Assembly (NCBI RefSeq): GCF_000337535.1
Contig: NZ_AOIP01000031.1
Coordinates: 1 to 64,000 of the forward strand
DNA from: Natrialba aegyptia DSM 13077
GTDB lineage: Archaea; Halobacteriota; Halobacteria; Halobacteriales; Natrialbaceae
Length of the DNA stretch: 64,000 nucleotides
Direction of reading: 5' to 3'
In this document: one piece after another, positions 1 to 64,000 of the stretch
Numbering within the stretch: the stretch's first letter is position 1
How the letters are laid out: every line of letters begins with the position of its first letter
Translations under genes and position numbers: made by a program
The notes under the pieces: generated by a model
Seen by the model: only the letters and a program-made list of their open reading frames with translations
Database searches by the model: none
Told to the model about the DNA's origin: nothing

Positions 1-5
1 ATCAG

Positions 6-24
6 AGATGTGTATAAGAGACAG
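6..24 (+). other. Tn5/Nextera mosaic-end adapter remnant
   Basis: The 19 bases AGATGTGTATAAGAGACAG match the Tn5 transposase mosaic end used in Nextera library preparation exactly. Together with the few bases before it, this is library adapter left at a contig end. Genomic sequence should be taken to begin at about base 25. Confidence 0.95.
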
Positions 25-199
25 TCTTTATACTGTCCTTTGACATCGAATTTCCGTCCCGTTCGCGGGTCGAGCGCGAAATGATCGGTCGGAACCGCCC
101 GCGAGACCGCCCGTTCGATAGTCACCCCGGGACGTCGTGGGCTATCGTAGCAATAATATGATATAAACACAGAAGTCATTGCATCGGACACGTCCGGGT

Positions 200-1591
200 A
201 TGAGTCTCGAACAGGATCGTTCCGAGACGGACGAGGCCGACCCGTTCGACGCCTTCCGGCAGTTCTTCGCGCTCGAACGGGACGTGCTCGTGCTCTCGAT
301 CGCGATGTTCGCGTTCAGTCTCGGCTTTCAGATGACGAGTCGGTACATGGGCGAGTACATGTACGCCCTCGGCGGGACCGCGTTCGTCGTCGGCCTGTTC
401 GGGACGTTCGGAAATATCATCAGCGCCGTCTACCCCTATCCCGGCGGCGCGATTTCGGACCGGATCGGCTCGCGGTACGCCCTCACCGCGTTCGGGCTCT
501 GCTCGACGCTCGGCTTTGCGATCTGGCTCGCCGCGCCGCTGGTAATGGATGTCGCCGTCGGGCCGACCTCGCTCGGAATCCTCGCCGTCTTCGTCGGGCT
601 GATCTTCTCGCAGGCCTGGAAATCCTTCGGCCTGGGGGCCTCCTTCGCGATCGTCAAACAGGCCGTCACACCCTCGCGACTCGCGGCCGGCTTCGCGAGC
701 ACCGAGACGTTCCGCCGAACGGCCTTCCTCGTCGGCCCGCTGCTCGCCACCGCGCTGTTCTTTCCGTTCGGCTCGACCGACGGCGAGGTACGACTCGCGT
801 TCCAGTTCATCCTCGTCGTCGCCGTCGTCTTCGGCGTCCTCGGCACGATCGTCCAACACCTCCTCTACGAGGCCGACGAGGACGGTTTCGGCGAGAAATT
901 CGAGGGCGTCTCCCAGTTGATCACCGATCTGCGGGAAATGCCCGCCGAACTCCGGCCGCTGCTGATCGGGGATACGCTCGTCCGCTTCGCCAACGGCATG
1001 GTCTACGTCTTCTTCGTCATCGTCGTCACTCGGTTTCGCGAGGTCGGGCTCACGCTCTCGCTGCCCGCGGCCGGGACGCTCGAACTCTCGCCGCAGTCGT
1101 ACTTCGGCATCCTGCTCGGGATCGAGATGCTCGTCGCGCTGCTGGTGATGGTGCCGGCGGCCAAGGCGGCCGAACGAGTCGGACTCAAGCCGGTCGTCAC
1201 GCTCGGCTTCGCAGTGTACGCCGTCTTTCCGGTGGTGCTCATCAGCGCGCCGCCAGACGCCGCCGTTCTCGCGGTTCTCTTTGCGTTCTCGGGACTGCGC
1301 TTTGCCGGACTGCCCGCCCACAAAGCGCTCATCGTCGGTCCGGCCGAAACGGGTGCCGGCGGCCGGGTAACCGGTGCATACTACCTGCTGCGGAATCTGA
1401 TCGTCATTCCGAGCGCCGCGCTCGGTGGACTCCTCTGGGATGGTTTCGATAACCCGCTGACCGGCGACGCGGTCCTCACCGGCGATCCGGTACTCGCGTT
1501 CACCACCGCGACGGTTATCGGCCTGCTCGGCACCGCATACTTCCTCGTGTTCGGCGAGGAGTTCGATGCGTACCGGCCAAATCGCGCCTGA
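200..1591 (+). CDS. MFS transporter
   Basis: A 463-residue polytopic membrane protein of the major facilitator superfamily. After an acidic N-terminal tail of about 35 residues, hydrophobic helices run to the C-terminus. The loop PGGAISDRIGSRYALT (about residues 83-98) resembles the MFS loop 2-3 signature G-x3-D-R-x-G-x-R, and a second bundle follows a central cytoplasmic segment (DEDGFGEKFEGVSQL). The ATG at 200 is preferred over an in-frame TTG at 179, because MSLEQDRSETDEAD is a typical acidic haloarchaeal N-terminus. It stands alone and the substrate cannot be told from sequence. Confidence 0.88.
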   Translation: MSLEQDRSETDEADPFDAFRQFFALERDVLVLSIAMFAFSLGFQMTSRYMGEYMYALGGTAFVVGLFGTFGNIISAVYPYPGGAISDRIGSRYALTAFGLCSTLGFAIWLAAPLVMDVAVGPTSLGILAVFVGLIFSQAWKSFGLGASFAIVKQAVTPSRLAAGFASTETFRRTAFLVGPLLATALFFPFGSTDGEVRLAFQFILVVAVVFGVLGTIVQHLLYEADEDGFGEKFEGVSQLITDLREMPAELRPLLIGDTLVRFANGMVYVFFVIVVTRFREVGLTLSLPAAGTLELSPQSYFGILLGIEMLVALLVMVPAAKAAERVGLKPVVTLGFAVYAVFPVVLISAPPDAAVLAVLFAFSGLRFAGLPAHKALIVGPAETGAGGRVTGAYYLLRNLIVIPSAALGGLLWDGFDNPLTGDAVLTGDPVLAFTTATVIGLLGTAYFLVFGEEFDAYRPNRA

Positions 1592-1636
1592 CTGAGAGCG
1601 AAGGCGGCTCGTCCGCCACCTCGCCGTTCACGGAAC

Positions 1637-1837
1637 TCAGCCCGAGCGACGATACACGGCGTACGAGATCGCGATCACCGCCGCAGCGACGCCGAGTACC
1701 GTCGGCACGAGTTCGGTCGAACCCCACTCCCAGCCGAGGACTTGCGTGCCGACGACGGCGATCAGGGCGACGAGGATGCCGAGCGTCGTGATGAGGTCGG
1801 ATCGGGTTTCGACCAGGGCTCCGAGTGCGAGGACCAT
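1637..1837 (-). CDS. small two-helix membrane protein
   Basis: A 66-residue hypothetical protein with two predicted transmembrane helices (about residues 15-33 and 44-62) and a short basic tail, YRRSG. The acidic, Trp-containing turn GWEWGSTEL lies between the helices. It is convergent with the MFS gene and separated by about 45 bases. The family is not recognised. The ORF shows haloarchaeal GC3 bias, which favours a real gene. Confidence 0.6.
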   Translation of the reverse strand: MVLALGALVETRSDLITTLGILVALIAVVGTQVLGWEWGSTELVPTVLGVAAAVIAISYAVYRRSG

Positions 1838-1955
1838 GGGTGACTCTATTGTTCTCGTATCACATAGTAGTTCCTCGAAAACGGCCGTGTAGCGGTGAGA
1901 ACGCTCGGTTGGACCGAGAGCCGAGAGCCGGTAGTCGGGGGATCGAGAGCCGAGC

Positions 1956-3488
1956 CTACAGGAGCACGTCGTAGTAGTACGGACTCACGAAGCCCTCGAT
2001 CACGGCCGCAATCGCGAGGAGGAGTCCCACGCCGACGAGCACCCAGAACGCTCGCTCGAGTTCGTCGGCGAACGCGACGCGGCCGGTTCGCCCGCGGAAC
2101 GCGCGCCAGCCGGTCAGTCCGAGCGTGATGCCGACCGCGGAGGCGATGAAGATCGCCGGAATCTCGAAGATACCGTGCGGGAGGACGAACGCAACGAGAT
2201 CGGCGAGTTCGGCCTCGGTCTGGGCGTAGAATCCCATGTAGACGCCGTTGAACACGAGCGAGGCGATCGTCGGGAGCACCAGCGCGAGGCCGCCGAAGGC
2301 GGTCGTGATCGCGACCAGCCAGTTGTTGGCGAAGAACTCGAGGGCCGCGGCCGGCGGGAGGTGGCCCTGGAGGCGGGCGGCGATCGAGGTTTCGACGCCG
2401 AGATCGGCGAGGGGGGCACCGGCCCGCCAGCCGACCCAGAAGCTCGCGACGGCGAGTGCGACGACCGTGAGTTGGAGCAGCGGCGTGTGGCGAACGTACG
2501 CGGTCATCTCGTGCCAGCCGCGGCCCAGACCGGCGCGGAGTTGTGACGGCACCGATCGGTCCGGCGGGGCGGGCGGCGTCAGCCGACCCCGATAGCCGAC
2601 GTAGAGAGCGGTCTTCAGCAAGTCGAACGCCGGTAGCAGGACGAGCATCGTCAGCAGCGAGGGGAACGTGACCACATCGACGAGAAACAGGACACCCGAA
2701 ACGGCCGACAGCGCGAGGAGCGAGCCGACGGCGAGGGCGTAGTAGAACAGCGCGCCGATCGGTTCCGACCGGATGAATCCCGCCGTTTTCGAAAGCGAGC
2801 CGAAAACGCCCGCGTCGTCGACGACGACGGCGACCGGCGCGAACGCGAACAGCGCTCGGACGAGTGCGAACAGCGCGATCATGACGAGCCCGCCCAAGAG
2901 GACGACGGGAATGCCAAGCGCCGTTGCATCCGTCGCCACCGCAACCGCGCCCGTCGCGACGGCCGTCCCGATTCCGACGACGAGGGCCACGACCATCCAC
3001 AGGATGAACTCGAGGATGAACAGCCCGAGAATGCGTAGCCAGTAGCGGCGCGCGCCAGCGATACCGGCGATGAGTCCGCGTTCGTCGCGAACGCGACCGT
3101 AACAGGCCCCGAGCTGTGCCGCCGAAGTGATGGCATACAGCAGCGCCACGACGACCAGACTAACGAAAACCGCCGCGATGAGGAGGGCGATCGTCGCCGG
3201 CGTCACGAGGAGGTCGACGAGCGGCTCGAACTGGCTCGCCCAGGCCTCGAACGCCGCGGATTCCGGGTCGCTCGGCGGCGGTCCGAGGTTCATCTCCTGC
3301 AGGCTATTCAACAGCGAGTCGAGTCGGCTCGTTCCCGCCAGGTAGAGCACCCCGATCAGGAGTGCGGCCATCGGGACGACGCGGACGACGGCCGGAGCCG
3401 CGGCCCCGAGCAGGTACAGCGGGAGGAGGTCCGACGGACGACGCCGGAACACCGACACGACTGCACCGACGGCATCGGAAAGGGACAT
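1956..3488 (-). CDS. SpoIIM-like (stage II sporulation protein M) membrane protein
   Basis: A 510-residue multispanning membrane protein. The first ~300 residues hold several hydrophobic helices and interspersed amphipathic segments. The C-terminal ~180 residues match the SpoIIM/DUF95 pattern: FFANNWLVAI, a Gly-rich helix, FNGVYMGF, VLPHGIFEIPAIFIA and GFVSPYYYDVLL at the end. HGxxEIPAI is the family hallmark. In archaea the family has no sporulation role; a membrane-remodelling or peptidase-partner role has been suggested for relatives, but none can be assigned here. No neighbour suggests a pathway. Confidence 0.82.
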   Translation of the reverse strand: MSLSDAVGAVVSVFRRRPSDLLPLYLLGAAAPAVVRVVPMAALLIGVLYLAGTSRLDSLLNSLQEMNLGPPPSDPESAAFEAWASQFEPLVDLLVTPATIALLIAAVFVSLVVVALLYAITSAAQLGACYGRVRDERGLIAGIAGARRYWLRILGLFILEFILWMVVALVVGIGTAVATGAVAVATDATALGIPVVLLGGLVMIALFALVRALFAFAPVAVVVDDAGVFGSLSKTAGFIRSEPIGALFYYALAVGSLLALSAVSGVLFLVDVVTFPSLLTMLVLLPAFDLLKTALYVGYRGRLTPPAPPDRSVPSQLRAGLGRGWHEMTAYVRHTPLLQLTVVALAVASFWVGWRAGAPLADLGVETSIAARLQGHLPPAAALEFFANNWLVAITTAFGGLALVLPTIASLVFNGVYMGFYAQTEAELADLVAFVLPHGIFEIPAIFIASAVGITLGLTGWRAFRGRTGRVAFADELERAFWVLVGVGLLLAIAAVIEGFVSPYYYDVLL

Positions 3489-3659
3489 ACCCCGCCTTCG
3501 AACCAGTATCAGTTAAATGAACCTATCGACCGCACGGAGCCTCATGCTTGGCTTCTCGCTCAGACGAACACCGTCATCGGCCGGGTCCGCTCGGCCAGTT
3601 TCCGGCATCGTGGCACCTGCGCGGCGAAACTTACGTCACTCGCGACCGTACGAATCACT

Positions 3660-4823
3660 ATGGTCACCACACTCTCCGCCGACCGGCTCGCAGAACTCCG
3701 GGACGAAGGCGCCGAGTTCACCCTCGTCGATACGCGACCCGAGGACAGCTACGAAGCCTGGCACGTCCCCGGTGCGATCAACTTTCCGTTCGGGCTCAAC
3801 GAAGCACTCGACGGCCGGCTCTCGGAGTTCGAGGAGACGGTCGGCGACGCCGAGCGGGTGATCACCATTTGCGCGAAGGGGCTCTCCTCGGGGAACTTCG
3901 CGACCGAACTCGAGTCGGCCACCGACGAATACGACGTCCAGACGGTCGACGGCGGCATGAAGGGTTGGAGCGGCGTCTACGACCACGTCGACCTCGGCGC
4001 TGAACTCGAATTTGAACTCGACGACCGCGAACTGACGATCGTCCAACTGCAGCGCCGCGCGAAGGGCTGTCTGGGCTATCTCGTTGGATGTGCAGAGACC
4101 GGCGAGGCCGTGGTTGTCGATCCAACCGCGGACGTCGACGAGTTCGAGGTCGCAGCCGAAGAGGCCGACCTCTCAATCGTCGGCGTGATCGACACGCACG
4201 TCCACGCGGACCACGTTTCGGGCGGCCGCGACCTCGCGGACAGCCTCGACGTACCCTACTATCTCGGCGCGCGAGCCGACGAACGCGATGTCGAGTTCGA
4301 CTTCACGGGACTCGAGCGCAACGAGGTGCTTCCCGTCGGCGAGCGGGAACTCAAGGCCCTCGCCGCGCCCGGCCACACGAGCGAGATGATCAACCTCCTC
4401 GTCGACGACGCCGCGCTGTTGACCGCCGACACGTTACACGTCGACTCGACGGGGCGAACCGAACTCGAGTTCAATCAGGACGAGGGCGAGGAAGGCGCAC
4501 GGATGCTCTACGAGACCCTCCATCGAACGATCCTCGCGGAACCCGAGAGTATCGTCGTCCTCCCGGGCCACGTCACGGTCACGCCGGAGGGCGAGTTCGA
4601 ACACGGCGCGCCCGGCGACCCGATCGCGACGACCGTCCGCGACGCGCGAACCGGTATCGACCTGCTCGCGATGGATGAGGAGGCGTTCGTCGATCGCATG
4701 GCCGACGCCGGCGAGGAGCCCTCGAACTACGAGGAGATCATCGACCGCAACCGCGGCGAACTGGAACTGGCTCCCGAGGACCGAGTCGAACTCGAACTCG
4801 GTCCGAACAACTGTTCGGCGTGA
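3660..4823 (+). CDS. rhodanese-metallo-beta-lactamase fusion (persulfide dioxygenase-like)
   Basis: A 387-residue cytoplasmic protein with an N-terminal rhodanese domain (about 1-115; active-site loop CAKGLSSGN with Cys71) and an MBL-fold domain with HVHADH at 180-185. The combination resembles the persulfide dioxygenase (ETHE1-like)/rhodanese families that handle glutathione-like or protein persulfides, inferred from fold only. It is a clear paralog of the protein encoded at 40403, sharing the domain order, the GMKGW segment, the PANYEEII-type tail (here PSNYEEII) and the C-terminus LELGPNNC. Unlike that copy, this one has no sulfur-gene neighbours. Confidence 0.88.
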   Translation: MVTTLSADRLAELRDEGAEFTLVDTRPEDSYEAWHVPGAINFPFGLNEALDGRLSEFEETVGDAERVITICAKGLSSGNFATELESATDEYDVQTVDGGMKGWSGVYDHVDLGAELEFELDDRELTIVQLQRRAKGCLGYLVGCAETGEAVVVDPTADVDEFEVAAEEADLSIVGVIDTHVHADHVSGGRDLADSLDVPYYLGARADERDVEFDFTGLERNEVLPVGERELKALAAPGHTSEMINLLVDDAALLTADTLHVDSTGRTELEFNQDEGEEGARMLYETLHRTILAEPESIVVLPGHVTVTPEGEFEHGAPGDPIATTVRDARTGIDLLAMDEEAFVDRMADAGEEPSNYEEIIDRNRGELELAPEDRVELELGPNNCSA

Positions 4824-4837
4824 GACGAGAGTATGGG

Positions 4838-4842
4838 TTTTT
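4838..4842 (+). terminator. poly-T terminator candidate
   Basis: A TTTTT run 15 bases after the stop of the rhodanese-MBL gene fits the oligo-T type of archaeal intrinsic terminator. No strong hairpin precedes it. Confidence 0.4.
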
Positions 4843-4882
4843 GTACTGTCACTTCGTAGTGTGTCTTATGGTATCATAGAGC

Positions 4883-5137
4883 GTGTCAGATCGACTCCAC
4901 CGATTCCGGCAGTTTCTCGACGAGCATCCCGTAATTCGTTGGTTCGCTATCCCGCTCGTTTTCATGGGCAGCGTGATCACCGCCGTTTTGATGGTCTTCG
5001 CGAACGCGACGACGAACGAACTCGCCCAGATCGTCGGCCTGTTCCTCGTGCTCTCGGATGCCGTCGTCGCGCTCGGACTCGGGGTCGAACGGGCGCTTAA
5101 AATGGGTTTCACCCGAAACCGGCTCAGGCCACGTTAG
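4883..5137 (+). CDS. small membrane protein
   Basis: An 84-residue hypothetical protein with GTG start (MSDRLHRFRQFLDEHP). Two hydrophobic helices lie at about 20-40 and 50-68, with a basic C-terminus (RNRLRPR). No in-frame ATG gives a sensible alternative start. The stop overlaps by four bases the 3' end of the convergent NTF2-like gene. The family is not recognised. Confidence 0.6.
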   Translation: MSDRLHRFRQFLDEHPVIRWFAIPLVFMGSVITAVLMVFANATTNELAQIVGLFLVLSDAVVALGLGVERALKMGFTRNRLRPR

Positions 5138-5481
5138 CGCGAATACGTCTCGAGACGTTCGATCCGTGCTGTGCCTTCATCGACCGCGAAGAAATCCGCG
5201 AACTCGAACAGAACTGTCGAGGCGTTGCGGACCCGTCCGCGGACGGCGACCGTCGAACCGTCGTCGTCCCCGCTCTCGGCCGCAATCACCGCCTCCAGTT
5301 CGTGTGTCGTCTCCGAGTTCGGCCGCTCCTCGCGCATGAACGCGACGAACGCCGCCCGGCTCTCGAAGCGCCGATCCGGGCGGCGCTGGGTGAACTCGGG
5401 AGCGAGCACCGCCTCGAGTTCGTCGTAGTCGTGGGCGTCGAGCGCGTCGTAGTAGCGTCGAACGAGACCGGTGGCGTCCAT
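5134..5481 (-). CDS. NTF2/SnoaL-like fold protein
   Basis: A 115-residue cytoplasmic protein of the SnoaL/NTF2-like superfamily, showing the usual opening helix VRRYYDALDAHDYDELEAVLAPEFTQ and a following beta sheet. The closest relative in the window is at 13057-13434, which shares the opening helix and the R-P motif. Members are ketosteroid-isomerase-like enzymes or ligand-binding proteins; the substrate is unknown. Length is normal for the fold. Confidence 0.72.
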   Translation of the reverse strand: MDATGLVRRYYDALDAHDYDELEAVLAPEFTQRRPDRRFESRAAFVAFMREERPNSETTHELEAVIAAESGDDDGSTVAVRGRVRNASTVLFEFADFFAVDEGTARIERLETYSR

Positions 5482-5620
5482 AGCTGGCTGCTTTCGGCTC
5501 GACCGTAAAAAGGATGCGCGCCTGCGGTATTGATACTGGCAGTTGCGACTGGCTTCGGTTCCAGGAAGGCCATGAACTCGTGTTCAGTACAACGGTACAA
5601 CGGTAGACCCTCGATCTATC

Positions 5621-5631
5621 AAAAATTTAAT
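5621..5631 (+). promoter_or_regulatory. TATA-box candidate for the CPBP gene
   Basis: AAAAATTTAAT is an AT-rich box about 30 bases before the ATG at 5656. This spacing is expected for a leaderless haloarchaeal transcript and supports choosing the inner ATG over an upstream in-frame start. Confidence 0.5.
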
Positions 5632-5655
5632 CAAGTGTGTTGTCAATATGCGCAC

Positions 5656-6330
5656 ATGGTGGAAAACGGATACCGCTCTGTGGTCGCCGTGACTCGCCTC
5701 CCGCCGCTCACAATCGGGAATCTGGCCCTCGCCCTCTTTGGATTACCGCTAGTTGTTATCCTGCTACGAGTGACTAATACGGAGATCACGCCGGTCGTTA
5801 CGATCGGAATCTACTGGGCGCTGGCTCTCACCGTTATCGGGATCGCCGTGAGCGGCGAGGGCCTCTCGTTGCCCGACCTCGGGTTCCGGCGACCAGCCCT
5901 CGTCGATCTCGGATACATCCTCGTGACGAGCGTCAGCATTCTGTTCGTATACATTGTGACGCCACCGCTCATCGAGGCGGTGGGCCTCCCGGTGAGTGAG
6001 GGTGCTGGCACGATGGGTGCTGGTGTCGGGATCGGCATGGCGCTCGCTCAGTCCGTGACAGTCGGGATCGTCGAGGAGATTCTTTATCGAGGATACCCTA
6101 TCGAGCGACTGCTTGCGTACACGGAGAGTTCGCTTGTCGCCGGCGGGATCACGTGGATCGCGTTCACGGTCGCACACGCTCTGAATTGGCCGCTTGGGAG
6201 CCTCCTTCAGACCGCACTGGTTGCCGCTGTTCTTACCGTCGTTTACCTCCGTCGGCGGACGCTCGTTCCCGTTGCCGGCGCACACGTCCTCGTCTGGGTC
6301 TTTGCGGCCCTTGGCCAGTTCTACGCCTAA
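5656..6330 (+). CDS. CPBP-family intramembrane metalloprotease
   Basis: A 224-residue polytopic membrane protein of the CPBP (CAAX protease/Abi, Rce1-like) family. Motif 1 is seen as EEILYRGYPIERLL and motif 2 as FTVAHALNWPL, supplying the Glu-Glu and His residues of the intramembrane site. About six or seven hydrophobic helices are visible. The start at MVENGYRS is chosen from the AT-rich box 30 bases upstream. Archaeal members may process prenylated or small membrane proteins; the target here is unknown. Confidence 0.85.
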   Translation: MVENGYRSVVAVTRLPPLTIGNLALALFGLPLVVILLRVTNTEITPVVTIGIYWALALTVIGIAVSGEGLSLPDLGFRRPALVDLGYILVTSVSILFVYIVTPPLIEAVGLPVSEGAGTMGAGVGIGMALAQSVTVGIVEEILYRGYPIERLLAYTESSLVAGGITWIAFTVAHALNWPLGSLLQTALVAAVLTVVYLRRRTLVPVAGAHVLVWVFAALGQFYA

Positions 6331-6444
6331 CCGTGTCGATGATATGGTTTTCTCATTTAGAATTCCGCCTCAAACCAAGGCGATTGATTCGGCACGTTCG
6401 TGTCCTCCAGTAACATATTTTCCAGTATCAAACCTATCGTTACT

Positions 6445-6666
6445 ATGAACGCTGTGAAGGGCCTCTACAACCGCGCTGATGAATGGGCAAAGGGGCTCTC
6501 TCGCGTGTCGTATGCAGCCTTCTTAGGGCTGTCAGCAGGTATTGGTGTTCTCGTCGTCAATCTACTGTTGAGTGCCGAGCTCGCCCTCGTTCAGTCTCTC
6601 ACGATGGCGCTCGTCATGTTCAGTTTGAAGTGTGTATTCGGGTTGCATCAGACGACCGAAGAGTGA
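6445..6666 (+). CDS. small membrane protein
   Basis: A 73-residue hypothetical protein beginning MNAVKGLYNRADEWAKGL, an amphipathic N-terminus followed by two hydrophobic helices (about 19-40 and 43-64) and the short tail HQTTEE. It lies about 110 bases after the CPBP protease gene on the same strand. An upstream start at 6400 is possible, but the extra residues look unlike a haloarchaeal N-terminus. The family is not recognised. Confidence 0.6.
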   Translation: MNAVKGLYNRADEWAKGLSRVSYAAFLGLSAGIGVLVVNLLLSAELALVQSLTMALVMFSLKCVFGLHQTTEE

Positions 6667-6812
6667 ACGCGATGACTACGTCCCGCACTTCTCACCGGAA
6701 TCTCCGAATACCGAACTCGGCTACGTTCTCCCGAGAAAGACAATGGTGACAGATAGTCTACCAAAACGACGTTCAGCGAACGTTTACACGGTTCTGCGTC
6801 GATGCGTTCGGT

Positions 6813-8690
6813 ATGGCAACAACCGACGAAGACGGCGACGGACCGGACGACGAGTTCAGTCCCGTCGTCGCACTCGATGAACTCGAGGAGGCGGGCCGCG
6901 AACTGGCGAGTATCGACGGCACGCCGCTGGCCATCTTCCACCACGAAGGCGAGATTCGAGCCGTAAACAACCGCTGCCCGCACATGGGGTTCCCGCTGGT
7001 CGAGGGCACGGTCGACGACGGCATCCTCACCTGTCACTGGCACCACGCGCGATTCGAACTCTCCTGCGGCGATACGTTCGATCCCTGGGCGGACGACGTA
7101 CAGACCTATCCCGTTGCGGTCAGGGACGGCACAGTCTACGTGAACCCGAAGCCGACACGCGAGTTGCCGCCCGCGGAGCACTGGAGCGACCGCCTCGAAA
7201 CGGGGCTCGAGGAGAACTTGCGACTCGTCACCGCAAAGTCTGCGATCGGATTGATCGACGCCGGCGTCGACTACCAAGAACCGATGGCGACGACGCTCGC
7301 GTTCGGGACCCAATATCGGGACTCGGGCTGGGGGCCCGGACTCACGATTCTCGGCTGTATGGCGAACCTGATCGACGACATCGACCCCGACGACCGAAAG
7401 CGGGCGCTGTACACCGGGGTTCGCCACGTTGCAGACGACTGCGCGGGCGAACCGCCGAGTTTCGATCAGCCCGCCTTCGACACGACAGAGGTCACCTTCG
7501 ACCGCCTGCAATCCTGGTTTCGGGACTGCATCGAGGTTCGAGACGCCGACGGAGCCGAGCGCTGCCTCCGCACCGCCGTCGCGGCAGGCTATTCGAACGC
7601 CGAGGTCGCCGAACTGGTCGTCGCCGGCGCGACCGACCACCCCTACCTCACGACCGGCCACGTCCTCGATTTCGCGAACAAGGCCTTCGAGAGCCTCGAG
7701 CACACGGGCTGGGACCACGCCGATACGACGCTCGCGAGCCTCGTCGAACCGCTCGTCACCGCCTCGCGCAGCGACGAACAGTCGTCCTGGCGACAACCCG
7801 TCGATCTCATTTCCCTGCTCGAAGACGCCTACGGCGGCAGCGTCACCGAGACGAGCGGCCTCGAAGAACTCGCGGCAGCGGGCGACGACCGCTCGTGGAG
7901 CCCACCCGCCGACCTCCAGGAAACGCTCCTCGGCGACGACCCCGAGGCCATCGTCGACGCGCTCGCCGACGCAATCCGACAGGGGGCGACGCCCGCCGAT
8001 CTCGCCGCCGAAGTCGCCCACGCCGCCGCGACGCGCGTCGCGCAGTTCGGCACCGCAAACGAGTTCAACGACTGGAACACCGTCCACCACACGTTCAGTT
8101 ACGCCAACGCGGTCTACGGGTTCGCGCGGCGAACGGACGCGATCGAACTCTATCGCGGCGTCTTCGACGGCGCGCTCTCGGTTTACCTGGATCGGTTCCT
8201 CAACACGCCACCCGCGCCGATTCCACCGGTGGGCGAGAACGACACCGGCCGCGAGCCCGATGCCGTACTCGACGACCTGCTCGAGACGTTCGACGCCGAG
8301 GGCGAGGTAGATAGAGCGGGACGGCTGGTCGCCGAGTTCTTCGACTGCGGCGGCGACGCTGTCGACCTGAAACGGACGCTCGGCCACGGCCTGCTGCGCG
8401 AGGACGCCGGCTTCCACACGCTCCAGAACGTCGAGGCGGCGTTCCGGCAGGCTGAACTCGCCGACTCGTCGTCTGCCCCCATGTTGGCAGACAGCGGCGA
8501 GGGCGGCGAGAGCAGCGAGGACGGTGACGGCAGCGACGAGTTCGTTCCCGGCCGTGAGCAGCGTCGGCGAGTCCCGCTGATCGCGACCGCCCGCTATATG
8601 GCTGCCCACTTCCCGACCCGCCGGGAGGCCGAACAGACGTTTACGATCGCCGCGCGACTCAACCGCGGGGAGACGATCCACGAAGCGTAA
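6813..8690 (+). CDS. Rieske [2Fe-2S] protein with large helical C-terminal domain
   Basis: A 625-residue cytoplasmic protein. Residues ~15-115 form a Rieske ferredoxin domain of the NirD/dioxygenase-ferredoxin type, with ligands C55-x-H57 and C74-x2-H77 (CPHMGF and CHWHH). The remaining ~500 residues are helical and Asp/Glu-rich, with recurring His-containing segments (VVAGATDHPYLTTGHVLDFANKAFE, FNDWNTVHHTF, ARYMAAHF). No catalytic family is recognised with certainty in this region. A redox or oxygenase-partner role is inferred only from the cluster motif. An acidic low-complexity stretch (GEGGESSEDGDGSDE) lies near the C-terminus. Confidence 0.8.
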   Translation: MATTDEDGDGPDDEFSPVVALDELEEAGRELASIDGTPLAIFHHEGEIRAVNNRCPHMGFPLVEGTVDDGILTCHWHHARFELSCGDTFDPWADDVQTYPVAVRDGTVYVNPKPTRELPPAEHWSDRLETGLEENLRLVTAKSAIGLIDAGVDYQEPMATTLAFGTQYRDSGWGPGLTILGCMANLIDDIDPDDRKRALYTGVRHVADDCAGEPPSFDQPAFDTTEVTFDRLQSWFRDCIEVRDADGAERCLRTAVAAGYSNAEVAELVVAGATDHPYLTTGHVLDFANKAFESLEHTGWDHADTTLASLVEPLVTASRSDEQSSWRQPVDLISLLEDAYGGSVTETSGLEELAAAGDDRSWSPPADLQETLLGDDPEAIVDALADAIRQGATPADLAAEVAHAAATRVAQFGTANEFNDWNTVHHTFSYANAVYGFARRTDAIELYRGVFDGALSVYLDRFLNTPPAPIPPVGENDTGREPDAVLDDLLETFDAEGEVDRAGRLVAEFFDCGGDAVDLKRTLGHGLLREDAGFHTLQNVEAAFRQAELADSSSAPMLADSGEGGESSEDGDGSDEFVPGREQRRRVPLIATARYMAAHFPTRREAEQTFTIAARLNRGETIHEA

Positions 8691-8739
8691 GCCGGTATCG
8701 GGCGATCAGTGCGGCGAACGGCGTCGCCGGCGGTAGTGT

Positions 8740-8775
8740 CGGCGTCATCGTTGGCGTCGGCGTCATCGTTGGCGT
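8740..8775. repeat. 18-bp tandem repeat, two exact copies
   Basis: The unit CGGCGTCATCGTTGGCGT occurs twice head to tail just upstream of tsr3. If translated in the tsr3 frame it gives Ser/Ala-rich low complexity, which argues that the coding start lies downstream of it. Confidence 0.85.
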
Positions 8776-8834
8776 CGGCCTCAGCATCGATGTCGGTCGC
8801 GGCGCTTTTGGTTCACCCCTGCATTGACACGCAC

Positions 8835-9362
8835 GTGGAGTGTCACATCTACTACGAGGGCGACGACGACCCGGAGAAGTGCACCGCCCGCCGCCTCGAG
8901 CAGTTCGACGAGGCGACGCTTCACCGCACGATGGGGCAGGTTCCCTACGGCGTCGTCCTCAACCCCCACGCCGACCGGGCACTCTCGCCGGCCGACGCCG
9001 AGGACGGCCTCGGGACACTGGTCGCCCTCGACTGCTCCTGGGAGTCCGCCGAAGCGGCCTCCTTCAAAATGAACGGCGTCCACCGGGCCCTTCCCTTTCT
9101 CGTCGCCGCAAACCCGGTCAACTACGGCCGGCCGTTTCAGCTCACAACTGTCGAGGCACTCGCCGGCGCGTGCTGTATCTTCGGTGACCAAAGCCGGGCC
9201 GAGGACCTTCTCGAACCCTTCCGCTGGGGCGAAACTTTCCTGACGCTCAACGAAGAGCCGCTGCGCCGGTACAGCGAATGTGTGAACTCGAGCGACGTCG
9301 TCGCGGTGCAGGACGATTATCTGGCCGACGACGACCCCTCATCTGGCGAGGAGATGACATAG
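8835..9362 (+). CDS. tsr3: 16S rRNA aminocarboxypropyltransferase Tsr3
   Basis: About 175 residues of the Tsr3 (DUF367) family, which transfers the 3-amino-3-carboxypropyl group of SAM to a hypermodified small-subunit rRNA position. Visible family segments are [38 protein letters not shown], the [17 protein letters not shown] block and [11 protein letters not shown]. The GTG at 8835 is preferred: the AT-rich stretch GCGCTTTTGG about 30 bases upstream fits a leaderless promoter, and upstream in-frame codons run through a tandem repeat. An ATG at 8790 is the alternative. Confidence 0.88.
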
Positions 9363-9446
9363 GTCAATGCCTGCTCCATGCGACAGCAGGTACGACGCCA
9401 CGACAGGACCACAGCGGTTATATGCACCACGAGCAAACGGAGCGAC

Positions 9447-9596
9447 ATGCCAAGTTTCGACGCGGCCGAAGATCGGATGCTCCAGAAACTGATCTGCATG
9501 CGCTGTAACGCACGAAACGCACCGGAATCCGACCGCTGCCGCAAGTGCGGCTACAAGAACCTGCGACCGAAGGCCAAGGAACCGCGCGCAGCATAA
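9447..9596 (+). CDS. rpl40e: 50S ribosomal protein L40e
   Basis: A 49-residue basic zinc-ribbon protein, the usual archaeal L40e length. The cysteine pairs C-x2-C ([10 protein letters not shown]) and C-x2-C ([15 protein letters not shown]) form the zinc site. A TATA-like GGTTATATG lies about 27 bases before the ATG, fitting a short-leader transcript. It follows tsr3, so two ribosome-related genes sit together. Confidence 0.95.
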
Positions 9597-9692
9597 TCTG
9601 ACCGTCTCTCTCCGCGTTCTCTCGCACCCGATAGCGTCTCGCTTCAGCTTATGGGTAGCTCAGCCCCATCTTTCTGCTCGATCGTATCGAAG

Positions 9693-9703
9693 AATTTAAT
9701 TTA
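9693..9703 (+). promoter_or_regulatory. TATA box for the leader ORF/channel-like gene
   Basis: AATTTAATTTA is centred about 26 bases before the ATG at 9724. It would place transcription initiation at or beside that ATG and not at the downstream channel-like gene start. Confidence 0.6.
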
Positions 9704-9723
9704 TCTATGACTAACTTGCTACT

Positions 9724-9792
9724 ATGTACACATCACATTTCGTGAGTGTTTGTGGAGAGAAATACCGCAGCCAGGACGGTGATCGCCAATGA
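9724..9792 (+). CDS. 22-residue leaderless ORF overlapping the next gene
   Basis: A short ORF of 22 sense codons beginning MYTSHFVSVCGEKYR and ending in TGA. Its last four bases, ATGA at 9789-9792, overlap the ATG of the membrane protein gene. The TATA box at 9693-9703 places the transcript start at this ATG. It may be a regulatory leader peptide or only a translational entry point for the downstream gene. No homology is known to me. Confidence 0.45.
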   Translation: MYTSHFVSVCGEKYRSQDGDRQ

Positions 9793-10508
9793 CGCCACTG
9801 GTCGTCGACGCGCTCCAAACCGAACTCGAGGCCGTCACTGTCGACGCGTTCGCGTTTCTCATGGCCGCGTTCGTCGCCGCCATCTTCATCGCCGTCGGCG
9901 TCTTCGCTGGACGCAAACTACAGCCGATCGTTCGTCGGTTCGGCCGGCGAATCGAACTCGACGCCCGCGTTCGCGAAACGCCGTTCGGTGAACTCTTTGC
10001 CGACGAGTCAACGGCGGTCTCGAACGCTGCAGGGGAACTTGCCAAGTACTACGTCGTTCTCCTGGCGGCCTTCGCCGCCGCGACGTATCTCGGCCTGTCG
10101 TCCGTGAGCGACTGGATCGAGTTCATCGTCGGCTTCGCGCCGAGGGGGGTCGCCGGCTTTGCCATCCTCGTCGTCGGATTCGTCATTGCCGACCCGATTG
10201 CGACGATCGTCCGCGAGGCGGAGGCGGTTCAGGAGAGCAGAGTTGCGCCCCTCGCTGGCGGTGTGACGAAGGCACTCGTTTGCTTCGTAGCCGCGGTTAT
10301 CGGTCTCGATACGATGGGGTTGAACGTGGCGATCCTCTATACGTTCGGCCAGGCGTTTGCGTTCGCCGCCGCGCTTGGTATCGCCCTGGCGATCGGCATC
10401 GCCTTCGGCTGGGGGGGCAAAGAATACGTCGCTGCCAACGCTGACGACTGGTTTGGCCAGTCTCCGGAATCGCGCGCCGATCCAGCGGCGGTTTCGGACG
10501 ACGACTGA
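9789..10508 (+). CDS. mechanosensitive-channel-like membrane protein
   Basis: A 239-residue protein with four or five hydrophobic helices (about 20-42, 82-105, 115-137, 155-175 and 185-210) and a hydrophilic tail. The last helix leads into GIAFGWGGKEYVA, which resembles the pore-helix/beta entry of small-conductance channel relatives (the conserved TM-helix family), but no full MscS beta domain follows. A non-canonical channel or channel-associated protein is inferred. Its ATG overlaps the stop of the 22-codon ORF by four bases, suggesting translational coupling. Confidence 0.7.
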   Translation: MTPLVVDALQTELEAVTVDAFAFLMAAFVAAIFIAVGVFAGRKLQPIVRRFGRRIELDARVRETPFGELFADESTAVSNAAGELAKYYVVLLAAFAAATYLGLSSVSDWIEFIVGFAPRGVAGFAILVVGFVIADPIATIVREAEAVQESRVAPLAGGVTKALVCFVAAVIGLDTMGLNVAILYTFGQAFAFAAALGIALAIGIAFGWGGKEYVAANADDWFGQSPESRADPAAVSDDD

Positions 10509-10604
10509 CGACTGACCGTCGATTTTCCCGCTATCGAGGGATGCTCGTCCCGCAAAACGCGTGCGACGAGCGGTGTGGAGTGCCAGCGGTAGGTACTGCC
10601 AGCG

Positions 10605-11216
10605 TCACTCGTCCGGATACTTCGGCTCGCGTTTCTCCGCTCGGTCGAGTGCCGTCTCGACGACATCGCGAACGTCACCCTGGAAGACGTCGCCGTGGCC
10701 CGCGTACATGTACTCGACGCCATCCGGTAGTCGATCGAGGAGTCGGTCGATGCTCTCGATGAGTTGTTCGCGGGACTGTCCCGCCATGTCGGTGCGCCCG
10801 AAACTTCCGTAGTCGAACGCGCCGTCGTCGTGGACGACCACGTCGCCCGAGAACAGCGCCGTCTCCGAGACGAACGACACGTGGTCGTCGGCGTGACCCG
10901 GCGTGTAGACGACGGTGAACTCGTCGTCGCCGATCTGGACGGTCTCCCCGTCATCAATCGAGTAATCCCGTTCGGGATGGTGATCGTAGGCGTACACCTC
11001 GGGGTCGAAGGCATCGCAGACGGCCTCGAGTTCACCGACGTGGTCGCCGTGCTGATGGGTCATCACGACAGTATCGACATCGTCCGTGTACGTGCGAATC
11101 TCGTCGACGACGCCGTCCCAGGCACCTGCATCGACGAGCGTCGTTCGGTCGCCGACGACGAGGAACGCGTTACACGTGAACGTTTCTGCGGCTTCCGTAA
11201 CGTGGTGGACCTCCAT
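10605..11216 (-). CDS. MBL-fold metallohydrolase
   Basis: A 203-residue metallo-beta-lactamase fold hydrolase of the small glyoxalase II-like type. Metal motifs are THQHGDHVGE, the TPGHADDHVSF His, the Asp in LFSGDVVV and the late His in YAGHGDVF. The substrate is unknown. The start MEVHHVTEAAETF is preferred, because an AT-rich ATTTT lies about 30 bases upstream; a start nine residues earlier (11243) is possible. Transcribed alone on the minus strand. Confidence 0.87.
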   Translation of the reverse strand: MEVHHVTEAAETFTCNAFLVVGDRTTLVDAGAWDGVVDEIRTYTDDVDTVVMTHQHGDHVGELEAVCDAFDPEVYAYDHHPERDYSIDDGETVQIGDDEFTVVYTPGHADDHVSFVSETALFSGDVVVHDDGAFDYGSFGRTDMAGQSREQLIESIDRLLDRLPDGVEYMYAGHGDVFQGDVRDVVETALDRAEKREPKYPDE

Positions 11217-11395
11217 GTGTGCCCAGTCGAGACCCGGCATCAAAATCGTGCCGTCCGCGGTCGCCTGTCGTCTTCCCGCTGAAATGGCTTATTCGCCGTT
11301 CCTCCCGGTATACCCCTCGATATCCGAGAATTCATAAACGAATATAAACGTGTACCCCCGGAACTTTTGAACCGGTAGGTCCAAGTAGATACTGT

Positions 11396-11578
11396 ATGGG
11401 ATTCGGGAGCTACGACGAATCCGAGCAACAGGAAGTTGATGCTGATTTTGACGACGATGACGCTGTCAAATCCGGAGAGAACAGCCACGACGGAACGATC
11501 GAGTTCGAAAACGGCGCGTCCAGCGACGAACTCCTCGACCGCCTCAAGGAGATCAAAGACGAGGACGACGACGGCTAA
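11396..11578 (+). CDS. DUF5786-type acidic small protein
   Basis: A 60-residue, very acidic haloarchaeal protein (MGFGSYDESEQQEVDADFDDDD... ending LKEIKDEDDDG). The MGFGSYDESEQ opening followed by an Asp run and a short C-terminal helix is what I recall of the haloarchaea-specific DUF5786 family. Function is unknown. The 20-base gap to the DUF99 gene suggests co-transcription. Confidence 0.75.
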   Translation: MGFGSYDESEQQEVDADFDDDDAVKSGENSHDGTIEFENGASSDELLDRLKEIKDEDDDG

Positions 11579-11605
11579 CGCCGAACTCGATTTCAGCCAG
11601 TGCCG

Positions 11606-12202
11606 ATGAAACCCGGGGGACGAGCACTGGGAATCGCCGAGTCGTATCGCAGGGACCACAGTCACGATTCGACGAGCGACCGCGATCGAAGTACGCTCGC
11701 AGGTGCCGTCGTTCGGGCCGACTGCGTCGTCGACGGGCTGGCCTACGAGCACTGTCGCGTCGGCGGAACCGATGCAACCGATAGCGTCGGCTCGCTCCTC
11801 GAGACGGTGGCTCGGCCCGACGTGCAATACGTCCTGCTCGGTGCCATCGCCCCGGCCTGGTACAATTTTTTCGACCTCGAACGGATTCACGAGGCCGCGG
11901 CTCGTCCAGTGATCGCCGTCACGTTCGAGTCGAGTTCAGGACTCGAATCGGGGCTTCGCGACGCGTTTTCGGGTCCCGAACTCCGGCAGCGACTCGCGGT
12001 CTATCGGCGGTTGCCGACGCGAACCGAACTGACGGTCAACGATGAGACGGTCTACGCGCGGTATCTGGGATGCGATCGCGCCGAGGCCGTCTCCGTTCTT
12101 CGTGCGTTTACGCCGGACGGCGGGCGTCCGGAGCCGCTTCGCGTCGCGCGGCTTGCGGCACGGGCAGGCGATTCGTACGTCGATGCGGTCGGGGCCGAGT
12201 AA
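11606..12202 (+). CDS. DUF99 family protein
   Basis: A 198-residue protein of the archaeal DUF99 family. Visible segments are KPGGRALGIAESYR at the N-terminus, LAGAVVRADCVVDGLAYEHCRVGGTDAT and LLGAIAPAWYNFFDLERI, with RPVIAVTFE following. Some DUF99 relatives are described as deoxyuridine-directed endonucleases (endonuclease V-like fold). That activity is a family-level inference, though the neighbouring uracil-DNA glycosylase makes a repair role attractive. An in-frame GTG two codons upstream is the alternative start. Confidence 0.85.
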   Translation: MKPGGRALGIAESYRRDHSHDSTSDRDRSTLAGAVVRADCVVDGLAYEHCRVGGTDATDSVGSLLETVARPDVQYVLLGAIAPAWYNFFDLERIHEAAARPVIAVTFESSSGLESGLRDAFSGPELRQRLAVYRRLPTRTELTVNDETVYARYLGCDRAEAVSVLRAFTPDGGRPEPLRVARLAARAGDSYVDAVGAE

Positions 12203-12214
12203 GTGCACAGGAGT

Positions 12215-12299
12215 GATACGGACTGCTGTCAGTCATTTCCGGCGCAACCGCAGGACGGGCGCGGTTGCGCCGATAAATCGTTACAGCAGACCGTATGAG
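12215..12299. repeat. palindromic intergenic element, copy A
   Basis: An ~85-base composite inverted repeat. Outer arms begin GATACGGACTGCTGT and end ACAGCAGACCGTATG (one mismatch). The inner stem is GGCGCAACCGC / GCGGTTGCGCC around the loop AGGACGGG. It lies between the DUF99 and uracil-DNA glycosylase genes. A second copy is at 20887-20971. The short length and lack of coding potential suggest a MITE-like or REP-like element. Confidence 0.85.
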
Positions 12300-12454
12300 T
12301 CACCGCGAGTCGTCGCGAGTGCGCACAGGCCGGAGAGACCGGGGAGCTGTGGCGAGATTCATCGGCTGACATGACCACGGTGAGCGAGCGTTCGGCTACC
12401 GAGGCAGCAGCTGCGACCCGAAAGACGTAGTAGGTGGCCCGCGGACCCACACCC

Positions 12455-13051
12455 ATGGGAGAGATGGAGGACTTCTGTGTCACCGAGTGTACGCGCTGTC
12501 CAGCACTCGTCGACTCACGCAGCCAAATCGTCAACGGCACCGGCCCCGAGGATGCCGACATCCTGTTCGTCGGCGAGGGCCCCGGTGCACAGGAGGACAG
12601 CCAGGGCGAACCGTTCGTCGGCCGCAGCGGCTCCGTCCTCGACGACCAGCTCCGAATCGTCGGCCTCGATCGCGACTCGGTTCGCATCACGAACTGCGTT
12701 CGCTGTCGCCCGCCTGAGAACCGCGATCCCAATACGGATGAACTCGAGAACTGTCGAGGCTACCTCGAGCAAGAAATCGACCTGCTCGACCCAGACGTAA
12801 TCGTCACGCTCGGGAAGGTCCCAAGCGAACACCTGCTCGACCGCTCGGTTGCCGTCACGAAAGAGGCCGGCTCCGTCGAGGAGATTCGTCTCGGCGGCGC
12901 GCCCCGCCGGCTGCTGATCTGCGTCCATCCGGCGGCGACGCTGTACGATCGGAGCCAGGAGGAGACGTTCGAATCGGCGCTCGAACGCGCTGCCGACCTC
13001 GCCGGTGTCGACGGCAGCGCCGGTGGACAGACGCGACTCGACGGCTTCTAA
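12455..13051 (+). CDS. family 4 uracil-DNA glycosylase (4Fe-4S)
   Basis: A 198-residue type-4 uracil-DNA glycosylase, which removes uracil from DNA to begin base-excision repair. Motif A is GEGPGAQEDSQGEPFVGRSG, and the later His segment CVHPAATL matches the family motif. Four cysteines (CTRCPAL near the start and NCVRCRPPENR in the middle) are the expected 4Fe-4S ligands. The ATG at 12455 is chosen; a GTG at 12434 and an ATG at 12464 are alternatives. It is separated from the DUF99 gene by the palindromic element. Confidence 0.93.
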   Translation: MGEMEDFCVTECTRCPALVDSRSQIVNGTGPEDADILFVGEGPGAQEDSQGEPFVGRSGSVLDDQLRIVGLDRDSVRITNCVRCRPPENRDPNTDELENCRGYLEQEIDLLDPDVIVTLGKVPSEHLLDRSVAVTKEAGSVEEIRLGGAPRRLLICVHPAATLYDRSQEETFESALERAADLAGVDGSAGGQTRLDGF

Positions 13052-13056
13052 CGGCT

Positions 13057-13434
13057 CTAGACCTCGTCCCGATCCGTAAACGTATACCGCCGGGCGATTT
13101 GCCCCTCCTCGAGTTCGTGAACGTCGGCGAAGTCGAACTCGACGCGCTCGCCGTCCTGCACGCCGGAGAACGTACCCCGAACCGCTGCAGTGGTCCCGTC
13201 GACGAGGACGTCGTGGATTTCGTGGTTGCCGTCTTCGAGGGGGCGGCCGGTCAGATAGAACTCGCGGAGTTCCTCTCGACCGCTGATCGAACCCTGTCCG
13301 GGGCGTTCGTATCGAACGTCGTCGGTGAAGAGCGAGACGAGTTCGTCGTAGCGTTCGGCGTCGACGGCGTCGTAGTAGTCGCGGACGACGGCTTCCGGGT
13401 CTGCGTCGGCGGCATCAGTGTCGGTATCTGCCAT
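13057..13434 (-). CDS. NTF2/SnoaL-like fold protein
   Basis: A 125-residue SnoaL/NTF2-like protein. After an acidic Asp/Ala N-terminus comes the typical helix AVVRDYYDAVDAERYDELVSLFTDDVRYERPG and a sheet ending in ARRYTFTDRDEV. It is a paralog of the gene at 5134-5481. The ligand or reaction is unknown. Convergent with the uracil-DNA glycosylase, with five bases between stops. Confidence 0.78.
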   Translation of the reverse strand: MADTDTDAADADPEAVVRDYYDAVDAERYDELVSLFTDDVRYERPGQGSISGREELREFYLTGRPLEDGNHEIHDVLVDGTTAAVRGTFSGVQDGERVEFDFADVHELEEGQIARRYTFTDRDEV

Positions 13435-13583
13435 ACGGGAGCATCGTTGTCGGGAAGCCTAATGGCTGTGTTTTTCCGGAGTTGCGGGGGAAGAGTTGCG
13501 AGTTGTGAGCCGGGGGCCACGAATTGTGAGTCGAACATTGCACGAATGGCAATGCACTTCAACACGCCCCTCCGAGTTCAGGT

Positions 13584-14270
13584 ATGAGCACCCTTGCTGC
13601 TGACACCGAGCAGTCCCTGGCCTCCGTCGTCGTCGTCGACTACGGACTGGGGAATCTGCGAAGCGTCACGCGCGGGTTAGAACGGGCGGGTGCCGACGTC
13701 GAGATCACCGACGATCCGGACGCGTTCGAAGACGCTGACGGCGTCGTGTTGCCCGGCGTCGGCGCGTTCCGCGAGGGCGTCGAGAACGCCGCCCCGATCC
13801 GTGAGGACCTCCTCGCGGTCGCCGAGCGCGGTCAGCCGCTGTTCGGCATCTGCCTCGGCATGCAGATGCTCCTGACCGCGAGCGAGGAGGGCGCAACCGA
13901 CGGCGAGGCCGCCGTCGAAGGACTCGACCTCATCCCCGGAACCAACGTCCGATTCGACGACGGACAGAAAGTCCCGCACATGGGCTGGAACGAACTCGAC
14001 GTCGAGCGCGATCACCCGCTCGTCGAGGGTATCGACGGGGAGTACGCCTATTTCGTCCACTCCTACTACGCGGTGCCGGACGACGAGTTCAGCGCGCTCG
14101 CGAGCACCGACTACGAACGCGAGTTCCCGTCGATCGTTGCCAACGAGGCGGGCAACGTCTTCGGGACGCAGTTCCACCCCGAGAAGAGCGGCGAGACGGG
14201 GTTACAGATTCTACGGAATTTCGTGGAGATTTGCGCTGACGCCGACACCGACACCGATACCGACTCGTAG
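13584..14270 (+). CDS. hisH: imidazole glycerol phosphate synthase subunit HisH
   Basis: A 228-residue class I glutamine amidotransferase that delivers ammonia to HisF in histidine synthesis. It shows VVVDYGLGNLRSVTRGLE, the nucleophile elbow GICLGMQMLL (Cys), the GWNELD segment, FVHSYYA, and the His/Glu pair in GTQFHPEKSGETG. The C-terminus carries a non-conserved repeat DADTDTDTDS. No other his gene is adjacent, so histidine genes are scattered, as is usual in haloarchaea. Confidence 0.96.
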   Translation: MSTLAADTEQSLASVVVVDYGLGNLRSVTRGLERAGADVEITDDPDAFEDADGVVLPGVGAFREGVENAAPIREDLLAVAERGQPLFGICLGMQMLLTASEEGATDGEAAVEGLDLIPGTNVRFDDGQKVPHMGWNELDVERDHPLVEGIDGEYAYFVHSYYAVPDDEFSALASTDYEREFPSIVANEAGNVFGTQFHPEKSGETGLQILRNFVEICADADTDTDTDS

Positions 14271-14338
14271 GAACATTCACCAGCGCGGCTGTTTTCGCTC
14301 GGAGGGAATCCTAGGACAGGAGCGACTCGAAGCGATCG

Positions 14339-14925
14339 ATCGGGGTCTCACCGCGACTCCTGCTGCACTCGAGCTCCGTGCCGCTCGAACGCCGCCACCA
14401 CCTGCGGCGTATCGCACGCCCCGAGCATATCGACCGCGGTGAGCTGTGGCTGAAACGGCGGCAGCCGGCTGGTGGCCATCTCGGCGAAACTCGGGCCCAA
14501 ATCGCGCGTCACGACCCGGTCGACACCGTCTCCGTCGGCGCCTTGGCGGCGTCGTGGTGGCCACAGAGAAAGAGCACCGCCGGATGCGGCCCGTCGCTGG
14601 CCGGAACGTAGCAGTTCGCCGTGACGTGGAAATTCGGTCGGCTCTCGAACACGACCGACTCGATGCGGTAGCCGTCCCGTCGGACGAGTTCAGTCGTCCG
14701 GACCGTCGGCTCGGTGACGCGGTCGGGAAGGCCGCCGAGACGCGACCGAAACAGCGTTCGCAGCCGGTCGCGCCGGTCTTCGAACGCAGCGCGGGAGTCG
14801 ACCGTTTCTCGGCGCGCTCGGCTTCGAAATGTACGGCTGCTCGCGTGGAGACGTATCGCGGGAGTTGGTCGGCAACGTCGACGTACCCGTCCACGGCGGG
14901 TCCAAATCCGTCCATGGGCCCGCAA
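14339..14925 (-). pseudogene. frameshifted, 3'-rearranged acetylxylan esterase/abhydrolase remnant
   Basis: Parts of a hydrolase lie in different minus-strand frames. The N-terminus (MDGFGPAVDGYVDVADQLPR, then AVHFEAERAEKRS) is in one frame. From about 14810 downward the sequence continues in another as SRAAFEDRRDRLRTLF, DGYRIESVVFESRP and AVLFLCGHHDAAK, the start of an acetylxylan esterase/dienelactone-hydrolase-like fold. It then stops near 14509, before any catalytic Ser-Asp-His. A third frame downstream reads RVVTRDLGPSFAEMATSRLP, then QPQLTAVDMLGACDTPQVV, and ends at a TGA; this looks like the C-terminus of a different, unrecognised protein. The locus appears to be a decayed fusion of two gene pieces. 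Confidence 0.65.
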
Positions 14926-15036
14926 TTATATGACAGCGGTGATAATTGTTCGGTGAGCGGTCCCGGCGACAGGCGATGGCGGCGCGCTCACGATGGCTGA
15001 TCGCTTTTGTTTCTCACGCGCGTACGACACGACAAC

Positions 15037-15624
15037 ATGAGTCGGCTCCAGCGCCAGGTTAGCCTCGTGCTCGGACTCGTCCTGTTCGTCGTCTTCGGTG
15101 TCACCATCATCGGCGATCTGCTTGCGATCGAGCGGGGCATCATGCCGCTGCCTGAACTCGGAACTGGGCCCGGAACCGGACCTGGACCCGGCGTCGATGA
15201 GAGGGCCGATAGACCGATCCATCCCGAGGGCGCGCCACTCGCGCCGCTGTCAGTCGTCGGAGCCGTACTGGTCCTCCTCGGGACGAGTTCACTGTTCGTT
15301 GCCGGATGGCGCGAATCGGTACGGCTCGCGGGCAGAGAGATCGGCTGGTGGCAGTGGATGAACGTCGGATTCTGTCTGCTGGCGCTCGGCTGGATCGGGC
15401 CGTTGCTTTCGACGGTTCAACCGGCGATGATGTCCGGGCTCGTGGCCCTTGCCGTCGCCGTTGCGACGCTGGTGTTTGGAGCCGTTCGACTCACTCGAGA
15501 GCCGCCAGTGGAAATGGCTGACGGCGACCCGTTTCCGGTCGAAACGGCGACGACGGTCATCGTCAGCGGTGTGCTGGTGATCTTCTCGGTTCTGTACGTC
15601 CAGCTCTTTTTCGGTCTCCACTGA
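15037..15624 (+). CDS. four-helix membrane protein
   Basis: A 195-residue hypothetical membrane protein with helices at about 8-30, 72-92, 107-150 (two closely spaced) and 168-192. A Pro/Gly/Thr-rich extracytoplasmic-looking loop (TGPGTGPGPG) lies between helices 1 and 2. CTTTTG about 30 bases before the ATG suggests a leaderless promoter and supports this start over 15007. The family is not recognised. Confidence 0.65.
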   Translation: MSRLQRQVSLVLGLVLFVVFGVTIIGDLLAIERGIMPLPELGTGPGTGPGPGVDERADRPIHPEGAPLAPLSVVGAVLVLLGTSSLFVAGWRESVRLAGREIGWWQWMNVGFCLLALGWIGPLLSTVQPAMMSGLVALAVAVATLVFGAVRLTREPPVEMADGDPFPVETATTVIVSGVLVIFSVLYVQLFFGLH

Positions 15625-15722
15625 CGCTGCGCCGCGGAAAATTAACCTCCTCCGCCCCAGCCCGCTCCTCACGCGTTCACAGTCACGGTCGCAGACAGCG
15701 GACCGCGACAGTCACGGCACAG

Positions 15723-16079
15723 TCACAGTAGCTCTCGAACGTCCGAATACCACATATCGTGGTAGTCGACGTGACCCACCCGGCGAGCGATCGCAACCGC
15801 GAGAACGTGCCAGCAGAGGTCGGTCGGGTCGTCGGCATCGAGATTGAACTCGCTATCCTTGCAGGTACAGCCGCCGTCCTCGACGATGTACTCGTCGTCG
15901 TAGCCGACGACGATCGTAAAGTCGCGGTAGGTCTTGACCCGGTTCTCGCCGACGGCCTCGATCGCCCGGACGCCGCGATCACCGTGGAGACGCGAAATCT
16001 GATCGACGAGTTCGGGCGTCAACTCGCTGGTTTCCTCGAGTCGGGCCTGCCAGCGCTCGACGGGCGTCGCATCCGGCAC
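15723..16079 (-). CDS. SWIM zinc-finger-like protein
   Basis: A 118-residue haloarchaeal protein with a SWIM-type pattern: C71-x-C73 (GGCTCKDSEFN), then C89-x-H91 (LCWHVLAVAIARR). The N-terminal half is helical, with a beta pair TYRDFTIVVGYDDEYIV before the finger. SWIM domains bind DNA or protein; here the domain is nearly the whole protein. It is divergent from trm1, with about 107 bases between starts. Confidence 0.8.
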   Translation of the reverse strand: MPDATPVERWQARLEETSELTPELVDQISRLHGDRGVRAIEAVGENRVKTYRDFTIVVGYDDEYIVEDGGCTCKDSEFNLDADDPTDLCWHVLAVAIARRVGHVDYHDMWYSDVRELL

Positions 16080-16186
16080 AGTCGTGACTGTGTCCCGGAC
16101 TGTAAAGTCGGTTTGGTTGTCCGCGCGCCACGGACACCGGCAGGCCAGACCACGTCGCTTTTCGTCCGCTACCGACGAGAACCACT

Positions 16187-17308
16187 ATGCGCGTCACCGA
16201 GGGTGAACTCGAACTCGAGGTCCCCGGAGAGCAGACGGACGGTATCGAGGAGTCGGTGTTCTACAACCCGCGCCAAGAACTGAATCGAGATCTGACGATC
16301 GCGACGCTGCGAGCCTACCGCGAGCGGGAGGACCGCGCAGAAACCTATCTCGACGCGATGACCGCCAGCGGAATCCGGGGCGTTCGAGCCGCCGCAGACG
16401 GCTGGGACGCGACCTGCTGTGACGTCAACGAAGACGCGGTCGAACTCGCACGGGCGAATCTCGCTCGCAACGACTGCGAGTCACGAGCGACCGTCGAACA
16501 CCGCAACGTCAACGCCCTCATGCACGAGCAGGTCTTCGACGTGATCGACCTCGACCCCTACGGAACGCCGATGCCCTTCGCCGACGCCGCGTTCGCGAAC
16601 TGCCGCGACCTGGTCTGTATCACCGCGACCGACACCGCCCCGCTGTGTGGCGCACACTTCAACAGCGGCGTTCGCTCGTACTCCGCAGTACCGCGAAACA
16701 CCGACTACCACGCCGAGATGGGCGTCCGCATCCTCCTCTCCGCGCTCGCTCGCAGTGCCGCCCGCTTCGACGTCGGCGTCGAACCCATCCTCACCCACGC
16801 GACCAGCCACTACGTCCGCACCTACCTCGAACTCGAGCACAAGGCCACCGCCGCCGACGCCGCGATCGACACCCTCGGTCATATCTCCCACTGCGAGGAC
16901 TGCCTCTACCGCGAACACGAGTTCGGGCTGCACGCCGATCCGATCGAGGAGTGCCCCCACTGCGGCGGGAATCGCATGCTCACCGCGGGGCCCGTCTGGC
17001 TCGGCTCGATCCGCGACGCCGCGTTCGTCGCCGCGGTTCGCGACGAAATTCCCGACGCGTTCGGCACGGCGGAGAAGGCGCGGGACTTGTGCACGACGCT
17101 CGAAACCGAACTCGACGAGCCGACCCACTACGACCAGCACAAACTCTGTCGCAACTGGGGCCTGCCCGCGAACGCGATGGACGAGTTCCTGGCCGACCTG
17201 CGGGACGCGGGCTATGCCGCCTCCCGGGCCCACTACGGCGGCACGACGTTCAAGACGGACGCGAGCGTCGGGGAGATCCGCGAGGCGACGGCGGCGAGCC
17301 TCGAGTGA
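16187..17308 (+). CDS. trm1: tRNA (guanine26-N2)-dimethyltransferase Trm1
   Basis: A 373-residue SAM-dependent enzyme that dimethylates G26 of tRNA. Landmarks are [18 protein letters not shown] near the N-terminus, [16 protein letters not shown] (SAM loop), the catalytic motif [19 protein letters not shown], and a zinc-ribbon insert [12 protein letters not shown]...ECPHCGG. The C-terminal RNA-binding region ends [14 protein letters not shown]. Length is normal for archaeal Trm1. Confidence 0.96.
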
Positions 17309-17357
17309 CGGCCTGACGCCCCACCCGTATTTGGTCGCTCCCCGCGTCTAGACGCAC

Positions 17358-18704
17358 GTGCTCGATCGCAGGGAAGCTGAACTCGAGACGGCGAGACGGA
17401 TCGTCAGCCTCGCACGGACCCAACAATTGACGCTGCTGTCGGCCGGCGTCGCCTTTTACGCGTTCATCTCGCTCGTCCCGCTGATGTTGCTCGCGCTCGG
17501 CGTCGCCGCAACGCTGGGTGGAGAAACGCTCGCGAACCGAATAACGACCGCAGCGAACGACGTTCTCACGCCGGCGGCCCAAGAGTTGCTCGCCGAAACG
17601 ATCGTCGACGAGACGGGTCGCCAGAGCGCGACCGTCGTCGGGGCGCTTGGCGTGCTCTGGGGCTCGAGTCGCGTGTTCCGCGGACTCGATCGGGCATTCT
17701 CGGCGGTGTACGGAACGGTGGCGTCGAAGTCGTTTCTGGATACGTTCTGGGACGCGACGGTCGTCCTGCTCGTGATCGCGGTCGGGCTCACGCTGGTCGG
17801 CACGCTCGAAGTGCTGGTCGAGTTCGTCCCACTACTTCGCGTCATCGGGCCGCTGTTTATCGTGCTCGGACTGTTCGTCACGTTTCTCCCGCTGTACGTC
17901 GTGTTTCCCGACGCGGGCGTCGACGTTCGCGAGGCGACGCCGGGAGCGCTTCTCGCCGCGGTCGGCTGGTACGTGCTGAGTCACGCCTTCTCGCTGTACG
18001 TCGAGTTCGCCGGCGGCTATGCACTGTACGGAGCCCTCGGGGCCGTCTTTCTCGTCCTCATCTGGCTGTACGCCGGGGCGATTATCCTCGTCTTCGGCGC
18101 GGTCTGTAATGCCGTCCTCGCCGACCGTGAAGTGGATCGGCAGCTACAAAGTCCCGGCGCTCGACAGATTCGACCAGAAGCGATGACCGACGACGCCACG
18201 GGGGCCGACGAGGGGACGCCGGCGGACCGCTCGGACCCGACCGAAACGACCGCGAGCGACGGACCGGACGGATCGACTGACGAGTTCAGTCGCGCCGGCC
18301 AGGGGCGTGCGAGCGCTCGAACGCGAGATCGCTCGGACGACCCCGAAGCGCTCCGCGAGGAGATCGAGCGCCTGCGCGACCGCGTCGATACCTTCGAGTC
18401 GAACGTCGAGCGCCGAACCGTCGAGCGCGACTCTCTCGAAGGCGAACTCAAGCGGTACGTTCGCAGTCGCGTTCGACACAGCCACGCCCACGGCTGGGGG
18501 CCGTATCTCGTCTTGCTCTACGGAACGCTCCTGGCGATTGCCGCGTTTCGATTTCTCGACGGCGGGTGGGCGATCCTCGCGATGTTCGTCGTCTGGACGT
18601 CGACGCTCGGCGTCTACATCCTCATGGTCCTGATCGGAGCGGGCGTCTCGCTGCTCGGCTTGCCGGGCCGGTTGCGAAATCGGATCGGGCAGTGGCGGTC
18701 CTAA
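17358..18704 (+). CDS. YihY/BrkB-family membrane protein with extended C-terminus
   Basis: A 448-residue membrane protein. Residues 1-265 are a YihY/virulence-factor-BrkB domain with about six helices (LLSAGVAFYAFISLVPLMLL, LGVLWGSSRVFRGLDRAF, GAVFLVLIWLYAGAIILVFGA). A hydrophilic acidic linker follows, then a predicted coiled coil (ALREEIERLRDRVDTFESNVERR) and two further membrane helices (about 380-445). The GTG start follows trm1 by about 50 bases. The coiled-coil/two-helix extension is longer than the bacterial family. Transport substrate is unknown. Confidence 0.85.
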   Translation: MLDRREAELETARRIVSLARTQQLTLLSAGVAFYAFISLVPLMLLALGVAATLGGETLANRITTAANDVLTPAAQELLAETIVDETGRQSATVVGALGVLWGSSRVFRGLDRAFSAVYGTVASKSFLDTFWDATVVLLVIAVGLTLVGTLEVLVEFVPLLRVIGPLFIVLGLFVTFLPLYVVFPDAGVDVREATPGALLAAVGWYVLSHAFSLYVEFAGGYALYGALGAVFLVLIWLYAGAIILVFGAVCNAVLADREVDRQLQSPGARQIRPEAMTDDATGADEGTPADRSDPTETTASDGPDGSTDEFSRAGQGRASARTRDRSDDPEALREEIERLRDRVDTFESNVERRTVERDSLEGELKRYVRSRVRHSHAHGWGPYLVLLYGTLLAIAAFRFLDGGWAILAMFVVWTSTLGVYILMVLIGAGVSLLGLPGRLRNRIGQWRS

Positions 18705-18856
18705 GCGGGAAACGGCGATTTACAGGGACCATCGACAGGAACCAAACAGCGAGCGACGAACAGAGTCTGTGTTCGGGTAGGACACGCAAAACGAAGACGC
18801 CAGATCCACTCCCATTCTCACTCCCACTTCTACTCCGACTCTCTCCAGGTACGTCC

Positions 18857-20212
18857 TCAGAACGTCTCGAGATACCGATCGAGTTCCCACTGGGAGACGT
18901 CGACCAGGTACTCTTCGAACTCTTGGCGCTTTGCGTCGACGAACTTGGAACTGACGTGTTCGCCGAGTGCGTCGACGATAGCCTCGTCCGCTTCCAAGGC
19001 GTCGACGGCCTCGCCGAGGTTCGACGGCAGCGTCGTGATGCCGTACTCCTCGCGCGTTTCCTCGTCGAACTCGTAGATGTTCTCCCGAACCGGATCGGGA
19101 CACTCGAGGTCCTGCTCGATCCCGTTGAGGCCCGCGTGAATCATCGTTGCGATGGCGAGGTACGGATTACACGAGGGGTCCGGCGAGCGCAGTTCGACGC
19201 GCGAGGCGGCGGGAACGCGCGCGGCCGGCTTGCGGATCAGCGACGAGCGATTGCGGTCGGACCAGGCGACGTAGACCGGCGCTTCGTAGCCCGGCACCAG
19301 CCGCTTGTAGCTGTTGACCGTCGGATTCGCGACTGCCGTGATCGCCGGCGCGTGCTCGAGGATGCCGGCGGTGAAGGCGCGAGCCTCGTCGCTCAGGTCG
19401 AACTCGTCGTCGCCGTCGTGGAACGCGTTCTCGCCGTCCTCCGTAAAGAGCGAGAGGTGAGTGTGCATCCCCGAGCCGTTGATCTTCGGGATCGGCTTGG
19501 GCATGAACGTCGCGTGGTAATCGTGCTGGGCAGCGATGGCGCGAACGACAGTGCGGAAGGTGGCGACGTTGTCCGCCGTCGTCAGCGCGTCGTCGTATTC
19601 GAAGTTAATCTCGTGTTGGCCCTCCGCGACCTCGTGGTGGCTGGCCTCGACCTCGAAGCCCATACTCTCGAGGCCGTAAATGATGTCCCGGCGCACGTCG
19701 CTCGCGAGGTCCTTCGGCGCGAGGTCGAAGTAGCCGCCGGCGTCGTTGGTCGTCGTCGTCGCGCGACCCACCTCGTCCTCCTCGAACAGGAAGAACTCCG
19801 GCTCTGGCGCGGCGTTGACCGTGTACCCCATCTCCTCGGCGCGGTCGAGAGCGCGCTTGAGCACGTAGCGCGGATCACCTTCGAACGGCTTACCCGTCGA
19901 GGTGTTCACGACGTCGCAGATCAGGCGAGCGGATGCGCCCTCGTCGCGATCGCGCCACGGCAAGATTGCGAACGTCTCCGGATCGGGCGTCAGTCGCATG
20001 TCCGATTCCTGAATCCTGACGAAGCCCTCGATCGAAGAACCGTCGAAGTAGATGCCCTCGGTAAACGCCTTCTCGGCCTGACGGGCAGGGACCGAGACGT
20101 TCTTTACCGTTCCAAGAATATCAGTAAACTGGAGACGAAGAAAGTCAATATCGTTCGCCTCGATTTCGTCGAGAACCTCCTGTTCGGCACTCGTAATGTT
20201 TCCGCTTGTCAT
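18857..20212 (-). CDS. glnA: glutamine synthetase, type I
   Basis: A 451-residue type I glutamine synthetase, which makes glutamine from glutamate, ammonia and ATP. Conserved signatures are [21 protein letters not shown], the ATP/Glu-binding [25 protein letters not shown] and the C-terminal [16 protein letters not shown]. The ATG giving [11 protein letters not shown] is chosen over a TTG seven codons earlier. It is divergent from lrp at 20339, sharing a ~125-base AT-rich promoter region, which suggests nitrogen control by that regulator. Confidence 0.97.
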
Positions 20213-20338
20213 CTTTCTCGTCGTGGTAGCCAAGTAACTCGCCGACTAAAACCCTACTGCTCTAAGCAAATCTTCGATCACTCCGCCGGAATTGTATATT
20301 CGTAAATTTCTAAAGGCCAGGCTGAGTGGATAGACGTG

Positions 20339-20800
20339 ATGACGTACGAAAATCTCGATGCAAAATTAGTAAATGCCCTTCTGGGCGACGGGCGTGCGAG
20401 CCTCCGCAGCCTCGCCGAAGAACTCGACGTCTCCGTGACGACCGTCTCGAACCACCTCTCGGATCTAGAGGAGCAGGGCGTCATCGAGGGCTACACCCCT
20501 CGAATCGATTACGATGCGGTCGGCTACGACGTTACCGCCGTCATCCAGCTCCAGGTCGAAGGGAACGCGCTCCCGGACATTACAGACACGCTCCGTGACC
20601 ACCGCCAGATGATCAGCGTCTACGAAGTCACCGGCGACTACGACGTGATCGCTATCGGCAAGTTCAAAGACACGGACGGCATGAACGACCAGATCAAGGA
20701 ACTACTGACGGACCCGGACATCAAAGCCTCGAACACGAGCGTCGTCCTCAACGCCGTCTCCGAGAACGAACAGTTCGAACTCGACGTCGATCGCTCCTAA
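20339..20800 (+). CDS. lrp: Lrp/AsnC-family transcriptional regulator
   Basis: A 153-residue Lrp-type regulator. The N-terminal winged helix spans about 5-60 ([32 protein letters not shown]), followed by a RAM ligand-binding domain ([24 protein letters not shown]). It faces glnA across a shared promoter region, and haloarchaeal Lrp proteins are known to act on glutamine synthetase genes, so control of glnA and itself is the obvious hypothesis. ATG chosen over the overlapping upstream GTG. Confidence 0.92.
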
Positions 20801-20886
20801 CGGACCGTTCGGGCCGCTCACCCGGACGAGTGGCTCGGTCACCGGTCATCACCGGCGCAACCGGCGGCGGACTCGACAGCGTTGTC

Positions 20887-20971
20887 TCATACGGTCTGCT
20901 GTAACGATTTACCGGCGCAACCGCAGGACGGGCGCGGTTGCGCTGGAAATGACTGACAGCAGTCCGTATCA
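20887..20971. repeat. palindromic intergenic element, copy B
   Basis: Second copy of the element at 12215-12299. On the plus strand it begins TCATACGGTCTGCTGTAACG and ends GACAGCAGTCCGTATCA, so its arms are the reverse complement of copy A. The inner stem-loop CGCAACCGC-AGGACGGG-CGCGGTTGCG reads in the same direction as in copy A. It lies between lrp and the exchanger gene. A partial stem-like stretch, CACCGGCGCAACCGG, occurs at 20850-20864. Confidence 0.85.
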
Positions 20972-21017
20972 GTCCGCTCCAACTGTGATCGTTCTCGTGC
21001 GTATTCGCGGTCATAAT

Positions 21018-22190
21018 TCATAACGTGTAATTTAGGGCCCAGTAGCCGCCGTAAATGACGAGTAACACTGCACCGCCGAGACGGGTTACGCGGCCACGCG
21101 CCAGCATGCTCGTTACGATGAACAAACAGACCAGAAAGACCGGCCAGTGAACTGTCATCACAGCGCCCGTCGTCTCGACCGAGTGAAGAGCGGCAATGAG
21201 GCCCGCGTTTGCGGTCACATAGAAGACCGTGCTCCCGACGATGTTCCCGACCGCGAGTTCAGGACGGCCTCGCCGAACGGGTTCGACGGTGAGTGCGAGT
21301 TCTTCGATCGAGGCGACGAAACTCAGGACCGTCGCGCCGAAGGCGAGTTCGGAGATGCCGAACGCGACGAAGATGGCCTCGGCGCTGAGGACGGTGAGCA
21401 GCGAACCCGCGGTCAGACCGACGGTCGCGACGACGGCGACGCCGAGGGCGAACGCGCCACTGCGCTCGTCGAGGGTCGGAGTGAGGATGAACTCGTCGAG
21501 GTCGAAGTCTCGCCCGTCGTGTGCCTCGCCCGCTTCCGACTGCTCGTCGGCGGTCACCGGCGGTCGGTCATCGGTAGTGTCCTGGGGTACGGGAGAGTGA
21601 CCGTCCGCTTCGTCGCCGGAGCCGTCGTACTCGACGGGCGTCTCGCCGTCGGTCGATTCCGTCGGTGGGGTTCGGTCGTTCGGTTCGTCCGTGTAAGTGA
21701 TAACGCCCTCGAGTTCGTCCGCGAGCAGGTACGTCGTCTCGGATCGGCGCTCGTACCAGTAGATGCCGACCAGCAACGGGACGAACAGCAACGTTAGCGC
21801 GACGCCGTCGATTCGATCGATCGTTCCGCCGAGCGAGAACACGAACGCCGGGAGCGGGGCGAGAACGAGGAGCGCGATATAGACGGTCGGAACGTCCATG
21901 CGGAACGGGACGAGCAGCCCGGCGATACCGACGGCGACGGCGAGGACGAACAGCGCCTCACCGAAGACGGTTCCGAGTGCGAGATCGGGCAGGGAGACCG
22001 CGGCTGCCGTAACGCCGAGAACGCCATTTTCGAGGTCGACACCGGCGAGAACGACCGCGAGGAAGAACCCGGAGACGCCGAGCGAGACCGCGCTTCGGGC
22101 GACGGCGTCGATGAACACCTCGACGGAGTAGACGACAGTCACTACGCCGAGAAAGAATAGACCGAGGAAGGCTGCTTCCTGGGCGACCAT
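21018..22190 (-). CDS. CaCA-superfamily cation exchanger (Na+/Ca2+-like)
   Basis: A 390-residue membrane protein with two homologous hydrophobic halves joined by a long acidic cytoplasmic loop (about 165-235, rich in Asp/Glu/Thr). The second alpha-repeat reads VASIEELALTVEPVRRG, then LAVGNIVGSTVFYVTANAG. The first reads SLPDLALGTVFGEALF. Canonical exchangers carry a GN-x2-GSN motif, and here the second Asn is replaced by Thr. A Na+/Ca2+ or cation/H+ exchanger is inferred. It is tandem with a paralog upstream on the same strand. Confidence 0.85.
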   Translation of the reverse strand: MVAQEAAFLGLFFLGVVTVVYSVEVFIDAVARSAVSLGVSGFFLAVVLAGVDLENGVLGVTAAAVSLPDLALGTVFGEALFVLAVAVGIAGLLVPFRMDVPTVYIALLVLAPLPAFVFSLGGTIDRIDGVALTLLFVPLLVGIYWYERRSETTYLLADELEGVITYTDEPNDRTPPTESTDGETPVEYDGSGDEADGHSPVPQDTTDDRPPVTADEQSEAGEAHDGRDFDLDEFILTPTLDERSGAFALGVAVVATVGLTAGSLLTVLSAEAIFVAFGISELAFGATVLSFVASIEELALTVEPVRRGRPELAVGNIVGSTVFYVTANAGLIAALHSVETTGAVMTVHWPVFLVCLFIVTSMLARGRVTRLGGAVLLVIYGGYWALNYTL

Positions 22191-22321
22191 ACGCGTCTAA
22201 ACGTGGGGAGACACTTAATTCGAAACGCCCGTCCGAAAGCGGTGGTCTGTGAGCAAATCGGTTACGCGCTGCGAACCGATTCGGGACGATGCAAGACGTT
22301 TCGAGACGACGTGAAACGTCC

Positions 22322-23419
22322 TTAGCCCGGAGCCGGAATCCCGCCGAAGACGAGCAGCGCGATGAGCCAGTAGGCGACGTAGAGACCGACGAGCGTGTAT
22401 CCGTGCCACCGCCGGAGTCGTCCGGTCGAGACGAAATACGCGGCGAGTCCGGTCAGTGCAATCACCGCCGGGAGGTGAAAGACGATCACGGCGCGCGGGA
22501 TCACCACGTCGCCGACGAACATGATGACGCCGACGTTCGCCGTCACGGAGAAGATCACGCTCCCGACGATGTGACCGATCCCGATCTCCGGAATGCCCCG
22601 CCGGACCGGCTCGATCGTCAACAGGAGGTTCTCGAACGTCAACACCAGCGTCAGGACGGTCGCACCGAACACCGTCTCCTCGATCCTCCACGCCTCGACG
22701 ATCACTTCCGAACTCGTCTCGAGCAGGATCGCCCCTGCGACGATACCGACGAGCGACACGATCGCCAATCCGAGCCAGAACAGCCCCTCGTACGCCCGGT
22801 CGGCGACGTACCGATCCTCCGGAATCTCCTCCAAGACGGTCCTGATATTGACGTCCGAGATCTTGAGTTCGTCTATGGCGACGCCACCGTCCGCTTCGAT
22901 GCGCTCTGCGATCTCCGAGTCCCGAAAGACCGGCACGTCGCGCTGGAACTCTCGAGACACGATATACCCGAAACACACGATGAAGATGCCGACAAGCGCC
23001 ACTCCGTGAACGACGGTTAACGTCTCGACGAACAGAAACGGGACCAGTACGAGCGGCGACACGGCGAGCAACAGCAGATAATCCCGCGGAATCTCGGCCG
23101 GGAACGGTCGATAGATCGCCGCACCGGCGAGCGTAATCCCCGTAATCGCCAGCGCAGTCCCGAGCGCCGTCCCGAGCGCCACCTGCTCGAGTTCTCCCGC
23201 CCCGAACACCAGTGCGATCGCGGTGTCGTCGAACTCGATGCCCGTAAAGACGATCGCCAGTGCGAAGATCGAGACGCCCAGACCGAGCGCAGCGCGCGTG
23301 AGATAGCTGATGAGCTTTTCGACGCTATACGTCAGTACGATGGCCCCCAGAAGTAGTACCACGTACGCCATCCACTCCCCCTGTGACTCGATAAGCTCTT
23401 CGAGCGCGGCCTCGATCAT
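22322..23419 (-). CDS. CaCA-superfamily cation exchanger, paralog
   Basis: A 365-residue protein homologous to the neighbouring exchanger. The halves are joined by a shorter acidic loop (about 155-200). The second alpha-repeat is LTFENLLLTIEPVRRG with IGIGHIVGSVIFSVTANVG, so both Asn positions of the usual GN-x2-GSN motif are changed (His and Val). The first half has VALGTALGTALAITG. The gene is about 130 bases upstream of its paralog in the same direction. The substituted motif may mean altered ion selectivity. Confidence 0.85.
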   Translation of the reverse strand: MIEAALEELIESQGEWMAYVVLLLGAIVLTYSVEKLISYLTRAALGLGVSIFALAIVFTGIEFDDTAIALVFGAGELEQVALGTALGTALAITGITLAGAAIYRPFPAEIPRDYLLLLAVSPLVLVPFLFVETLTVVHGVALVGIFIVCFGYIVSREFQRDVPVFRDSEIAERIEADGGVAIDELKISDVNIRTVLEEIPEDRYVADRAYEGLFWLGLAIVSLVGIVAGAILLETSSEVIVEAWRIEETVFGATVLTLVLTFENLLLTIEPVRRGIPEIGIGHIVGSVIFSVTANVGVIMFVGDVVIPRAVIVFHLPAVIALTGLAAYFVSTGRLRRWHGYTLVGLYVAYWLIALLVFGGIPAPG

Positions 23420-23534
23420 ACCTATTCCACGACGAAAGAGCGCATATAGCTATCAGCCCGTATAGACGAGTTCAGTGGAATTCTATACACGGCGGTGAGA
23501 CACTGCCGAGACGAGCGGTAGCACCCGTCGATAC

Positions 23535-23834
23535 CTACGGCTGTGAACTGGAGTAATCCGTCTCGCTGATCGGATCGGCCTGCAGGACGAACGTCCGTTC
23601 TGGTGGCGGCGCGAGTTGCAACTCCACGGCCGCCGTGAGCTGATAGTACTTCCGATTCCCCCGCATATACCAATCGACCAGTTCGGCTTCCTCTAACGTC
23701 GAGAGGTGGTGTGCCGCCGTCTTGCCGTCCATCCCGATCGCGTCCGTCAATTCCGAGACGTACTTCGGTTCCCGAGAGAGTTCCCGCAGGATCTCGAGTC
23801 GAGTGCCGTTGCCCATCGCCTCGATGAGTGACAT
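23535..23834 (-). CDS. ArsR-family winged-helix regulator
   Basis: A 99-residue helix-turn-helix protein: MSLIEAMGNGTRLEILREL, YVSELTDAIGMDGKTAAHHLSTLEEAELVDWY and a wing MRGNRKYYQL. This is the compact ArsR/HTH_20 type common in haloarchaea, with no metal-binding cysteines visible. The start MSLIEAMG is preferred over an upstream in-frame start at 23981, which would overlap the divergent amphi-Trp gene. Confidence 0.8.
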   Translation of the reverse strand: MSLIEAMGNGTRLEILRELSREPKYVSELTDAIGMDGKTAAHHLSTLEEAELVDWYMRGNRKYYQLTAAVELQLAPPPERTFVLQADPISETDYSSSQP

Positions 23835-23949
23835 ACGTTCACATTCGATGCGTGCCCACAGAAGCGTTGTGCCGGTACGGAACTCGTACTTACCGGATTT
23901 CGTGTACGTCGGTCCACACTTATACCCGTCGTCGTCGTACTCCGTTCGT

Positions 23950-24252
23950 ATGAGCGACCGCGTCAACGTCCCCGACGACACCGACCGCGACTCCCGAACG
24001 ATTACGGACGGCTTTTTCGAACGGGAGATCTACCTGTCCCGACAGGAGACCGCCACGTTCCTTCGCGACCTCGCGGATCAACTCGAGGCAGAGTCGACCG
24101 TCACCGTCGCCGGCTCGGACTGGGAAATTCCCTTCGACTACCGCGAACCCATCGAAGTCGAAATCGAGTTCACGAAACAGCGCGAGCGCGAACTCGAAAT
24201 CGAACTCGAGTTCAGCGAGGCCGAAGACGGATCGGGGTTGTCGGTTCGGTAG
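23950..24252 (+). CDS. amphi-Trp domain protein
   Basis: A 100-residue acidic protein. The pattern EREIYLSRQETATFLRDLADQLEAES followed by VTVAGSDWEIPFDYREPIEVEIEFTKQRERELEIELEF matches the amphi-Trp domain (DUF5320-like small halophile family). Function unknown. It starts divergently from the ArsR-type regulator with about 115 bases between starts, so that regulator may control both. Confidence 0.8.
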   Translation: MSDRVNVPDDTDRDSRTITDGFFEREIYLSRQETATFLRDLADQLEAESTVTVAGSDWEIPFDYREPIEVEIEFTKQRERELEIELEFSEAEDGSGLSVR

Positions 24253-24449
24253 TTATCGTAGTCAGGTTTCGCTCTGCAGGGGTCAAAGGGGCCCAAGAGC
24301 CCGAAGCGTGTGCTTCAGTCAGGACGGAGTATGGAGTACGGACGAAAATGCGAATGTCACGTCGGGTCCGGATAATGAGTGGTCGAAACGCGGGTCGAGT
24401 TCGGTTGCGAGTGCGGGTGGGGTTTTGGCAGTGAGTATCGCGGCCTGAC

Positions 24450-26114
24450 TTACATCATGCCGCCCATGCCGCCGCCCATACCGCCCATGCCGCCGGCACC
24501 CGGTGCGCCGCCTTCGTCGTCTCCCTTGTCGGTCGAGAGGTCGCCGGCGGAGATGATGTCGTCGATTTTGAGCACGAGGTTCGCCGCTTCGGCGGCGGAC
24601 GTGACTGCCTGCTCTTTGGCGTGGGCCGGCTCGACGACGCCGGTCTCGTTGGTGTCTTCGATATCTCCCGTGAAGACGTTCAGACCGGCTTCGACGTCGC
24701 CCTCGTCGTGGGCCGCACGCAGGTCGACGAGCGTGTCGATGGAGTCCAGTCCGGCGTTCTCGGCGAGCACGCGCGGGACGAGTTCGAGCGAGTCGGCGAA
24801 GGCCTCGACGGCGAGCTGTTCGCGACCGGAGACGGAGTCGGCGTAGTCGCGCAGGCGCGAGGCGAGTTCGACTTCGATTGCGCCGCCGCCGGCCAGGACT
24901 CGGCCGTCGGAGACGGTCTGAGCGACGACGTCGAGCGCGTCGTTGACGCCGCGTTCGAGTTCGTCGACGACGTGGTCGGTCGAGCCGCGCAGCAGGAGGG
25001 TGACGCCGTGGGCGTCCTCGCCCTCGACGTAGAACAGTTCGTCTTCATCGTCGCGGGTGAGGTCTCCGTGGCCGAGGTCCGCGGCGGTCGCGCTGCCGAG
25101 GTCGGAGACGATGGCCGCGTTGACGACCTCCGAGAGGAACTCGAGGTCGCTCTTTTTCGCGCGGCGGACGGCGAGGATGCCTTCCTTGGCGAGGTAGTGC
25201 TGTGCGAGGTCGTCGATGCCCTTCTGGCAGAGGACGACGTCGGCACCGAGGTCGGCGATCTGCTCGACTTTCTCCTGGAGCTGTTTCTCCTCGCGGTCGA
25301 GGAACTGCTGGAGCTGATCGGGGTCCGTAACCGATACTTCGGTGTCGATGTCGGTCTCTTCGACCTCGATGGGCTCGTTCAGCAGCAGGATGTCGGCGTC
25401 CTGGGCCTCGGTCGGCATGTTGTCGTGGACCGGGTCCTTGTCGACGATGCCGCCCTCGAGGAGGTCGGACTCGCCGGTGCTGTGACCGGTCTGGGTCTCG
25501 ATGTTCAGGAACTCGAGGTCGACGACGTTGTTGCCCTCGTCGTCCTCGACGGTGACCTGGCGGATGGCCTCGACGATGAGTTCGGCGAGGTGTTCCTTGT
25601 TGACCTCGGTGCCCTTGCCGGTCATCGAGGTTTCGGCGACCGAGCGCAGGAGGTCCTCGTCCTCGGTGTCGACTTCGGTCGCGATGTCGTTGATCTCCTC
25701 GCGGGCCTGCTCGCTCGCCATGTGGAAGCCCTTGATGATCGCCGTCGGGTGGATGTCCTGTTCGATGAGGTCCTCGGCGTTCTTCAGGAGTTCACCGGCG
25801 ATCGAGACGGCGGTCGTGGTGCCGTCTCCGGCCTCGTCTTCCTGCGTTTCGGCGACCTCGATGATCATCTCGGCCGTCGGGTTGTCGATGTCCATCTCCT
25901 GAAGGATGGTGACGCCGTCGTTGGTGATGGTGACCGACCCCATCGAGTCGACGAGCATCTTGTCCATCCCTTTCGGGCCGAGTGTCGATTTGACGGATTC
26001 AGCGACCGCACGAGCGGCGCTGATGTTGTAATCCTGCGCGTCCTTATCCTTGACGCGCTGGGAGTCCTCGCTCATGACGATCATCGGCTGTCCCTGCTGC
26101 ATTCGCTGGCTCAT
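24450..26114 (-). CDS. thsB: thermosome subunit (group II chaperonin)
   Basis: A 554-residue archaeal chaperonin subunit that folds proteins in a double-ring ATP-driven complex. Hallmarks are [41 protein letters not shown] (ATP site), [10 protein letters not shown] and a C-terminal [14 protein letters not shown] tail inside the cavity. The [11 protein letters not shown] opening is what I associate with the beta-type haloarchaeal subunit, but assignment of alpha versus beta is tentative. The ATG at 26114 is chosen because a TATA box (TTTATG) lies 30 bases upstream; an ATG five codons earlier exists. Confidence 0.95.
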
Positions 26115-26141
26115 AGTCAGACGAACCATTGATTGTGCTTC

Positions 26142-26150
26142 TACATAAAT
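26142..26150 (-). promoter_or_regulatory. TATA box of the thermosome gene
   Basis: Minus-strand GGATTTATG lies about 30 bases before the ATG at 26114, as expected for a short-leader promoter. A second AT-rich box, read CTTAAATATGG on the minus strand at about 26286-26300, could give a longer transcript. Confidence 0.5.
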
Positions 26151-26309
26151 CCATCGCTATCGACGCATTTCAACTGTCGAACGAGACCCGCTCGCAGCCG
26201 AGAAAACCACAGTAGTGCGCGCCGGTGATCGATCCACAGCGATGAACTCGTTCACGCACGAGGATGGGTCACGGAACGAAAAACCCCACCATATTTAAGT
26301 ATAACCGGG

Positions 26310-27143
26310 TCACGCTCGCGTCGATTCGACGAGCGACGGTGACTCGACACTCGGGTCGTTAACCGCGGTTGAGACCGGATAGGCGTGCATTTCTTCGGCT
26401 GGATAGGGCTGGAGAACGTCCGACGGGTCGTCGTCCGAAAGCCACCGCCGTTCGTCGGCCGGATCGAGAATCGCGGCCATCCGGTGGTGCAGGTCCGCCA
26501 CGAGTTCGTTCGGCTCGGTCGTGACGATGGTGAACGTCTCGAGCGGACCGCGTTCGGGCGCGTCAGCCGTGCCGCCGCCGAACGCGTCGAGGCCGGCCTG
26601 GGTCGTCTCGGCCCCCTGCTCCGGTTCGCGGCGGACCCACAAGCCGGCCAGAGCGAACGGCCGGTCGTCCTCGAAGGCGACCCGATAGGGCTGTTTGCCG
26701 TCGTCGGTCTCGGTCCATTCGTAGAACCCGTCTGCTGGCACGAGACAGCGACCTGCAGCCGGCGTTTCGGGTTCGGGTTCGGAACCGGCGTCGGACCCGA
26801 CTCCGGATTCCGCCGTTTCGCCACCAGGAGTCCGCTGTCGGTACGCATCCCGGAAACTCGGCTTCTCGGCCACCGTCTCCGCACGCGCGTTGATGATCCC
26901 GCCGGCATCGTCGTCAGCCCACGAGGGAACCAATCCCCACTCGAAGCGCTGGATCGTCTCCGGCGCGTCGCTCGTGATGACCGGCAGCTGTTGGCTCGGA
27001 GCCATGTTGTACCGCGGGGTGAACGACTCGGCTTTCGAACCCGAATTCGAGTCGGCCGTCGCGTCGGCCCCGGGCGCGAACCGTGCCCCGAATCGATCCT
27101 CGAGTTCATCTCGCTCGAGGGTGAGTGTATAGCGACCGCACAT
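26310..27143 (-). CDS. SRAP/HMCES family (SOS response-associated peptidase)
   Basis: A 277-residue protein that in characterised relatives (YedK, HMCES) crosslinks to abasic sites in single-stranded DNA through Cys2. The mature start MCGRYTL supplies that Cys. Also present are PRYNMAPSQ, NARAET (active-site Asn), CLVPADGFYEW (Glu) and HHRMAAIL (His). A Gly/Glu/Pro insertion (about 115-135) is typical haloarchaeal acidic expansion. The ATG is set by the requirement for Cys at position 2. Confidence 0.94.
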   Translation of the reverse strand: MCGRYTLTLERDELEDRFGARFAPGADATADSNSGSKAESFTPRYNMAPSQQLPVITSDAPETIQRFEWGLVPSWADDDAGGIINARAETVAEKPSFRDAYRQRTPGGETAESGVGSDAGSEPEPETPAAGRCLVPADGFYEWTETDDGKQPYRVAFEDDRPFALAGLWVRREPEQGAETTQAGLDAFGGGTADAPERGPLETFTIVTTEPNELVADLHHRMAAILDPADERRWLSDDDPSDVLQPYPAEEMHAYPVSTAVNDPSVESPSLVESTRA

Positions 27144-27322
27144 ACTGTCCCCATCGCGTGGCACGGCTAAAGCGTTGTCCGCTCGCGAGTGCGATACTGT
27201 TGCGTGCGGGACAATCGCGAGCGAAAGACGGTCTTCGTTCCGCGTATGTCATCCTTACCGTCACGAGCGCCGGTCGTAGGGCCATCGTTACGATAGGGAT
27301 CCTCGGCGGAGTTCGCGACAGG

Positions 27323-27454
27323 ATGACCGCAACCGAGACCGAGGGCGGCCGCTACGAAACCGTGGTCAGGCAAGACGGACTATTCGAGATCAGAGACCGC
27401 GACGAAGCCAACTGCTGGATCGCAACGGACGCGCCCGCTGAACTCGAGCGGTGA
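27323..27454 (+). CDS. DUF7331-like small protein
   Basis: A 43-residue protein, MTATETEGGRYETVVRQD... ending ATDAPAELER. The block LFEIRDRDEANCWIATD looks like the short haloarchaeal family I recall as DUF7331. Function unknown. It is divergent from the SRAP gene and ends about 95 bases before the tRNA. Confidence 0.6.
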   Translation: MTATETEGGRYETVVRQDGLFEIRDRDEANCWIATDAPAELER

Positions 27455-27549
27455 GGCTTTACACTGCCGCTGCGCCACAGGCATGAGACGGGAGCTGACG
27501 GGTGGCTCCGCTCGGAGTCAAACACCCTCGCAGAGAACGCAATGGAAAG

Positions 27550-27630
27550 CGCCAGGACAGGGATTTGAACCCTGAATCCCAAAGGGAACACGCTTTCCAG
27601 GCGTGCGCCTTACCGTTCGGCCATCCTGGC
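27550..27630 (-). tRNA. tRNA-Ser(GGA)
   Basis: The minus strand folds as a tRNA. The acceptor stem GCCAGGA/TCCTGGC is followed by discriminator G73. The D arm is GCC...GGC, the anticodon stem CACGC/GCGTG encloses loop CTGGAAA (anticodon GGA, reading UCC/UCU), a long variable arm has stem TCCC/GGGA, and the T arm is CAGGG-TTCAAAT-CCCTG. The long variable arm and G73 are serine identity features. No CCA is encoded and there is no intron. Confidence 0.96.
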
Positions 27631-27657
27631 TCACTTATCCGTAACCACGTCCGTCGT

Positions 27658-27903
27658 TTAACTCTTACTTTTACCGTCGGACGACGGCTCGGAGTCCACC
27701 CTGGCTGTCGCCCGCGCTGCGAGACGGTGCTCCAGAACGTAGGCACCGATACCCGTCGCGGTTCCGACGCAGACGGCGATGACGACTCCCGCGCCGATCG
27801 ACACCAGCGGCTCGACGACCAGGGCGTACCCCTGAAGGAGGACCAGAAACGCCATCGCGCCGACTGCACCCCACAGGAGGGCGGATTTGAGGCGTGGATT
27901 CAT
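27658..27903 (-). CDS. two-helix membrane protein
   Basis: An 81-residue hypothetical membrane protein (MNPRLKSALLWGAVGAMAFLVL) with helices at about 8-28 and 34-56 and a charged tail. It resembles small uncharacterised haloarchaeal membrane proteins. It lies about 35 bases downstream of the ridA stop on the same strand, so the two may be co-transcribed. An ATG three codons upstream is the alternative start. Confidence 0.6.
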   Translation of the reverse strand: MNPRLKSALLWGAVGAMAFLVLLQGYALVVEPLVSIGAGVVIAVCVGTATGIGAYVLEHRLAARATARVDSEPSSDGKSKS

Positions 27904-27938
27904 GCGTTCCATTGGAATTGGACCGGGTCGCTGGCCGG

Positions 27939-28319
27939 TTACTCGAGTGACGCAATCGCTTCGACCTCGATCCCGACACCTTTCGGCAGCGCGGCGACCT
28001 CGATCGCACTCCGGGCCGGCGGCTCGTCGTCGAAGTAACTCGCGTACGTCTCGTTCATCGCATCGAACGACTCGATGTCGTCGAGGAAGACCGTGACCTT
28101 GAGGATGTCCGAGGGGGTCGCGCCCTCGGCCTCGAGTACCGCGACGAGGTTGTCGAGCGCCTGCTCGGCCTGCGTTTCGATCGGTTCGTCGTCGAGCACT
28201 TCGCCGTCCGTCGTAAGCGGAATCTGGCCGGCCGTAAACAGCAGCGAGTCGTCGGTCGTCGCCTGGCTGTACGCGCCCACGGCGGCGGGTGCCTCGTCGG
28301 TTTGGATAATCCGTTTCAT
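27939..28319 (-). CDS. ridA: RidA family enamine/imine deaminase
   Basis: A 126-residue RidA/YjgF protein, which hydrolyses reactive enamines such as those released by PLP-dependent threonine deaminase. Seen are YSQATTDDSLLFTAGQIPL, QAEQALDNLVAVLEAEG, KVTVFLDDIESFDAMNETYASYF and the conserved PPARSAIEVAALPKG with Arg. The adjacent upstream gene is threonine deaminase, its classic source of substrate, 67 bases away on the same strand. Confidence 0.93.
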   Translation of the reverse strand: MKRIIQTDEAPAAVGAYSQATTDDSLLFTAGQIPLTTDGEVLDDEPIETQAEQALDNLVAVLEAEGATPSDILKVTVFLDDIESFDAMNETYASYFDDEPPARSAIEVAALPKGVGIEVEAIASLE

Positions 28320-28386
28320 AGGCACCAACTCTCGACGGTCGGCCTTAAATGCAAGCGAAACGGCTTCGCCCCGCGACAGGGTGTGG

Positions 28387-29598
28387 CTACGCCAGCGTAT
28401 CGACCGGGTAGCCTTCCTCGCGGAGTGCCTCGAGAAACGCATCGACATGGTCGGGACCGCGCATCTCGAGTTCGATTTCGACTTCGGTATCGCTCATCTC
28501 GACCTCCCGCGAGGTGCGGTCGTGGTGGATCGCGTAGATGTTAACCTGATACTCGGTGAAGATTTCGAGCAACTGTTCGAGCGCGCCGGGTTGGTCCTTG
28601 AGGACGGTCCGAATCTTCAGGTAGCGGCCGGTTTCGACGAGGCCGCGGACGATGACGTTGGTGAGCGTGTTGAGGTCGATGTTACCCCCGGAGAGGACGG
28701 GGACGATGGTTTCGCCCTCGTCATAGTCGAACTTCTCGAACAACAAGGCGGCAAGCGGGACCGCGCCAGCGCCTTCGACCAGCGTCTTCGACCGTTCTAA
28801 CAGGTAGACCGTCGCGACGGCGATTTCGGGATCCGAGACGGTGACGACCTCGTCGACGTACTCCTGAATGTGGCGAAACGGCTTCTCGCCGACGCTCCGC
28901 GTCGCGATTCCGTCGGCGATCGTGTCGACGCCGTCGAGCGCGATCCGCTCTCCCTTCTCGAGCGATTTCGCCGCGCTCGAGGCACCGTCCGCCTGGACGC
29001 CGATAACGCGGGCGTCCGGCTTGCGCTCCTTGATTGCGGTCGCGACGCCGCTGATGAGTCCCCCGCCGCCGATCGGGACGACCACGGTGTCGACGTCCGG
29101 GCAGTCCTCCAGAATCTCGAGGCCGATCGTTCCCTGGCCCGCCATGACGAACTCGTCGTCGAAGGCGTGGACGTAGGTCCGATCCTCCTCGCGTTCGAGT
29201 TCGTGTGCGCGCTGGGCAGCCTCGTTGTAGTCGGTGCCGGCGAGGACGACCTCGGCACCGTAGTTGCGGGTCGCCTTGACCTTCGAGATGGGGGCGTGCT
29301 CGGGCATGACGATCGTCGAATCGACGCCGGAGCGCGTCGCGGCGAGGGCGACGCCCTGGGCGTGATTCCCCGCGCTCGCGGTAACGACACCGGCGTCTTT
29401 CTCGGCGTCCGAGAGCGTCGCGACGCGGTTCGTCGCGCCGCGGATCTTGAACGAGCCAGTACGCTGGAAGGTCTCGAGTTTCAGGTGGACATCGGCACCG
29501 GTCATCGACGAATAGGTGTGTGAATATTCCAGTGGTGTGTGTCGGGATGTTTCACGGACTCGGTCGAGAGCCTCGAGAACGGCAGTAAGATCGAGCAT
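28387..29598 (-). CDS. ilvA: threonine ammonia-lyase
   Basis: A 403-residue PLP enzyme that converts threonine to 2-oxobutanoate for isoleucine synthesis. The PLP lysine lies in TGSFKIRGA, followed by SAGNHAQGVA, the phosphate loop GGGGLISG and the late GGN. Residues ~325-403 are an ACT domain (RTVLKDQPGALEQLLEIF) for allosteric control. The ATG at 29598 (MLDLTAVLEALDRV) is preferred over a long upstream extension. ridA follows in the same direction. Confidence 0.94.
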   Translation of the reverse strand: MLDLTAVLEALDRVRETSRHTPLEYSHTYSSMTGADVHLKLETFQRTGSFKIRGATNRVATLSDAEKDAGVVTASAGNHAQGVALAATRSGVDSTIVMPEHAPISKVKATRNYGAEVVLAGTDYNEAAQRAHELEREEDRTYVHAFDDEFVMAGQGTIGLEILEDCPDVDTVVVPIGGGGLISGVATAIKERKPDARVIGVQADGASSAAKSLEKGERIALDGVDTIADGIATRSVGEKPFRHIQEYVDEVVTVSDPEIAVATVYLLERSKTLVEGAGAVPLAALLFEKFDYDEGETIVPVLSGGNIDLNTLTNVIVRGLVETGRYLKIRTVLKDQPGALEQLLEIFTEYQVNIYAIHHDRTSREVEMSDTEVEIELEMRGPDHVDAFLEALREEGYPVDTLA

Positions 29599-29682
29599 AT
29601 GCGTGACTATCGGGCAACTACTGTAAGACTGTCGGGGAAGACTCGAGCGGGCGGCCCCACCCCCACCCCGACAGGACAGGAG

Positions 29683-29703
29683 CGTGTTGCCGGTCCGGCA
29701 ACA
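29683..29703. repeat. inverted repeat upstream of ilvA
   Basis: Arms GTGTTGCCGG and CCGGCAACAC are perfect complements around a single T. The site is about 85 bases upstream of the ilvA ATG. It could be an operator or a transcript hairpin. Confidence 0.7.
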
Positions 29704-29952
29704 CGACAGGGAACAGGGAATGCACGGCGTGTGACGTGCGAGTGTAGACGGGAACGCAGGAACCATAAAACCCACCCCTCCAAAGTGAAAGTGAAATCGC
29801 CGGACTGCGGCGGGAAAGATGGGGCGTCAGACATCCGGCGGACGGCTGTCATCTGTGGCTGAAAGGAGGTATACTATTTCGAGCATGATACGTCTCTCTC
29901 CCTGTAGGGAAGTGCAATTCACTGCATCGGCGCTCGGTGCTCGGTGCTCGCC

Positions 29953-29958
29953 AAAAAA
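29953..29958 (-). terminator. oligo-T terminator after citrate synthase
   Basis: A minus-strand TTTTTT run lies about 30 bases downstream of the citrate synthase stop, as in archaeal intrinsic terminators. Confidence 0.5.
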
Positions 29959-29988
29959 GACCGATCGGTCGGTCGAACGCGATGCCCG

Positions 29989-31137
29989 TTATCGGTCGTC
30001 GATCGGGACGAACTCCCGTGTGTCCGGACCGGTGTAACGGGCACGTGGGCGGATGAGACGGTTATCTTCCTGGTATTCGAGGACGTGTGCGATCCAGCCT
30101 CCGGCGCGACTCATGGCGAAGATCGGGGTGTACATGTCGATCGGGATGCCGAGCTGGTAGTAGACCGAGCCCGAATAGAAGTCGACGTTCGGGGCGATCC
30201 CCTTCTCGACTAAGCCCTTCTCCTCGGTGAGGTACTGTTCGATGGTCGTGGTGTAGTTGTACCACTTGGATTCGCCGTTTTCGGCGAGTTCTTCGCTGCG
30301 TTCTGCGAGGATCTTCGCTCGGGGGTCCTTGACGTTGTAGACGCGGTGGCCGAAGCCAGGAATCCGACGGCCTTCCTCGGTGGCCTGTTCGATCCATTCG
30401 CGGTGATCGAGGTCGCTCTCGTCGATTTCGATCAGCACTTCCATGACGTCCTGATTCGCGCCGCCGTGGAGCGGGCCGGAGAGTGCGCTGACGCCGCCGG
30501 TGACGGCGCTGTAGATGTCGGCCATCGTCGAACCGATCACCATCGACGTGAAGGTGGAGGCGTTCAGGCCGTGGTCGGCGTGCAGGATGAGCGCCTGGTC
30601 GAACGTTTCGGCGGCGATGTCGTTCGGTTCCTCGCCCGTCAGCATGTAGAGGAAGTTGGCAGCCAGTCCCAGGTCGGGGCGGGGATCGACCGGCTCGTCA
30701 CCGAGGCGATAGCGTTCGAAGGCGGCGAGTGCGGTCGGGATTTTGGCGGTGATGCGCCGCCCCTGCCGGAGCGTCGCATCGAGGTCTTCGGGATCGGCGT
30801 CCGACTCGGGTTCGGTCGCCGAGAACATCGAGACGGCAGTTCGGAGCGCGGCCATCGGACGCTCCTCGGCGTCGGCGAGGCGCTCCATCGTCGAGAGCAC
30901 GTCGTCGCTAACCGTCCGCTCCTCGGTCAGTGCATCGGTGAACGACGCGAGTTCGTCCGCGTTCGGGAGGTGGCCGTGCCAGAGGAGGTAGAGGACTTCC
31001 TCGTAGGATGCGCCACGGGCGAGATCCTCGATCGTGTAGCCGCGGTAGATTAGCTGTCCCGCGTCACCGTCGATCGAGCTCAGGTCGGACTCTGCGACCA
31101 GCACACCCTCGAGCCCTTTTTTAAGGTCGTCTGCCAT
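29989..31137 (-). CDS. citZ: citrate synthase
   Basis: A 382-residue citrate synthase, condensing oxaloacetate with acetyl-CoA at the entry of the citric acid cycle. Landmarks are LIYRGYTIEDLA, the active-site His segments LHADHGLNAST, GPLHGGANQDVM and PGFGHRVYNVKDPRA, and the Asp/Arg region VDFYSGSVYYQLGIP. Length matches archaeal/type II-short enzymes. The ATG at MADDLKKGLEG is chosen over a longer open frame. An AT-rich box (ATAATACTTTT, minus strand) lies about 30 bases upstream. Confidence 0.95.
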   Translation of the reverse strand: MADDLKKGLEGVLVAESDLSSIDGDAGQLIYRGYTIEDLARGASYEEVLYLLWHGHLPNADELASFTDALTEERTVSDDVLSTMERLADAEERPMAALRTAVSMFSATEPESDADPEDLDATLRQGRRITAKIPTALAAFERYRLGDEPVDPRPDLGLAANFLYMLTGEEPNDIAAETFDQALILHADHGLNASTFTSMVIGSTMADIYSAVTGGVSALSGPLHGGANQDVMEVLIEIDESDLDHREWIEQATEEGRRIPGFGHRVYNVKDPRAKILAERSEELAENGESKWYNYTTTIEQYLTEEKGLVEKGIAPNVDFYSGSVYYQLGIPIDMYTPIFAMSRAGGWIAHVLEYQEDNRLIRPRARYTGPDTREFVPIDDR

Positions 31138-31325
31138 ACCCTGGAATTTCCGTCGCCCATGGAAAAGTATTATCGTTTTCTCCTTCTTACCGGTCAGATC
31201 TGCTGCTATCCGGTGTACTGGCCGATTTGTGGCCGTTGAGAGGATATCACAATGGTTTGTGGAGACATACCGTGTCTGATTCGCTGCCGCGACTCTCACT
31301 CAGACGGCGGCTGGCGGCCGAATCG

Positions 31326-31703
31326 TCACCGGTCCAGTCGCTCGACGAGTTCAACGACGTAGCCGTTCGGGTCTTCGACGAACGCGACGCGGCGGTCGAT
31401 GTGGCTCATCGTCTCCGGCTCCGCCTGCACTGGCGGGTCCGCTCGTTCGAGCAGGCGTTCGAAGGCATCGTCCGTGCTCTCGACGCCGACGGCGACGTGG
31501 GCCATCGTTCCCGGGTCGATACCGGGGCCGCCCTCGGGGTCGTACTTGAACTGGAACTCCGCGTTCTCGCCGCCGATATAGACGTTTTCGACGCCATCGT
31601 CGGTCGTGAACGACCAGTTCTCGGCCAGCCCGAGTCCGTCGCAGTAGAACTCGCGCGTTCGGTCGAGATCGGAGACCCAGAGCGCCGTGTGGATAACATC
31701 CAT
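31326..31703 (-). CDS. VOC family (glyoxalase/dioxygenase fold) protein
   Basis: A 125-residue vicinal-oxygen-chelate fold protein, best matched to lactoylglutathione lyase-like members. The first beta-alpha-beta unit is MDVIHTALWVSDLDRTREFYCDGLGL and the second ends VAFVEDPNGYVVELVERL. Metal-site candidates are His5, Glu in EFQFKY, His in MAHVAVGV and the final Glu in VELVER. The substrate is unknown; it is a single gene. Confidence 0.85.
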   Translation of the reverse strand: MDVIHTALWVSDLDRTREFYCDGLGLAENWSFTTDDGVENVYIGGENAEFQFKYDPEGGPGIDPGTMAHVAVGVESTDDAFERLLERADPPVQAEPETMSHIDRRVAFVEDPNGYVVELVERLDR

Positions 31704-31827
31704 GCGTCTCGGTGATGCGTTCGAGCGGCAAAGCACTACCGACGGTCACGACGCTGTATCGGGTGCGGGTGACAAAGCGGGTCCAGTTCAGTACAGAAAT
31801 CGATCGCGACGGAGATAGAGACACCGA

Positions 31828-32193
31828 TTACAACTGCTGTCCCAACTTCTCGCGACTAATGCGCACGCCGGTCGGCGTGATGATCATCTGATCGTCGCCC
31901 TTGCGGACGATGTCGCCGTCGACCTCCTGTGCCACCTGCCGGAGTTCGTCGACGATGTGTTCGACCGTACTATCCTCGGTGCGCAGTCGGGTGATGTCCG
32001 CAATCACGATATCGCCGTCGTAGATCGCGTCCTTGATATCGATCGCATCAGCCTGACTGGCGACTTCCGCGATGTGAACCTGCATCGCCGCCGCGTCGGC
32101 TGAACTCGCCGAAACGTCGTCGAGATTCAGTTCGACGTAGTCCTCGGCGGTCCGGGACTGGCTGCCGCCGAGAATTTTGCTCATAAGTCCCAT
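31828..32193 (-). CDS. sepF: archaeal cell division protein SepF
   Basis: A 121-residue SepF. An N-terminal amphipathic membrane-targeting segment (MGLMSKILGGS) and short linker are followed by the compact SepF fold (DYVELNLDDV, AIYDGDIVIADITRLRTED, ELRQVAQEVDGDIVRKGDDQMIITPTGVRISREKL). In haloarchaea SepF anchors FtsZ at the division site. ATG at 32193 kept so that the membrane anchor is included; an ATG three codons later is possible. An AT-rich AACTATAC lies close upstream. Confidence 0.92.
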   Translation of the reverse strand: MGLMSKILGGSQSRTAEDYVELNLDDVSASSADAAAMQVHIAEVASQADAIDIKDAIYDGDIVIADITRLRTEDSTVEHIVDELRQVAQEVDGDIVRKGDDQMIITPTGVRISREKLGQQL

Positions 32194-32622
32194 TGGCGTT
32201 ACCCACCGGGGCCGCCAGTATAGTTCTTACGTCAGACGGACCCTCAGCCAACGGTGACTGTCGAGTAATTTTCAACCGGTTGAAACGGATCGGAGACGAC
32301 GGCTGCGTGTGAACGCAGCACTGCTACCGCTTTTGAGGGCTCGTGTCCCCGCTTAATGATTCTAGCATCTGCCTCCACGAATCCTATACGACCAGGATAT
32401 CCCTCGCGGATCTCGGGGAGACGTATGAACTCGTCGTGCAGGGCGACGAGGCTCTCCTCAAGCGATACGCGAACGCCTACGCGGCGGATTCGCTGAACGA
32501 GGCACCAGAGCAACTCCCGGATTCGGAACGCCGATTGCATCGTGTTCCGAGTCACGAGTTCAATCGACTGTCTAGTGCGGCGATTCAGTCGTTCGCGGTG
32601 AAACGGAAAAAGGGACGGCGAG
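32194..32622. other. region without a confident gene upstream of sepF
   Basis: About 430 bases. It contains the sepF promoter and a perfect palindrome at 32270-32285. Plus-strand codons from about 32343 (GTG) read as an acidic, GC3-biased stretch (SLADLGETYELVVQGDEALL, then RYANAYAADSLNEAPEQLPD) that becomes basic nonsense after ~32590, antisense to the DUF5807 gene. This may be a decayed gene remnant; no family is recognised. Confidence 0.4.
32270..32285. promoter_or_regulatory. perfect 16-bp palindrome upstream of sepF
   Basis: TTTCAACCGGTTGAAA is exactly self-complementary and lies about 77 bases upstream of the sepF start, behind its likely TATA box. It is a candidate operator for a dimeric regulator. 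Confidence 0.5.
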
Positions 32623-33081
32623 TTAGTTCTGCAGCGCCCAGCGGTCGGAGTAAGCTGTTCCACAGGTACACTGTGCGTAGGCGTGGACGACATCTCCCTC
32701 GGCGTAGATGCCGCCAACGTCGTCGTTTTGCTCCTCGGCGAAAGCGAAAATGAACTGCGGATCGTGGGTGTCGCCGGAGGCGGTGGTCTCCGCTTCGGGT
32801 TCATCATTCGCTCCGTCGTCCGGACACTGTCCGTCCGTGAGATCGCCGTCGATGACCCCTTCGACACTCATTGCGGACTGGGCGAACTCCATGGCCTGCT
32901 TTCCGGTCGCTGCCTGGAACGCGTTCCGGCCGCGTTCCCCGTCGACGACGAGTAGAACGCCGTTATCGACCGCCTGGCCGAACGATTCGAGTCGGTCGTC
33001 CGAGACGTACGAGTCGGCCAGAAACAGTGCGATATCGTCGGGCCGGTCACCGGCCAGGAACTCCTCGCGTGCGGTCGTCAT
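32623..33081 (-). CDS. DUF5807 family protein
   Basis: A 152-residue haloarchaeal protein of unknown function. Its sequence (EEFLAGDRPDDIALFLADSYV, GVLLVVDGERGRNAFQAATG, FIFAFAEEQNDDVGGIYAEGDVVHAYAQCTCGTAYSDRW) matches my memory of DUF5807. A C-x-C motif near the end could bind metal. The start MTTAREEFL is chosen because CCTTTTCC about 30 bases upstream fits a promoter; an ATG at 33132 is the alternative. Confidence 0.75.
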   Translation of the reverse strand: MTTAREEFLAGDRPDDIALFLADSYVSDDRLESFGQAVDNGVLLVVDGERGRNAFQAATGKQAMEFAQSAMSVEGVIDGDLTDGQCPDDGANDEPEAETTASGDTHDPQFIFAFAEEQNDDVGGIYAEGDVVHAYAQCTCGTAYSDRWALQN

Positions 33082-33665
33082 ACCCATCAATTGGCTCTGG
33101 ACGTGGAAAAGGCCGCTGTTGTCGGTCGACATGGTGTGGTGTGCAGTTCGAAAACTACCAGTCGATTGAGACTGCAGGGAAAACTCTGCAACGCAGTCGC
33201 GATACTGCGACCGTTTCCAGGGAACCGAACCCGAACTCTCGACTCCTCTCCCCAACCTATCAGACCGCGTACGAAAGTCGATCCAGCACGAACGCTGTGG
33301 CTTCCAGATGCGCGCAGTATCGTGGCTACGCTGGTTAGCTGTGGTAATTACTCCCTTATCGGCCATAACACTTATCAAAATAAATCTAATCTGCCTAAAA
33401 TACATATACTAATGGTATAATTGAGAGAGAAAGTACATATATGGTCTGCTAATTCACGTAGAATATTTCATTCGAACTATCGAAGACAACTGGAAGTTAT
33501 TATGTTAATTCATGTTTCTTGATTTATCCACAGTCTGTGTGGTCGGTTCCCTGTCGTTTATACACCGGTAGACCCAGACCTTCACTCGACGTGACTGGTA
33601 CTCGCCGTTCTCGGCAGTGCGTGGCTGGGTGGCGGGCGATACCATTCACAAATGGGTGATCGTGC
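33082..33665. other. intergenic region with AT-rich island
   Basis: About 580 bases without a convincing gene. From ~33335 to ~33525 the DNA is strikingly AT-rich for this genome, with several TATA-like words (TACATATAC, GTACATATATGG, TTATTATG). ORFs crossing it have non-haloarchaeal composition. It holds the promoters of the DUF5807 (minus) and PadR (plus) genes. The AT-rich part may be a foreign remnant or a strongly regulated promoter region. Confidence 0.6.
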
Positions 33666-34163
33666 ATGCGTGAGAATACACAGAATACTGAGTCCGTCTT
33701 CGAAGCACTCTCGAAGACGGCTGCGGCCGAGGCGGCAGGGGGACAATCGCCGTCTCCCGCCGCAACTAACGGCCCACCTGACGATATCGAGCGTGAACTC
33801 GACGACCTCCTGGCACAGGCGCTTTCGGTCTTGCCGACCGAGGATATCGAGTTCACTGACGAACTGATCAAAGAGAACCTCGATGAGATCCTGCTGGTGC
33901 TCATCACACTCCACGATGGCACCCACGGGGACGAACTCCTGTCGGATCTGTCGCGGTACTTCGATACGACGCTGAGCCCGGGGACGGTGTATCCGGCGTT
34001 ACACGCCCTGGAGGAGTCGGGGTATCTCACATTGCAGCGGAAGGTACGGACCAAAGAGTACTCGATCGCCGAGGACGCGACCGTTCGGTCGATGGTCGAA
34101 GAGACGATGATCCAACAACTGGCGTTCGGGTTGTTGCTCTCCGCGTTCCTGGCGCGGTACTGA
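33666..34163 (+). CDS. PadR-family transcriptional regulator
   Basis: A 165-residue regulator with a ~65-residue polar N-terminal extension and a C-terminal PadR-type winged helix: DELIKENLDEILLVLITLHDGTHGDELLSDLSRYFDTTLSPGTVYPALHALEESGYLTLQRKVRTKEYSI. The family's usual C-terminal dimer helix is short and hydrophobic here (IQQLAFGLLLSAFLARY). The target is unknown; the AT-rich upstream region suggests complex control of its own promoter. Confidence 0.87.
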   Translation: MRENTQNTESVFEALSKTAAAEAAGGQSPSPAATNGPPDDIERELDDLLAQALSVLPTEDIEFTDELIKENLDEILLVLITLHDGTHGDELLSDLSRYFDTTLSPGTVYPALHALEESGYLTLQRKVRTKEYSIAEDATVRSMVEETMIQQLAFGLLLSAFLARY

Positions 34164-34186
34164 GCCGTGATTCGTTTTCGAGTGCG

Positions 34187-34192
34187 TTTTTT
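34187..34192 (+). terminator. oligo-T terminator after the PadR gene
   Basis: TTTTTT about 24 bases after the PadR stop, just before the convergent gene's stop. Confidence 0.45.
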
Positions 34193-34200
34193 CTCGTCCG

Positions 34201-34635
34201 CTACTCGTCGAGATCCTCCGCGATAGACGAGAGGCTCTCGTTCGGCGGTTCGTACGCGTCGTAGTACGCCGTTGCGCCGGGTTCGCGGATCCCGTAGAGG
34301 TAGTCCGGTTCGACGATATCGACCAGCACTGAACTGCCGGGATCGATGCTGTGGTCATCGGCCCACTCGGCGAGTCGGTCGGTGCCGCCGCTCGGATCGC
34401 GGGCGAGCGACGGCGTCTCGTAGATGCCGGTGACAATGAGGGTGTCGTCGACTAGCGCGCGCTCGATACGGGCGAACAGTTCGTCACCGTCGAGGACGAT
34501 TCTGACGACTTCGTCCGCCGTGAACGCGTCCCGTTCGTCGGCGGGAAGTTCCAGTTGGACGCCCGTTGCGGTCTCCGTACACGTCGACCGAACCGTCTGT
34601 ACTGACGGGTGGTCGCTCGCAATTCGATCTGCCAT
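34201..34635 (-). CDS. haloarchaeal protein of unknown function (DUF7112-like)
   Basis: A 144-residue acidic protein: MADRIASDHPSVQTVRSTC, then VQLELPADERDAFTADEVVRIVLDGDELFARIERAL, VTGIYETPSLARDP and GSSVLVDIVEPDYLYGIREPGATAYYDAYEPP. The beta-rich pattern is conserved in my memory of haloarchaeal orphan families (tentatively DUF7112). It lies about 24 bases downstream of rps6e on the same strand, probably co-transcribed. Confidence 0.65.
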   Translation of the reverse strand: MADRIASDHPSVQTVRSTCTETATGVQLELPADERDAFTADEVVRIVLDGDELFARIERALVDDTLIVTGIYETPSLARDPSGGTDRLAEWADDHSIDPGSSVLVDIVEPDYLYGIREPGATAYYDAYEPPNESLSSIAEDLDE

Positions 34636-34659
34636 TGGCGGAAAAATATCGGCGGGTCG

Positions 34660-35055
34660 TTACTCGTCGGCGTCGTCGCCGAGGAGGTCGTCGATGTCGG
34701 TGCTGCCGCGGCCGACGATTGCGGCATTGATCTGCGCGACGGCGTCCGAAACCTCGCTACCGCGGACGGTAATCCGACGGCGTTCGCCGTCACGGGACGG
34801 GCGGAAACCGGTCTGTCGGCCCTCCATCAGGACTTCCGTCAGGTTCGCACCGGGGACCTCTCCGTTGAGCGGTCTCCCGGCGTCGTCGGAGCCGCCCGTG
34901 ATTTCGAGCGTGTAGCCGTCGAGGCCGACGGCGCTGCCGTCGACTTCCTCGCCGATTGCCTTCCCAACGAATCGGTTTGCATCCTGTTCTGCTGCCTCGA
35001 GCTGGTAGGACGACCCGGAGTCGGGGTCGCCAACGACAACAGTGAAACTTGCCAT
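34660..35055 (-). CDS. rps6e: 30S ribosomal protein S6e
   Basis: A 131-residue ribosomal protein of the small subunit. Seen are [53 protein letters not shown] and the basic segment [35 protein letters not shown]. The tail is acidic, as in halophiles. The ATG immediately precedes the conserved ASFTVVV. Confidence 0.95.
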
Positions 35056-35326
35056 GCACGGGAAAAAACGGTCAGTGCTCAAAAACACATCGAAACATGA
35101 GCCACATCGCGTCGGGACGGCGGTTGATCGAACCCGCGTGAGCGAGCGGAACCGACGGCACCGCGCCGTCGACCGGAACGCGCTGGCTCGCTCACAGGGA
35201 CGGGTCACGCAGCGACGCCCACCACACAGAACCGTCGACACGACACGGTCACGGTTAGATATCAACGATCGCGGCAAGCTCCGATGCGCAACCAAGACGT
35301 AGGTGTCTCGAACCCCTACACTGCCC

Positions 35327-35605
35327 ATGCAACTCGATCCGGACCAACTCGAAAATCGCCTCCACGACGAGTTCAGCGCGACGGAATCGCAGGTTCGGGT
35401 CGTCGTCCGCCAGGCGATCGATCTCGCGGAAACGGGCCGGTACGAGGCCGACGTTGGCACAGCGGTGACCGCTGCCGTCGTCGTGGCTGAACTCGGCGAT
35501 GCGCCGTCGGGGACGGTTCCCGAGCGATGGAACTGGTGGATCGGCTCGCTCGAACTCGCCTTTGGCGGCTACGAACGGTTCAGTATCAGGCGATATCGGA
35601 CGTGA
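35327..35605 (+). CDS. haloarchaeal small protein of unknown function
   Basis: A 92-residue acidic, mostly helical protein ([39 protein letters not shown]) with a Trp-rich segment [21 protein letters not shown]. The family is not recognised. It ends about 20 bases before the TATA region of the downstream TetR gene. Confidence 0.65.
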
Positions 35606-35639
35606 CAGTGGGAGGGAACGAAACGACTTTTATGCGTTC

Positions 35640-35655
35640 CTGACCAAAAGGTCAG
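35640..35655. promoter_or_regulatory. TetR-type operator between TATA box and start codon
   Basis: CTGACC-AAAA-GGTCAG is a perfect inverted repeat of 6-base arms. It sits between the TATA-like CTTTTATG (about 35625-35632) and the GTG at 35658 of the TetR gene. A repressor bound here would block transcription, so autoregulation is the likely role. Confidence 0.75.
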
Positions 35656-35657
35656 TA

Positions 35658-36512
35658 GTGACCGAGACCGACGTTCGTGACGCGATCATGACCGCAACTT
35701 ACGAGGCGCTGTGCGAGCACGGCTACACCGATCTCACGGCCCAGCACATCGCCGACAGAACGGACAAGAGCAAGTCCCTTCTGTTCTATCACTACGACTC
35801 AAAGGAGGATCTCATTGCCGACTTTATCGGCTACCTGACCGAGTGGTTCGACGAACGCGTCACCCAGACGGCAGGCCAACCGCCCGTCGATCGGCTCGCG
35901 ATGATCGTCGACTGGTTCCTCTACGGGTCACCCGACGCCGACAACGAACGCCAGTCATTTCACACGGCCATGCTCGAACTCCGGACCCAGGCGCCGCACA
36001 ACGAGCAGTACCTGGAGCAACTCCGCCGGAGTGACGATCACCTTCGAGAGACGATCGAGGAAATCCTTGCGGACGGAATCGAGGCGGGACAGTTCGTCGA
36101 CCACGATACGGAAGAGATCGCGCTGTTGCTGATCGCAACCCTCGACGGCGCACGCATTCGCCAGCTCACGCTCGACCGCGATCGGTACCTCGACCAGGTG
36201 CGTGCCAGCACGGTCACGCGGCTCTTTGCGGACATTCTAGCATCTGATATCGAGTTCCCGTCCAAACTCTCTCGCGACGATATCTCTCCCGCGCACGTCT
36301 CCGTCGAGCCCGATTCAGATGGCGAGCGGGACGCTGAAAACGGAACGGGAGCCGGGGGCGAGGACGCGGGCAATGATGGAGACGAGACGACAGTCGAGAG
36401 CGAGAGTGAGAGTGAAAACAATGCCGGCGACACTGACACCGGCCGAGAACCGAACCCCGACACCGCCAGCGGCCAAGATCCGAACCACGACACTACCGAT
36501 CCAACGGAATGA
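35658..36512 (+). CDS. TetR/AcrR-family regulator with long acidic tail
   Basis: A 284-residue regulator. The N-terminal TetR DNA-binding domain (about 1-55) includes LTAQHIADRTDKSKSLLFYHYDSKEDLIADFI. A helical ligand domain runs to about 195. The last ~85 residues are disordered, rich in Glu/Asp/Ser/Gly/Asn, which is unusual for the family. The GTG at 35658 starts exactly after the operator; the frame stays open upstream, but that part would overlap the operator and promoter. No efflux gene is adjacent, so the controlled target may be distant. Confidence 0.88.
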   Translation: MTETDVRDAIMTATYEALCEHGYTDLTAQHIADRTDKSKSLLFYHYDSKEDLIADFIGYLTEWFDERVTQTAGQPPVDRLAMIVDWFLYGSPDADNERQSFHTAMLELRTQAPHNEQYLEQLRRSDDHLRETIEEILADGIEAGQFVDHDTEEIALLLIATLDGARIRQLTLDRDRYLDQVRASTVTRLFADILASDIEFPSKLSRDDISPAHVSVEPDSDGERDAENGTGAGGEDAGNDGDETTVESESESENNAGDTDTGREPNPDTASGQDPNHDTTDPTE

Positions 36513-36556
36513 TCGACGGTCGACCGACCCACTAGCCACCACGTACTCAGCAAGCT

Positions 36557-37999
36557 ATGAGCAACTATCCCTCCACAGACGAGCCGACCCGGACTACTGA
36601 CGACCTGCTTTCCGACCTTTCCTCCCCAATGCGGGGCGTCGTAGCCGATGCAGTACCACCGCACGATCGCTCGCTTCCCGTTACACTCTGTCACCTCGCA
36701 GCTGAACTCGGCTCTTCGTCTCCCACCGACCCCCTCCTCGAGTCGGTGACGACCGCCGTCTCGCTCTTTGAAGGGTACGTCCAACTCAGGCTCGAACTGC
36801 TGGCTGGTGACCGCTATGCGGGCGACCGGTCCCGCGATACTGCCATCCTCGCGAGTGACTACCTCCATGCCGGCGCGTACGAAGCAATCGCTGACGCCCC
36901 GATTCCCGACGCTCGGACGCTCGATCTCTACCGAACGCTTACGTCCGCCTCGACGACACTCTCCCGACAACTACTGACACTCGTCGATTCGACCGAGTCC
37001 CCCCGATCGAGACCGGCCGATGAGCGTCTGCGAGAGCCGGAGTCGCCCGAGGACGCCGCGGTAGCTATCGACCGACGGACAGCAGCGCCACGCTCGAGTT
37101 CACAACCCGGCGTCCCTCCCTCCCGCGGGGACGGGAACGGGGACTGGGACGGGGATGGGGACCACTCCGGGCGATCACAGCAGTCCTCTCGCGCCCCCAC
37201 TCGGACAGATCGCACACCGTCGACGCCCTCACAGTCACGTTTCGACGCCACCGGGCTGTCCGCGCATCCGATACCCACCCTCGCCGCAACCGCTGCTGAA
37301 CTCGGTGCCGCCGCCGTCGGCGCACCGGCGGAGACGAGAGCCGCAGTGGCGACCTACAGCCGCTCGCTTCTCGCTGCACTCACCGCCCGTTCCGTCGCGG
37401 CCGGCGACGATGCCCCCCTTGAAATTGCGCTCCGTGAACTCTCGGGACAGGGCGACCGTGGGCGGTCAGAGTCCGTCGTCGCCGACGAGTTCACCGTCGT
37501 CTCCTACACTGAAAGAGAGAGCGCCGAGCGAGCGGGAGACGACGTGGATGGACCTGAAGCCGCGGACCGGGACCGGGATCGGGATCGGGATCGGGATCAG
37601 GGGTCACGAGCGCTGAACTCGGGTCGCGGGACTCCCGCGTCGGTGTCGGTCTGGCCCTCGTTGGCGGTGGTTTCACAGTCGGTGTCGCTGGTGGGCCACT
37701 CGCTGGAGCCGGATCCGGGGGCGGGGACAGGACCAGGATCAGCATCAGCAACCGAGCCTTCCGAGACCGATAGAGAGATAGACACTGCTGATGAACGTGG
37801 GGTGAATACTGATGCCCTCAAGCGTGCACGGCAGGCAGTCGAGGCGATCACTGTCGAGGCTTCGGGGCCGTCCGACGTTCAGCAGCTCCAAGACCACCTT
37901 GACCGAGCGACACGACTCCCCTTCGAAGCAGATGGGGATGGGAAACCGGCCGGGTCAGACGACGAGCAAGAACGGGCTGTCAGCGATGATTCGGAGTGA
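36557..37999 (+). CDS. haloarchaeal protein with prenyltransferase-like helical N-terminus (DUF7114-like)
   Basis: A 480-residue protein. Residues ~1-145 are helical and recall a degenerate all-alpha polyprenyl synthase (ILASDYLHAGAYEAIADAP, DLYRTLTSASTTLSRQLL), but without DDxxD metal motifs, so catalysis is unlikely. Long low-complexity acidic linkers follow, including a (DR)n repeat near 37567-37600, with further helical blocks (about 225-300 and 415-455). I tentatively connect it to the orphan family DUF7114. It follows the TetR gene by about 45 bases. Confidence 0.6.
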   Translation: MSNYPSTDEPTRTTDDLLSDLSSPMRGVVADAVPPHDRSLPVTLCHLAAELGSSSPTDPLLESVTTAVSLFEGYVQLRLELLAGDRYAGDRSRDTAILASDYLHAGAYEAIADAPIPDARTLDLYRTLTSASTTLSRQLLTLVDSTESPRSRPADERLREPESPEDAAVAIDRRTAAPRSSSQPGVPPSRGDGNGDWDGDGDHSGRSQQSSRAPTRTDRTPSTPSQSRFDATGLSAHPIPTLAATAAELGAAAVGAPAETRAAVATYSRSLLAALTARSVAAGDDAPLEIALRELSGQGDRGRSESVVADEFTVVSYTERESAERAGDDVDGPEAADRDRDRDRDRDQGSRALNSGRGTPASVSVWPSLAVVSQSVSLVGHSLEPDPGAGTGPGSASATEPSETDREIDTADERGVNTDALKRARQAVEAITVEASGPSDVQQLQDHLDRATRLPFEADGDGKPAGSDDEQERAVSDDSE

Positions 38000-38131
38000 C
38001 TGCACCGACGGGAAACCGGTGTCGAAACCGAACCCAAACTCGAACTCGAGATCGGGGACTGAACTCGCCAGCAATCACGGCAGACGAGACTGACTGCGAC
38101 GGGAACCACACCGATACCACTACCACTACCG

Positions 38132-38476
38132 ATGTCACAGATTCAGCTCCAATCGTCTAATCGGCCACGCTGGCCCGCATATCTGCTGTCCGCATTTATC
38201 GCCGGCCTCGGACACTGGTATCTGGGCTACTGGAAACGCGGTGCGAGTTGGTTCGGGCTCTACGTGCTCGCGCTTGCGTTCCTGAGCGCACGGACGGTTT
38301 CCGGTGCGTTCGAACCCGGTGACCCCTTCGTCGTTACCGCGCTGCAGTTCGATGCCGTGACCTACACCGACGTTGCAGTCCCGCTTGCCGTGTTACTGGT
38401 CTGCCTTCTCGACGTCTATCTGCTCGGCCTCGCGACGGCCCGATCGTCCGAGGACCCGACGACGTCTAACTCGTAG
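38132..38476 (+). CDS. small membrane protein
   Basis: A 114-residue membrane protein with about three helices: PAYLLSAFIAGLGHWYLGYWKRG, WFGLYVLALAFLSA and VPLAVLLVCLLDVYLLGLA. The AGLGHWYLG-x-WKRG segment resembles the TM2-like hairpin of small uncharacterised prokaryotic proteins. Its gene stops just before the decayed nuclease fragment that marks the left edge of the sulfur module. Confidence 0.65.
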   Translation: MSQIQLQSSNRPRWPAYLLSAFIAGLGHWYLGYWKRGASWFGLYVLALAFLSARTVSGAFEPGDPFVVTALQFDAVTYTDVAVPLAVLLVCLLDVYLLGLATARSSEDPTTSNS

Positions 38477-38512
38477 CTGCATGCTGTGATCGGGACGAAC
38501 TCGGCTACCGGT

Positions 38513-38630
38513 CGACGCGGACGCGCTTCGGCGGGCGAAATCCCACGTCCGATTCGCCACCGGTCGCGACAGCCGGCACAAGCGCATCCGAATCAGAACA
38601 CGGCGATTGTAACGACAAGCGGGATGCTCG
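38513..38630 (+). pseudogene. decayed fragment of the beta-CASP nuclease gene
   Basis: By eye about 85% identical over ~118 bases to 44140-44256, inside the intact beta-CASP gene and in the same orientation. Long shared words include GCGGGCGAAATCCCACG and GCGGGATGCTC. A one-base length difference near 38588 breaks the frame. Only this internal part remains, with no start or stop. It forms a direct repeat with the intact gene, enclosing the sulfur module. Confidence 0.85.
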
Positions 38631-38665
38631 GAACCGAAGCTCCGCTAGCAGTTGCTGCTTGACCC

Positions 38666-39367
38666 TCATTTTTCACGCAGATTTTCAGAGCGCAGTTCTC
38701 CCTTCGCGTGCCACGTCCGGGGGCGAACAGCAGTAATAGCTGCACCGAGATAGAAAAGTACCACAATTCCCACCACGATAGACCCGGGAATCATCCCGAT
38801 CGCAGCACTTGTCACCCACGGCTCTGGAGAGAAGGCGGTGATACGCACGAGCCACGCAGCGAGTAATACAGTGAAAAGCGGCAGGTATACCCGTCGGAGA
38901 CGGTGTGCTATCGCTTCCTCTGTGCTAATCTTGATCGTCGGTTCCCGATAATCCTGACTCAACGTTTCACGCCAGTTGGAATCAGGTAGTCCAGCGGAGG
39001 GGTCGAGCCCGTATGCGAAGACGTTTTCTTGCAATTTCCGGACTCTGCTTCGCCAGATGTCGTATCCCCGATACCGACGGGCTTCGATCAGCAGGAACAC
39101 CGAGAGCGTGGCCACACCGATGAGAAGGATATAGTGAGGAATATCGGGCCGTGAAAACGCCCACGTGAGGATTCCAGAGATGACAAGAACTGCCCAATTC
39201 GTCGTCCGATCGAGCCGCTCTCGCCAAAATTTCATGCGATGGATCTCCCCGCGGTAGAGGTGAGCCGTTGCCGAGCTCGGCGCCATCTCTTCTTCGAGAA
39301 GACCCTCTCCCAGCTCCCTGTGTTCCGAGTCGCCGGGATCGATCTCCTTGGCTGATGATCGAGACAT
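38666..39367 (-). CDS. DUF2270 membrane protein
   Basis: A 233-residue protein of family DUF2270. After a soluble N-terminus (MSRSSAKEIDPGDSEHRELG), a conserved block (HLYRGEIHRMKFWRERLDRTTNWAVLVISGILTWAFSRPDIPHYILL) leads into two helices. A cytoplasmic segment (FLLIEARRYRGYDIWRSRVRKLQENVF) precedes two more helices near the C-terminus. Its ATG overlaps the stop of the dsrE-like gene (TAATG), so it is translated from that message. A membrane partner for sulfur transfer is an inference from this coupling. Confidence 0.85.
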   Translation of the reverse strand: MSRSSAKEIDPGDSEHRELGEGLLEEEMAPSSATAHLYRGEIHRMKFWRERLDRTTNWAVLVISGILTWAFSRPDIPHYILLIGVATLSVFLLIEARRYRGYDIWRSRVRKLQENVFAYGLDPSAGLPDSNWRETLSQDYREPTIKISTEEAIAHRLRRVYLPLFTVLLAAWLVRITAFSPEPWVTSAAIGMIPGSIVVGIVVLFYLGAAITAVRPRTWHAKGELRSENLREK

Positions 39368-39951
39368 TAGACGAGAAGTTGGATGTCGGATTCGGCCATG
39401 TCCTGAATCGCTGTCGCCGCCCCGACGCCGACGGTGACGCCATCGTAAAAATCGTTCTCGTCGTAATCCATCAGGTCGATCGTCATCTGGCACGCCTGGA
39501 ACTCGACGCCCATCTCCAGCGAGGTTTCGATGAGTTCTTCGATCGTGGCGGTGTCGTTGTCCTCGATCTGCTTTTCCATCATCTTCGTCGACACTCGGTC
39601 CATGCCCGGCAGTGCTGCAATTGCGTTTGGAACGGGCATGTTGGGATTTCCGACCGAACTCAGCTTCAGGTCCTTCGACTTCGCCTCGTGGAGGATGTCT
39701 AACCCCCAGAACGTGTGAAAGACCGTCACCTCGTAGCCGAACGCTGCGGCCGTGCTCGCGAGAATCAGCGGCGGATACGCCATATCGAGCGTCCCCTTCG
39801 TCGCGATGATGGACATCTTCGGCTGTGTGTCATCGTTTTCGGTTTCCACGGCGTCGAGCCGGTCCTCGAGTTCATCGATTCTCTCTTCGAGCGCTGCGCG
39901 GCGCAGTGTCTCATCGTCGGCGGTGGACGCCTGTGTGGTGTCCGTACTCAT
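39367..39951 (-). CDS. DsrE/DsrF/DrsH-like sulfur-transfer protein
   Basis: A 194-residue protein. A predicted coiled coil (about 14-40, ALEERIDELEDRLDAVE) precedes a DsrE/DrsH-like domain: MSIIATKGTLDMAYPPLILASTAAAFGYEVTVFHTFWGLDIL, then GVEFQACQMTIDLM with the conserved cysteine expected to carry sulfane sulfur. It lies four bases downstream of tusA and overlaps the DUF2270 start by one base, giving a three-gene operon tusA-dsrE-DUF2270. Sulfur relay from TusA is the family-based expectation. Confidence 0.9.
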   Translation of the reverse strand: MSTDTTQASTADDETLRRAALEERIDELEDRLDAVETENDDTQPKMSIIATKGTLDMAYPPLILASTAAAFGYEVTVFHTFWGLDILHEAKSKDLKLSSVGNPNMPVPNAIAALPGMDRVSTKMMEKQIEDNDTATIEELIETSLEMGVEFQACQMTIDLMDYDENDFYDGVTVGVGAATAIQDMAESDIQLLV

Positions 39952-39955
39952 CGTA

Positions 39956-40198
39956 TTACTCCGCCTTGCGGACGTAGTGCGTGAAGACGTCGTCTCCCTC
40001 GTCCTGATCGACGAGTTCGACGCCAGCAGTCGTGTCTGCCCAGCCAGCGATGTCGCTCATACTTCCTGGGTCGGTCGCGAGGACTTGCAGAACATCACCT
40101 TCCGCGAGGTCGTCGATGTTCTGTTTCGTCTTGACGACCGGCATCGGGCAGTTCTGTCCCTTCACGTCGAGCGTCTCGGTGATTTTGAATTCGGTCAT
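39956..40198 (-). CDS. tusA: TusA-family sulfurtransferase
   Basis: An 80-residue TusA (SirA) protein with the persulfide-carrying cysteine (Cys17) in KGQNCPMPVVKTKQNIDDL, and the conserved LQVLATDPGS segment. TusA proteins pass sulfane sulfur between proteins. First gene of a minus-strand operon; divergent from the rhodanese-MBL gene at 40403 across about 200 bases. Confidence 0.95.
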   Translation of the reverse strand: MTEFKITETLDVKGQNCPMPVVKTKQNIDDLAEGDVLQVLATDPGSMSDIAGWADTTAGVELVDQDEGDDVFTHYVRKAE

Positions 40199-40402
40199 GG
40201 TATTGACTTCACTGCCCAATACCGTTGCCGGTAGTAAAAGCGTGTTGGTGGTATCCCAAATACTGGGCACTACTATATCACCACCTATGCAGTATAACAG
40301 TCATAAATACGCATAGAGGGGAGAATTGCTGAATAGTATTGTGTAGATGTAGATCTACTATGCAAAGTCTTATTGGAGAGCCGTTGGTAGAAGGGAGTGA
40401 CG
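40199..40402. promoter_or_regulatory. divergent promoter region of the sulfur module
   Basis: An AT-rich 204-base region between tusA and the rhodanese-MBL gene. Candidate operators are CCCA-AATAC-TGGG (about 40254-40266) near tusA and the palindrome GTAGATCTAC (40349-40358) before the MBL promoter (CTTATT, about 27-32 bases before the ATG at 40403). Confidence 0.5.
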
Positions 40403-41584
40403 ATGACCGAAGGGAACCTTCTCGACGCCGAGGACGCAGTCGCATCGATCACGCCGAAGGACCTGAAAGAGCAAATCGACAGCGGTGAGGACACATTCAT
40501 CCTCGACGCTCGCTCTGAGAGCGACTTCGAGGAGTGGCACATCGACGGTGAGAACGTCGAGATCGTGAATTACCCCTACTTCCAACTGCTGGACGGCCTC
40601 CCGGAGCAACTCCTCGCAGAGCTTCCCGAAGAACAGCAGATCACAGTCCTGTGTGCGAAAGGCGGTTCCAGCGAGATGGTCGCCGAAAGTCTCGAGGAAG
40701 AAGGGTACGACGTCAACCATCTCGAACGCGGGATGAAGGGCTGGGCGCGCATCTGCGAGTACACTGAACTCGACGTCGAGACCGATGCGACGATCGTGCA
40801 GTACCAGCGTCCGTCGAGTGGCTGTCTCGCGTATCTCGTCGTTTCGGACGGTGAAGCCGCAGTCATCGACCCGCTACGAGCGTTCACTGACGACTATACC
40901 CAAGACGCTCGAAATCTCGATGCAGAACTCTCGTACGCGATCGACACGCACGTTCACGCAGATCACGTCTCTGGAGTTCGGGCGGTCGCCGAGCGGACAG
41001 ACGCAACTGCGATTATGCCCGAAGCAGCTGCGGCGCGCGGCTTCGAGTACGACCGCCGGTACGAAACCGTCGAAGACGGCGACGCGCTCACAGTCGGAGA
41101 CATCGAGATCGACGTGTATCACACGCCCGGCCACACGACGGGAATGACCGCATACAAGGTTGGGAACGTCCTGTTTACCGGTGACGGACTATTCACCGAA
41201 AGTGTCGCACGTCCTGACCTCGAAAACCCCGAGGCAGCGCAAGACGCCGCGAGGACGCTCTACGAATCGCTGACCGAGAAGGTGGTGATGCAGTCTGACG
41301 ATACGATCATCGCACCTGCGCACTTCAGCGATTCCGCAACGCCAAACGAGGACGGCACGTACACCGCTGTACTCGGTGAACTGCGAGACACGATGGACGC
41401 ACTGTCGATGGACGAAGAGTCGTTCGTCGAGTTCACCGCCTCGGACATGCCGCCGCGACCGGCCAACTACGAAGAGATCATCGCCACCAACCTCGGTCGG
41501 GAATCGCCCGACGACGAGGAAGCGTTCGAGCTCGAACTCGGGCCGAACAACTGCGCAGCCGGCGAGCAGGGGCTACTGAACTAA
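40403..41584 (+). CDS. rhodanese-metallo-beta-lactamase fusion (persulfide dioxygenase-like)
   Basis: A 393-residue protein: N-terminal rhodanese domain with active-site loop CAKGGSSEM (Cys84), then an MBL domain with HVHADH (183-188) and the later HTPGHTTGM and FTGDGLF metal motifs. It ends GPNNCAAGEQGLLN. It is a paralog of the protein at 3660. Its position at the head of the two YeeE genes and opposite tusA supports a role in persulfide or thiosulfate sulfur handling. The ATG at 40403 is preferred over a GTG two codons earlier. Confidence 0.92.
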   Translation: MTEGNLLDAEDAVASITPKDLKEQIDSGEDTFILDARSESDFEEWHIDGENVEIVNYPYFQLLDGLPEQLLAELPEEQQITVLCAKGGSSEMVAESLEEEGYDVNHLERGMKGWARICEYTELDVETDATIVQYQRPSSGCLAYLVVSDGEAAVIDPLRAFTDDYTQDARNLDAELSYAIDTHVHADHVSGVRAVAERTDATAIMPEAAAARGFEYDRRYETVEDGDALTVGDIEIDVYHTPGHTTGMTAYKVGNVLFTGDGLFTESVARPDLENPEAAQDAARTLYESLTEKVVMQSDDTIIAPAHFSDSATPNEDGTYTAVLGELRDTMDALSMDEESFVEFTASDMPPRPANYEEIIATNLGRESPDDEEAFELELGPNNCAAGEQGLLN

Positions 41585-41585
41585 G

Positions 41586-42080
41586 ATGAGCGAATTCACA
41601 CCGTTGTTCGCGCTCGGTGAACTCTTCCCGCGAGGGATCCTGCCGTATCTCTTCGGCGGACTGCTCGTCGGACTCGGCGTCGCAGTCATCTACCTCGCCA
41701 CGGGGATCATCGCCGGCGCGAGCACGTTCCTCGAGTCGACGCTGTCGTACGTCTCCGACGTGCCCCGGTACAACCGGTTCAAGTACGTCCAGTCGCGAGA
41801 CTGGCGACTCGTATTCACGGCGGGCATCGTCACCGGCGCCGCTGTCTACGCCGTCCTCTTTCAAGGAGCGATCTGGACGACCGAGGTCCAGTGGTGGCGG
41901 TTGCTCGGCGGCGGCTTTCTCGTCGGCGTCGGGACGCGCCTCGGCAAAGGTTGCACGTCGGGCCACGGCGTTTGCGGCGTCGGCTCGCTCTCGAACACCT
42001 CGCTGGTGAACGTGGCGACGTTCCTCGCTATCGCGATCGGGACAGCCCAACTCGTCCAAGCGATGGGGGTGGCACCATGA
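41586..42080 (+). CDS. YeeE/YedE family membrane protein, first half
   Basis: A 164-residue membrane protein with about four helices and the family signature GTRLGKGCTSGHGVCGVGSLS, whose cysteines relay sulfur in thiosulfate-importing YeeE. In bacteria one chain has both repeats; here they are on two genes. It begins one base after the rhodanese-MBL stop and overlaps the next gene by ATGA, so all three are co-translated. Confidence 0.93.
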   Translation: MSEFTPLFALGELFPRGILPYLFGGLLVGLGVAVIYLATGIIAGASTFLESTLSYVSDVPRYNRFKYVQSRDWRLVFTAGIVTGAAVYAVLFQGAIWTTEVQWWRLLGGGFLVGVGTRLGKGCTSGHGVCGVGSLSNTSLVNVATFLAIAIGTAQLVQAMGVAP

Positions 42081-42547
42081 GCGGCACCCGCCGTAGCCCG
42101 TTGTTCATGCCGATAATCTACGTAGGTGGGCTGATCTTCGGCTTCGGCCTCGCGATCAGCGGCATGGCTCGCCCCGAGGTCGTACTAGACTTCCTCCAGT
42201 TCGAGGACTTCGGCCTCTTGTTCGTCATGGGTGGTGCAGCCGTCGTGACGGGGGTCACGTTCGCCGTCGCCACCCGCTATCTCGATCAGGCGCCGTTGAC
42301 GGCTAGCGAGTACACGCGCCGAGTAAAGGAGTTCGACCGCAACGTCGTCATCGGAGGGACAATCTTCGGCGTCGGTTGGGGAGTCTCAGGAATCTGCCCC
42401 GGAGCCGCATACGCGAGCGTCGGTATCGGTAACTATCCGATCCTGTGGGCGGTCTTCGGAATGTTCCTCGGCGCGTACGCACAGGGCTACTGGCGAACAC
42501 TTCGCTCGAACACGATCGACGACGTGACCGAAACTGCTTCCAGCTAA
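42077..42547 (+). CDS. YeeE/YedE family membrane protein, second half
   Basis: A 156-residue partner of the preceding gene, with GGLIFGFGLAISGMARP at the start and the second Cys motif VGWGVSGICPGAAYASVGIG. About four helices. Together the two products would form a thiosulfate/sulfane sulfur channel. The start ATG overlaps the previous stop by four bases (ATGA). Confidence 0.93.
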   Translation: MSGTRRSPLFMPIIYVGGLIFGFGLAISGMARPEVVLDFLQFEDFGLLFVMGGAAVVTGVTFAVATRYLDQAPLTASEYTRRVKEFDRNVVIGGTIFGVGWGVSGICPGAAYASVGIGNYPILWAVFGMFLGAYAQGYWRTLRSNTIDDVTETASS

Positions 42548-42566
42548 CCGTCGATGGACCTACGGA

Positions 42567-42586
42567 ATCACCTGATACTGGGTGAT
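42567..42586 (+). terminator. hairpin downstream of the YeeE genes
   Basis: ATCACC and GGTGAT arms around an 8-base loop, 20 bases after the stop at 42547. There is no T-run, so termination is only a possibility. Confidence 0.3.
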
Positions 42587-42771
42587 CCAGAGAACGGACT
42601 AACTCGCTCGGTATTGAGGCATTTAATACGGTGTACCTCGAACTCTTCTCCGGTGCGACGATCGTGGTTAGCACTCCGATCGTGCTCGCTCTAATCTGTG
42701 TACTTCGGCAGGAGTGAACCGGAATATGGGTTCGGCTCGTATCGTCATAGATTGGTGCAGTATTGTGGTGG

Positions 42772-42792
42772 CTATACAAATAATTTGTATAG
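42772..42792. promoter_or_regulatory. perfect operator palindrome over the promoter of the HTH gene
   Basis: Arms CTATACAAA and TTTGTATAG, perfect complements around TAA. The right arm TTTGTATAG overlaps the likely TATA box about 25-30 bases before the ATG at 42816. Direct repeats of TAATACC follow. This is a strong candidate for an autoregulatory site. Confidence 0.75.
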
Positions 42793-42815
42793 GTAATACC
42801 TAATACCTATAACTT

Positions 42816-43088
42816 ATGCCCGACTCGATGAGTGAAATGCTTCGGCGGGATATGCGGTGTGAGGGCCTGCTGGATTGTTTCCACAACCTCAAAGAAATCG
42901 ACAAAGACGTGTTCCGACTACTAAACGAAGCCGACGAGCCGCTCACCGTTGACGTAATCGCCGACGAGATCGCCCAGGAGATGCAGCGGATGCTCAACGA
43001 CTGGTACGCACAAATGGGCCAACTCACCGGTGAATTCAGCGAAAAATACGGCGGCACGTCCAGACAGACGCCGACCGTCGAAAGCTGA
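42816..43088 (+). CDS. HTH regulator of the sulfur module, internally deleted
   Basis: A 90-residue protein. The N-terminus MPDSMSEMLRRDMRCEGLLDCFHNLKEIDKDVFRLLNEADEPLTVDVIADEI matches a haloarchaeal winged-helix family that commonly stands next to MBL/YeeE genes. The C-terminus AQEMQRMLNDWYAQMGQLTGEFSEKYGG is that family's tail. The expected ~45-50 residues between them, containing the recognition helix and wing, are missing, and the join is in frame. Three cysteines in such proteins' N-terminus often act as sensors; here Cys15 and Cys21 remain. DNA binding is doubtful, though dimerisation may persist. Confidence 0.75.
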   Translation: MPDSMSEMLRRDMRCEGLLDCFHNLKEIDKDVFRLLNEADEPLTVDVIADEIAQEMQRMLNDWYAQMGQLTGEFSEKYGGTSRQTPTVES

Positions 43089-43093
43089 TCTCT

Positions 43094-43329
43094 CTATTTT
43101 CGAACTCCGACGAGAATGAACGCCTCAGTTCGTGTCGCTTGATGTCGAATTTTGAAGTCGCGATCCCGGAGCGAGGAACTGTCTCTTCGGCAGTAAATCG
43201 TTCGTCTATGAGTGGACCTGTTTCTTCAATTCCCTTAGCTGACCAGTCAGCGATAACGAGACGACCACCTGGACGAACGACCCAATCGAGAGTCTCGGGC
43301 AGGTCATCAGGAGCGTTTGTTCCGATCAA
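43094..43329 (-). pseudogene. 3' fragment of a SAM-dependent methyltransferase, frameshifted
   Basis: The minus strand encodes DLPETLDWVVRPGGRLVIADWSAKGIEETGP, then IDERFTAEET, the C-terminal half of a UbiE-like methyltransferase. The expected ending, LRDRDFKIRHQATRTEAFILVGVRK and a stop, follows in another frame from about 43175. The 5' half is missing: the fragment abuts the promoter and start of the beta-CASP gene. So it is truncated and frameshifted. Confidence 0.8.
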
Positions 43330-43368
43330 CCGATGGCGTCAAGCGGGCGGAATCGTTACGTGTCGACG

Positions 43369-44613
43369 ATGGATATTCGGTTTCTGGGCGGTGCGGGAGA
43401 AGTTGGCCGGAGCGCGATTCTCGTCAACGGCCGACTCCTGCTCGACTACGGAATGAAATCGGAGGACCCGCCGCAGTTCCCGGGCGACGTCGACCCGGAA
43501 GCGGTCGTGGCGAGCCACGGCCACCTCGACCACGTGGGAACGATCCCGTCGCTGCTGAGCGGCAGCGCCCGGCCGCCGATCCACTGGACGCCGCCGACGC
43601 GCGAGCTCGCACTAACCCTCGCGCGGGACACGTTGAAACTGCACGGGGGCACTCTCCAGTGTCCGTTCACCGAGACGGACGTTCAGCGTGTGACGCAGGT
43701 CTCGAAGACCCACGGCTATCGCGAGACGTTCGAGGCCGCTGGCCACGAGGTGACGTTTTTCGACGCCGGTCACATCCCCGGCTCGGCACACGTGCTTGTT
43801 GACGACGGGGAGACTCGACTACTCTATACGGGCGATTTCCACACTGACGACCAGCAGTTAGTGTCCGCCACGACCGCCCGCCCCGACGCCGACGTGGTGG
43901 TCTGTGAGAGCACCTATTCCGACGTCGAACACGAGGAACGATCGACGGTCGAAAGCCGGTTCGTCGAAAGCGTCGAGCGGACACTCTGGGAGGGCGGCAC
44001 CGTCGTGATCCCCGCCTTCGCTATCGGACGCACCCAGGAGATGCTACTGATCTGCGAGCGACACGATATTCCCTGCTACGTGGACGGGATGGGAAAACGA
44101 ATCACGGAGATGCTGCAGCACCACCCAACGTTCGTCCGCGACGCAGACGCGCTTCAGCGGGCGAAATCCCACGCCCGATTCGTCACTGGCCGCGACGGCC
44201 AGCGCAAGCGCATTGCGGAGCAGAACACGGCGATTATAACGACCAGCGGGATGCTCCACGGCGGTCCCGCGATGACCTACGTCCCGGCGATCCGCTCGAA
44301 TCCCGTCAACAAGATCGCCATGACCGGCTACCAGGTCGAGGGAACGCCCGGCCGCGACCTGCTCGACACTGGCAGTGCCGAGATCGACGGCCGGCGGATG
44401 CCCGTTAGCGCCCGGGTCCAACAGTTCGACTTCTCCGCCCACGCCGACCGAGCGGGCTTACTCGAGTTCATCGAGTCCTACCGGGACGAGACGATCCTCG
44501 TGAATCACGGCGACCGCTGTGCGGACTTCGCAGCGGAGCTCCGTGCCGACGGCTTCGATGCGAGCGCCCCCGAACGCGGCGACCGCTGGTGCTGGTGCTG
44601 GTCCGACGCCTGA
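43369..44613 (+). CDS. beta-CASP family MBL nuclease
   Basis: A 414-residue metallo-beta-lactamase/beta-CASP nuclease of the archaeal CPSF/RNase-related type. MDIRFLGGAGEVGRSAILV opens the MBL fold. Metal motifs are SHGHLDHVG, GHIPGSAH, TGDFH, the beta-CASP box AFAIGRTQEML, TTSGMLHGGP and the final SAHADR and VNHGD. No KH domain is present, so it is an aCPSF2/RNase J-like exonuclease or endonuclease (uncertain). The ATG at 43369 is preferred over 43333. A decayed copy of an internal part lies at 38513-38630. Confidence 0.93.
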   Translation: MDIRFLGGAGEVGRSAILVNGRLLLDYGMKSEDPPQFPGDVDPEAVVASHGHLDHVGTIPSLLSGSARPPIHWTPPTRELALTLARDTLKLHGGTLQCPFTETDVQRVTQVSKTHGYRETFEAAGHEVTFFDAGHIPGSAHVLVDDGETRLLYTGDFHTDDQQLVSATTARPDADVVVCESTYSDVEHEERSTVESRFVESVERTLWEGGTVVIPAFAIGRTQEMLLICERHDIPCYVDGMGKRITEMLQHHPTFVRDADALQRAKSHARFVTGRDGQRKRIAEQNTAIITTSGMLHGGPAMTYVPAIRSNPVNKIAMTGYQVEGTPGRDLLDTGSAEIDGRRMPVSARVQQFDFSAHADRAGLLEFIESYRDETILVNHGDRCADFAAELRADGFDASAPERGDRWCWCWSDA

Positions 44614-44640
44614 GAACCCGGACCCGCGCGGTGACCCCAC

Positions 44641-46044
44641 TCACAGGACGCCGACCGAACTCCCGACGACGATGCAGGCGACCAAGAGCGCAAGCACGCT
44701 TCCCACAGCCAGGGGAACGTTCTCCATGGCCTTCTCGTGAACCGCCATCGCCGCATACTCCTCGCGGAACGCCTCCCGATTCGCCTCGTCGTAGAAGTAC
44801 TTCCGGCGCAGCGCGAACCGTTCGGTGACCGCACAGCCGGTACAGACCGGCTCGTGCTCGACTCGCTCCGTCTCGATGTGGTCGTCGCAGTTGATGCTGC
44901 CGCAGTTCGCACAGTACGTGTAGGTCGCGTCGATGCCGTCCGCCCCACAGTGGACGCACTCCCGGAAGTCGTTCCTGGTCGTCGACCGTGCCGACCCGGC
45001 CGCGTCGAACTCGTAGCGATACGCGTACTCCCCGAGTTCGACGCGCGAGTGAACTCGCGGGAGGTAGATGGGGTCGATCGACCGGATCGACACGTCCGAG
45101 CGCGAGGGCGTGCAGGTTTTCTCGTAGTCGACGTTGTTGTCGCCGGTGTAGTGAACCGTCGTCGTGTGGGCCTGTCGGAGCCGGTCGACCGCCCACTCTT
45201 TGTACGCCGTTTCGGTTCGGCCGAATCGCTCGCGCTCGACCGCGTCGACGGCCGCGTCGACGGCCGCGTCGACGGCCGCGTCGACGGCCGCGTCGAGTTC
45301 AGTCCGGCGATCCTCGAGATCGATGCGCGGTGCGGCCCGGTTCGTGACGAGGGCGCTGCGCTCGCCGCGTGCGACGCGCGGCTCGTCGTCGGCGGCGTGG
45401 ACGACTAGTTCGGTCGTCTCGTTCAGACTGTGGATAACGCCGACCGACGTTTCGAAGGTGGCGCTCGTGCTGGCCGAGATGGAGACCATCGGCTGAAACG
45501 TGACGCTCGTCTCGGGCGTCGGAATCGTGGCGGGGTCGATGTTCTCGATCTCGCGGACGACGTCGAAGACGGGCGCTGCAGGGCCCGTGTTGGGAGGGAA
45601 CGGGGCGAGTGCCTCGTCGCAGAGGATCTCGATGCGGCCGTTGTAGAGGTCCATCCCGATCTCCTCGCCGATTTCGCGCAGGTCCGTACCGTCGACGAGT
45701 TCGACGCCCCCGTCGCTCTCGGTGCCGAGTTCCTGCGCGTACTCTCGGGCCGGGCCGGTGAACCGCCCCGTCGTCGCGACCATGCCTCGTTTCGGGCCGC
45801 CGTAGTCGTAGGTCGCGACCGCGGAGTGGAGTTTTTGGACGACGGGGCGGCTGACGGTATCGGTGTGCTTGCACTCGACGACGACCGCGCGCCGTCGGCC
45901 GTCGACGACCTCCTCCATCAGAATGTCCCGTCCTTCGTCCGCCGTCCGTGCTGACTGGCTGACGTTCTCGTAGCCGCGGTGACGGAACACGTCGACCATC
46001 AGATCCTCGAACTCGTAACCGGAGAGGTCGTCTAGGAGTGCCAT
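44641..46044 (-). CDS. Mrr-type restriction endonuclease with zinc ribbon and membrane anchor
   Basis: A 467-residue protein. The N-terminal Mrr_cat PD-(D/E)xK domain (about 1-135) has YEFEDLMVDVFRHRGYENV, DEGRDI (Asp40) and VVECKH (Glu57, Lys59). A central region contains a tandem (AAVD)n stretch encoded by 12-bp repeats. Cysteine clusters CVHCG, YCANCG and CTGC near the C-terminus form zinc ribbons, and a final hydrophobic helix (PLAVGSVLALLVACIVVGSSVGVL) suggests membrane attachment. Methylation-directed or self-DNA cleavage is unknown; no modification gene is adjacent. Confidence 0.85.
   Translation of the reverse strand: MALLDDLSGYEFEDLMVDVFRHRGYENVSQSARTADEGRDILMEEVVDGRRRAVVVECKHTDTVSRPVVQKLHSAVATYDYGGPKRGMVATTGRFTGPAREYAQELGTESDGGVELVDGTDLREIGEEIGMDLYNGRIEILCDEALAPFPPNTGPAAPVFDVVREIENIDPATIPTPETSVTFQPMVSISASTSATFETSVGVIHSLNETTELVVHAADDEPRVARGERSALVTNRAAPRIDLEDRRTELDAAVDAAVDAAVDAAVDAVERERFGRTETAYKEWAVDRLRQAHTTTVHYTGDNNVDYEKTCTPSRSDVSIRSIDPIYLPRVHSRVELGEYAYRYEFDAAGSARSTTRNDFRECVHCGADGIDATYTYCANCGSINCDDHIETERVEHEPVCTGCAVTERFALRRKYFYDEANREAFREEYAAMAVHEKAMENVPLAVGSVLALLVACIVVGSSVGVL
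45242..45296. repeat. 12-bp tandem repeat within the Mrr-type gene
   Basis: GCGTCGACGGCC is repeated four full times plus a partial copy, encoding AAVD repeats in the gene product. Copy-number change would keep the frame. Confidence 0.9.
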
Positions 46045-46212
46045 CGCAGATAGCGAGTCTTTCCGTGGCGGTGCCGACAGTCTTTCGGCCGCGACCGTCG
46101 GTCCGGCGGGTCGGTCGTGCCGGGATCGACGCTGAACTCGACCGGTTGTCGTCCGCTCGGCGGCCGCCTGTAAGGTGCAGCCTTTTCCCCGCGGGCGAGG
46201 TACGCACGACAC

Positions 46213-46914
46213 ATGAGTTCCGTCGAAACCCCACACGAGACGGCGCGGGGATTCGGCCTCTCGGGCCGAGAGGTGCGCGTCATCGGCGGTGCGAGCGTGC
46301 TGATGGCGATCAACGTCGCGTTGATGTACGCCTTCGTGGCGACGCCGCTCGCTGTCGTCAACGACTACCTGTTCGGCATCGCGCCGATTCTCGGCGTGGT
46401 CGTCTACGGTGCGGCGATCACCGGCGGCCAGCTCGTCGCGGAACGCGGCGTCACCAATGGCGACACGGGAATCGCGTTCGTCGGAATGGTTCTCCTGCAA
46501 CTCGCGTTCGGCGTCTTCGGGGCCGGCGTCCTCTCGGTCGCCCCTGCAGACGCACAACTTCAGATTCTCGGACTGACGGCGGTCGTCGTCGCCGTCGTCA
46601 CGGCGCTGATCTCGGGGTACGTCTACGCGCGCAGTACGACCTTCGAGCACTGGGGCAAGTTCGCCAACTTCGCGTTCCTCGGTGGCATCGGCGTCATCGC
46701 AATCGGAAGTTTCGTCCTTCCGGAGTTGCTGCTCGTCGGCTTCGTGCTGGTATTCCTGGGCTTTCTGCTTCGACTCGGCTACGAAATCTGGCAGGTCAGG
46801 GACAACCGGAACGCCTCAATCGGCCTGCAGACGATCGGCGTCTACATCGCCGTGGCCGGCGTCTTCGTCCACGTGCTCCAGCTCGTGTTGCGGTACGTGC
46901 TCTCCCAGGAGTAG
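46213..46914 (+). CDS. seven-helix membrane protein
   Basis: A 233-residue hypothetical membrane protein with about seven helices. The arrangement (GIAFVGMVLLQLAFGVFGAGVL, WGKFANFAFLGGIGVIAIGSF, GVYIAVAGVFVHVLQLVLRYVL) recalls Bax-inhibitor-1-like proteins but lacks a decisive motif. Divergent from the Mrr-type gene with about 170 bases between starts. Function unknown. Confidence 0.65.
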   Translation: MSSVETPHETARGFGLSGREVRVIGGASVLMAINVALMYAFVATPLAVVNDYLFGIAPILGVVVYGAAITGGQLVAERGVTNGDTGIAFVGMVLLQLAFGVFGAGVLSVAPADAQLQILGLTAVVVAVVTALISGYVYARSTTFEHWGKFANFAFLGGIGVIAIGSFVLPELLLVGFVLVFLGFLLRLGYEIWQVRDNRNASIGLQTIGVYIAVAGVFVHVLQLVLRYVLSQE

Positions 46915-46932
46915 CGGGTCGTCGCGTTCACC

Positions 46933-48171
46933 CTATTCGTCGTCTCCCTCGTTGGCTTCCTCAGTGACGACGGTCCGGAACGCATCGAGGATCACCTGTT
47001 TCGTCACCGCACCGCGAGACGTCCAGTGGGTCGCGTAATCGAGCATGTCGTCGTAGATATCGGGCTTACAGCCCGCCGCCTTCGGGTGGCCGCCGCCGTT
47101 TACCTTCCCCGCAACCTCGTGGCAGCGGTCGAACTCGTCCGTGCCGCGGATCGACGCGGAGCCGGCGGGCTTGACGATCACCGACGCGTCGGCTCCGTCC
47201 TCGCGCATCGCCTCGGCCACCTCGTTCTGCGAACACCGACCGTAGGTGATCCCGACCGTGTAGCCGCCGATCTCGCGGAACTCGGCCCGCCCGAGCGCCT
47301 GCTCGATCAGTTGTTCCTTTTCGACCCGCCGCTCCGCGATGAACTCCTCGACCCAGGCGGGCAGGTCGACGCCGAACTCGCGGACGACCTCCACGTACTC
47401 CGCCGGATCGGTCCAGTAGGCGTAGTCCGCCAGATCGTCGCTGCGCGGATCCTCGCGCAACCAGAGGTCGTGATCCCGCGTCACCGCCGCGAGTTCTTCG
47501 TACATCTGGTCGAACTCGAACTCGAGCGAGCGGTAGACCACGTCGGCGGTACACTCCTCGTCGGAGTCGCCGACGACGAGTTCAGCGCCGGCCTCTCGCA
47601 CGGCCGCGGCTACGTCGTCGTCCCACTGGTGGTGGTCGTACCAGGCGACGCTGTCGGCGGTTTCGAGCGCGGCATCGAGTTCGGCCTCGACGTACTCGTA
47701 GCGGTCGGGACAGAGGTCGCAGACGAAGAGGTCGATGCCGTCGGGGCCGAACTGGGCGACGCGGGCGAGTGCGTCCTCGACGTTGTGGGGGCTGGCGGGG
47801 ACGAGCGCGACGGAGTGAGGTGTTGGCTCGGGTTCCTCGAGCGGTTTGTCGGCGTCCCCGGTGGCGAGTGCGATGTTTGCTTCGTCGGCGTCGTCGACCG
47901 CGTCCGCGACCTCGCCGTCGTCGTTCCCCCCGGGGTCCGGTTCCGGGACGGCCTGCACGTCGTCGTAGGCTTCTCGAATCAGCGCGACGCAGGCGAGGCC
48001 GTCGGCGTCGGGGTCCGCGATAACGGCGGCGTCGGCTCCCTCGAGTACGGCTTCGATCTGTTCGTCTTCGATGTCCTCCTCGAGTTCGTCGGGGAGGAAG
48101 AAGCCGGTGCCCGGCAGGACCGACTTGCGGGCGAGCGGGAGGTCGCCGCTGTCGATGAGTTCGTCGTACAT
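46933..48171 (-). CDS. DHH/DHHA1 family phosphoesterase
   Basis: A 412-residue phosphoesterase of the DHH superfamily (RecJ/nanoRNase/c-di-AMP phosphodiesterase relatives). Motifs are AVIADPDADGLACVAL, LFVCDLCPD, WYDHHQWDDD and VTRDHDLWLR, with the DHHA1 nucleic-acid-binding GGGHPKAAGCKP near the C-terminus. An acidic insertion (about 78-115) is haloarchaeal. In archaea such proteins act on oligonucleotides or in DNA repair; the substrate is unknown. Confidence 0.9.
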   Translation of the reverse strand: MYDELIDSGDLPLARKSVLPGTGFFLPDELEEDIEDEQIEAVLEGADAAVIADPDADGLACVALIREAYDDVQAVPEPDPGGNDDGEVADAVDDADEANIALATGDADKPLEEPEPTPHSVALVPASPHNVEDALARVAQFGPDGIDLFVCDLCPDRYEYVEAELDAALETADSVAWYDHHQWDDDVAAAVREAGAELVVGDSDEECTADVVYRSLEFEFDQMYEELAAVTRDHDLWLREDPRSDDLADYAYWTDPAEYVEVVREFGVDLPAWVEEFIAERRVEKEQLIEQALGRAEFREIGGYTVGITYGRCSQNEVAEAMREDGADASVIVKPAGSASIRGTDEFDRCHEVAGKVNGGGHPKAAGCKPDIYDDMLDYATHWTSRGAVTKQVILDAFRTVVTEEANEGDDE

Positions 48172-48271
48172 GGCGACTAGTCGGATGTGAAGGGGGAAGT
48201 ACTCGCTGGTCTCCGGTGGCCCGTCGGGGGCTGGATGCGGAGACGGATTGTGACGTGACAGTGACGGGCGC

Positions 48272-48742
48272 TCAGACGGGGGCCGTCGACTCGTCCGCGT
48301 CCTCGTCGGGCTGTTGCATGGATTCGAGCTGTCGCACCGTCAGCACCGGAACCGGCGAGGTGCGGACGATTCGTTCGGCGACGCTGCCGAGTAACAGCCG
48401 GTTCTCGCCGTGACGACCGCGCGTGCCGGTCGCGACGACGTCGGCGTCGACCTCGCGGGCGTACTCGCAGATTTCGACTGCCGGACGTCCCTCCCGAGTT
48501 GCGGTCGTGACCGCGTGGTCTGCGTGGTTCTCGACGGTCGCGAGCGCGGCGTCGGCGGTCGTCTCCAGCGCGGTCCGGAGTTCGTCCCGAAGTTGCTGTG
48601 GGGAGGCGTCGACTTCGCTGGCGTCGACGACCGAGAGGGCGTGGACTTCGGCGTCGAACCGGTCCGCGAGGTCGAGCGCAACGTCGACGGCCCGCGTGAC
48701 GCTGTCGGAGCCGTCCGTAGCGACGACGACGGTATCGAACAT
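48272..48742 (-). CDS. universal stress protein
   Basis: A 156-residue UspA-family protein. MFDTVVVATDGSDSVTRAVDVALDLA and the ATP-loop GTRGRHGENRLLLGSVAERIVRTSPVPVLTV (G-2x-G-9x-G-S/T type) predict nucleotide binding. The ATG before FDTVVVATDG is chosen over an upstream in-frame start. One of three Usp proteins in this 4-kb neighbourhood. Confidence 0.93.
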   Translation of the reverse strand: MFDTVVVATDGSDSVTRAVDVALDLADRFDAEVHALSVVDASEVDASPQQLRDELRTALETTADAALATVENHADHAVTTATREGRPAVEICEYAREVDADVVATGTRGRHGENRLLLGSVAERIVRTSPVPVLTVRQLESMQQPDEDADESTAPV

Positions 48743-48814
48743 GGCCGGTGGTTGGACGGCGGCCGGTATAAAGTCACGGCCCCCGACCAATTCTCCGTTC
48801 GCACCCCTGCGGCG

Positions 48815-49360
48815 TCACTCGGCGGTATCGTCGTCGAGTTCGGCGTCGGTGAGCGCGTTCACGAGCGTCTCGTACTCGAAGTCGTTGACCGCCAGGGGCT
48901 CGTCTTTGAGCGTCGTGATGACGAACTTCGAACTCGTGCGGCGGATCTCGTCGATGGCCTCGTAGTCGGCGACGAGCGACTCGACCATCTGCCGGTTCGG
49001 AACGTGGGCGATGACGACGAAGTCCGTCTCGCCCATCGTGAAGTAGACCTGGTTGACGCCTTCGATGGCGGTGAGTTTCTCGCCGACCGTCTGGTGATAC
49101 CCCTCGTCGAAGGTCGCCCAGATTTCGGAGACGAGCGTGATCGACAGCCCCAGTTTCTCGAGGTTCATGTCGTAGCGGTCGTTCTCGAGCACGCCGGCCT
49201 CTTGCAACTGATCGAGTCGGTAGTGGACCGTCGATTTCGGAATGCCGGTCTCCTGATGGATCTTGTCGGGACTGGTGACGCCCGTCGATGCGACGGCCTT
49301 GAGAATTCGAACGTCCTTTTCGTCGAGATCGACCGTATCGCGTCCTGTGTCATCGCTCAT
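48815..49360 (-). CDS. Lrp/AsnC-family regulator
   Basis: A 181-residue regulator with N-terminal winged helix (LDEKDVRILKAVASTGVTSPDKIHQETGIPKSTVHYRLDQLQEAGVL) and RAM domain (ITLVSEIWATFDEGY, VYFTMGETDFVVIAHV). It is divergent from an APC amino-acid permease gene with about 237 bases between starts, so control of amino-acid uptake is likely. Distinct from lrp at 20339. Confidence 0.9.
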   Translation of the reverse strand: MSDDTGRDTVDLDEKDVRILKAVASTGVTSPDKIHQETGIPKSTVHYRLDQLQEAGVLENDRYDMNLEKLGLSITLVSEIWATFDEGYHQTVGEKLTAIEGVNQVYFTMGETDFVVIAHVPNRQMVESLVADYEAIDEIRRTSSKFVITTLKDEPLAVNDFEYETLVNALTDAELDDDTAE

Positions 49361-49597
49361 TGTAGGTTCCTCCCGTGTCCGTCCTCCCGGGACGACACTG
49401 GTCTCTCTCTACTCTGTCTGCGCAACTGCTGTAATTGTTTCTCTCGCTGGCAATGAACGCAGAACGAGTTCACTGCACGATAGATCGAATCGATGGTTTT
49501 GGTTGTCTATGGTCTCTTTCTCACATAGAATGTAGAACGATGTCTAATAACGCCAGTAGCGATAGAATTTTATGCAATTGATCTTATTGGCACGTGT

Positions 49598-51007
49598 ATG
49601 TCAGACACTACCGAAACCGGACTCGCGCGCACGCTGTCCAAACGGGATACGTTAGTCCTCGCGTTCGGGGCCATGATCGGCTGGGGCTGGATCATCCTCT
49701 CGGGCACGTGGATCGACCAGGGCGGCCCCCTCGGCGCGATCGTCGCCTTCGTCATCGGCGGCGTCATGGTCGGCGTCGTCGCCATCCTCTACGGTGAACT
49801 CGCCTCCGCGATGCCGCTCGTCGGCGGCGAACACGTCTACAGTTTACGTGCGCTCGGACCCCTCGGGGCGTTCGTCTGTACGTGGGCGATCGTCTTCGGC
49901 TACGTCACCGTCGTCGCCTTCGAAGCCGTCGCCTTGCCCTCCGCGATGGCCTTTCTCGTCCCCGGCTTCGACGCGATCGAACTCTGGTCGGTCGCCGGCG
50001 ACCCCGTCTACGGCACCTGGATCCTCGTTGGCGTCCTCGGCACCGTCTTCATCACGGCCCTGAACTACGTCGGCATCCGCCCCGCTGTCCAGTTCCAGAT
50101 CATCATGACCCTCGTGATCGCGCTCGCCGGTGCCGTCCTCATCGCCGGCGCGATCGGCAACGGCTCTCCCTCCCCCGACCCCGCGTTCACCGCCGGCACC
50201 GCCGGCATCTTCGCCGTCATCCTCCAGACGCCGTTCATGTTCGTCGGCTTCGATGTCATCCCCCAATCGGCCGAAGAAGCCGACGTTTCCCCGCGCTCGC
50301 TCGGCCTCCTCGTCATCGCCGCCGTCGGCCTGGCGACGCTGTTTTACATCGCCGTCATCTGGGGTGCCAGCCGCGCCCTTCCCGGCGCTGAACTCGTCGA
50401 TAGTACGCTCCCGGCCGCCGAAGCGATGGCTGCACTGTTCAACAGTCAGACGATCGGACAGCTCATGGCGCTCGCCGGCGTTGCGGGCATCCTCACCAGC
50501 TGGAACGCCTTCATCATCGGCGGCAGCCGCGCCATCTTCGCGCTCGCCGAGAGCGGAATGCTCCCGGAACCGTTCGCGAAGATCCACCCCGAGTACAACA
50601 CGCCGAGTAACGCGATCCTCTTCATCGGCGGCCTCTCCGCGCTCGCACCGCTGTTCGGCGAGCAGATGCTCACCTGGGTCGTCAACGCCGGCGGACTCGG
50701 CATCGTCGTCGCCTGGCTCCTCGTCGCCGTCTCCTTCCTCGTTCTGCGCTTCCGCGAACCCGACATGAACCGCCCGTACGAGGTCCCGGGCGGCACGGCC
50801 GTTGGGCTCCTCGGACTGGGACTAACCGTCTTCTTCGTCTACCTCTACTTACCCGGCGGTCAATCCGCGCTGCTGTGGCCCTACGAGTGGGCGATCGTCC
50901 TGCTCTGGTGCGTACTCGGAGCCGCCTTCTACGCCGTTTCCGAAGGCCACTCCGAGGAACACGAACAGGCCGCACTCGATCGCATCGAGCAGTTGCAAGA
51001 CGGCTGA
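49598..51007 (+). CDS. APC-family amino-acid permease
   Basis: A 469-residue transporter with about 12 helices. The first helix carries the APC unwound motif region LAFGAMIGWGWIILSG. Later are GGEHVYSLRALGP, FMFVGFDVIPQSAEEADVSPRSLG and PEYNTPSNAILFIG. A C-terminal acidic helix extends into the cytoplasm. The flanking Lrp-type regulator and Usp genes suggest an amino-acid or polyamine uptake unit. Confidence 0.92.
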   Translation: MSDTTETGLARTLSKRDTLVLAFGAMIGWGWIILSGTWIDQGGPLGAIVAFVIGGVMVGVVAILYGELASAMPLVGGEHVYSLRALGPLGAFVCTWAIVFGYVTVVAFEAVALPSAMAFLVPGFDAIELWSVAGDPVYGTWILVGVLGTVFITALNYVGIRPAVQFQIIMTLVIALAGAVLIAGAIGNGSPSPDPAFTAGTAGIFAVILQTPFMFVGFDVIPQSAEEADVSPRSLGLLVIAAVGLATLFYIAVIWGASRALPGAELVDSTLPAAEAMAALFNSQTIGQLMALAGVAGILTSWNAFIIGGSRAIFALAESGMLPEPFAKIHPEYNTPSNAILFIGGLSALAPLFGEQMLTWVVNAGGLGIVVAWLLVAVSFLVLRFREPDMNRPYEVPGGTAVGLLGLGLTVFFVYLYLPGGQSALLWPYEWAIVLLWCVLGAAFYAVSEGHSEEHEQAALDRIEQLQDG

Positions 51008-51085
51008 TCGCCCGCCGAACGAATCGGTTCTACCAGCCTGCTACCGGGCCGAGCCTTTTTGTCGACTGCGCTCACATCTCCCCGC

Positions 51086-51547
51086 ATGGACGACAGCGAG
51101 CCGTTTGCCGTCGATACCGTTCTCGCTCCCGTCGACGGCAGCGACGAATCCGCGACCGCCGTCGAGTACGCCGTCGCCATCGCAAACCGCTACGACGCCT
51201 CCGTCCACGTCCTGTACATCCTCGGTCGGGGGGTTATCCGCGGAATGGACGCCGGCACCGTCGACGAAACCGAGGTCGCAGACAGCAGCCAGGGCTTTCT
51301 CGAAGACATCCAGTCGATCGCCGCCGATGGCGATGTCCCCCTCTCGACATCGATCGACGACGGCTTCTCACAGACCCGGAAGACGCGACACCCGGGGAAC
51401 GTCGTTCTCGACACTGCAGACGATATCGACGCCGACTTCATCGTCCTGCCGCGCGAACCCGTGACCGACACCGCATCCGCCGAAGTGCTCGAAAAAGTCG
51501 CCGAGTACGTCCTTTCCTACGCGAGCCAGCCGGTGCTCTCCGTCTGA
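51086..51547 (+). CDS. universal stress protein
   Basis: A 153-residue Usp: VDTVLAPVDGSDESATAVEYAVAIANRYDASVHVLYIL, ending SQPVLSV. The usual ATP loop G-x2-G-x9-G is not clear (PREPVTDTASAEVLEKV in its place), so it may be a non-ATP-binding member. It follows the permease gene by about 80 bases on the same strand; pairs of this kind suggest regulation of transport. Confidence 0.88.
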   Translation: MDDSEPFAVDTVLAPVDGSDESATAVEYAVAIANRYDASVHVLYILGRGVIRGMDAGTVDETEVADSSQGFLEDIQSIAADGDVPLSTSIDDGFSQTRKTRHPGNVVLDTADDIDADFIVLPREPVTDTASAEVLEKVAEYVLSYASQPVLSV

Positions 51548-51567
51548 GCCGCACGTTTCAGGAGAGA

Positions 51568-52149
51568 TTATCCGCTCCCGTCCTCGCCCTCCAGCACGAT
51601 CGCCATCTCCTGCTCGAAACTCTCCGACCCCGTCGCCTCGAATCCGACCCGCTCGTAGAGCGCAATCGCCGGATTGTTCCACCGCTCGACGGTCAACCAG
51701 ACCCGCTCGATACCCACGTCGCTCGCGTGCCCGAGCAGATGCTCCAGTAGCTGCGTCCCGATCCCCGCCCGCTGGTACGCCTGCAGGACGAAAATCGCGA
51801 GTTCCCATTCGATCTCGTTTCGCTCTTCGATCGCCGCCGGTTCGTCCACGTCCGGCACGAGCGTCGCGTGGGCAATGACGGCCCCATCGTGGCGCGCAAT
51901 CACGTTGACGCTCTCCTCGGCGATCGTTTCGAGCCAGTCCCGAATCCGCTCTTCTCCCGTGGGCGGAATCCCCTGCGCTCGATCGCTCGGATCGAACTCG
52001 TCGTACATCGCGACGACGTCCTCGAGTTCAGTCGTCAGATCGTCGGCGGCCCGGATCTCGATCGGGCGGCCCTCTCGGTCGTCGATCGTCGTCGGTGGCG
52101 ACGGAAACGGTCCCGAGCGGTCGTCGGGGTAGATTCGCGTCGGCTCCAT
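51568..52149 (-). CDS. GNAT N-acetyltransferase
   Basis: A 193-residue acetyltransferase. Acyl-CoA motif QAYQRAGIGTQLLEHLLGHA and the C-terminal WNNPAIALYERVGFEATG define the GNAT fold. An acidic N-terminus precedes the domain. It starts two bases after the stop of the Usp gene at 52152, so the two are co-transcribed. The acceptor is unknown. Confidence 0.9.
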   Translation of the reverse strand: MEPTRIYPDDRSGPFPSPPTTIDDREGRPIEIRAADDLTTELEDVVAMYDEFDPSDRAQGIPPTGEERIRDWLETIAEESVNVIARHDGAVIAHATLVPDVDEPAAIEERNEIEWELAIFVLQAYQRAGIGTQLLEHLLGHASDVGIERVWLTVERWNNPAIALYERVGFEATGSESFEQEMAIVLEGEDGSG

Positions 52150-52151
52150 TG

Positions 52152-52520
52152 TTATCGCACCAGTTTGACCGTCGTCGGCGAGTTCAGCAGGACGAACTCG
52201 GTGATCGGGCCGAGTTGAATTTTTCCCATCGGGCTGAGGGTGCCGCCGCCGATGACGAGTTGGTCGAACTCGCCCTGTTCCGTGTAGTCGACGAGGGCGC
52301 TGCCGGGGTCTCCTTCGAGCCGGACGAGTTCGGCGTCGATGTCGGCCTCGGTGAGTAGTGTGTCGGCCTGCTCGTACATTTCGTCCTGACTGCGTTTGGC
52401 CTCGGGTTTCTCGAGGATGGCGACGGTGAGGTCGTCGCCGACGGCCTGTGTTCGGTCGATCGTTTGGCGGAGCGTTTTGATCGATTCGTCGCTGCCGCCG
52501 AGTCCCACGAGTACGTCCAT
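52152..52520 (-). CDS. small universal stress protein
   Basis: A 122-residue Usp: MDVLVGLGGSDESIKTLRQTIDRT and C-terminal GGGTLSPMGKIQLGPITEFVLLNSPTTVKLVR, in which the ATP-loop glycines are partly kept. First gene of a two-gene operon with the GNAT gene. Confidence 0.9.
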   Translation of the reverse strand: MDVLVGLGGSDESIKTLRQTIDRTQAVGDDLTVAILEKPEAKRSQDEMYEQADTLLTEADIDAELVRLEGDPGSALVDYTEQGEFDQLVIGGGTLSPMGKIQLGPITEFVLLNSPTTVKLVR

Positions 52521-52760
52521 ACGGATGGGTGTGGGCCGGGGGACGAAAGTCGTTGTGCCGGGTCGCGGTCCGAGAGCTGAAAGACGTGTGACGATGTAGC
52601 TGTCGCGAGGTCGTTTCCCGGCGAGCGGTAGCGCCGCACGCTGCGACGAGAGGGGTCGTCGCGTTCTGGGGAAAGTCTCTGATGGGGACTGTCGTGTGCC
52701 CGGGTACGTGACGATTGCGTGACGACGCTGTTAAGAGCGTGTGGTGAATACGATGACCGA

Positions 52761-54242
52761 ATGAGTAATGCGGCGCTCGATGTCGTGGAGTTTCTGCTCA
52801 CGACGAGCGTGTATTCGGACGACAGGACGCTTGACGAGAACGATCTTCCGCCGTCGTTCCGCCGGGTATTCTGGACCGGTGGCGTCGATGAGAGCGGTGA
52901 CGGCGAGGAGAGCGGCGACGATGGTACCGGCGGCGCTGGCGGGAGCGGGAGTGCGAACGCCGGTCGCCGCCACGCCGGGATTCGTCGACCGCTCTCGGCG
53001 ACGAATAGTACCGCGCGCGAGGCGACGGGCGTCGACCGACCGTGGGATGCCGTCTCCGAGTTGATGTTCACCGAGCGCGACGAGTTCTCCGGCTCGATTT
53101 CGCTCACTCAGCAGGAGATGGCCGAATCGTGGTTCGCAGAGCGCGTCGAGACGGAGCGATTGCAAGAGAACCCGACGTTGGCGAAGCACTTCGAGGATCA
53201 CGAGGCGTTCGACGGCGAAGTGAGCCACGAAGAAGCCAGGGAACGGAACCGACCGATTCAGGCGGATCGGGTCTGGATCGACAGCCTGCTCGAGGAGTAC
53301 TTCGACGACGAGGACGACGAGGACATGCTCGACCTCGTCGACGTACGCGCACCCGAAGAGGTCGATGTGACGCTCGACGACCTGGTCCTCACCGGGGATC
53401 AGGAGGCCGAAATCGACAAGATTTCGAAGGCGATCGAACACCGGGATTACCTCGCCGAGATCGGCCTTCGAGAGATCGGCAAGTTGCTGTTCGTCGGCCC
53501 GCCGGGAACTGGCAAGACCTCGACTGCACAGGCGCTGGCGCGGGATATGGACCTGCCGTTCGTCGAGGTCAAACTCTCGATGATCACGTCCCAGTACCTG
53601 GGCGAGACGGCCAAAAACGTCGACAAGACCTTCGAGGTAGCAAAGCGCCTCTCGCCGTGTATCCTCTTTATCGACGAGTTCGACTTCGTGGCCAAGACTC
53701 GCCGCAGCGACGAGCACGCGGCGCTCAAGCGCGCCGTCAATACGTTGCTCAAGAGCATCGACAACATTTCGCTGATCGAGGACGACGTGTTGTTGATCGG
53801 GGCGACGAACCACCCCGACCAACTGGACGACGCGGCCTGGCGGCGCTTCGACGAGATCATCAACTTCCCGAAGCCGGACTACGGCATGCGCGCGGACATT
53901 CTGCAGGTTATCACGCGCACGATGGACATCGAGGAGTTCGATCCGCAACTCATCGCCGAGTCGACGCAGGGGCTGACCGGCAGCGACCTCCGGATGGTGC
54001 TTCGCGAGGCGGTGCTCGAGGCGTTGACCGAGGACCGGACGACGCTGACCCAGGAGGACCTCCTCAACGCGGTCGAGGAGTTCGAAGAGCGGGATAATCT
54101 GAAGAACATGGACATGATCGAGGGCGACCACGACGCGCTCGTCGCGGGTGGCGATATCGGAAAGGCGAGTGACGGCGGGCACGATCATGATCACGACCAC
54201 GACGACCACGACCACGATCACGACCACGATCACGACCACTAA
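52761..54242 (+). CDS. AAA ATPase with His/Asp-rich tail
   Basis: A 493-residue AAA+ ATPase. A ~230-residue N-terminal region with a Gly/Ser linker precedes the ATPase domain: Walker A GPPGTGKTS (from residue 246), Walker B CILFIDEFDFVAKT, sensor NHPDQLD and the arginine-finger region AAWRRFDEI. The Rpt/FtsH-like sensor-2 domain follows. The C-terminus is a run of alternating His and Asp, a likely divalent-metal-binding tail. The ATG at 52761 is preferred over 52719. Confidence 0.9.
   Translation: MSNAALDVVEFLLTTSVYSDDRTLDENDLPPSFRRVFWTGGVDESGDGEESGDDGTGGAGGSGSANAGRRHAGIRRPLSATNSTAREATGVDRPWDAVSELMFTERDEFSGSISLTQQEMAESWFAERVETERLQENPTLAKHFEDHEAFDGEVSHEEARERNRPIQADRVWIDSLLEEYFDDEDDEDMLDLVDVRAPEEVDVTLDDLVLTGDQEAEIDKISKAIEHRDYLAEIGLREIGKLLFVGPPGTGKTSTAQALARDMDLPFVEVKLSMITSQYLGETAKNVDKTFEVAKRLSPCILFIDEFDFVAKTRRSDEHAALKRAVNTLLKSIDNISLIEDDVLLIGATNHPDQLDDAAWRRFDEIINFPKPDYGMRADILQVITRTMDIEEFDPQLIAESTQGLTGSDLRMVLREAVLEALTEDRTTLTQEDLLNAVEEFEERDNLKNMDMIEGDHDALVAGGDIGKASDGGHDHDHDHDDHDHDHDHDHDH
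54180..54239. repeat. repeat coding the His/Asp tail
   Basis: A 6-bp-based imperfect tandem repeat (GAYCAY) encodes 20 consecutive His/Asp residues at the end of the AAA ATPase. Confidence 0.9.
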
Positions 54243-54344
54243 TCGGCCGTCTGACACTCGTTTCGTCGACTGCGCGTGAGAGTCCGAGAGTCGGCAACGG
54301 CTGCGGGGAACAGCCTTTATGCGATGGCTTCGAATGTGCAGGCG

Positions 54345-54830
54345 ATGACCGATGATGGGTTGCCTTTTGAGACCGCCGAGACTACTCAGACTTCCCAAAC
54401 TTCCCAGACTGCCCAGACTGCCCAACGGACACCAACCGGACAGGACACACAGCCCGGGAAAGCCGCACGAACTGACGATCCGATCGAGCGCATCGCCGCC
54501 CGCGTTCGAACCGAGTTCAGCGAGTCGATTCGTCGCCTCATCGCGTTCGGCCCGGCCGTCCGCGGTGACAGTACCCTCCAGACGGAAGCCGATTTGCTCG
54601 TCGGTATCGAGGACGACGAGGTGGCGACAGGAGCAGACGAGGAGACGGACTGCGAGCGCGCACTCACTGAACTCGCACACGATGTCGCGCTCGAACACGA
54701 GATCGTTCTCACGGTACACGTTCTGCCGATCGAACGGTTCGAAGCGAACGAAGACCATCCGTTCATCGAACGGGCCATCGCGGAGGGGACCGAGTTCATC
54801 TCGCCGACTCCGGAGAGCAACGAGCGGTAA
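54345..54830 (+). CDS. nucleotidyltransferase-fold protein, possibly degenerate
   Basis: A 161-residue protein. After a Gln/Thr/Ser repeat (QTSQTSQTAQTAQ, 9-bp DNA repeats), a domain resembling the MNT nucleotidyltransferases appears: RLIAFGPAVRGDSTLQTEADLLVGI, where the canonical GS-x-ARG and DxD are partly changed (GP, EAD). Catalysis is therefore uncertain. The ATG at 54345 fits the TATA-like CCTTTATG about 30 bases upstream. Confidence 0.65.
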   Translation: MTDDGLPFETAETTQTSQTSQTAQTAQRTPTGQDTQPGKAARTDDPIERIAARVRTEFSESIRRLIAFGPAVRGDSTLQTEADLLVGIEDDEVATGADEETDCERALTELAHDVALEHEIVLTVHVLPIERFEANEDHPFIERAIAEGTEFISPTPESNER

Positions 54831-54923
54831 CTCGCCGCGTTGCCTCGGCGGTTGTAGTCTCGGCTCGCTCTCGAGGACAAGCACGCCCGCGACCACAGCC
54901 GTGCCACCCGAGGGGAACCGCTG

Positions 54924-55748
54924 ATGCGCGTCACCCTCCTCGGAACCGGCGATACCACCGGCACGCCGACCGTGGGTTGCGACTGTGATACGTGCGAGGC
55001 CGCCCGAGAGCGCGGCGTCGAGCGAACCCGCTTTTCGGTCCACGTCGAGAACGAGCGCACCGGCGAGGCGCTGCTCGTCGATTTTAGTCCCGACTTTCGC
55101 TACCAGTTCCTTCGCGAGTCCGTTCCGCTTCCCGACGCCGCCATCATCACCCACATCCACTTCGACCACCTCGACGGCCTCGGCAACGTCTTTCGCGTAC
55201 TCGATGAACTCGACGTGTACGCGGCAAACGAGACGGACCCGCAGACGGGCGAGAGCGTCGCGGAAACGGTGGCCAACGACTACGACTACCTCGATCCCAT
55301 CACGGTCGTTCCGACGACGCCGCTCGAATCCGTCCGGATCTGCGGGTTCGACGTGACGCTCGTTCCGGTGGACCATCCCCCGCTGATCTGTTACGGACTC
55401 GCCATCGAGGATCCGGAAACCGGTGCGAAACTATCACTGTCGGGGGATACGAGCTACGCCGTCCCCGACCGCTCGCGCGAGGTTCTCGCCGAGCCGGACT
55501 TGCTCCTCGCAGACGCCATCGTTCCTGCGGCGCTTTGTGATGCACATCCGATCGGCGGCCGACACGAGAACGACGACGGCGTGGCCCGCACGTTCGGGAC
55601 GAAACATATGACCCGCGAGGGGGCGCTGGCGCTCGCCGACGAACTAAACGCGACACGAACTCGCCTGGTCCACCTCGCACACTTCTATCCGGAAGCCGAG
55701 GCCTTCGAGGAGCCATTGGCGCTTGACGGCGAAATCTACACGCTGTAA
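54924..55748 (+). CDS. PhnP-like MBL-fold metallohydrolase
   Basis: A 274-residue MBL hydrolase of the PhnP/RNase Z-like class. MRVTLLGTGDTTGTPTVGCDCDTCEAARERGVERTRFS includes a Cys cluster of the PhnP zinc-knuckle type. Metal motifs are ITHIHFDHLDGLGNV, LSGDTSYAV and LVHLAHFYPE. Phosphodiesterase activity is likely from the family; the cellular substrate is unknown. Confidence 0.9.
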   Translation: MRVTLLGTGDTTGTPTVGCDCDTCEAARERGVERTRFSVHVENERTGEALLVDFSPDFRYQFLRESVPLPDAAIITHIHFDHLDGLGNVFRVLDELDVYAANETDPQTGESVAETVANDYDYLDPITVVPTTPLESVRICGFDVTLVPVDHPPLICYGLAIEDPETGAKLSLSGDTSYAVPDRSREVLAEPDLLLADAIVPAALCDAHPIGGRHENDDGVARTFGTKHMTREGALALADELNATRTRLVHLAHFYPEAEAFEEPLALDGEIYTL

Positions 55749-55848
55749 CGCCTGCTAGTTGTTGGTTGCTTCCACGCCACATGATAAAGCGGCCGGTAAC
55801 GTGACGCAAGCCAGTTATTAATGGTTGGCAAGTGCATTCAACGCTCAC

Positions 55849-57321
55849 ATGGAACATCGTGCTCCCCCATTGAGTAGCGGGGTCACTGGACTCGACGATA
55901 TCCTTCATGGCGGGTTCGTTCCTGGCCGCATGTATCTCGTTCACGGCCAACCCGGCACCGGGAAGACGCTCCTCGGAATGCACTTTCTTCAGGAGGGGCT
56001 GACCAACGACGAAACGGTGCTTTTCATTCACGGCGAAGAGTCCCAAGACGAGATCCGCATGAACGGCGACGCGGTCGATATCGACGTCTCCGGCGCGGAG
56101 TTTCTCGATCTGGGACCCGACTCCGAGTTCTTCACCGAAGACTACTCCTACGACCTGGTCGATCCGAGCGACATCGAACAGGATCGCTACACGCAGGACA
56201 TCCACGAGGCGATCCGCGAAATCGATCCCGATCGGGTCGTCGTCGATCCGATCACACAGCTTCGGTACGTCGAAGCCAACGACTACCAGTTCCGAAAGCG
56301 CATTCTCGCGTTTATGCGCTTTCTCAAACAGCGCGAGATCACCGTTCTCACGACTGCAACGCCTTCGACGGAACAGGAGTACGATACCGAAATCCGCTCG
56401 CTCAGCGACGGCATCATCGAACTCACGCGAGGCGACGGCGGCCGCCGAATCAAGGTCGCAAAACACCGAGCGCTCGGGCAGCGAAAGGGCGACCACGCGA
56501 TGGAAATCCGCGGAAACGGGATCGAAGTGTTCCCGCAACTGGTCCCCGACCGCCACGAACACCCCCTCGAATCGAACCACCTCGAGTTCGGTATCCCCGG
56601 CCTCGATGAACTCTCCGGCGGCGGGTTCGATCAGCGCACCGTGACGTTCATCAGCGGTCCGACCGGTGCCGGCAAGACCTCGACCGGCACACAATTGCTC
56701 ACGCAAGCGGCGGCGAACGGACTGAACTCCGCCGTCTATCTCTTCGAAGAGGACATAGAGACGTACCAACACCGCTCGGAGTCAATCGGGATGCCGGTCA
56801 CCGAAATGCGTGATAACGACCTCTTTTCGGTGACCGAAATCGAGCCGCGAACGCTCTCGGGCGAGGAGTTCGCCCACATGGTCAAAGACGAAATCGACGA
56901 GCGGGAAACCGACATCGTGATGATCGACGGCCTCGACGGCTACACGACCTCGATTCAAGGGAACGAGGAGAATCTGGTCAGAAAGCTCCACGCGCTGACC
57001 CGGTACCTGAAAAACCGCGGGATAACGGTGTTGGTGACGAACGAAATTTCGCAGATCACCGGCATCTCGAACGCGACGAGTAACAACCTGAGCTACGTCG
57101 CGGACAATCTCCTGTTCCTGAGCTACGTCGAGATGGACGGCAGCCTCCAGAAAGTCATCGGGATCTTGAAGAAACGCTCCGGCAACTTCGAGCCCAACCT
57201 CCGCGAGTTCGAAATCACGTCCGATGGAATCCGCGTCGGCGATCCGCTGACCGGACTCCACGGTATTCTTCAGGGCGTCCCTCGATCCGGCGGACCAACG
57301 GATCTCTCCCGATACGAATGA
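55849..57321 (+). CDS. double-domain KaiC-like RecA-fold ATPase
   Basis: A 490-residue protein with two RecA/KaiC domains: Walker A GQPGTGKT (33-40) with first half to about 240, and GPTGAGKTS (from about 270) in the second half. LIHG-type Walker B equivalents are VVVDPITQLRY and VMIDGLDGY. In haloarchaea such proteins (KaiC/HtlD-like) link signalling to transcription or motility. An AT-rich TTATTAATG about 30 bases upstream supports a leaderless ATG at 55849. A histidine kinase gene follows about 90 bases downstream. Confidence 0.93.
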   Translation: MEHRAPPLSSGVTGLDDILHGGFVPGRMYLVHGQPGTGKTLLGMHFLQEGLTNDETVLFIHGEESQDEIRMNGDAVDIDVSGAEFLDLGPDSEFFTEDYSYDLVDPSDIEQDRYTQDIHEAIREIDPDRVVVDPITQLRYVEANDYQFRKRILAFMRFLKQREITVLTTATPSTEQEYDTEIRSLSDGIIELTRGDGGRRIKVAKHRALGQRKGDHAMEIRGNGIEVFPQLVPDRHEHPLESNHLEFGIPGLDELSGGGFDQRTVTFISGPTGAGKTSTGTQLLTQAAANGLNSAVYLFEEDIETYQHRSESIGMPVTEMRDNDLFSVTEIEPRTLSGEEFAHMVKDEIDERETDIVMIDGLDGYTTSIQGNEENLVRKLHALTRYLKNRGITVLVTNEISQITGISNATSNNLSYVADNLLFLSYVEMDGSLQKVIGILKKRSGNFEPNLREFEITSDGIRVGDPLTGLHGILQGVPRSGGPTDLSRYE

Positions 57322-57409
57322 CACGACGACAGGAACTCGCCCGCGATTGTGGTCGCAGTCGGACGCTGTCCAGTCGTGTGTGTCCAGGCTCTCACACCGG
57401 TGATCGTGC

Positions 57410-58528
57410 ATGGCGCTGAATCCACACGATCAGCAACCGACAACGAGCACGGTCCAGTTACTCATCGAGGAGACGGGCAACCGCGCCGCGCTCCGGAAAC
57501 TCCTCGAGGATCACTACGAGATCCGCACGACGCAATCGATCGGCAAGGCCGACCTCTATCTCGTCGACGACCACACGTTTCCCGAGTATCACACCGCCCT
57601 CCAGGAGCGCGTCGACCGAAGCGATCCCGTCTTCTGTCCCGTCGTCCTCATCCGCCGAGCCGACAGAAACCCCCACGTCTCGCTGCCGGACCTCCACGAG
57701 CGCGAGCCGCCCTACCTCGTGGACGACATCGTCGACGCACCGATCGACCGGTCGCTGCTCGTGCGCCGACTGAACTCGTTGCTCGTCCGCCGCGAGCAGT
57801 CGAAGGATCTGCTCCATTACATCTCACAGCTCGAGGCCTCGAACCAGTCCCTCGAGCAGTTCGCCTACGCGGCTTCCCACGACCTGCAGGAACCGCTGCG
57901 GATGGTCTCGAGCTATCTCCAACTCATCGAACAACGCTACGGGGACACGTTCGACGAGGACGGCGAGGAGTTCCTCGAGTTCGCCATCGACGGCGCGGAT
58001 CGCATGCGGAGCATGATCGACGCCTTGCTCGAGTACTCGCGGATCGATACGGAGGGGAATCCCCTGACGCCGACCGAACTGGACGACGTGCTCGCAGACG
58101 TCCGCCAGGACCTCCGGATGATGATCGGCGAGCACGAGGCCACTATCGAAGCCGAATCGCTGCCTCGGGTGCAAGGCGATGCCGATCAGCTGCGGCAACT
58201 GTTTCAGAATTTGCTATCGAACGCGATCGAGTACAGCGGCGAGGAGCGCCCGGAGATCACGATTACCGCCGAGAAAACGGCGGAGGGTGCAGAATGGAAA
58301 CTCTCCGTTCACGACGAGGGGATCGGAATCGATCCGGACGATCAGGAGCGGATCTTCGAGGTGTTCCAGCGGCTCCACAGCCACGAGGAGCGCTCCGGTA
58401 CCGGCATCGGACTCGCCCTCTGTAAGCGTATCGTCGAGCGACACGACGGGCGCATCTGGGTCGAATCCGCCCCCGGCGAGGGAGCGACGTTCTCCTTTAC
58501 GCTTCCGGCGGTGACTGACTCCGTGTGA
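57410..58528 (+). CDS. sensor histidine kinase
   Basis: A 372-residue cytoplasmic kinase. The N-terminal ~125 residues resemble a receiver-like domain with a divergent phosphoacceptor region. H-box FAYAASHDLQEPLRMV (His157) and the ATPase motifs NLLSNAIEY, DEGIGID and GTGIGLALCKRIVERH follow. This is the haloarchaeal HisKA/HATPase layout often placed beside KaiC-like ATPases. The input signal is unknown; no response regulator is adjacent. Confidence 0.93.
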   Translation: MALNPHDQQPTTSTVQLLIEETGNRAALRKLLEDHYEIRTTQSIGKADLYLVDDHTFPEYHTALQERVDRSDPVFCPVVLIRRADRNPHVSLPDLHEREPPYLVDDIVDAPIDRSLLVRRLNSLLVRREQSKDLLHYISQLEASNQSLEQFAYAASHDLQEPLRMVSSYLQLIEQRYGDTFDEDGEEFLEFAIDGADRMRSMIDALLEYSRIDTEGNPLTPTELDDVLADVRQDLRMMIGEHEATIEAESLPRVQGDADQLRQLFQNLLSNAIEYSGEERPEITITAEKTAEGAEWKLSVHDEGIGIDPDDQERIFEVFQRLHSHEERSGTGIGLALCKRIVERHDGRIWVESAPGEGATFSFTLPAVTDSV

Positions 58529-58674
58529 AGGCCGTCGGCAGTGACACCGTCGCTGAACTCGCCTCTCATGCCCCTGTATCGTCTTCGCTACTGCAGCCGT
58601 CGCTATCACTGTTGCAATTCTCGCGCGATGTCAATCCCGACACGACTTTCACCCTTACGTCCGTAGGCCACGTC

Positions 58675-59973
58675 ATGAGCGACGACGCACAGGCCGAAGC
58701 CGGCACGGCCGAAGGGCAAGGTCCCGTCGAAATCTCCGAGGACCTCGCCCGCCATCTCGACAACAAGCGCGACGAACTCTTCGAGAAGTTCGAGATCCGC
58801 GACGAGTTCCCGGCGGCGGTGCTCGACGAGGCCGAGGCCAGAACCGAGGACGTTCAGGCCGAAATCGAAGACGAGATCGAGGACCGCACGGATCTGCGCG
58901 ATCTGACGACCTGGACGACGGACCCGATCGACGCCCAGGACTTCGACGACGCGATCTCGATCGAAGAACGCGAGGACGAGTACGTCCTCTGGGTGCACAT
59001 CGCGGACGTGACTCACTACGTCCACCCCGAATCGGCGATGTGGGAGGAGGCCGTCGAACGCAGCAACACGGTCTACCTGCCCGGCTACACGATCCATATG
59101 CTACCGCCGGTGCTCGCCGAAACCGTTTGCTCGCTCGTCCCCAACGAGGAGCGACTCGCCCACACCGTCGAGATGCACCTCGACAAGGAGCATCTGGGCT
59201 ACGAGAACATCGAGATCTACAAGTCCGTCATCGAGTCGGACGAACGTCTCACCTACTCCCAGGCCGAGAACCGCCTCGACGATCCCGACGCCCCGTTGCA
59301 CGAGGAAAACAAACTCGTCCACGAACTCGCCGATCGGATGCACGAACAGCGCAAGGAAGACGGCTCGCTGGTCCTCAACCCCTCCCGCGACCGCGCTCAC
59401 ACGATCATCGAGGAGTGCATGCTGAAGGCCAACAAGGCCGTGACGCACACGCTGATGTGGGACCGCGGCGTCGAGGCGATGTACCGCGTCCACCCCCAGC
59501 CCAGTCCCGACGAGTGGTCCGAAGCCCTCCGCGAGATCCAGGACCTAGACGGCGTTTCGATCCCCGGCGATACCTGGGACGATCCCCGGAAGGCGGTTAA
59601 CGCCACTCTGGAGGAAGCGCCCGGCCGCCAGCTCGACAAGATCCAGTGGGCCGTGATGAAGGTCATGCCCCGCGCGAAGTACATGAACGATCCCTTCGGC
59701 GGCCACCACGCGTTGAACTTCGAAATCTACGGCCACTTCACCAGTCCCATCCGCCGCCTCTCGGACCTGATCAACCACTGGATCGTCTACCAGAACGACG
59801 TGCCCGAGAACCTGATCGAACTCTGCGACCGCGCGAGCGACAAACAAAAAGACGCCGAACAGTGCGAACGGGAGTACAAACAGTTCCTCCAGGAAGTCGG
59901 CCTCGATCCGATGGCGGTCAACAACCGCGGTGTCGAAGTCGTAGACGAGAGCGAGGCCGAGAAGACGCTGTAG
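58675..59973 (+). CDS. RNB-domain ribonuclease (RNase II/R-like)
   Basis: A 432-residue exoribonuclease. After a short acidic N-terminus, the RNB domain has the metal-binding IDAQDFDDAISIEE and the late HFTSPIRRLSDLINHW that form the catalytic centre. Flanking cold-shock and S1 domains of bacterial RNase R are missing, as usual for haloarchaeal members. The ATG at 58675 (MSDDAQAEAGTAEG) is chosen over a 50-residue upstream extension overlapping the kinase gene end. An AT-rich TTTCAC box lies near 58650. Confidence 0.93.
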   Translation: MSDDAQAEAGTAEGQGPVEISEDLARHLDNKRDELFEKFEIRDEFPAAVLDEAEARTEDVQAEIEDEIEDRTDLRDLTTWTTDPIDAQDFDDAISIEEREDEYVLWVHIADVTHYVHPESAMWEEAVERSNTVYLPGYTIHMLPPVLAETVCSLVPNEERLAHTVEMHLDKEHLGYENIEIYKSVIESDERLTYSQAENRLDDPDAPLHEENKLVHELADRMHEQRKEDGSLVLNPSRDRAHTIIEECMLKANKAVTHTLMWDRGVEAMYRVHPQPSPDEWSEALREIQDLDGVSIPGDTWDDPRKAVNATLEEAPGRQLDKIQWAVMKVMPRAKYMNDPFGGHHALNFEIYGHFTSPIRRLSDLINHWIVYQNDVPENLIELCDRASDKQKDAEQCEREYKQFLQEVGLDPMAVNNRGVEVVDESEAEKTL

Positions 59974-60004
59974 ATCGAACTCGAAACCGAGACCGAGATC
60001 AGGT

Positions 60005-60050
60005 CGAAACCGAGACCACAGCCGAAACCGAGACCACAGCCGAAACCGAG
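60005..60050. repeat. 18-bp tandem repeat downstream of the RNB gene
   Basis: CGAAACCGAGACCACAGC occurs twice plus a 10-base partial copy, with a degenerate copy just before it. It lies between the convergent RNB and GNAT genes and is non-coding. Confidence 0.85.
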
Positions 60051-60078
60051 CCGATTCCGAACTTGGCCACCCCCGAGT

Positions 60079-60630
60079 TCACAACTGCTTCTCGTAGACG
60101 AACTCCTCGAGTTCACCAGGTCCGTCGACTCCTTCGAGATCCGACACCTGCGTTGCCACCCGATCGAATCCTCGGGATTCGTAGAACGAGACGCCGACGT
60201 CGTTGTCCGCGAGAACGGTTAGTCGGAGGCGCTCGCAGGTCGCCCGCAGGTCGGCTTCGACGCGTTCCAGAAGGGCTGTTCCGACGCCCTCGCCCCAGAC
60301 GGGTGGCCGCGCGTACAGTCGGGCCAGGGACGCGACTGGGGGCTCGTCCGGGTGGCTGCCGGCGTGAGCGAATCCGACGGCGTCAGCTGTCTCGCGGTCG
60401 CTCGCGTGTGCGTCGCCGGCGGGCACGGCCAGCAGGAAGCGTTCGTCGTCCCGGTCGCTCGCGGTGGCAATCGACTCCTCGAGTTCGTCGAGCGCGTACC
60501 ACTCGTCGATCATCCGTTCCACTTGCGCCGAGCCGAGGAACTCGTCGTAGGCGGCGTGCCAACTCTCGCGGGCGATTTCGCGAACGGTCGGCGCAGCTGT
60601 CGGCGTCGCCTGCCGAGCGATCCAGTCCAT
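60079..60630 (-). CDS. GNAT N-acetyltransferase
   Basis: A 183-residue acetyltransferase: PPVWGEGVGTALLERVEADLRATCERLRLTVLADNDVGVSFYESRGFDRV contains the acyl-CoA loop and the terminal GNAT helix. The ATG at 60630 (MDWIARQATPTAAPTVREIARESWHAAY) is preferred. The frame stays open upstream through an unrelated hydrophobic segment. The acceptor is unknown. Confidence 0.88.
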   Translation of the reverse strand: MDWIARQATPTAAPTVREIARESWHAAYDEFLGSAQVERMIDEWYALDELEESIATASDRDDERFLLAVPAGDAHASDRETADAVGFAHAGSHPDEPPVASLARLYARPPVWGEGVGTALLERVEADLRATCERLRLTVLADNDVGVSFYESRGFDRVATQVSDLEGVDGPGELEEFVYEKQL

Positions 60631-60858
60631 GCGCGACCATCTGCGCTCTCCGATAAAATCGTTCGCCCGTCCGGTTCGGACGCGTGCCGACTCGAATTCG
60701 AGATTCGATTCGTCCTGAACGCGTGCGCCGACGCCGAAGAGCACCGCAATCAGGCCGGTGATGACGCCGAAGCCCGACACGCTATCGCCGACTGAACTCG
60801 CCGTCGGTGCCGTCGTTCCCGTCGTCTCCGGATCGCTATCTCCCGCTGGAAGTGGAGA
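60631..60858 (-). other. possible relic of a PGF-CTERM-type protein end
   Basis: Immediately after the KDG kinase stop the minus strand reads a Thr-rich linker (PETTGTTAPTAS), then SGFGVITGLIAVLFGVGARV, resembling the Thr-linker/GF motif/hydrophobic helix/Arg of haloarchaeal PGF-CTERM anchors. It has no own stop and runs into the GNAT frame, so no gene is claimed. Confidence 0.35.
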
Positions 60859-61812
60859 TCACCGAGAGATATCCTGCCCGTGTTCGGAGACGACCGCTTC
60901 GACCTCTTCCGCAGTGACGAGCGCGGCGTCGCCCGGAATCGTCCGCTTGAGCGCCGCCGTTGCGGCCGCGTACTCGAGTGCCGTCGGCACGTCGTCCCCG
61001 TCGAGTCGACGGGCGATGAACGCGCCGGTGAACGCGTCGCCGGTCCCGATCGCGTCGACGGTGTCGGTCTCGTAGGCGTCGTGGTCGTGGACGACGCTGT
61101 CGTGCCAGGCGATCGCGCCCTCGTCGCCGCGGGTAACGACGACCGTCGTGAAGTCGTACTGCGAGCCGAGTTTGTGCGCTAACTGTCGCGGATCGCCCTC
61201 GAAGCCGAGGACGGTGCGGGCGTCTCGGGCCGCGATCACGAGGATGTCGATGCCCGGGAACAGCTTCGTCATCGTTCCCTCGGCCTCCTCGGGCGACCAG
61301 AGCTTGCGCCGGTAGTTGAAGTCCACGGCGGTCGTCGTCCCGCCCTGTCTCGCCGCCTTGAGCAGGTTCGCCGTCGCATCCCGCAGGGACGAGGAGAGGG
61401 CGGGCGTGATCCCGCTCGTGAAGAAAACCTGTGCGTCCTGGATTCGATCCAGATCGAACTCGTGGGCCGAGGCGGTCGTGATGGCGCTGTCCGCGCGGTC
61501 GTAGACGACGTTCGTCCCGCGCGGGGAGCCGCCTTGCTCGACGTAGTAGGTCCCCTGTCTCCCGCGGTGGCTCCAGACGACGTCCGTGTCGATGCCGTGC
61601 TGTCTGAGTTCGCCGACGGCGCGTCGACCGAGCGGCGTCTCCGGCACCTTCGACAGCCAGGTCGCGGGCGTTCCGAGTCGCTGGGCGGTGATCGCGACGT
61701 TGCTCTCTGCGCCGCCGGCGTGAACCTCGAGTTCGCTCGCGTTTTCGAGTCGCTGCTTGCCGGGCGGGGAGAACCGGAGCATCGTCTCGCCGAAGGTGAC
61801 GAGTTCGCTCAC
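60859..61812 (-). CDS. kdgK: 2-keto-3-deoxygluconate kinase (PfkB family)
   Basis: A 317-residue PfkB-family sugar kinase that phosphorylates 2-keto-3-deoxygluconate in the semi-phosphorylated Entner-Doudoroff pathway of haloarchaea. Features are LVTFGETMLRFSPP, the early GGAESNVAITAQRLG, VYDRADSAITTA, FFTSGITPALS, FDFNYR-like VDFNYRRKLWSP and the anion-hole/catalytic base DAIGTGDAFTGAFIA with Asp. GTG start giving SELVTFGETMLR; the ORF is open further upstream without family similarity. Confidence 0.9.
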   Translation of the reverse strand: MSELVTFGETMLRFSPPGKQRLENASELEVHAGGAESNVAITAQRLGTPATWLSKVPETPLGRRAVGELRQHGIDTDVVWSHRGRQGTYYVEQGGSPRGTNVVYDRADSAITTASAHEFDLDRIQDAQVFFTSGITPALSSSLRDATANLLKAARQGGTTTAVDFNYRRKLWSPEEAEGTMTKLFPGIDILVIAARDARTVLGFEGDPRQLAHKLGSQYDFTTVVVTRGDEGAIAWHDSVVHDHDAYETDTVDAIGTGDAFTGAFIARRLDGDDVPTALEYAAATAALKRTIPGDAALVTAEEVEAVVSEHGQDISR

Positions 61813-61921
61813 GGCTCGGCCCTCCCGAGCTGGTCGAAACCGTCTGTGGCTACCATATCGGGACAATCGAACGCTCCCGGTATAAGTTGTTCCGGTGTCA
61901 CGTGGCCGCGTGACAGCGCGC

Positions 61922-63013
61922 TCAGGTGTCTGCGGCCGTTCCGGGTGCGACCGGGTCGACCGCGATGACGACCGCGCCGTTCTCGGGGCGCTTCTCGATC
62001 GGAACGTCGAACGATTCGAGGAGGGCGCAACTCGTCTCGACGTGGTCGGTGACGGCGGGAACGCGAACGCGCCCGCCCGCTATCGCGAGGAAGACGAGCA
62101 ACTGGTCCGCCATGTGCCGGTCGACGGGTGCCGTGCCGTCGAGAAACCGGTTCGCGGCGTCCGCCGCGTTCTCGCCGACGCGCTCGGCCGGCACGCCGCG
62201 CTCGCCGAGGGCGGTGAATCCGGCGAGCGAGGTGGCGCTCTCGTCGCCGCCCCGACCATCGTCGTCGACCCGGAGCACGATGGCCGATCCGGGACAGTCG
62301 CTCGCTACTGTCGTCTCGGATCGCTCGACGAGTTCACAGTCACAGTCACAGTCACAGTCGCGCGCGTCGAGTCGTTCGAGTGCGCCCTCGGCCTGCCGAC
62401 GCGCGACGTTTCGATCCGCCAGCGCGGCGGCTTCCGCCGAGTACACGCGGATCGCGGTCGACCGTGCACGATCGATCAACTCGATCGGTTCGAGCGTCGA
62501 GGGCGCGAGGCGGAGCGTCGCCTGACCGCCGCCGTCCGGGTAGAAGCCGCGGCGGCTCCACTCGCAGACCGCCGCGAGGCCGAACTGCCGGAGCAGCGGG
62601 AGCTTCACGCGCCGAAAATAGTCGAGCGGCGGCGACCACGCCACGTCCGTCCCGCCGGTTGCCGTCAATGACAGCGGCGACTCGAGTTCGGTCGCGAGCG
62701 GGAGGACGGCGTCGAACAGCAGCGTCACGCTGCCGGCGGTACCGATGTCGACGGCGTAGTCGCCGCCCGCGAGCCGTTCCCTGCCCGGATTGAACTCGAC
62801 CGTCTCCGATCCGAGTTCGGCACCCGACACGTCGGCAGCCGCGAGTTCGGCAAGCGTTTCGAGGACCGCCAGGTGCTGGTGTCGAAGCCCGGGCGTTGAG
62901 CGGTCGCCGCGAACGTTCGTGATGCGAACGGGCTCGCGCTCGAGAATCGCCAGCGTGAGCGCCGTTCGCAGGAACTGGCCGCCGGCGATTGCGCCGTCGA
63001 GTTCGCGGGCCAC
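61922..63013 (-). CDS. rtcA: RNA 3'-terminal phosphate cyclase
   Basis: A 363-residue RtcA that converts RNA 3'-phosphates to 2',3'-cyclic phosphates with ATP through an adenylated His. Seen are GGQFLRTALTLAIL, ITNVRGDRSTPGLRHQHL, GTAGSVTLLFDAVLPL, GRGFYPDGGGQ-like SRRGFYPDGGGQATLRL and the C-terminal PVDRHMADQLLVFLAIAGG with the nucleophile His. An insertion DCDCDCDC comes from a hexamer repeat. Its GTG lies two bases after the mutL stop, so the genes are co-transcribed. Confidence 0.93.
   Translation of the reverse strand: MARELDGAIAGGQFLRTALTLAILEREPVRITNVRGDRSTPGLRHQHLAVLETLAELAAADVSGAELGSETVEFNPGRERLAGGDYAVDIGTAGSVTLLFDAVLPLATELESPLSLTATGGTDVAWSPPLDYFRRVKLPLLRQFGLAAVCEWSRRGFYPDGGGQATLRLAPSTLEPIELIDRARSTAIRVYSAEAAALADRNVARRQAEGALERLDARDCDCDCDCELVERSETTVASDCPGSAIVLRVDDDGRGGDESATSLAGFTALGERGVPAERVGENAADAANRFLDGTAPVDRHMADQLLVFLAIAGGRVRVPAVTDHVETSCALLESFDVPIEKRPENGAVVIAVDPVAPGTAADT
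62335..62358. repeat. hexamer repeat in rtcA
   Basis: CACAGT repeated four times encodes alternating Asp-Cys (DCDCDCDC) in the rtcA product. Copy change would keep the frame. Confidence 0.9.
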
Positions 63014-63014
63014 G

Positions 63015-64000
63015 CTAGCCACCGTGGCCCGGGTAGTCCCGCTCGAACCGGTCCTCGATTTCGCCCTCGTCGAACTGGACGATCACCGGCCGGCCGTGCG
63101 GGCAGGCGTAGGGGTTCTCGCAGTCGTCGAGTTCGGCGAGCAGGTCGACGACCGAGCCCTCGGTCAGCGAGGTGTTGCCCGTGATCGACGGATAACACGC
63201 CAGGTCGCCGAGGAACTCGTCGGCCAGCGCGTCGACCGTCTCGGCACCCGCCTCGCGGTCGCCCTCGACGAACGAGGCGAGCACGTCCCGGAACCGATCC
63301 GGGTCCAGCGTCTCCTCGAACACCGCGGGAACGGTGGTCACGGCGACCGTGCGGTCGTCGACCCGGTCGGCGTAGAACCCGAGTTGCGCGAGCGCGTCGC
63401 GATAGGCCGCGAACGCCTCGGCCTCGGCCGCGGTCAGTTCGAGTTCGACCGGCGAGGCGAGCGCCTGGGCCGACGGGTCCTCGGCGACGGCATCCTGCAG
63501 GCGTTCGTAGTTTACCCGCTCGTCGGCGGCGTGCTGGTCGATCAGCACCAGGCCGTCGTCGGTTTCACAGACGAGGTAGGTGTCGCTGTACTGGCCGAGC
63601 ACCCGCAACGGCGGGAGCGAACTGAACTCGTGATCGACGTCCGCGCCCGTCGCGGCGTCGCCCGCGAGCGTTCGCTGTTCGGTCGCGGCGTCGAACTTGC
63701 GGTCGGGATCGAGCGCTCGTCGGTTGTGCGCCGCGTCCACGGCGTCGGCGCTCGAATCCGGATCCGTATTCGTGTCCGTGTCCGTGTCTGTGTCCGACGA
63801 CGCGCCCGCTGCGTTTGCCGTCGCGGGACTGCCGTCATCCGTCTCCCGCCCCGGCTTCTGTCCCGCCGCGCGGTCGGCAGAATCGGTGTCCGCCACTTCC
63901 CGAACACCCGTCGACTCAGCTTCTCGCCGCTCGGCCGCCGACTCGAAGCCGCCCCGTTCGGTATCGTCGGGCGCGACCCCCGTCGGCGTCGCCTCGGTCC
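63015..64000 (-). CDS. mutL: DNA mismatch repair protein MutL, 3' part (5' end beyond window)
   Basis: The C-terminal ~328 residues of MutL; the reading frame is open to the right edge. After a long acidic low-complexity linker (including TDTDTDTDTNTD), the dimerisation/endonuclease domain has RVLGQYSDTYLVCETDDGLVLIDQHAADERVNYERL, matching the metal-binding DQHA-x2-E-x4-E motif of nicking MutL, and the closing ACPHGRP. The latent endonuclease is therefore probably active. rtcA follows by two bases. mutS is expected upstream, outside the window. Confidence 0.93.
   Translation of the reverse strand, partial: TEATPTGVAPDDTERGGFESAAERREAESTGVREVADTDSADRAAGQKPGRETDDGSPATANAAGASSDTDTDTDTNTDPDSSADAVDAAHNRRALDPDRKFDAATEQRTLAGDAATGADVDHEFSSLPPLRVLGQYSDTYLVCETDDGLVLIDQHAADERVNYERLQDAVAEDPSAQALASPVELELTAAEAEAFAAYRDALAQLGFYADRVDDRTVAVTTVPAVFEETLDPDRFRDVLASFVEGDREAGAETVDALADEFLGDLACYPSITGNTSLTEGSVVDLLAELDDCENPYACPHGRPVIVQFDEGEIEDRFERDYPGHGG

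Follow-up and report, generated by a model that had tools for sequence, protein, structure and literature searches.

Several archaeal mobile elements integrate into protein-coding genes. Examples are Halorubrum virus BJ1, found in the HMG-CoA reductase gene, and NitGar-E6, found in an AsnC gene (PMC8371274), while 14 cases of integration into the 3′-distal ends of coding genes have been described for thaumarchaeal elements (PMC6563490). A 2021 review of archaeal tyrosine recombinases describes recombination at coding-gene sites as untested, and raises the question of dyad symmetry in such targets (PMC8371274). In bacteria, genomic islands with varied cargo recurrently use an attachment site in one protein gene, dusA (PMC4482086).

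Here we describe a locus in a 64,000-nucleotide stretch of Natrialba aegyptia DSM 13077 (NZ_AOIP01000031.1, positions 1 to 64,000; ‘the window’). Its segment 38513–43327 very probably stems from an integrative element that inserted site-specifically in a beta-CASP nuclease gene, and of which the left part survives in decayed form. The locus and its relatives resemble the archaeal coding-gene elements (PMC8371274, PMC6563490) in the coding-gene target, short core repeats and a new stop codon at the joint, and some of the relatives also in having a tyrosine recombinase gene near the arm. They differ in that the cut falls at ∼70% of the gene length and not at the 3′-distal end, element-borne nuclease sequence apparently rebuilds the target, and unrelated cargoes share one arm. 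Judged from the sequences, symmetry lies in the arms of the element and not obviously in the nuclease gene. The likeness to the dusA islands (PMC4482086) is the use of one protein gene as a recurrent attachment site for varied cargo; however, dusA is struck at its 5′ end, while here an archaeal nuclease gene is struck in its middle, with its 5′ part supplied by the element. The cargo has the same DUF2270-DsrE2-TusA / rhodanese-MBL-YeeE-YeeE order as the sulfur clusters of the megaplasmids of Haloterrigena sp. KLK7 (NZ_CP149788.1) and Halopiger xanaduensis (NC_015658.1), with 79–86% DNA identity. Unlike those clusters, the window copy is chromosomal, lies at an attL, and lacks regulator residues, the methyltransferase, the second rhodanese-MBL and the MFS gene. 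A loose likeness only can be drawn to integron cassettes, in that the same integrase and core have different cargoes as neighbours in KLK7, G151 and G168 (genomes are given by our own numbers where they have to be told apart). Our literature search covered open-licence papers only and is weak evidence; it returned no report of this nuclease target, of a gene broken in its middle and restored with element-borne sequence, or of this arm family.

Results

The nuclease repeat and the sulfur module

The features of the locus are collected in Table 1. A whole-genome search aligned 38513–38629 with 44139–44256, within the intact nuclease gene (NUC), on the same strand and with 87% identity over 118 columns, one 1-nt gap and an E-value of 1e-33. 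This agrees with the initial annotation, which had placed a decayed, same-orientation nuclease fragment to the left of the module. The right edge of the fragment is exact: it ends with the core GATGCTC at 38623–38629, where ...AGCGGGATGCTC continues directly into GGAACCGAAGCTCCGCTAGCAGTTGCTGCTTGA. The pattern formed by this core and the adjoining arm matched once in the window, with 0 matches expected in 100 shuffles. At the left edge, the fragment opens with 10 nt (CGACGCGGAC) that belong equally to the native intergenic DNA of Natrialba, and homology of the window to the left flank of N. asiatica and N. taiwanensis stops at 38522. The left edge is thus a microhomology joint, left by a deletion that took the 5′ part of the split nuclease copy.

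Table 1. Features of the nuclease locus, in window coordinates
Feature	Position	Strand	Basis or remark
Small membrane protein gene, kept left neighbour of nuclease in many Natrialbaceae	38132..38476	+	Gene-order scan; no Pfam family
Split nuclease gene remnant, left half of attL	38513..38629	+	Codons ∼257–296 of NUC
10-bp microhomology CGACGCGGAC	38513..38522	.	Common to nuclease codon ∼257 and the native intergenic spacer
Core of attL, GATGCTC, 7 bp	38623..38629	+	
Element arm GGAACCGAAGCTCCGCTAGCAGT	38630..38652	+	Two substitutions vs family consensus
DUF2270 membrane protein, cargo	38666..39370	-	PF10028, E 6e-74
DsrE2-type sulfur carrier, cargo	39367..39951	-	PF13686; NF047629 below cut-off
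TusA sulfurtransferase, cargo	39956..40270	-	PF01206
Rhodanese-MBL fusion, persulfide dioxygenase-like, cargo	40397..41584	+	PF00581 and PF00753
YeeE/YedE thiosulfate-transporter half, cargo	41586..42080	+	PF04143
Second YeeE/DUF6691 half, cargo	42077..42547	+	PF20398 and PF04143
Deletion joint after second YeeE	42626..42696	.	1.1–1.5 kb of G077, G151 and KLK7 plasmid missing
TrmB-type regulator minus ∼44 aa	42816..43088	+	Deleted between short direct repeats, 42959–42975
Methyltransferase remnant	43086..43315	-	Comparison with relatives
Intact beta-CASP nuclease NUC, CPSF/FttA-like, 414 aa	43369..44613	+	PF10996, PF07521, PF00753
Core GATGCTC in intact gene, attB-type site	44250..44256	+	NUC nt 882–888

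The list of genes between the repeats given by the initial annotation held up against Pfam, NCBIfam and comparison with relatives. As predicted from its gene families, the cargo is an ordinary haloarchaeal set for sulfur transfer and thiosulfate uptake. Similar module DNA is found on many plasmids, 123 records having at least a partial match. GC content is 59% in the cargo vs 61–65% in the flanks, and GC3 ranges from 59 to 84%. The module has decayed: an intact 134-aa homologue of the shortened TrmB-type regulator is present at locus L115 (6343–6747), and G077, G151 and KLK7 have the remainder of the methyltransferase, another rhodanese-MBL and an MFS gene, which are missing here before 43328. 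The ORFs of 38477–43368 and the families annotated there included no visible transposase gene, and no repeats enclose the module except the nuclease pair, so that the locus does not have the makeup of a composite transposon.

The intact gene downstream, whose start was set at the ATG at 43369, encodes an MBL/beta-CASP/RMMBL protein. Among solved structures, archaeal CPSF/FttA proteins come closest to it, and it falls below the aCPSF1 family cut-off in the NCBIfam comparison. The first ∼100 bp of the gene and the 40 bp upstream are 83–85% identical to the sister species, but at ∼43450–43490 identity jumps to 100% with N. asiatica. This abrupt change in the alignment suggests that a crossover took place later, where the intact gene begins.

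Empty sites in related genomes

The nearest named relatives of the window's genome are N. asiatica DSM 12278 and N. taiwanensis DSM 12281. In both, a lone nuclease gene with a single core GATGCTC comes right after the small membrane protein gene (38132 in the window), and there is no module, which is the arrangement that the initial annotation had proposed to look for as confirmation of an insertion. Homology to these genomes stops at 38522 and resumes at 43328; 38523–43327 is therefore an insertion relative to them. In our gene-order scan, the membrane protein gene followed by the nuclease, often with one small gene between, was an ordinary arrangement in many Natrialbaceae. The module-free state of the sister species cannot, however, be taken as clearly ancestral, given that the 5′ part of their nuclease gene is already of the foreign type (see below). 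Since N. asiatica and N. taiwanensis share this 5′ half, their site may have hosted an element before.

A constant junction in the nuclease gene

When the family was searched with the nuclease gene, truncated copies repeatedly ended at query base 888. The core GATGCTC (NUC nt 882–888) is there followed by a conserved 23-nt arm, GGAAACGAAGATYCGCTAGCAGT. NUC is cut at nt 888 beside this arm in the window's genome (G000) and in G077, G065, G143, G272, G266, G152 and G153, the arm of G153 being more diverged, with four mismatches. A ninth genome, Halorientalis regularis, has a variant arm at the same codon. Core plus arm was found in 12 of about 430 haloarchaeal genomes, and a reversed control pattern gave 0 matches. 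These counts were made with a 30-nt core-plus-arm pattern (10/392 genomes of the order, 8/125 of the family, 12 overall), which is specific; a 17-nt arm pattern was too short, matching 252/392 genomes.

The DNA behind the joint varies. The Haloterrigena-group genome G077 has the same joint followed by the same sulfur module, at the same locus and with the same layout as the window. G152, G153 and G065, which are of one genus (our g9, Natrinema by its nuclease alleles), share this joint, but the DNA that follows it is not the sulfur module. G143, G272 and G266 belong to three families other than that of the window. The initial annotation had named a relative with the fragment in place but without the module as evidence against insertion. 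Such a fragment is present in G152 and G153, yet other cargo occupies the same site, and this supports an attachment site. Elements with the same ends thus appear, from these junction sequences, to have used the same spot repeatedly across several haloarchaeal families.

The right junction could be read in G065, G143, G272 and G266, where the 3′ part of NUC resumes at nt 882, giving GATGCTC on both sides of the element as a duplicated 7-bp core. The right arm, CACATCTTCGTTTCC, repeats the left one in inverted orientation; it is exact in G065, has one mismatch each in G143 and G266, and is diverged in G272. The outer arms (in G065, left GGAAACGAAGAT and right ATCTTCGTTTCC) are near-perfect inverted repeats. 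The attP sequence, consisting of arm, GATGCTC and arm, is CACATCTTCGTTTCCGATGCTCGGAAACGAAGATCCGC; this pattern had no match in IMG/VR viral contigs. The elements of G065 and G143 are 42 kb long. The G272 insert is 5.4 kb and has genes that by eye are PIN- and ribbon-helix-helix-like, with no integrase seen and no spare nuclease detected; a split gene with no spare copy suggests that the nuclease may be dispensable. In the window only attL was found, with no attR. A separate scan for right arms with a loose pattern gave mostly chance matches.

The constant cut at nt 888 into one arm, together with the resumption of NUC at nt 882, points to conservative site-specific recombination. Inverted arms around a 7-bp core, with the core duplicated after insertion, are the textbook outcome of a tyrosine recombinase. 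For archaea, this outcome is described in PMC8371274.

Chimeric nuclease genes

For half-gene trees, NUC was cut at the core and trees were made separately for the 5′ and 3′ halves. In G077, G065 and G143, the copies lying downstream or as spares had 5′ halves that fell in one clade with a support of 100, even though the hosts are of three genera and two families. In contrast, the 3′ half of G077 grouped with its own genus, as did the attL pieces of G077 and G065 with theirs. Similarly, in G152, G153, G161 and N. salsiterrestre (Natrinema), the 5′ half grouped with the N. asiatica, N. taiwanensis and window type, while the 3′ half was native Natrinema. The best switch points were nt 862–879 in G077, 874–1096 in G152, 864–963 in G153 and 869–921 in G161, intervals that reach or bracket 882–888, although a different reference set placed the G153 switch at 1099–1126; the breakpoint in N. 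salsiterrestre was not resolvable. Since the chimeras switch at or near the core, the gene seems to be rebuilt from a 5′ part that comes with the elements. Such elements would bring the 5′ part up to the core, making attR a complete chimeric gene, while G065 and G143 carry a full spare nuclease copy instead. In the window's own nuclease the chimera signal is weak, its 3′ half being about equidistant from all natives.

Recombinases and plasmid copies

In G065 a Phage_integrase protein (PF00589, E 8e-8) is encoded 1.6 kb from the arm. G143 and G266 encode relatives of this recombinase, 93% and 78% identical, in the corresponding position, and genes of this type lie 1.1–2.4 kb from the arm in the three genomes; G228 has a truncated relative. 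No integrase of the G065 type was found in the window's genome, and no integrase was found in the window itself or in the elements of G077, G152 and G272.

A different site-specific integrase lies ∼100 bp away on the opposite side of the core in the KLK7 plasmid, in the Natrinema contig G151:C7 and in G168. On the KLK7 plasmid and in G151, integrase, core, arm and sulfur module abut, the module being 86% identical to that of the window, while other cargo stands behind integrase and core in G168. Homology between KLK7 and G168 spans integrase and core and ends 29 nt behind the first base of the core; that between G168 and G162 begins at the core. The KLK7 chromosome has an uninterrupted nuclease gene, and thus a plasmid attP and a free attB coexist in one cell. 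The H. xanaduensis plasmid pHALXA01 has the module, with no core or integrase near its left edge. The KLK7 enzyme next to attP is one candidate for the NUC integrase, but its 99% relative in G016 has no such core within the 4-kb locus. Beyond both being tyrosine recombinases, the KLK7-type and G065 enzymes have no detectable relation. With two unrelated recombinases near the arm, on opposite sides in different elements, the enzyme for the window element is not fixed.

Shared core and arm, junctions at the same base, attR in relatives and linked recombinases together lead us to read the window as holding an attL with sulfur cargo, the right end of the element having been deleted.

Discussion

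The proposed history is as follows. A tyrosine recombinase would join the attP of the element (arm, GATGCTC, arm) with the attB at nt 882–888 of the nuclease gene, splitting the gene into a 5′ part fused to the element arm (the attL of the window) and a 3′ part at attR. Nuclease sequence would also come with the elements themselves, as a full spare copy or as a 5′ part from which a chimera is rebuilt at attR, and this would explain the presence of an intact, same-strand gene downstream. In the lineage of the window, roughly half of the cargo would then have been lost along with the integrase and attR, and the split copy trimmed to 117 nt, while DUF2270-DsrE2-TusA / rhodanese-MBL-YeeE-YeeE stayed as open frames. 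Catalysis by the candidate recombinases, the sequence in which events took place in this genome and the origin of its intact copy are our inferences, and the window element is presumably immobile now.

The initial annotation had explained the direct partial repeats by insertion at the nuclease gene through a single crossover, or by duplication followed by decay. Insertion at this gene is supported by the empty sites, but neither mechanism fits the constant cut at nt 888, the shared arm and the 7-bp core. In a Campbell-type single crossover, a plasmid with the module and a nuclease fragment would have integrated by homologous recombination. Partial copies on the same strand do flank the module, and the step in identity at the start of the intact gene suggests a crossover there. 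However, Campbell integration would leave long direct repeats with varying breaks, while eight genomes that differ in cargo share one truncation base, always fused to a conserved arm, and an overlap of 7 bp is far too short for homologous recombination. We therefore consider this very improbable as the route of entry, although a crossover may have replaced the right joint later. A tandem duplication of the nuclease gene, followed by gene capture and decay, would also give two copies in the same direction, but the truncation point is constant and the trees assign the two copies in G077, G065 and G143 to different lineages; we give this explanation almost no credence.

A ready-made island, consisting of attL, module and nuclease, could instead have been swapped in by homologous recombination from other Natrialbaceae, the site-specific integration having occurred in a different lineage. 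The fragment is 88% identical to N. taiwanensis, 87% to the window's own intact gene, 86% to G152 and down to 85% to the foreign-type Natrinema alleles, and it is unlike the four other Natrialba. As the nearest Natrialba alleles are 12–13% different, the split copy may have come with a donor and not have been made here. The identity step at ∼43450–43490 and the identical layout of G077 at the same locus also favour a transferred island. Against it, the left flank is native up to 38522, and Natrialba nuclease alleles differ mutually by up to 20% in places, so that the fragment could be a local allele. We regard such a transfer as a possibility of some substance, but on balance doubt it.

Site-specific insertion in the nuclease gene, wherever it took place, can be set in a wider frame, towards which we lean with some hesitation: a cassette-like family, several members of which have no integrase of their own, sharing core and arm and a mid-nuclease attB in several families. 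In this family the gene would be rebuilt by the element-borne 5′ part, and the nuclease would be replaced repeatedly by chimeras as accessory genes (sulfur, defence-type, toxin-antitoxin-like) turn over. The findings provide an attachment site and candidate recombinases for the entry of plasmid-borne sulfur, defence-type and other blocks into haloarchaeal chromosomes, and would account for mosaic nuclease alleles that otherwise resemble puzzling gene transfer.

Further DNA at the nuclease gene

The beta-CASP nuclease site of genome G065 holds a 42-kb element, within which lie both an integrase and a spare nuclease gene. Its very large proteins (1842, 1819 and 1025 aa) are in some cases helicase-like by eye, and the cargo looks like a defence type, carried in the same site as other nuclease-gene insertions. 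In G082, a single locus combines a 5′ piece of the nuclease gene, an inverted full-length copy and a 3′ remnant; this is a further decayed integration, with a layout differing from the others. A second cassette (~4.6 kb, 96% identical) is common to G162 (L229) and G168 (L228). It starts at the same core and arm as the nuclease-site elements and has two differing left contexts, one beside the KLK7-type integrase.

Sequences similar to the right arm (CTTCGAAC) are located behind the MFS gene at L011:9819, L128 (reverse strand) ~11292 and L226:17750. The cores adjoining them are different ones, AACTCGT, GACTCGT and GATGTTC, and these sequences may be right ends whose core specificity has changed.

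In Natrinema thermotolerans and Natrinema mahii, 5 kb separates the left neighbour genes from the nuclease, with transporter-, aminotransferase-, acyl-CoA-dehydrogenase- and Lrp-like genes by eye. The att arms are absent from this stretch, indicating that the nuclease site gains DNA by other routes too.

The restriction-endonuclease-like gene is kept in N. taiwanensis and the window, and mostly deleted in N. asiatica.

Features at or beside the nuclease gene
Feature	Location	Remark
Restriction-endonuclease-like gene	window 44634-45896	adjoins nuclease
12-bp tandem repeat	window 45237-45296	inside restriction-endonuclease-like gene
42-kb element	G065:C1:1036551-1078520 (L121-L123)	
Rearranged nuclease locus	G082:C1:712000-731000 (L126), 6815-13449	
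5-kb stretch	L056:4824-9912 and L061	Natrinema
Interrupted nuclease	G272:C1:503000-519000 (L222), 5369-11940	

The G272 nuclease is interrupted by a 5.4-kb element with PIN-like and ribbon-helix-helix-like genes. Because the gene is split there and no second nuclease copy was detected in that genome, the nuclease may be dispensable.
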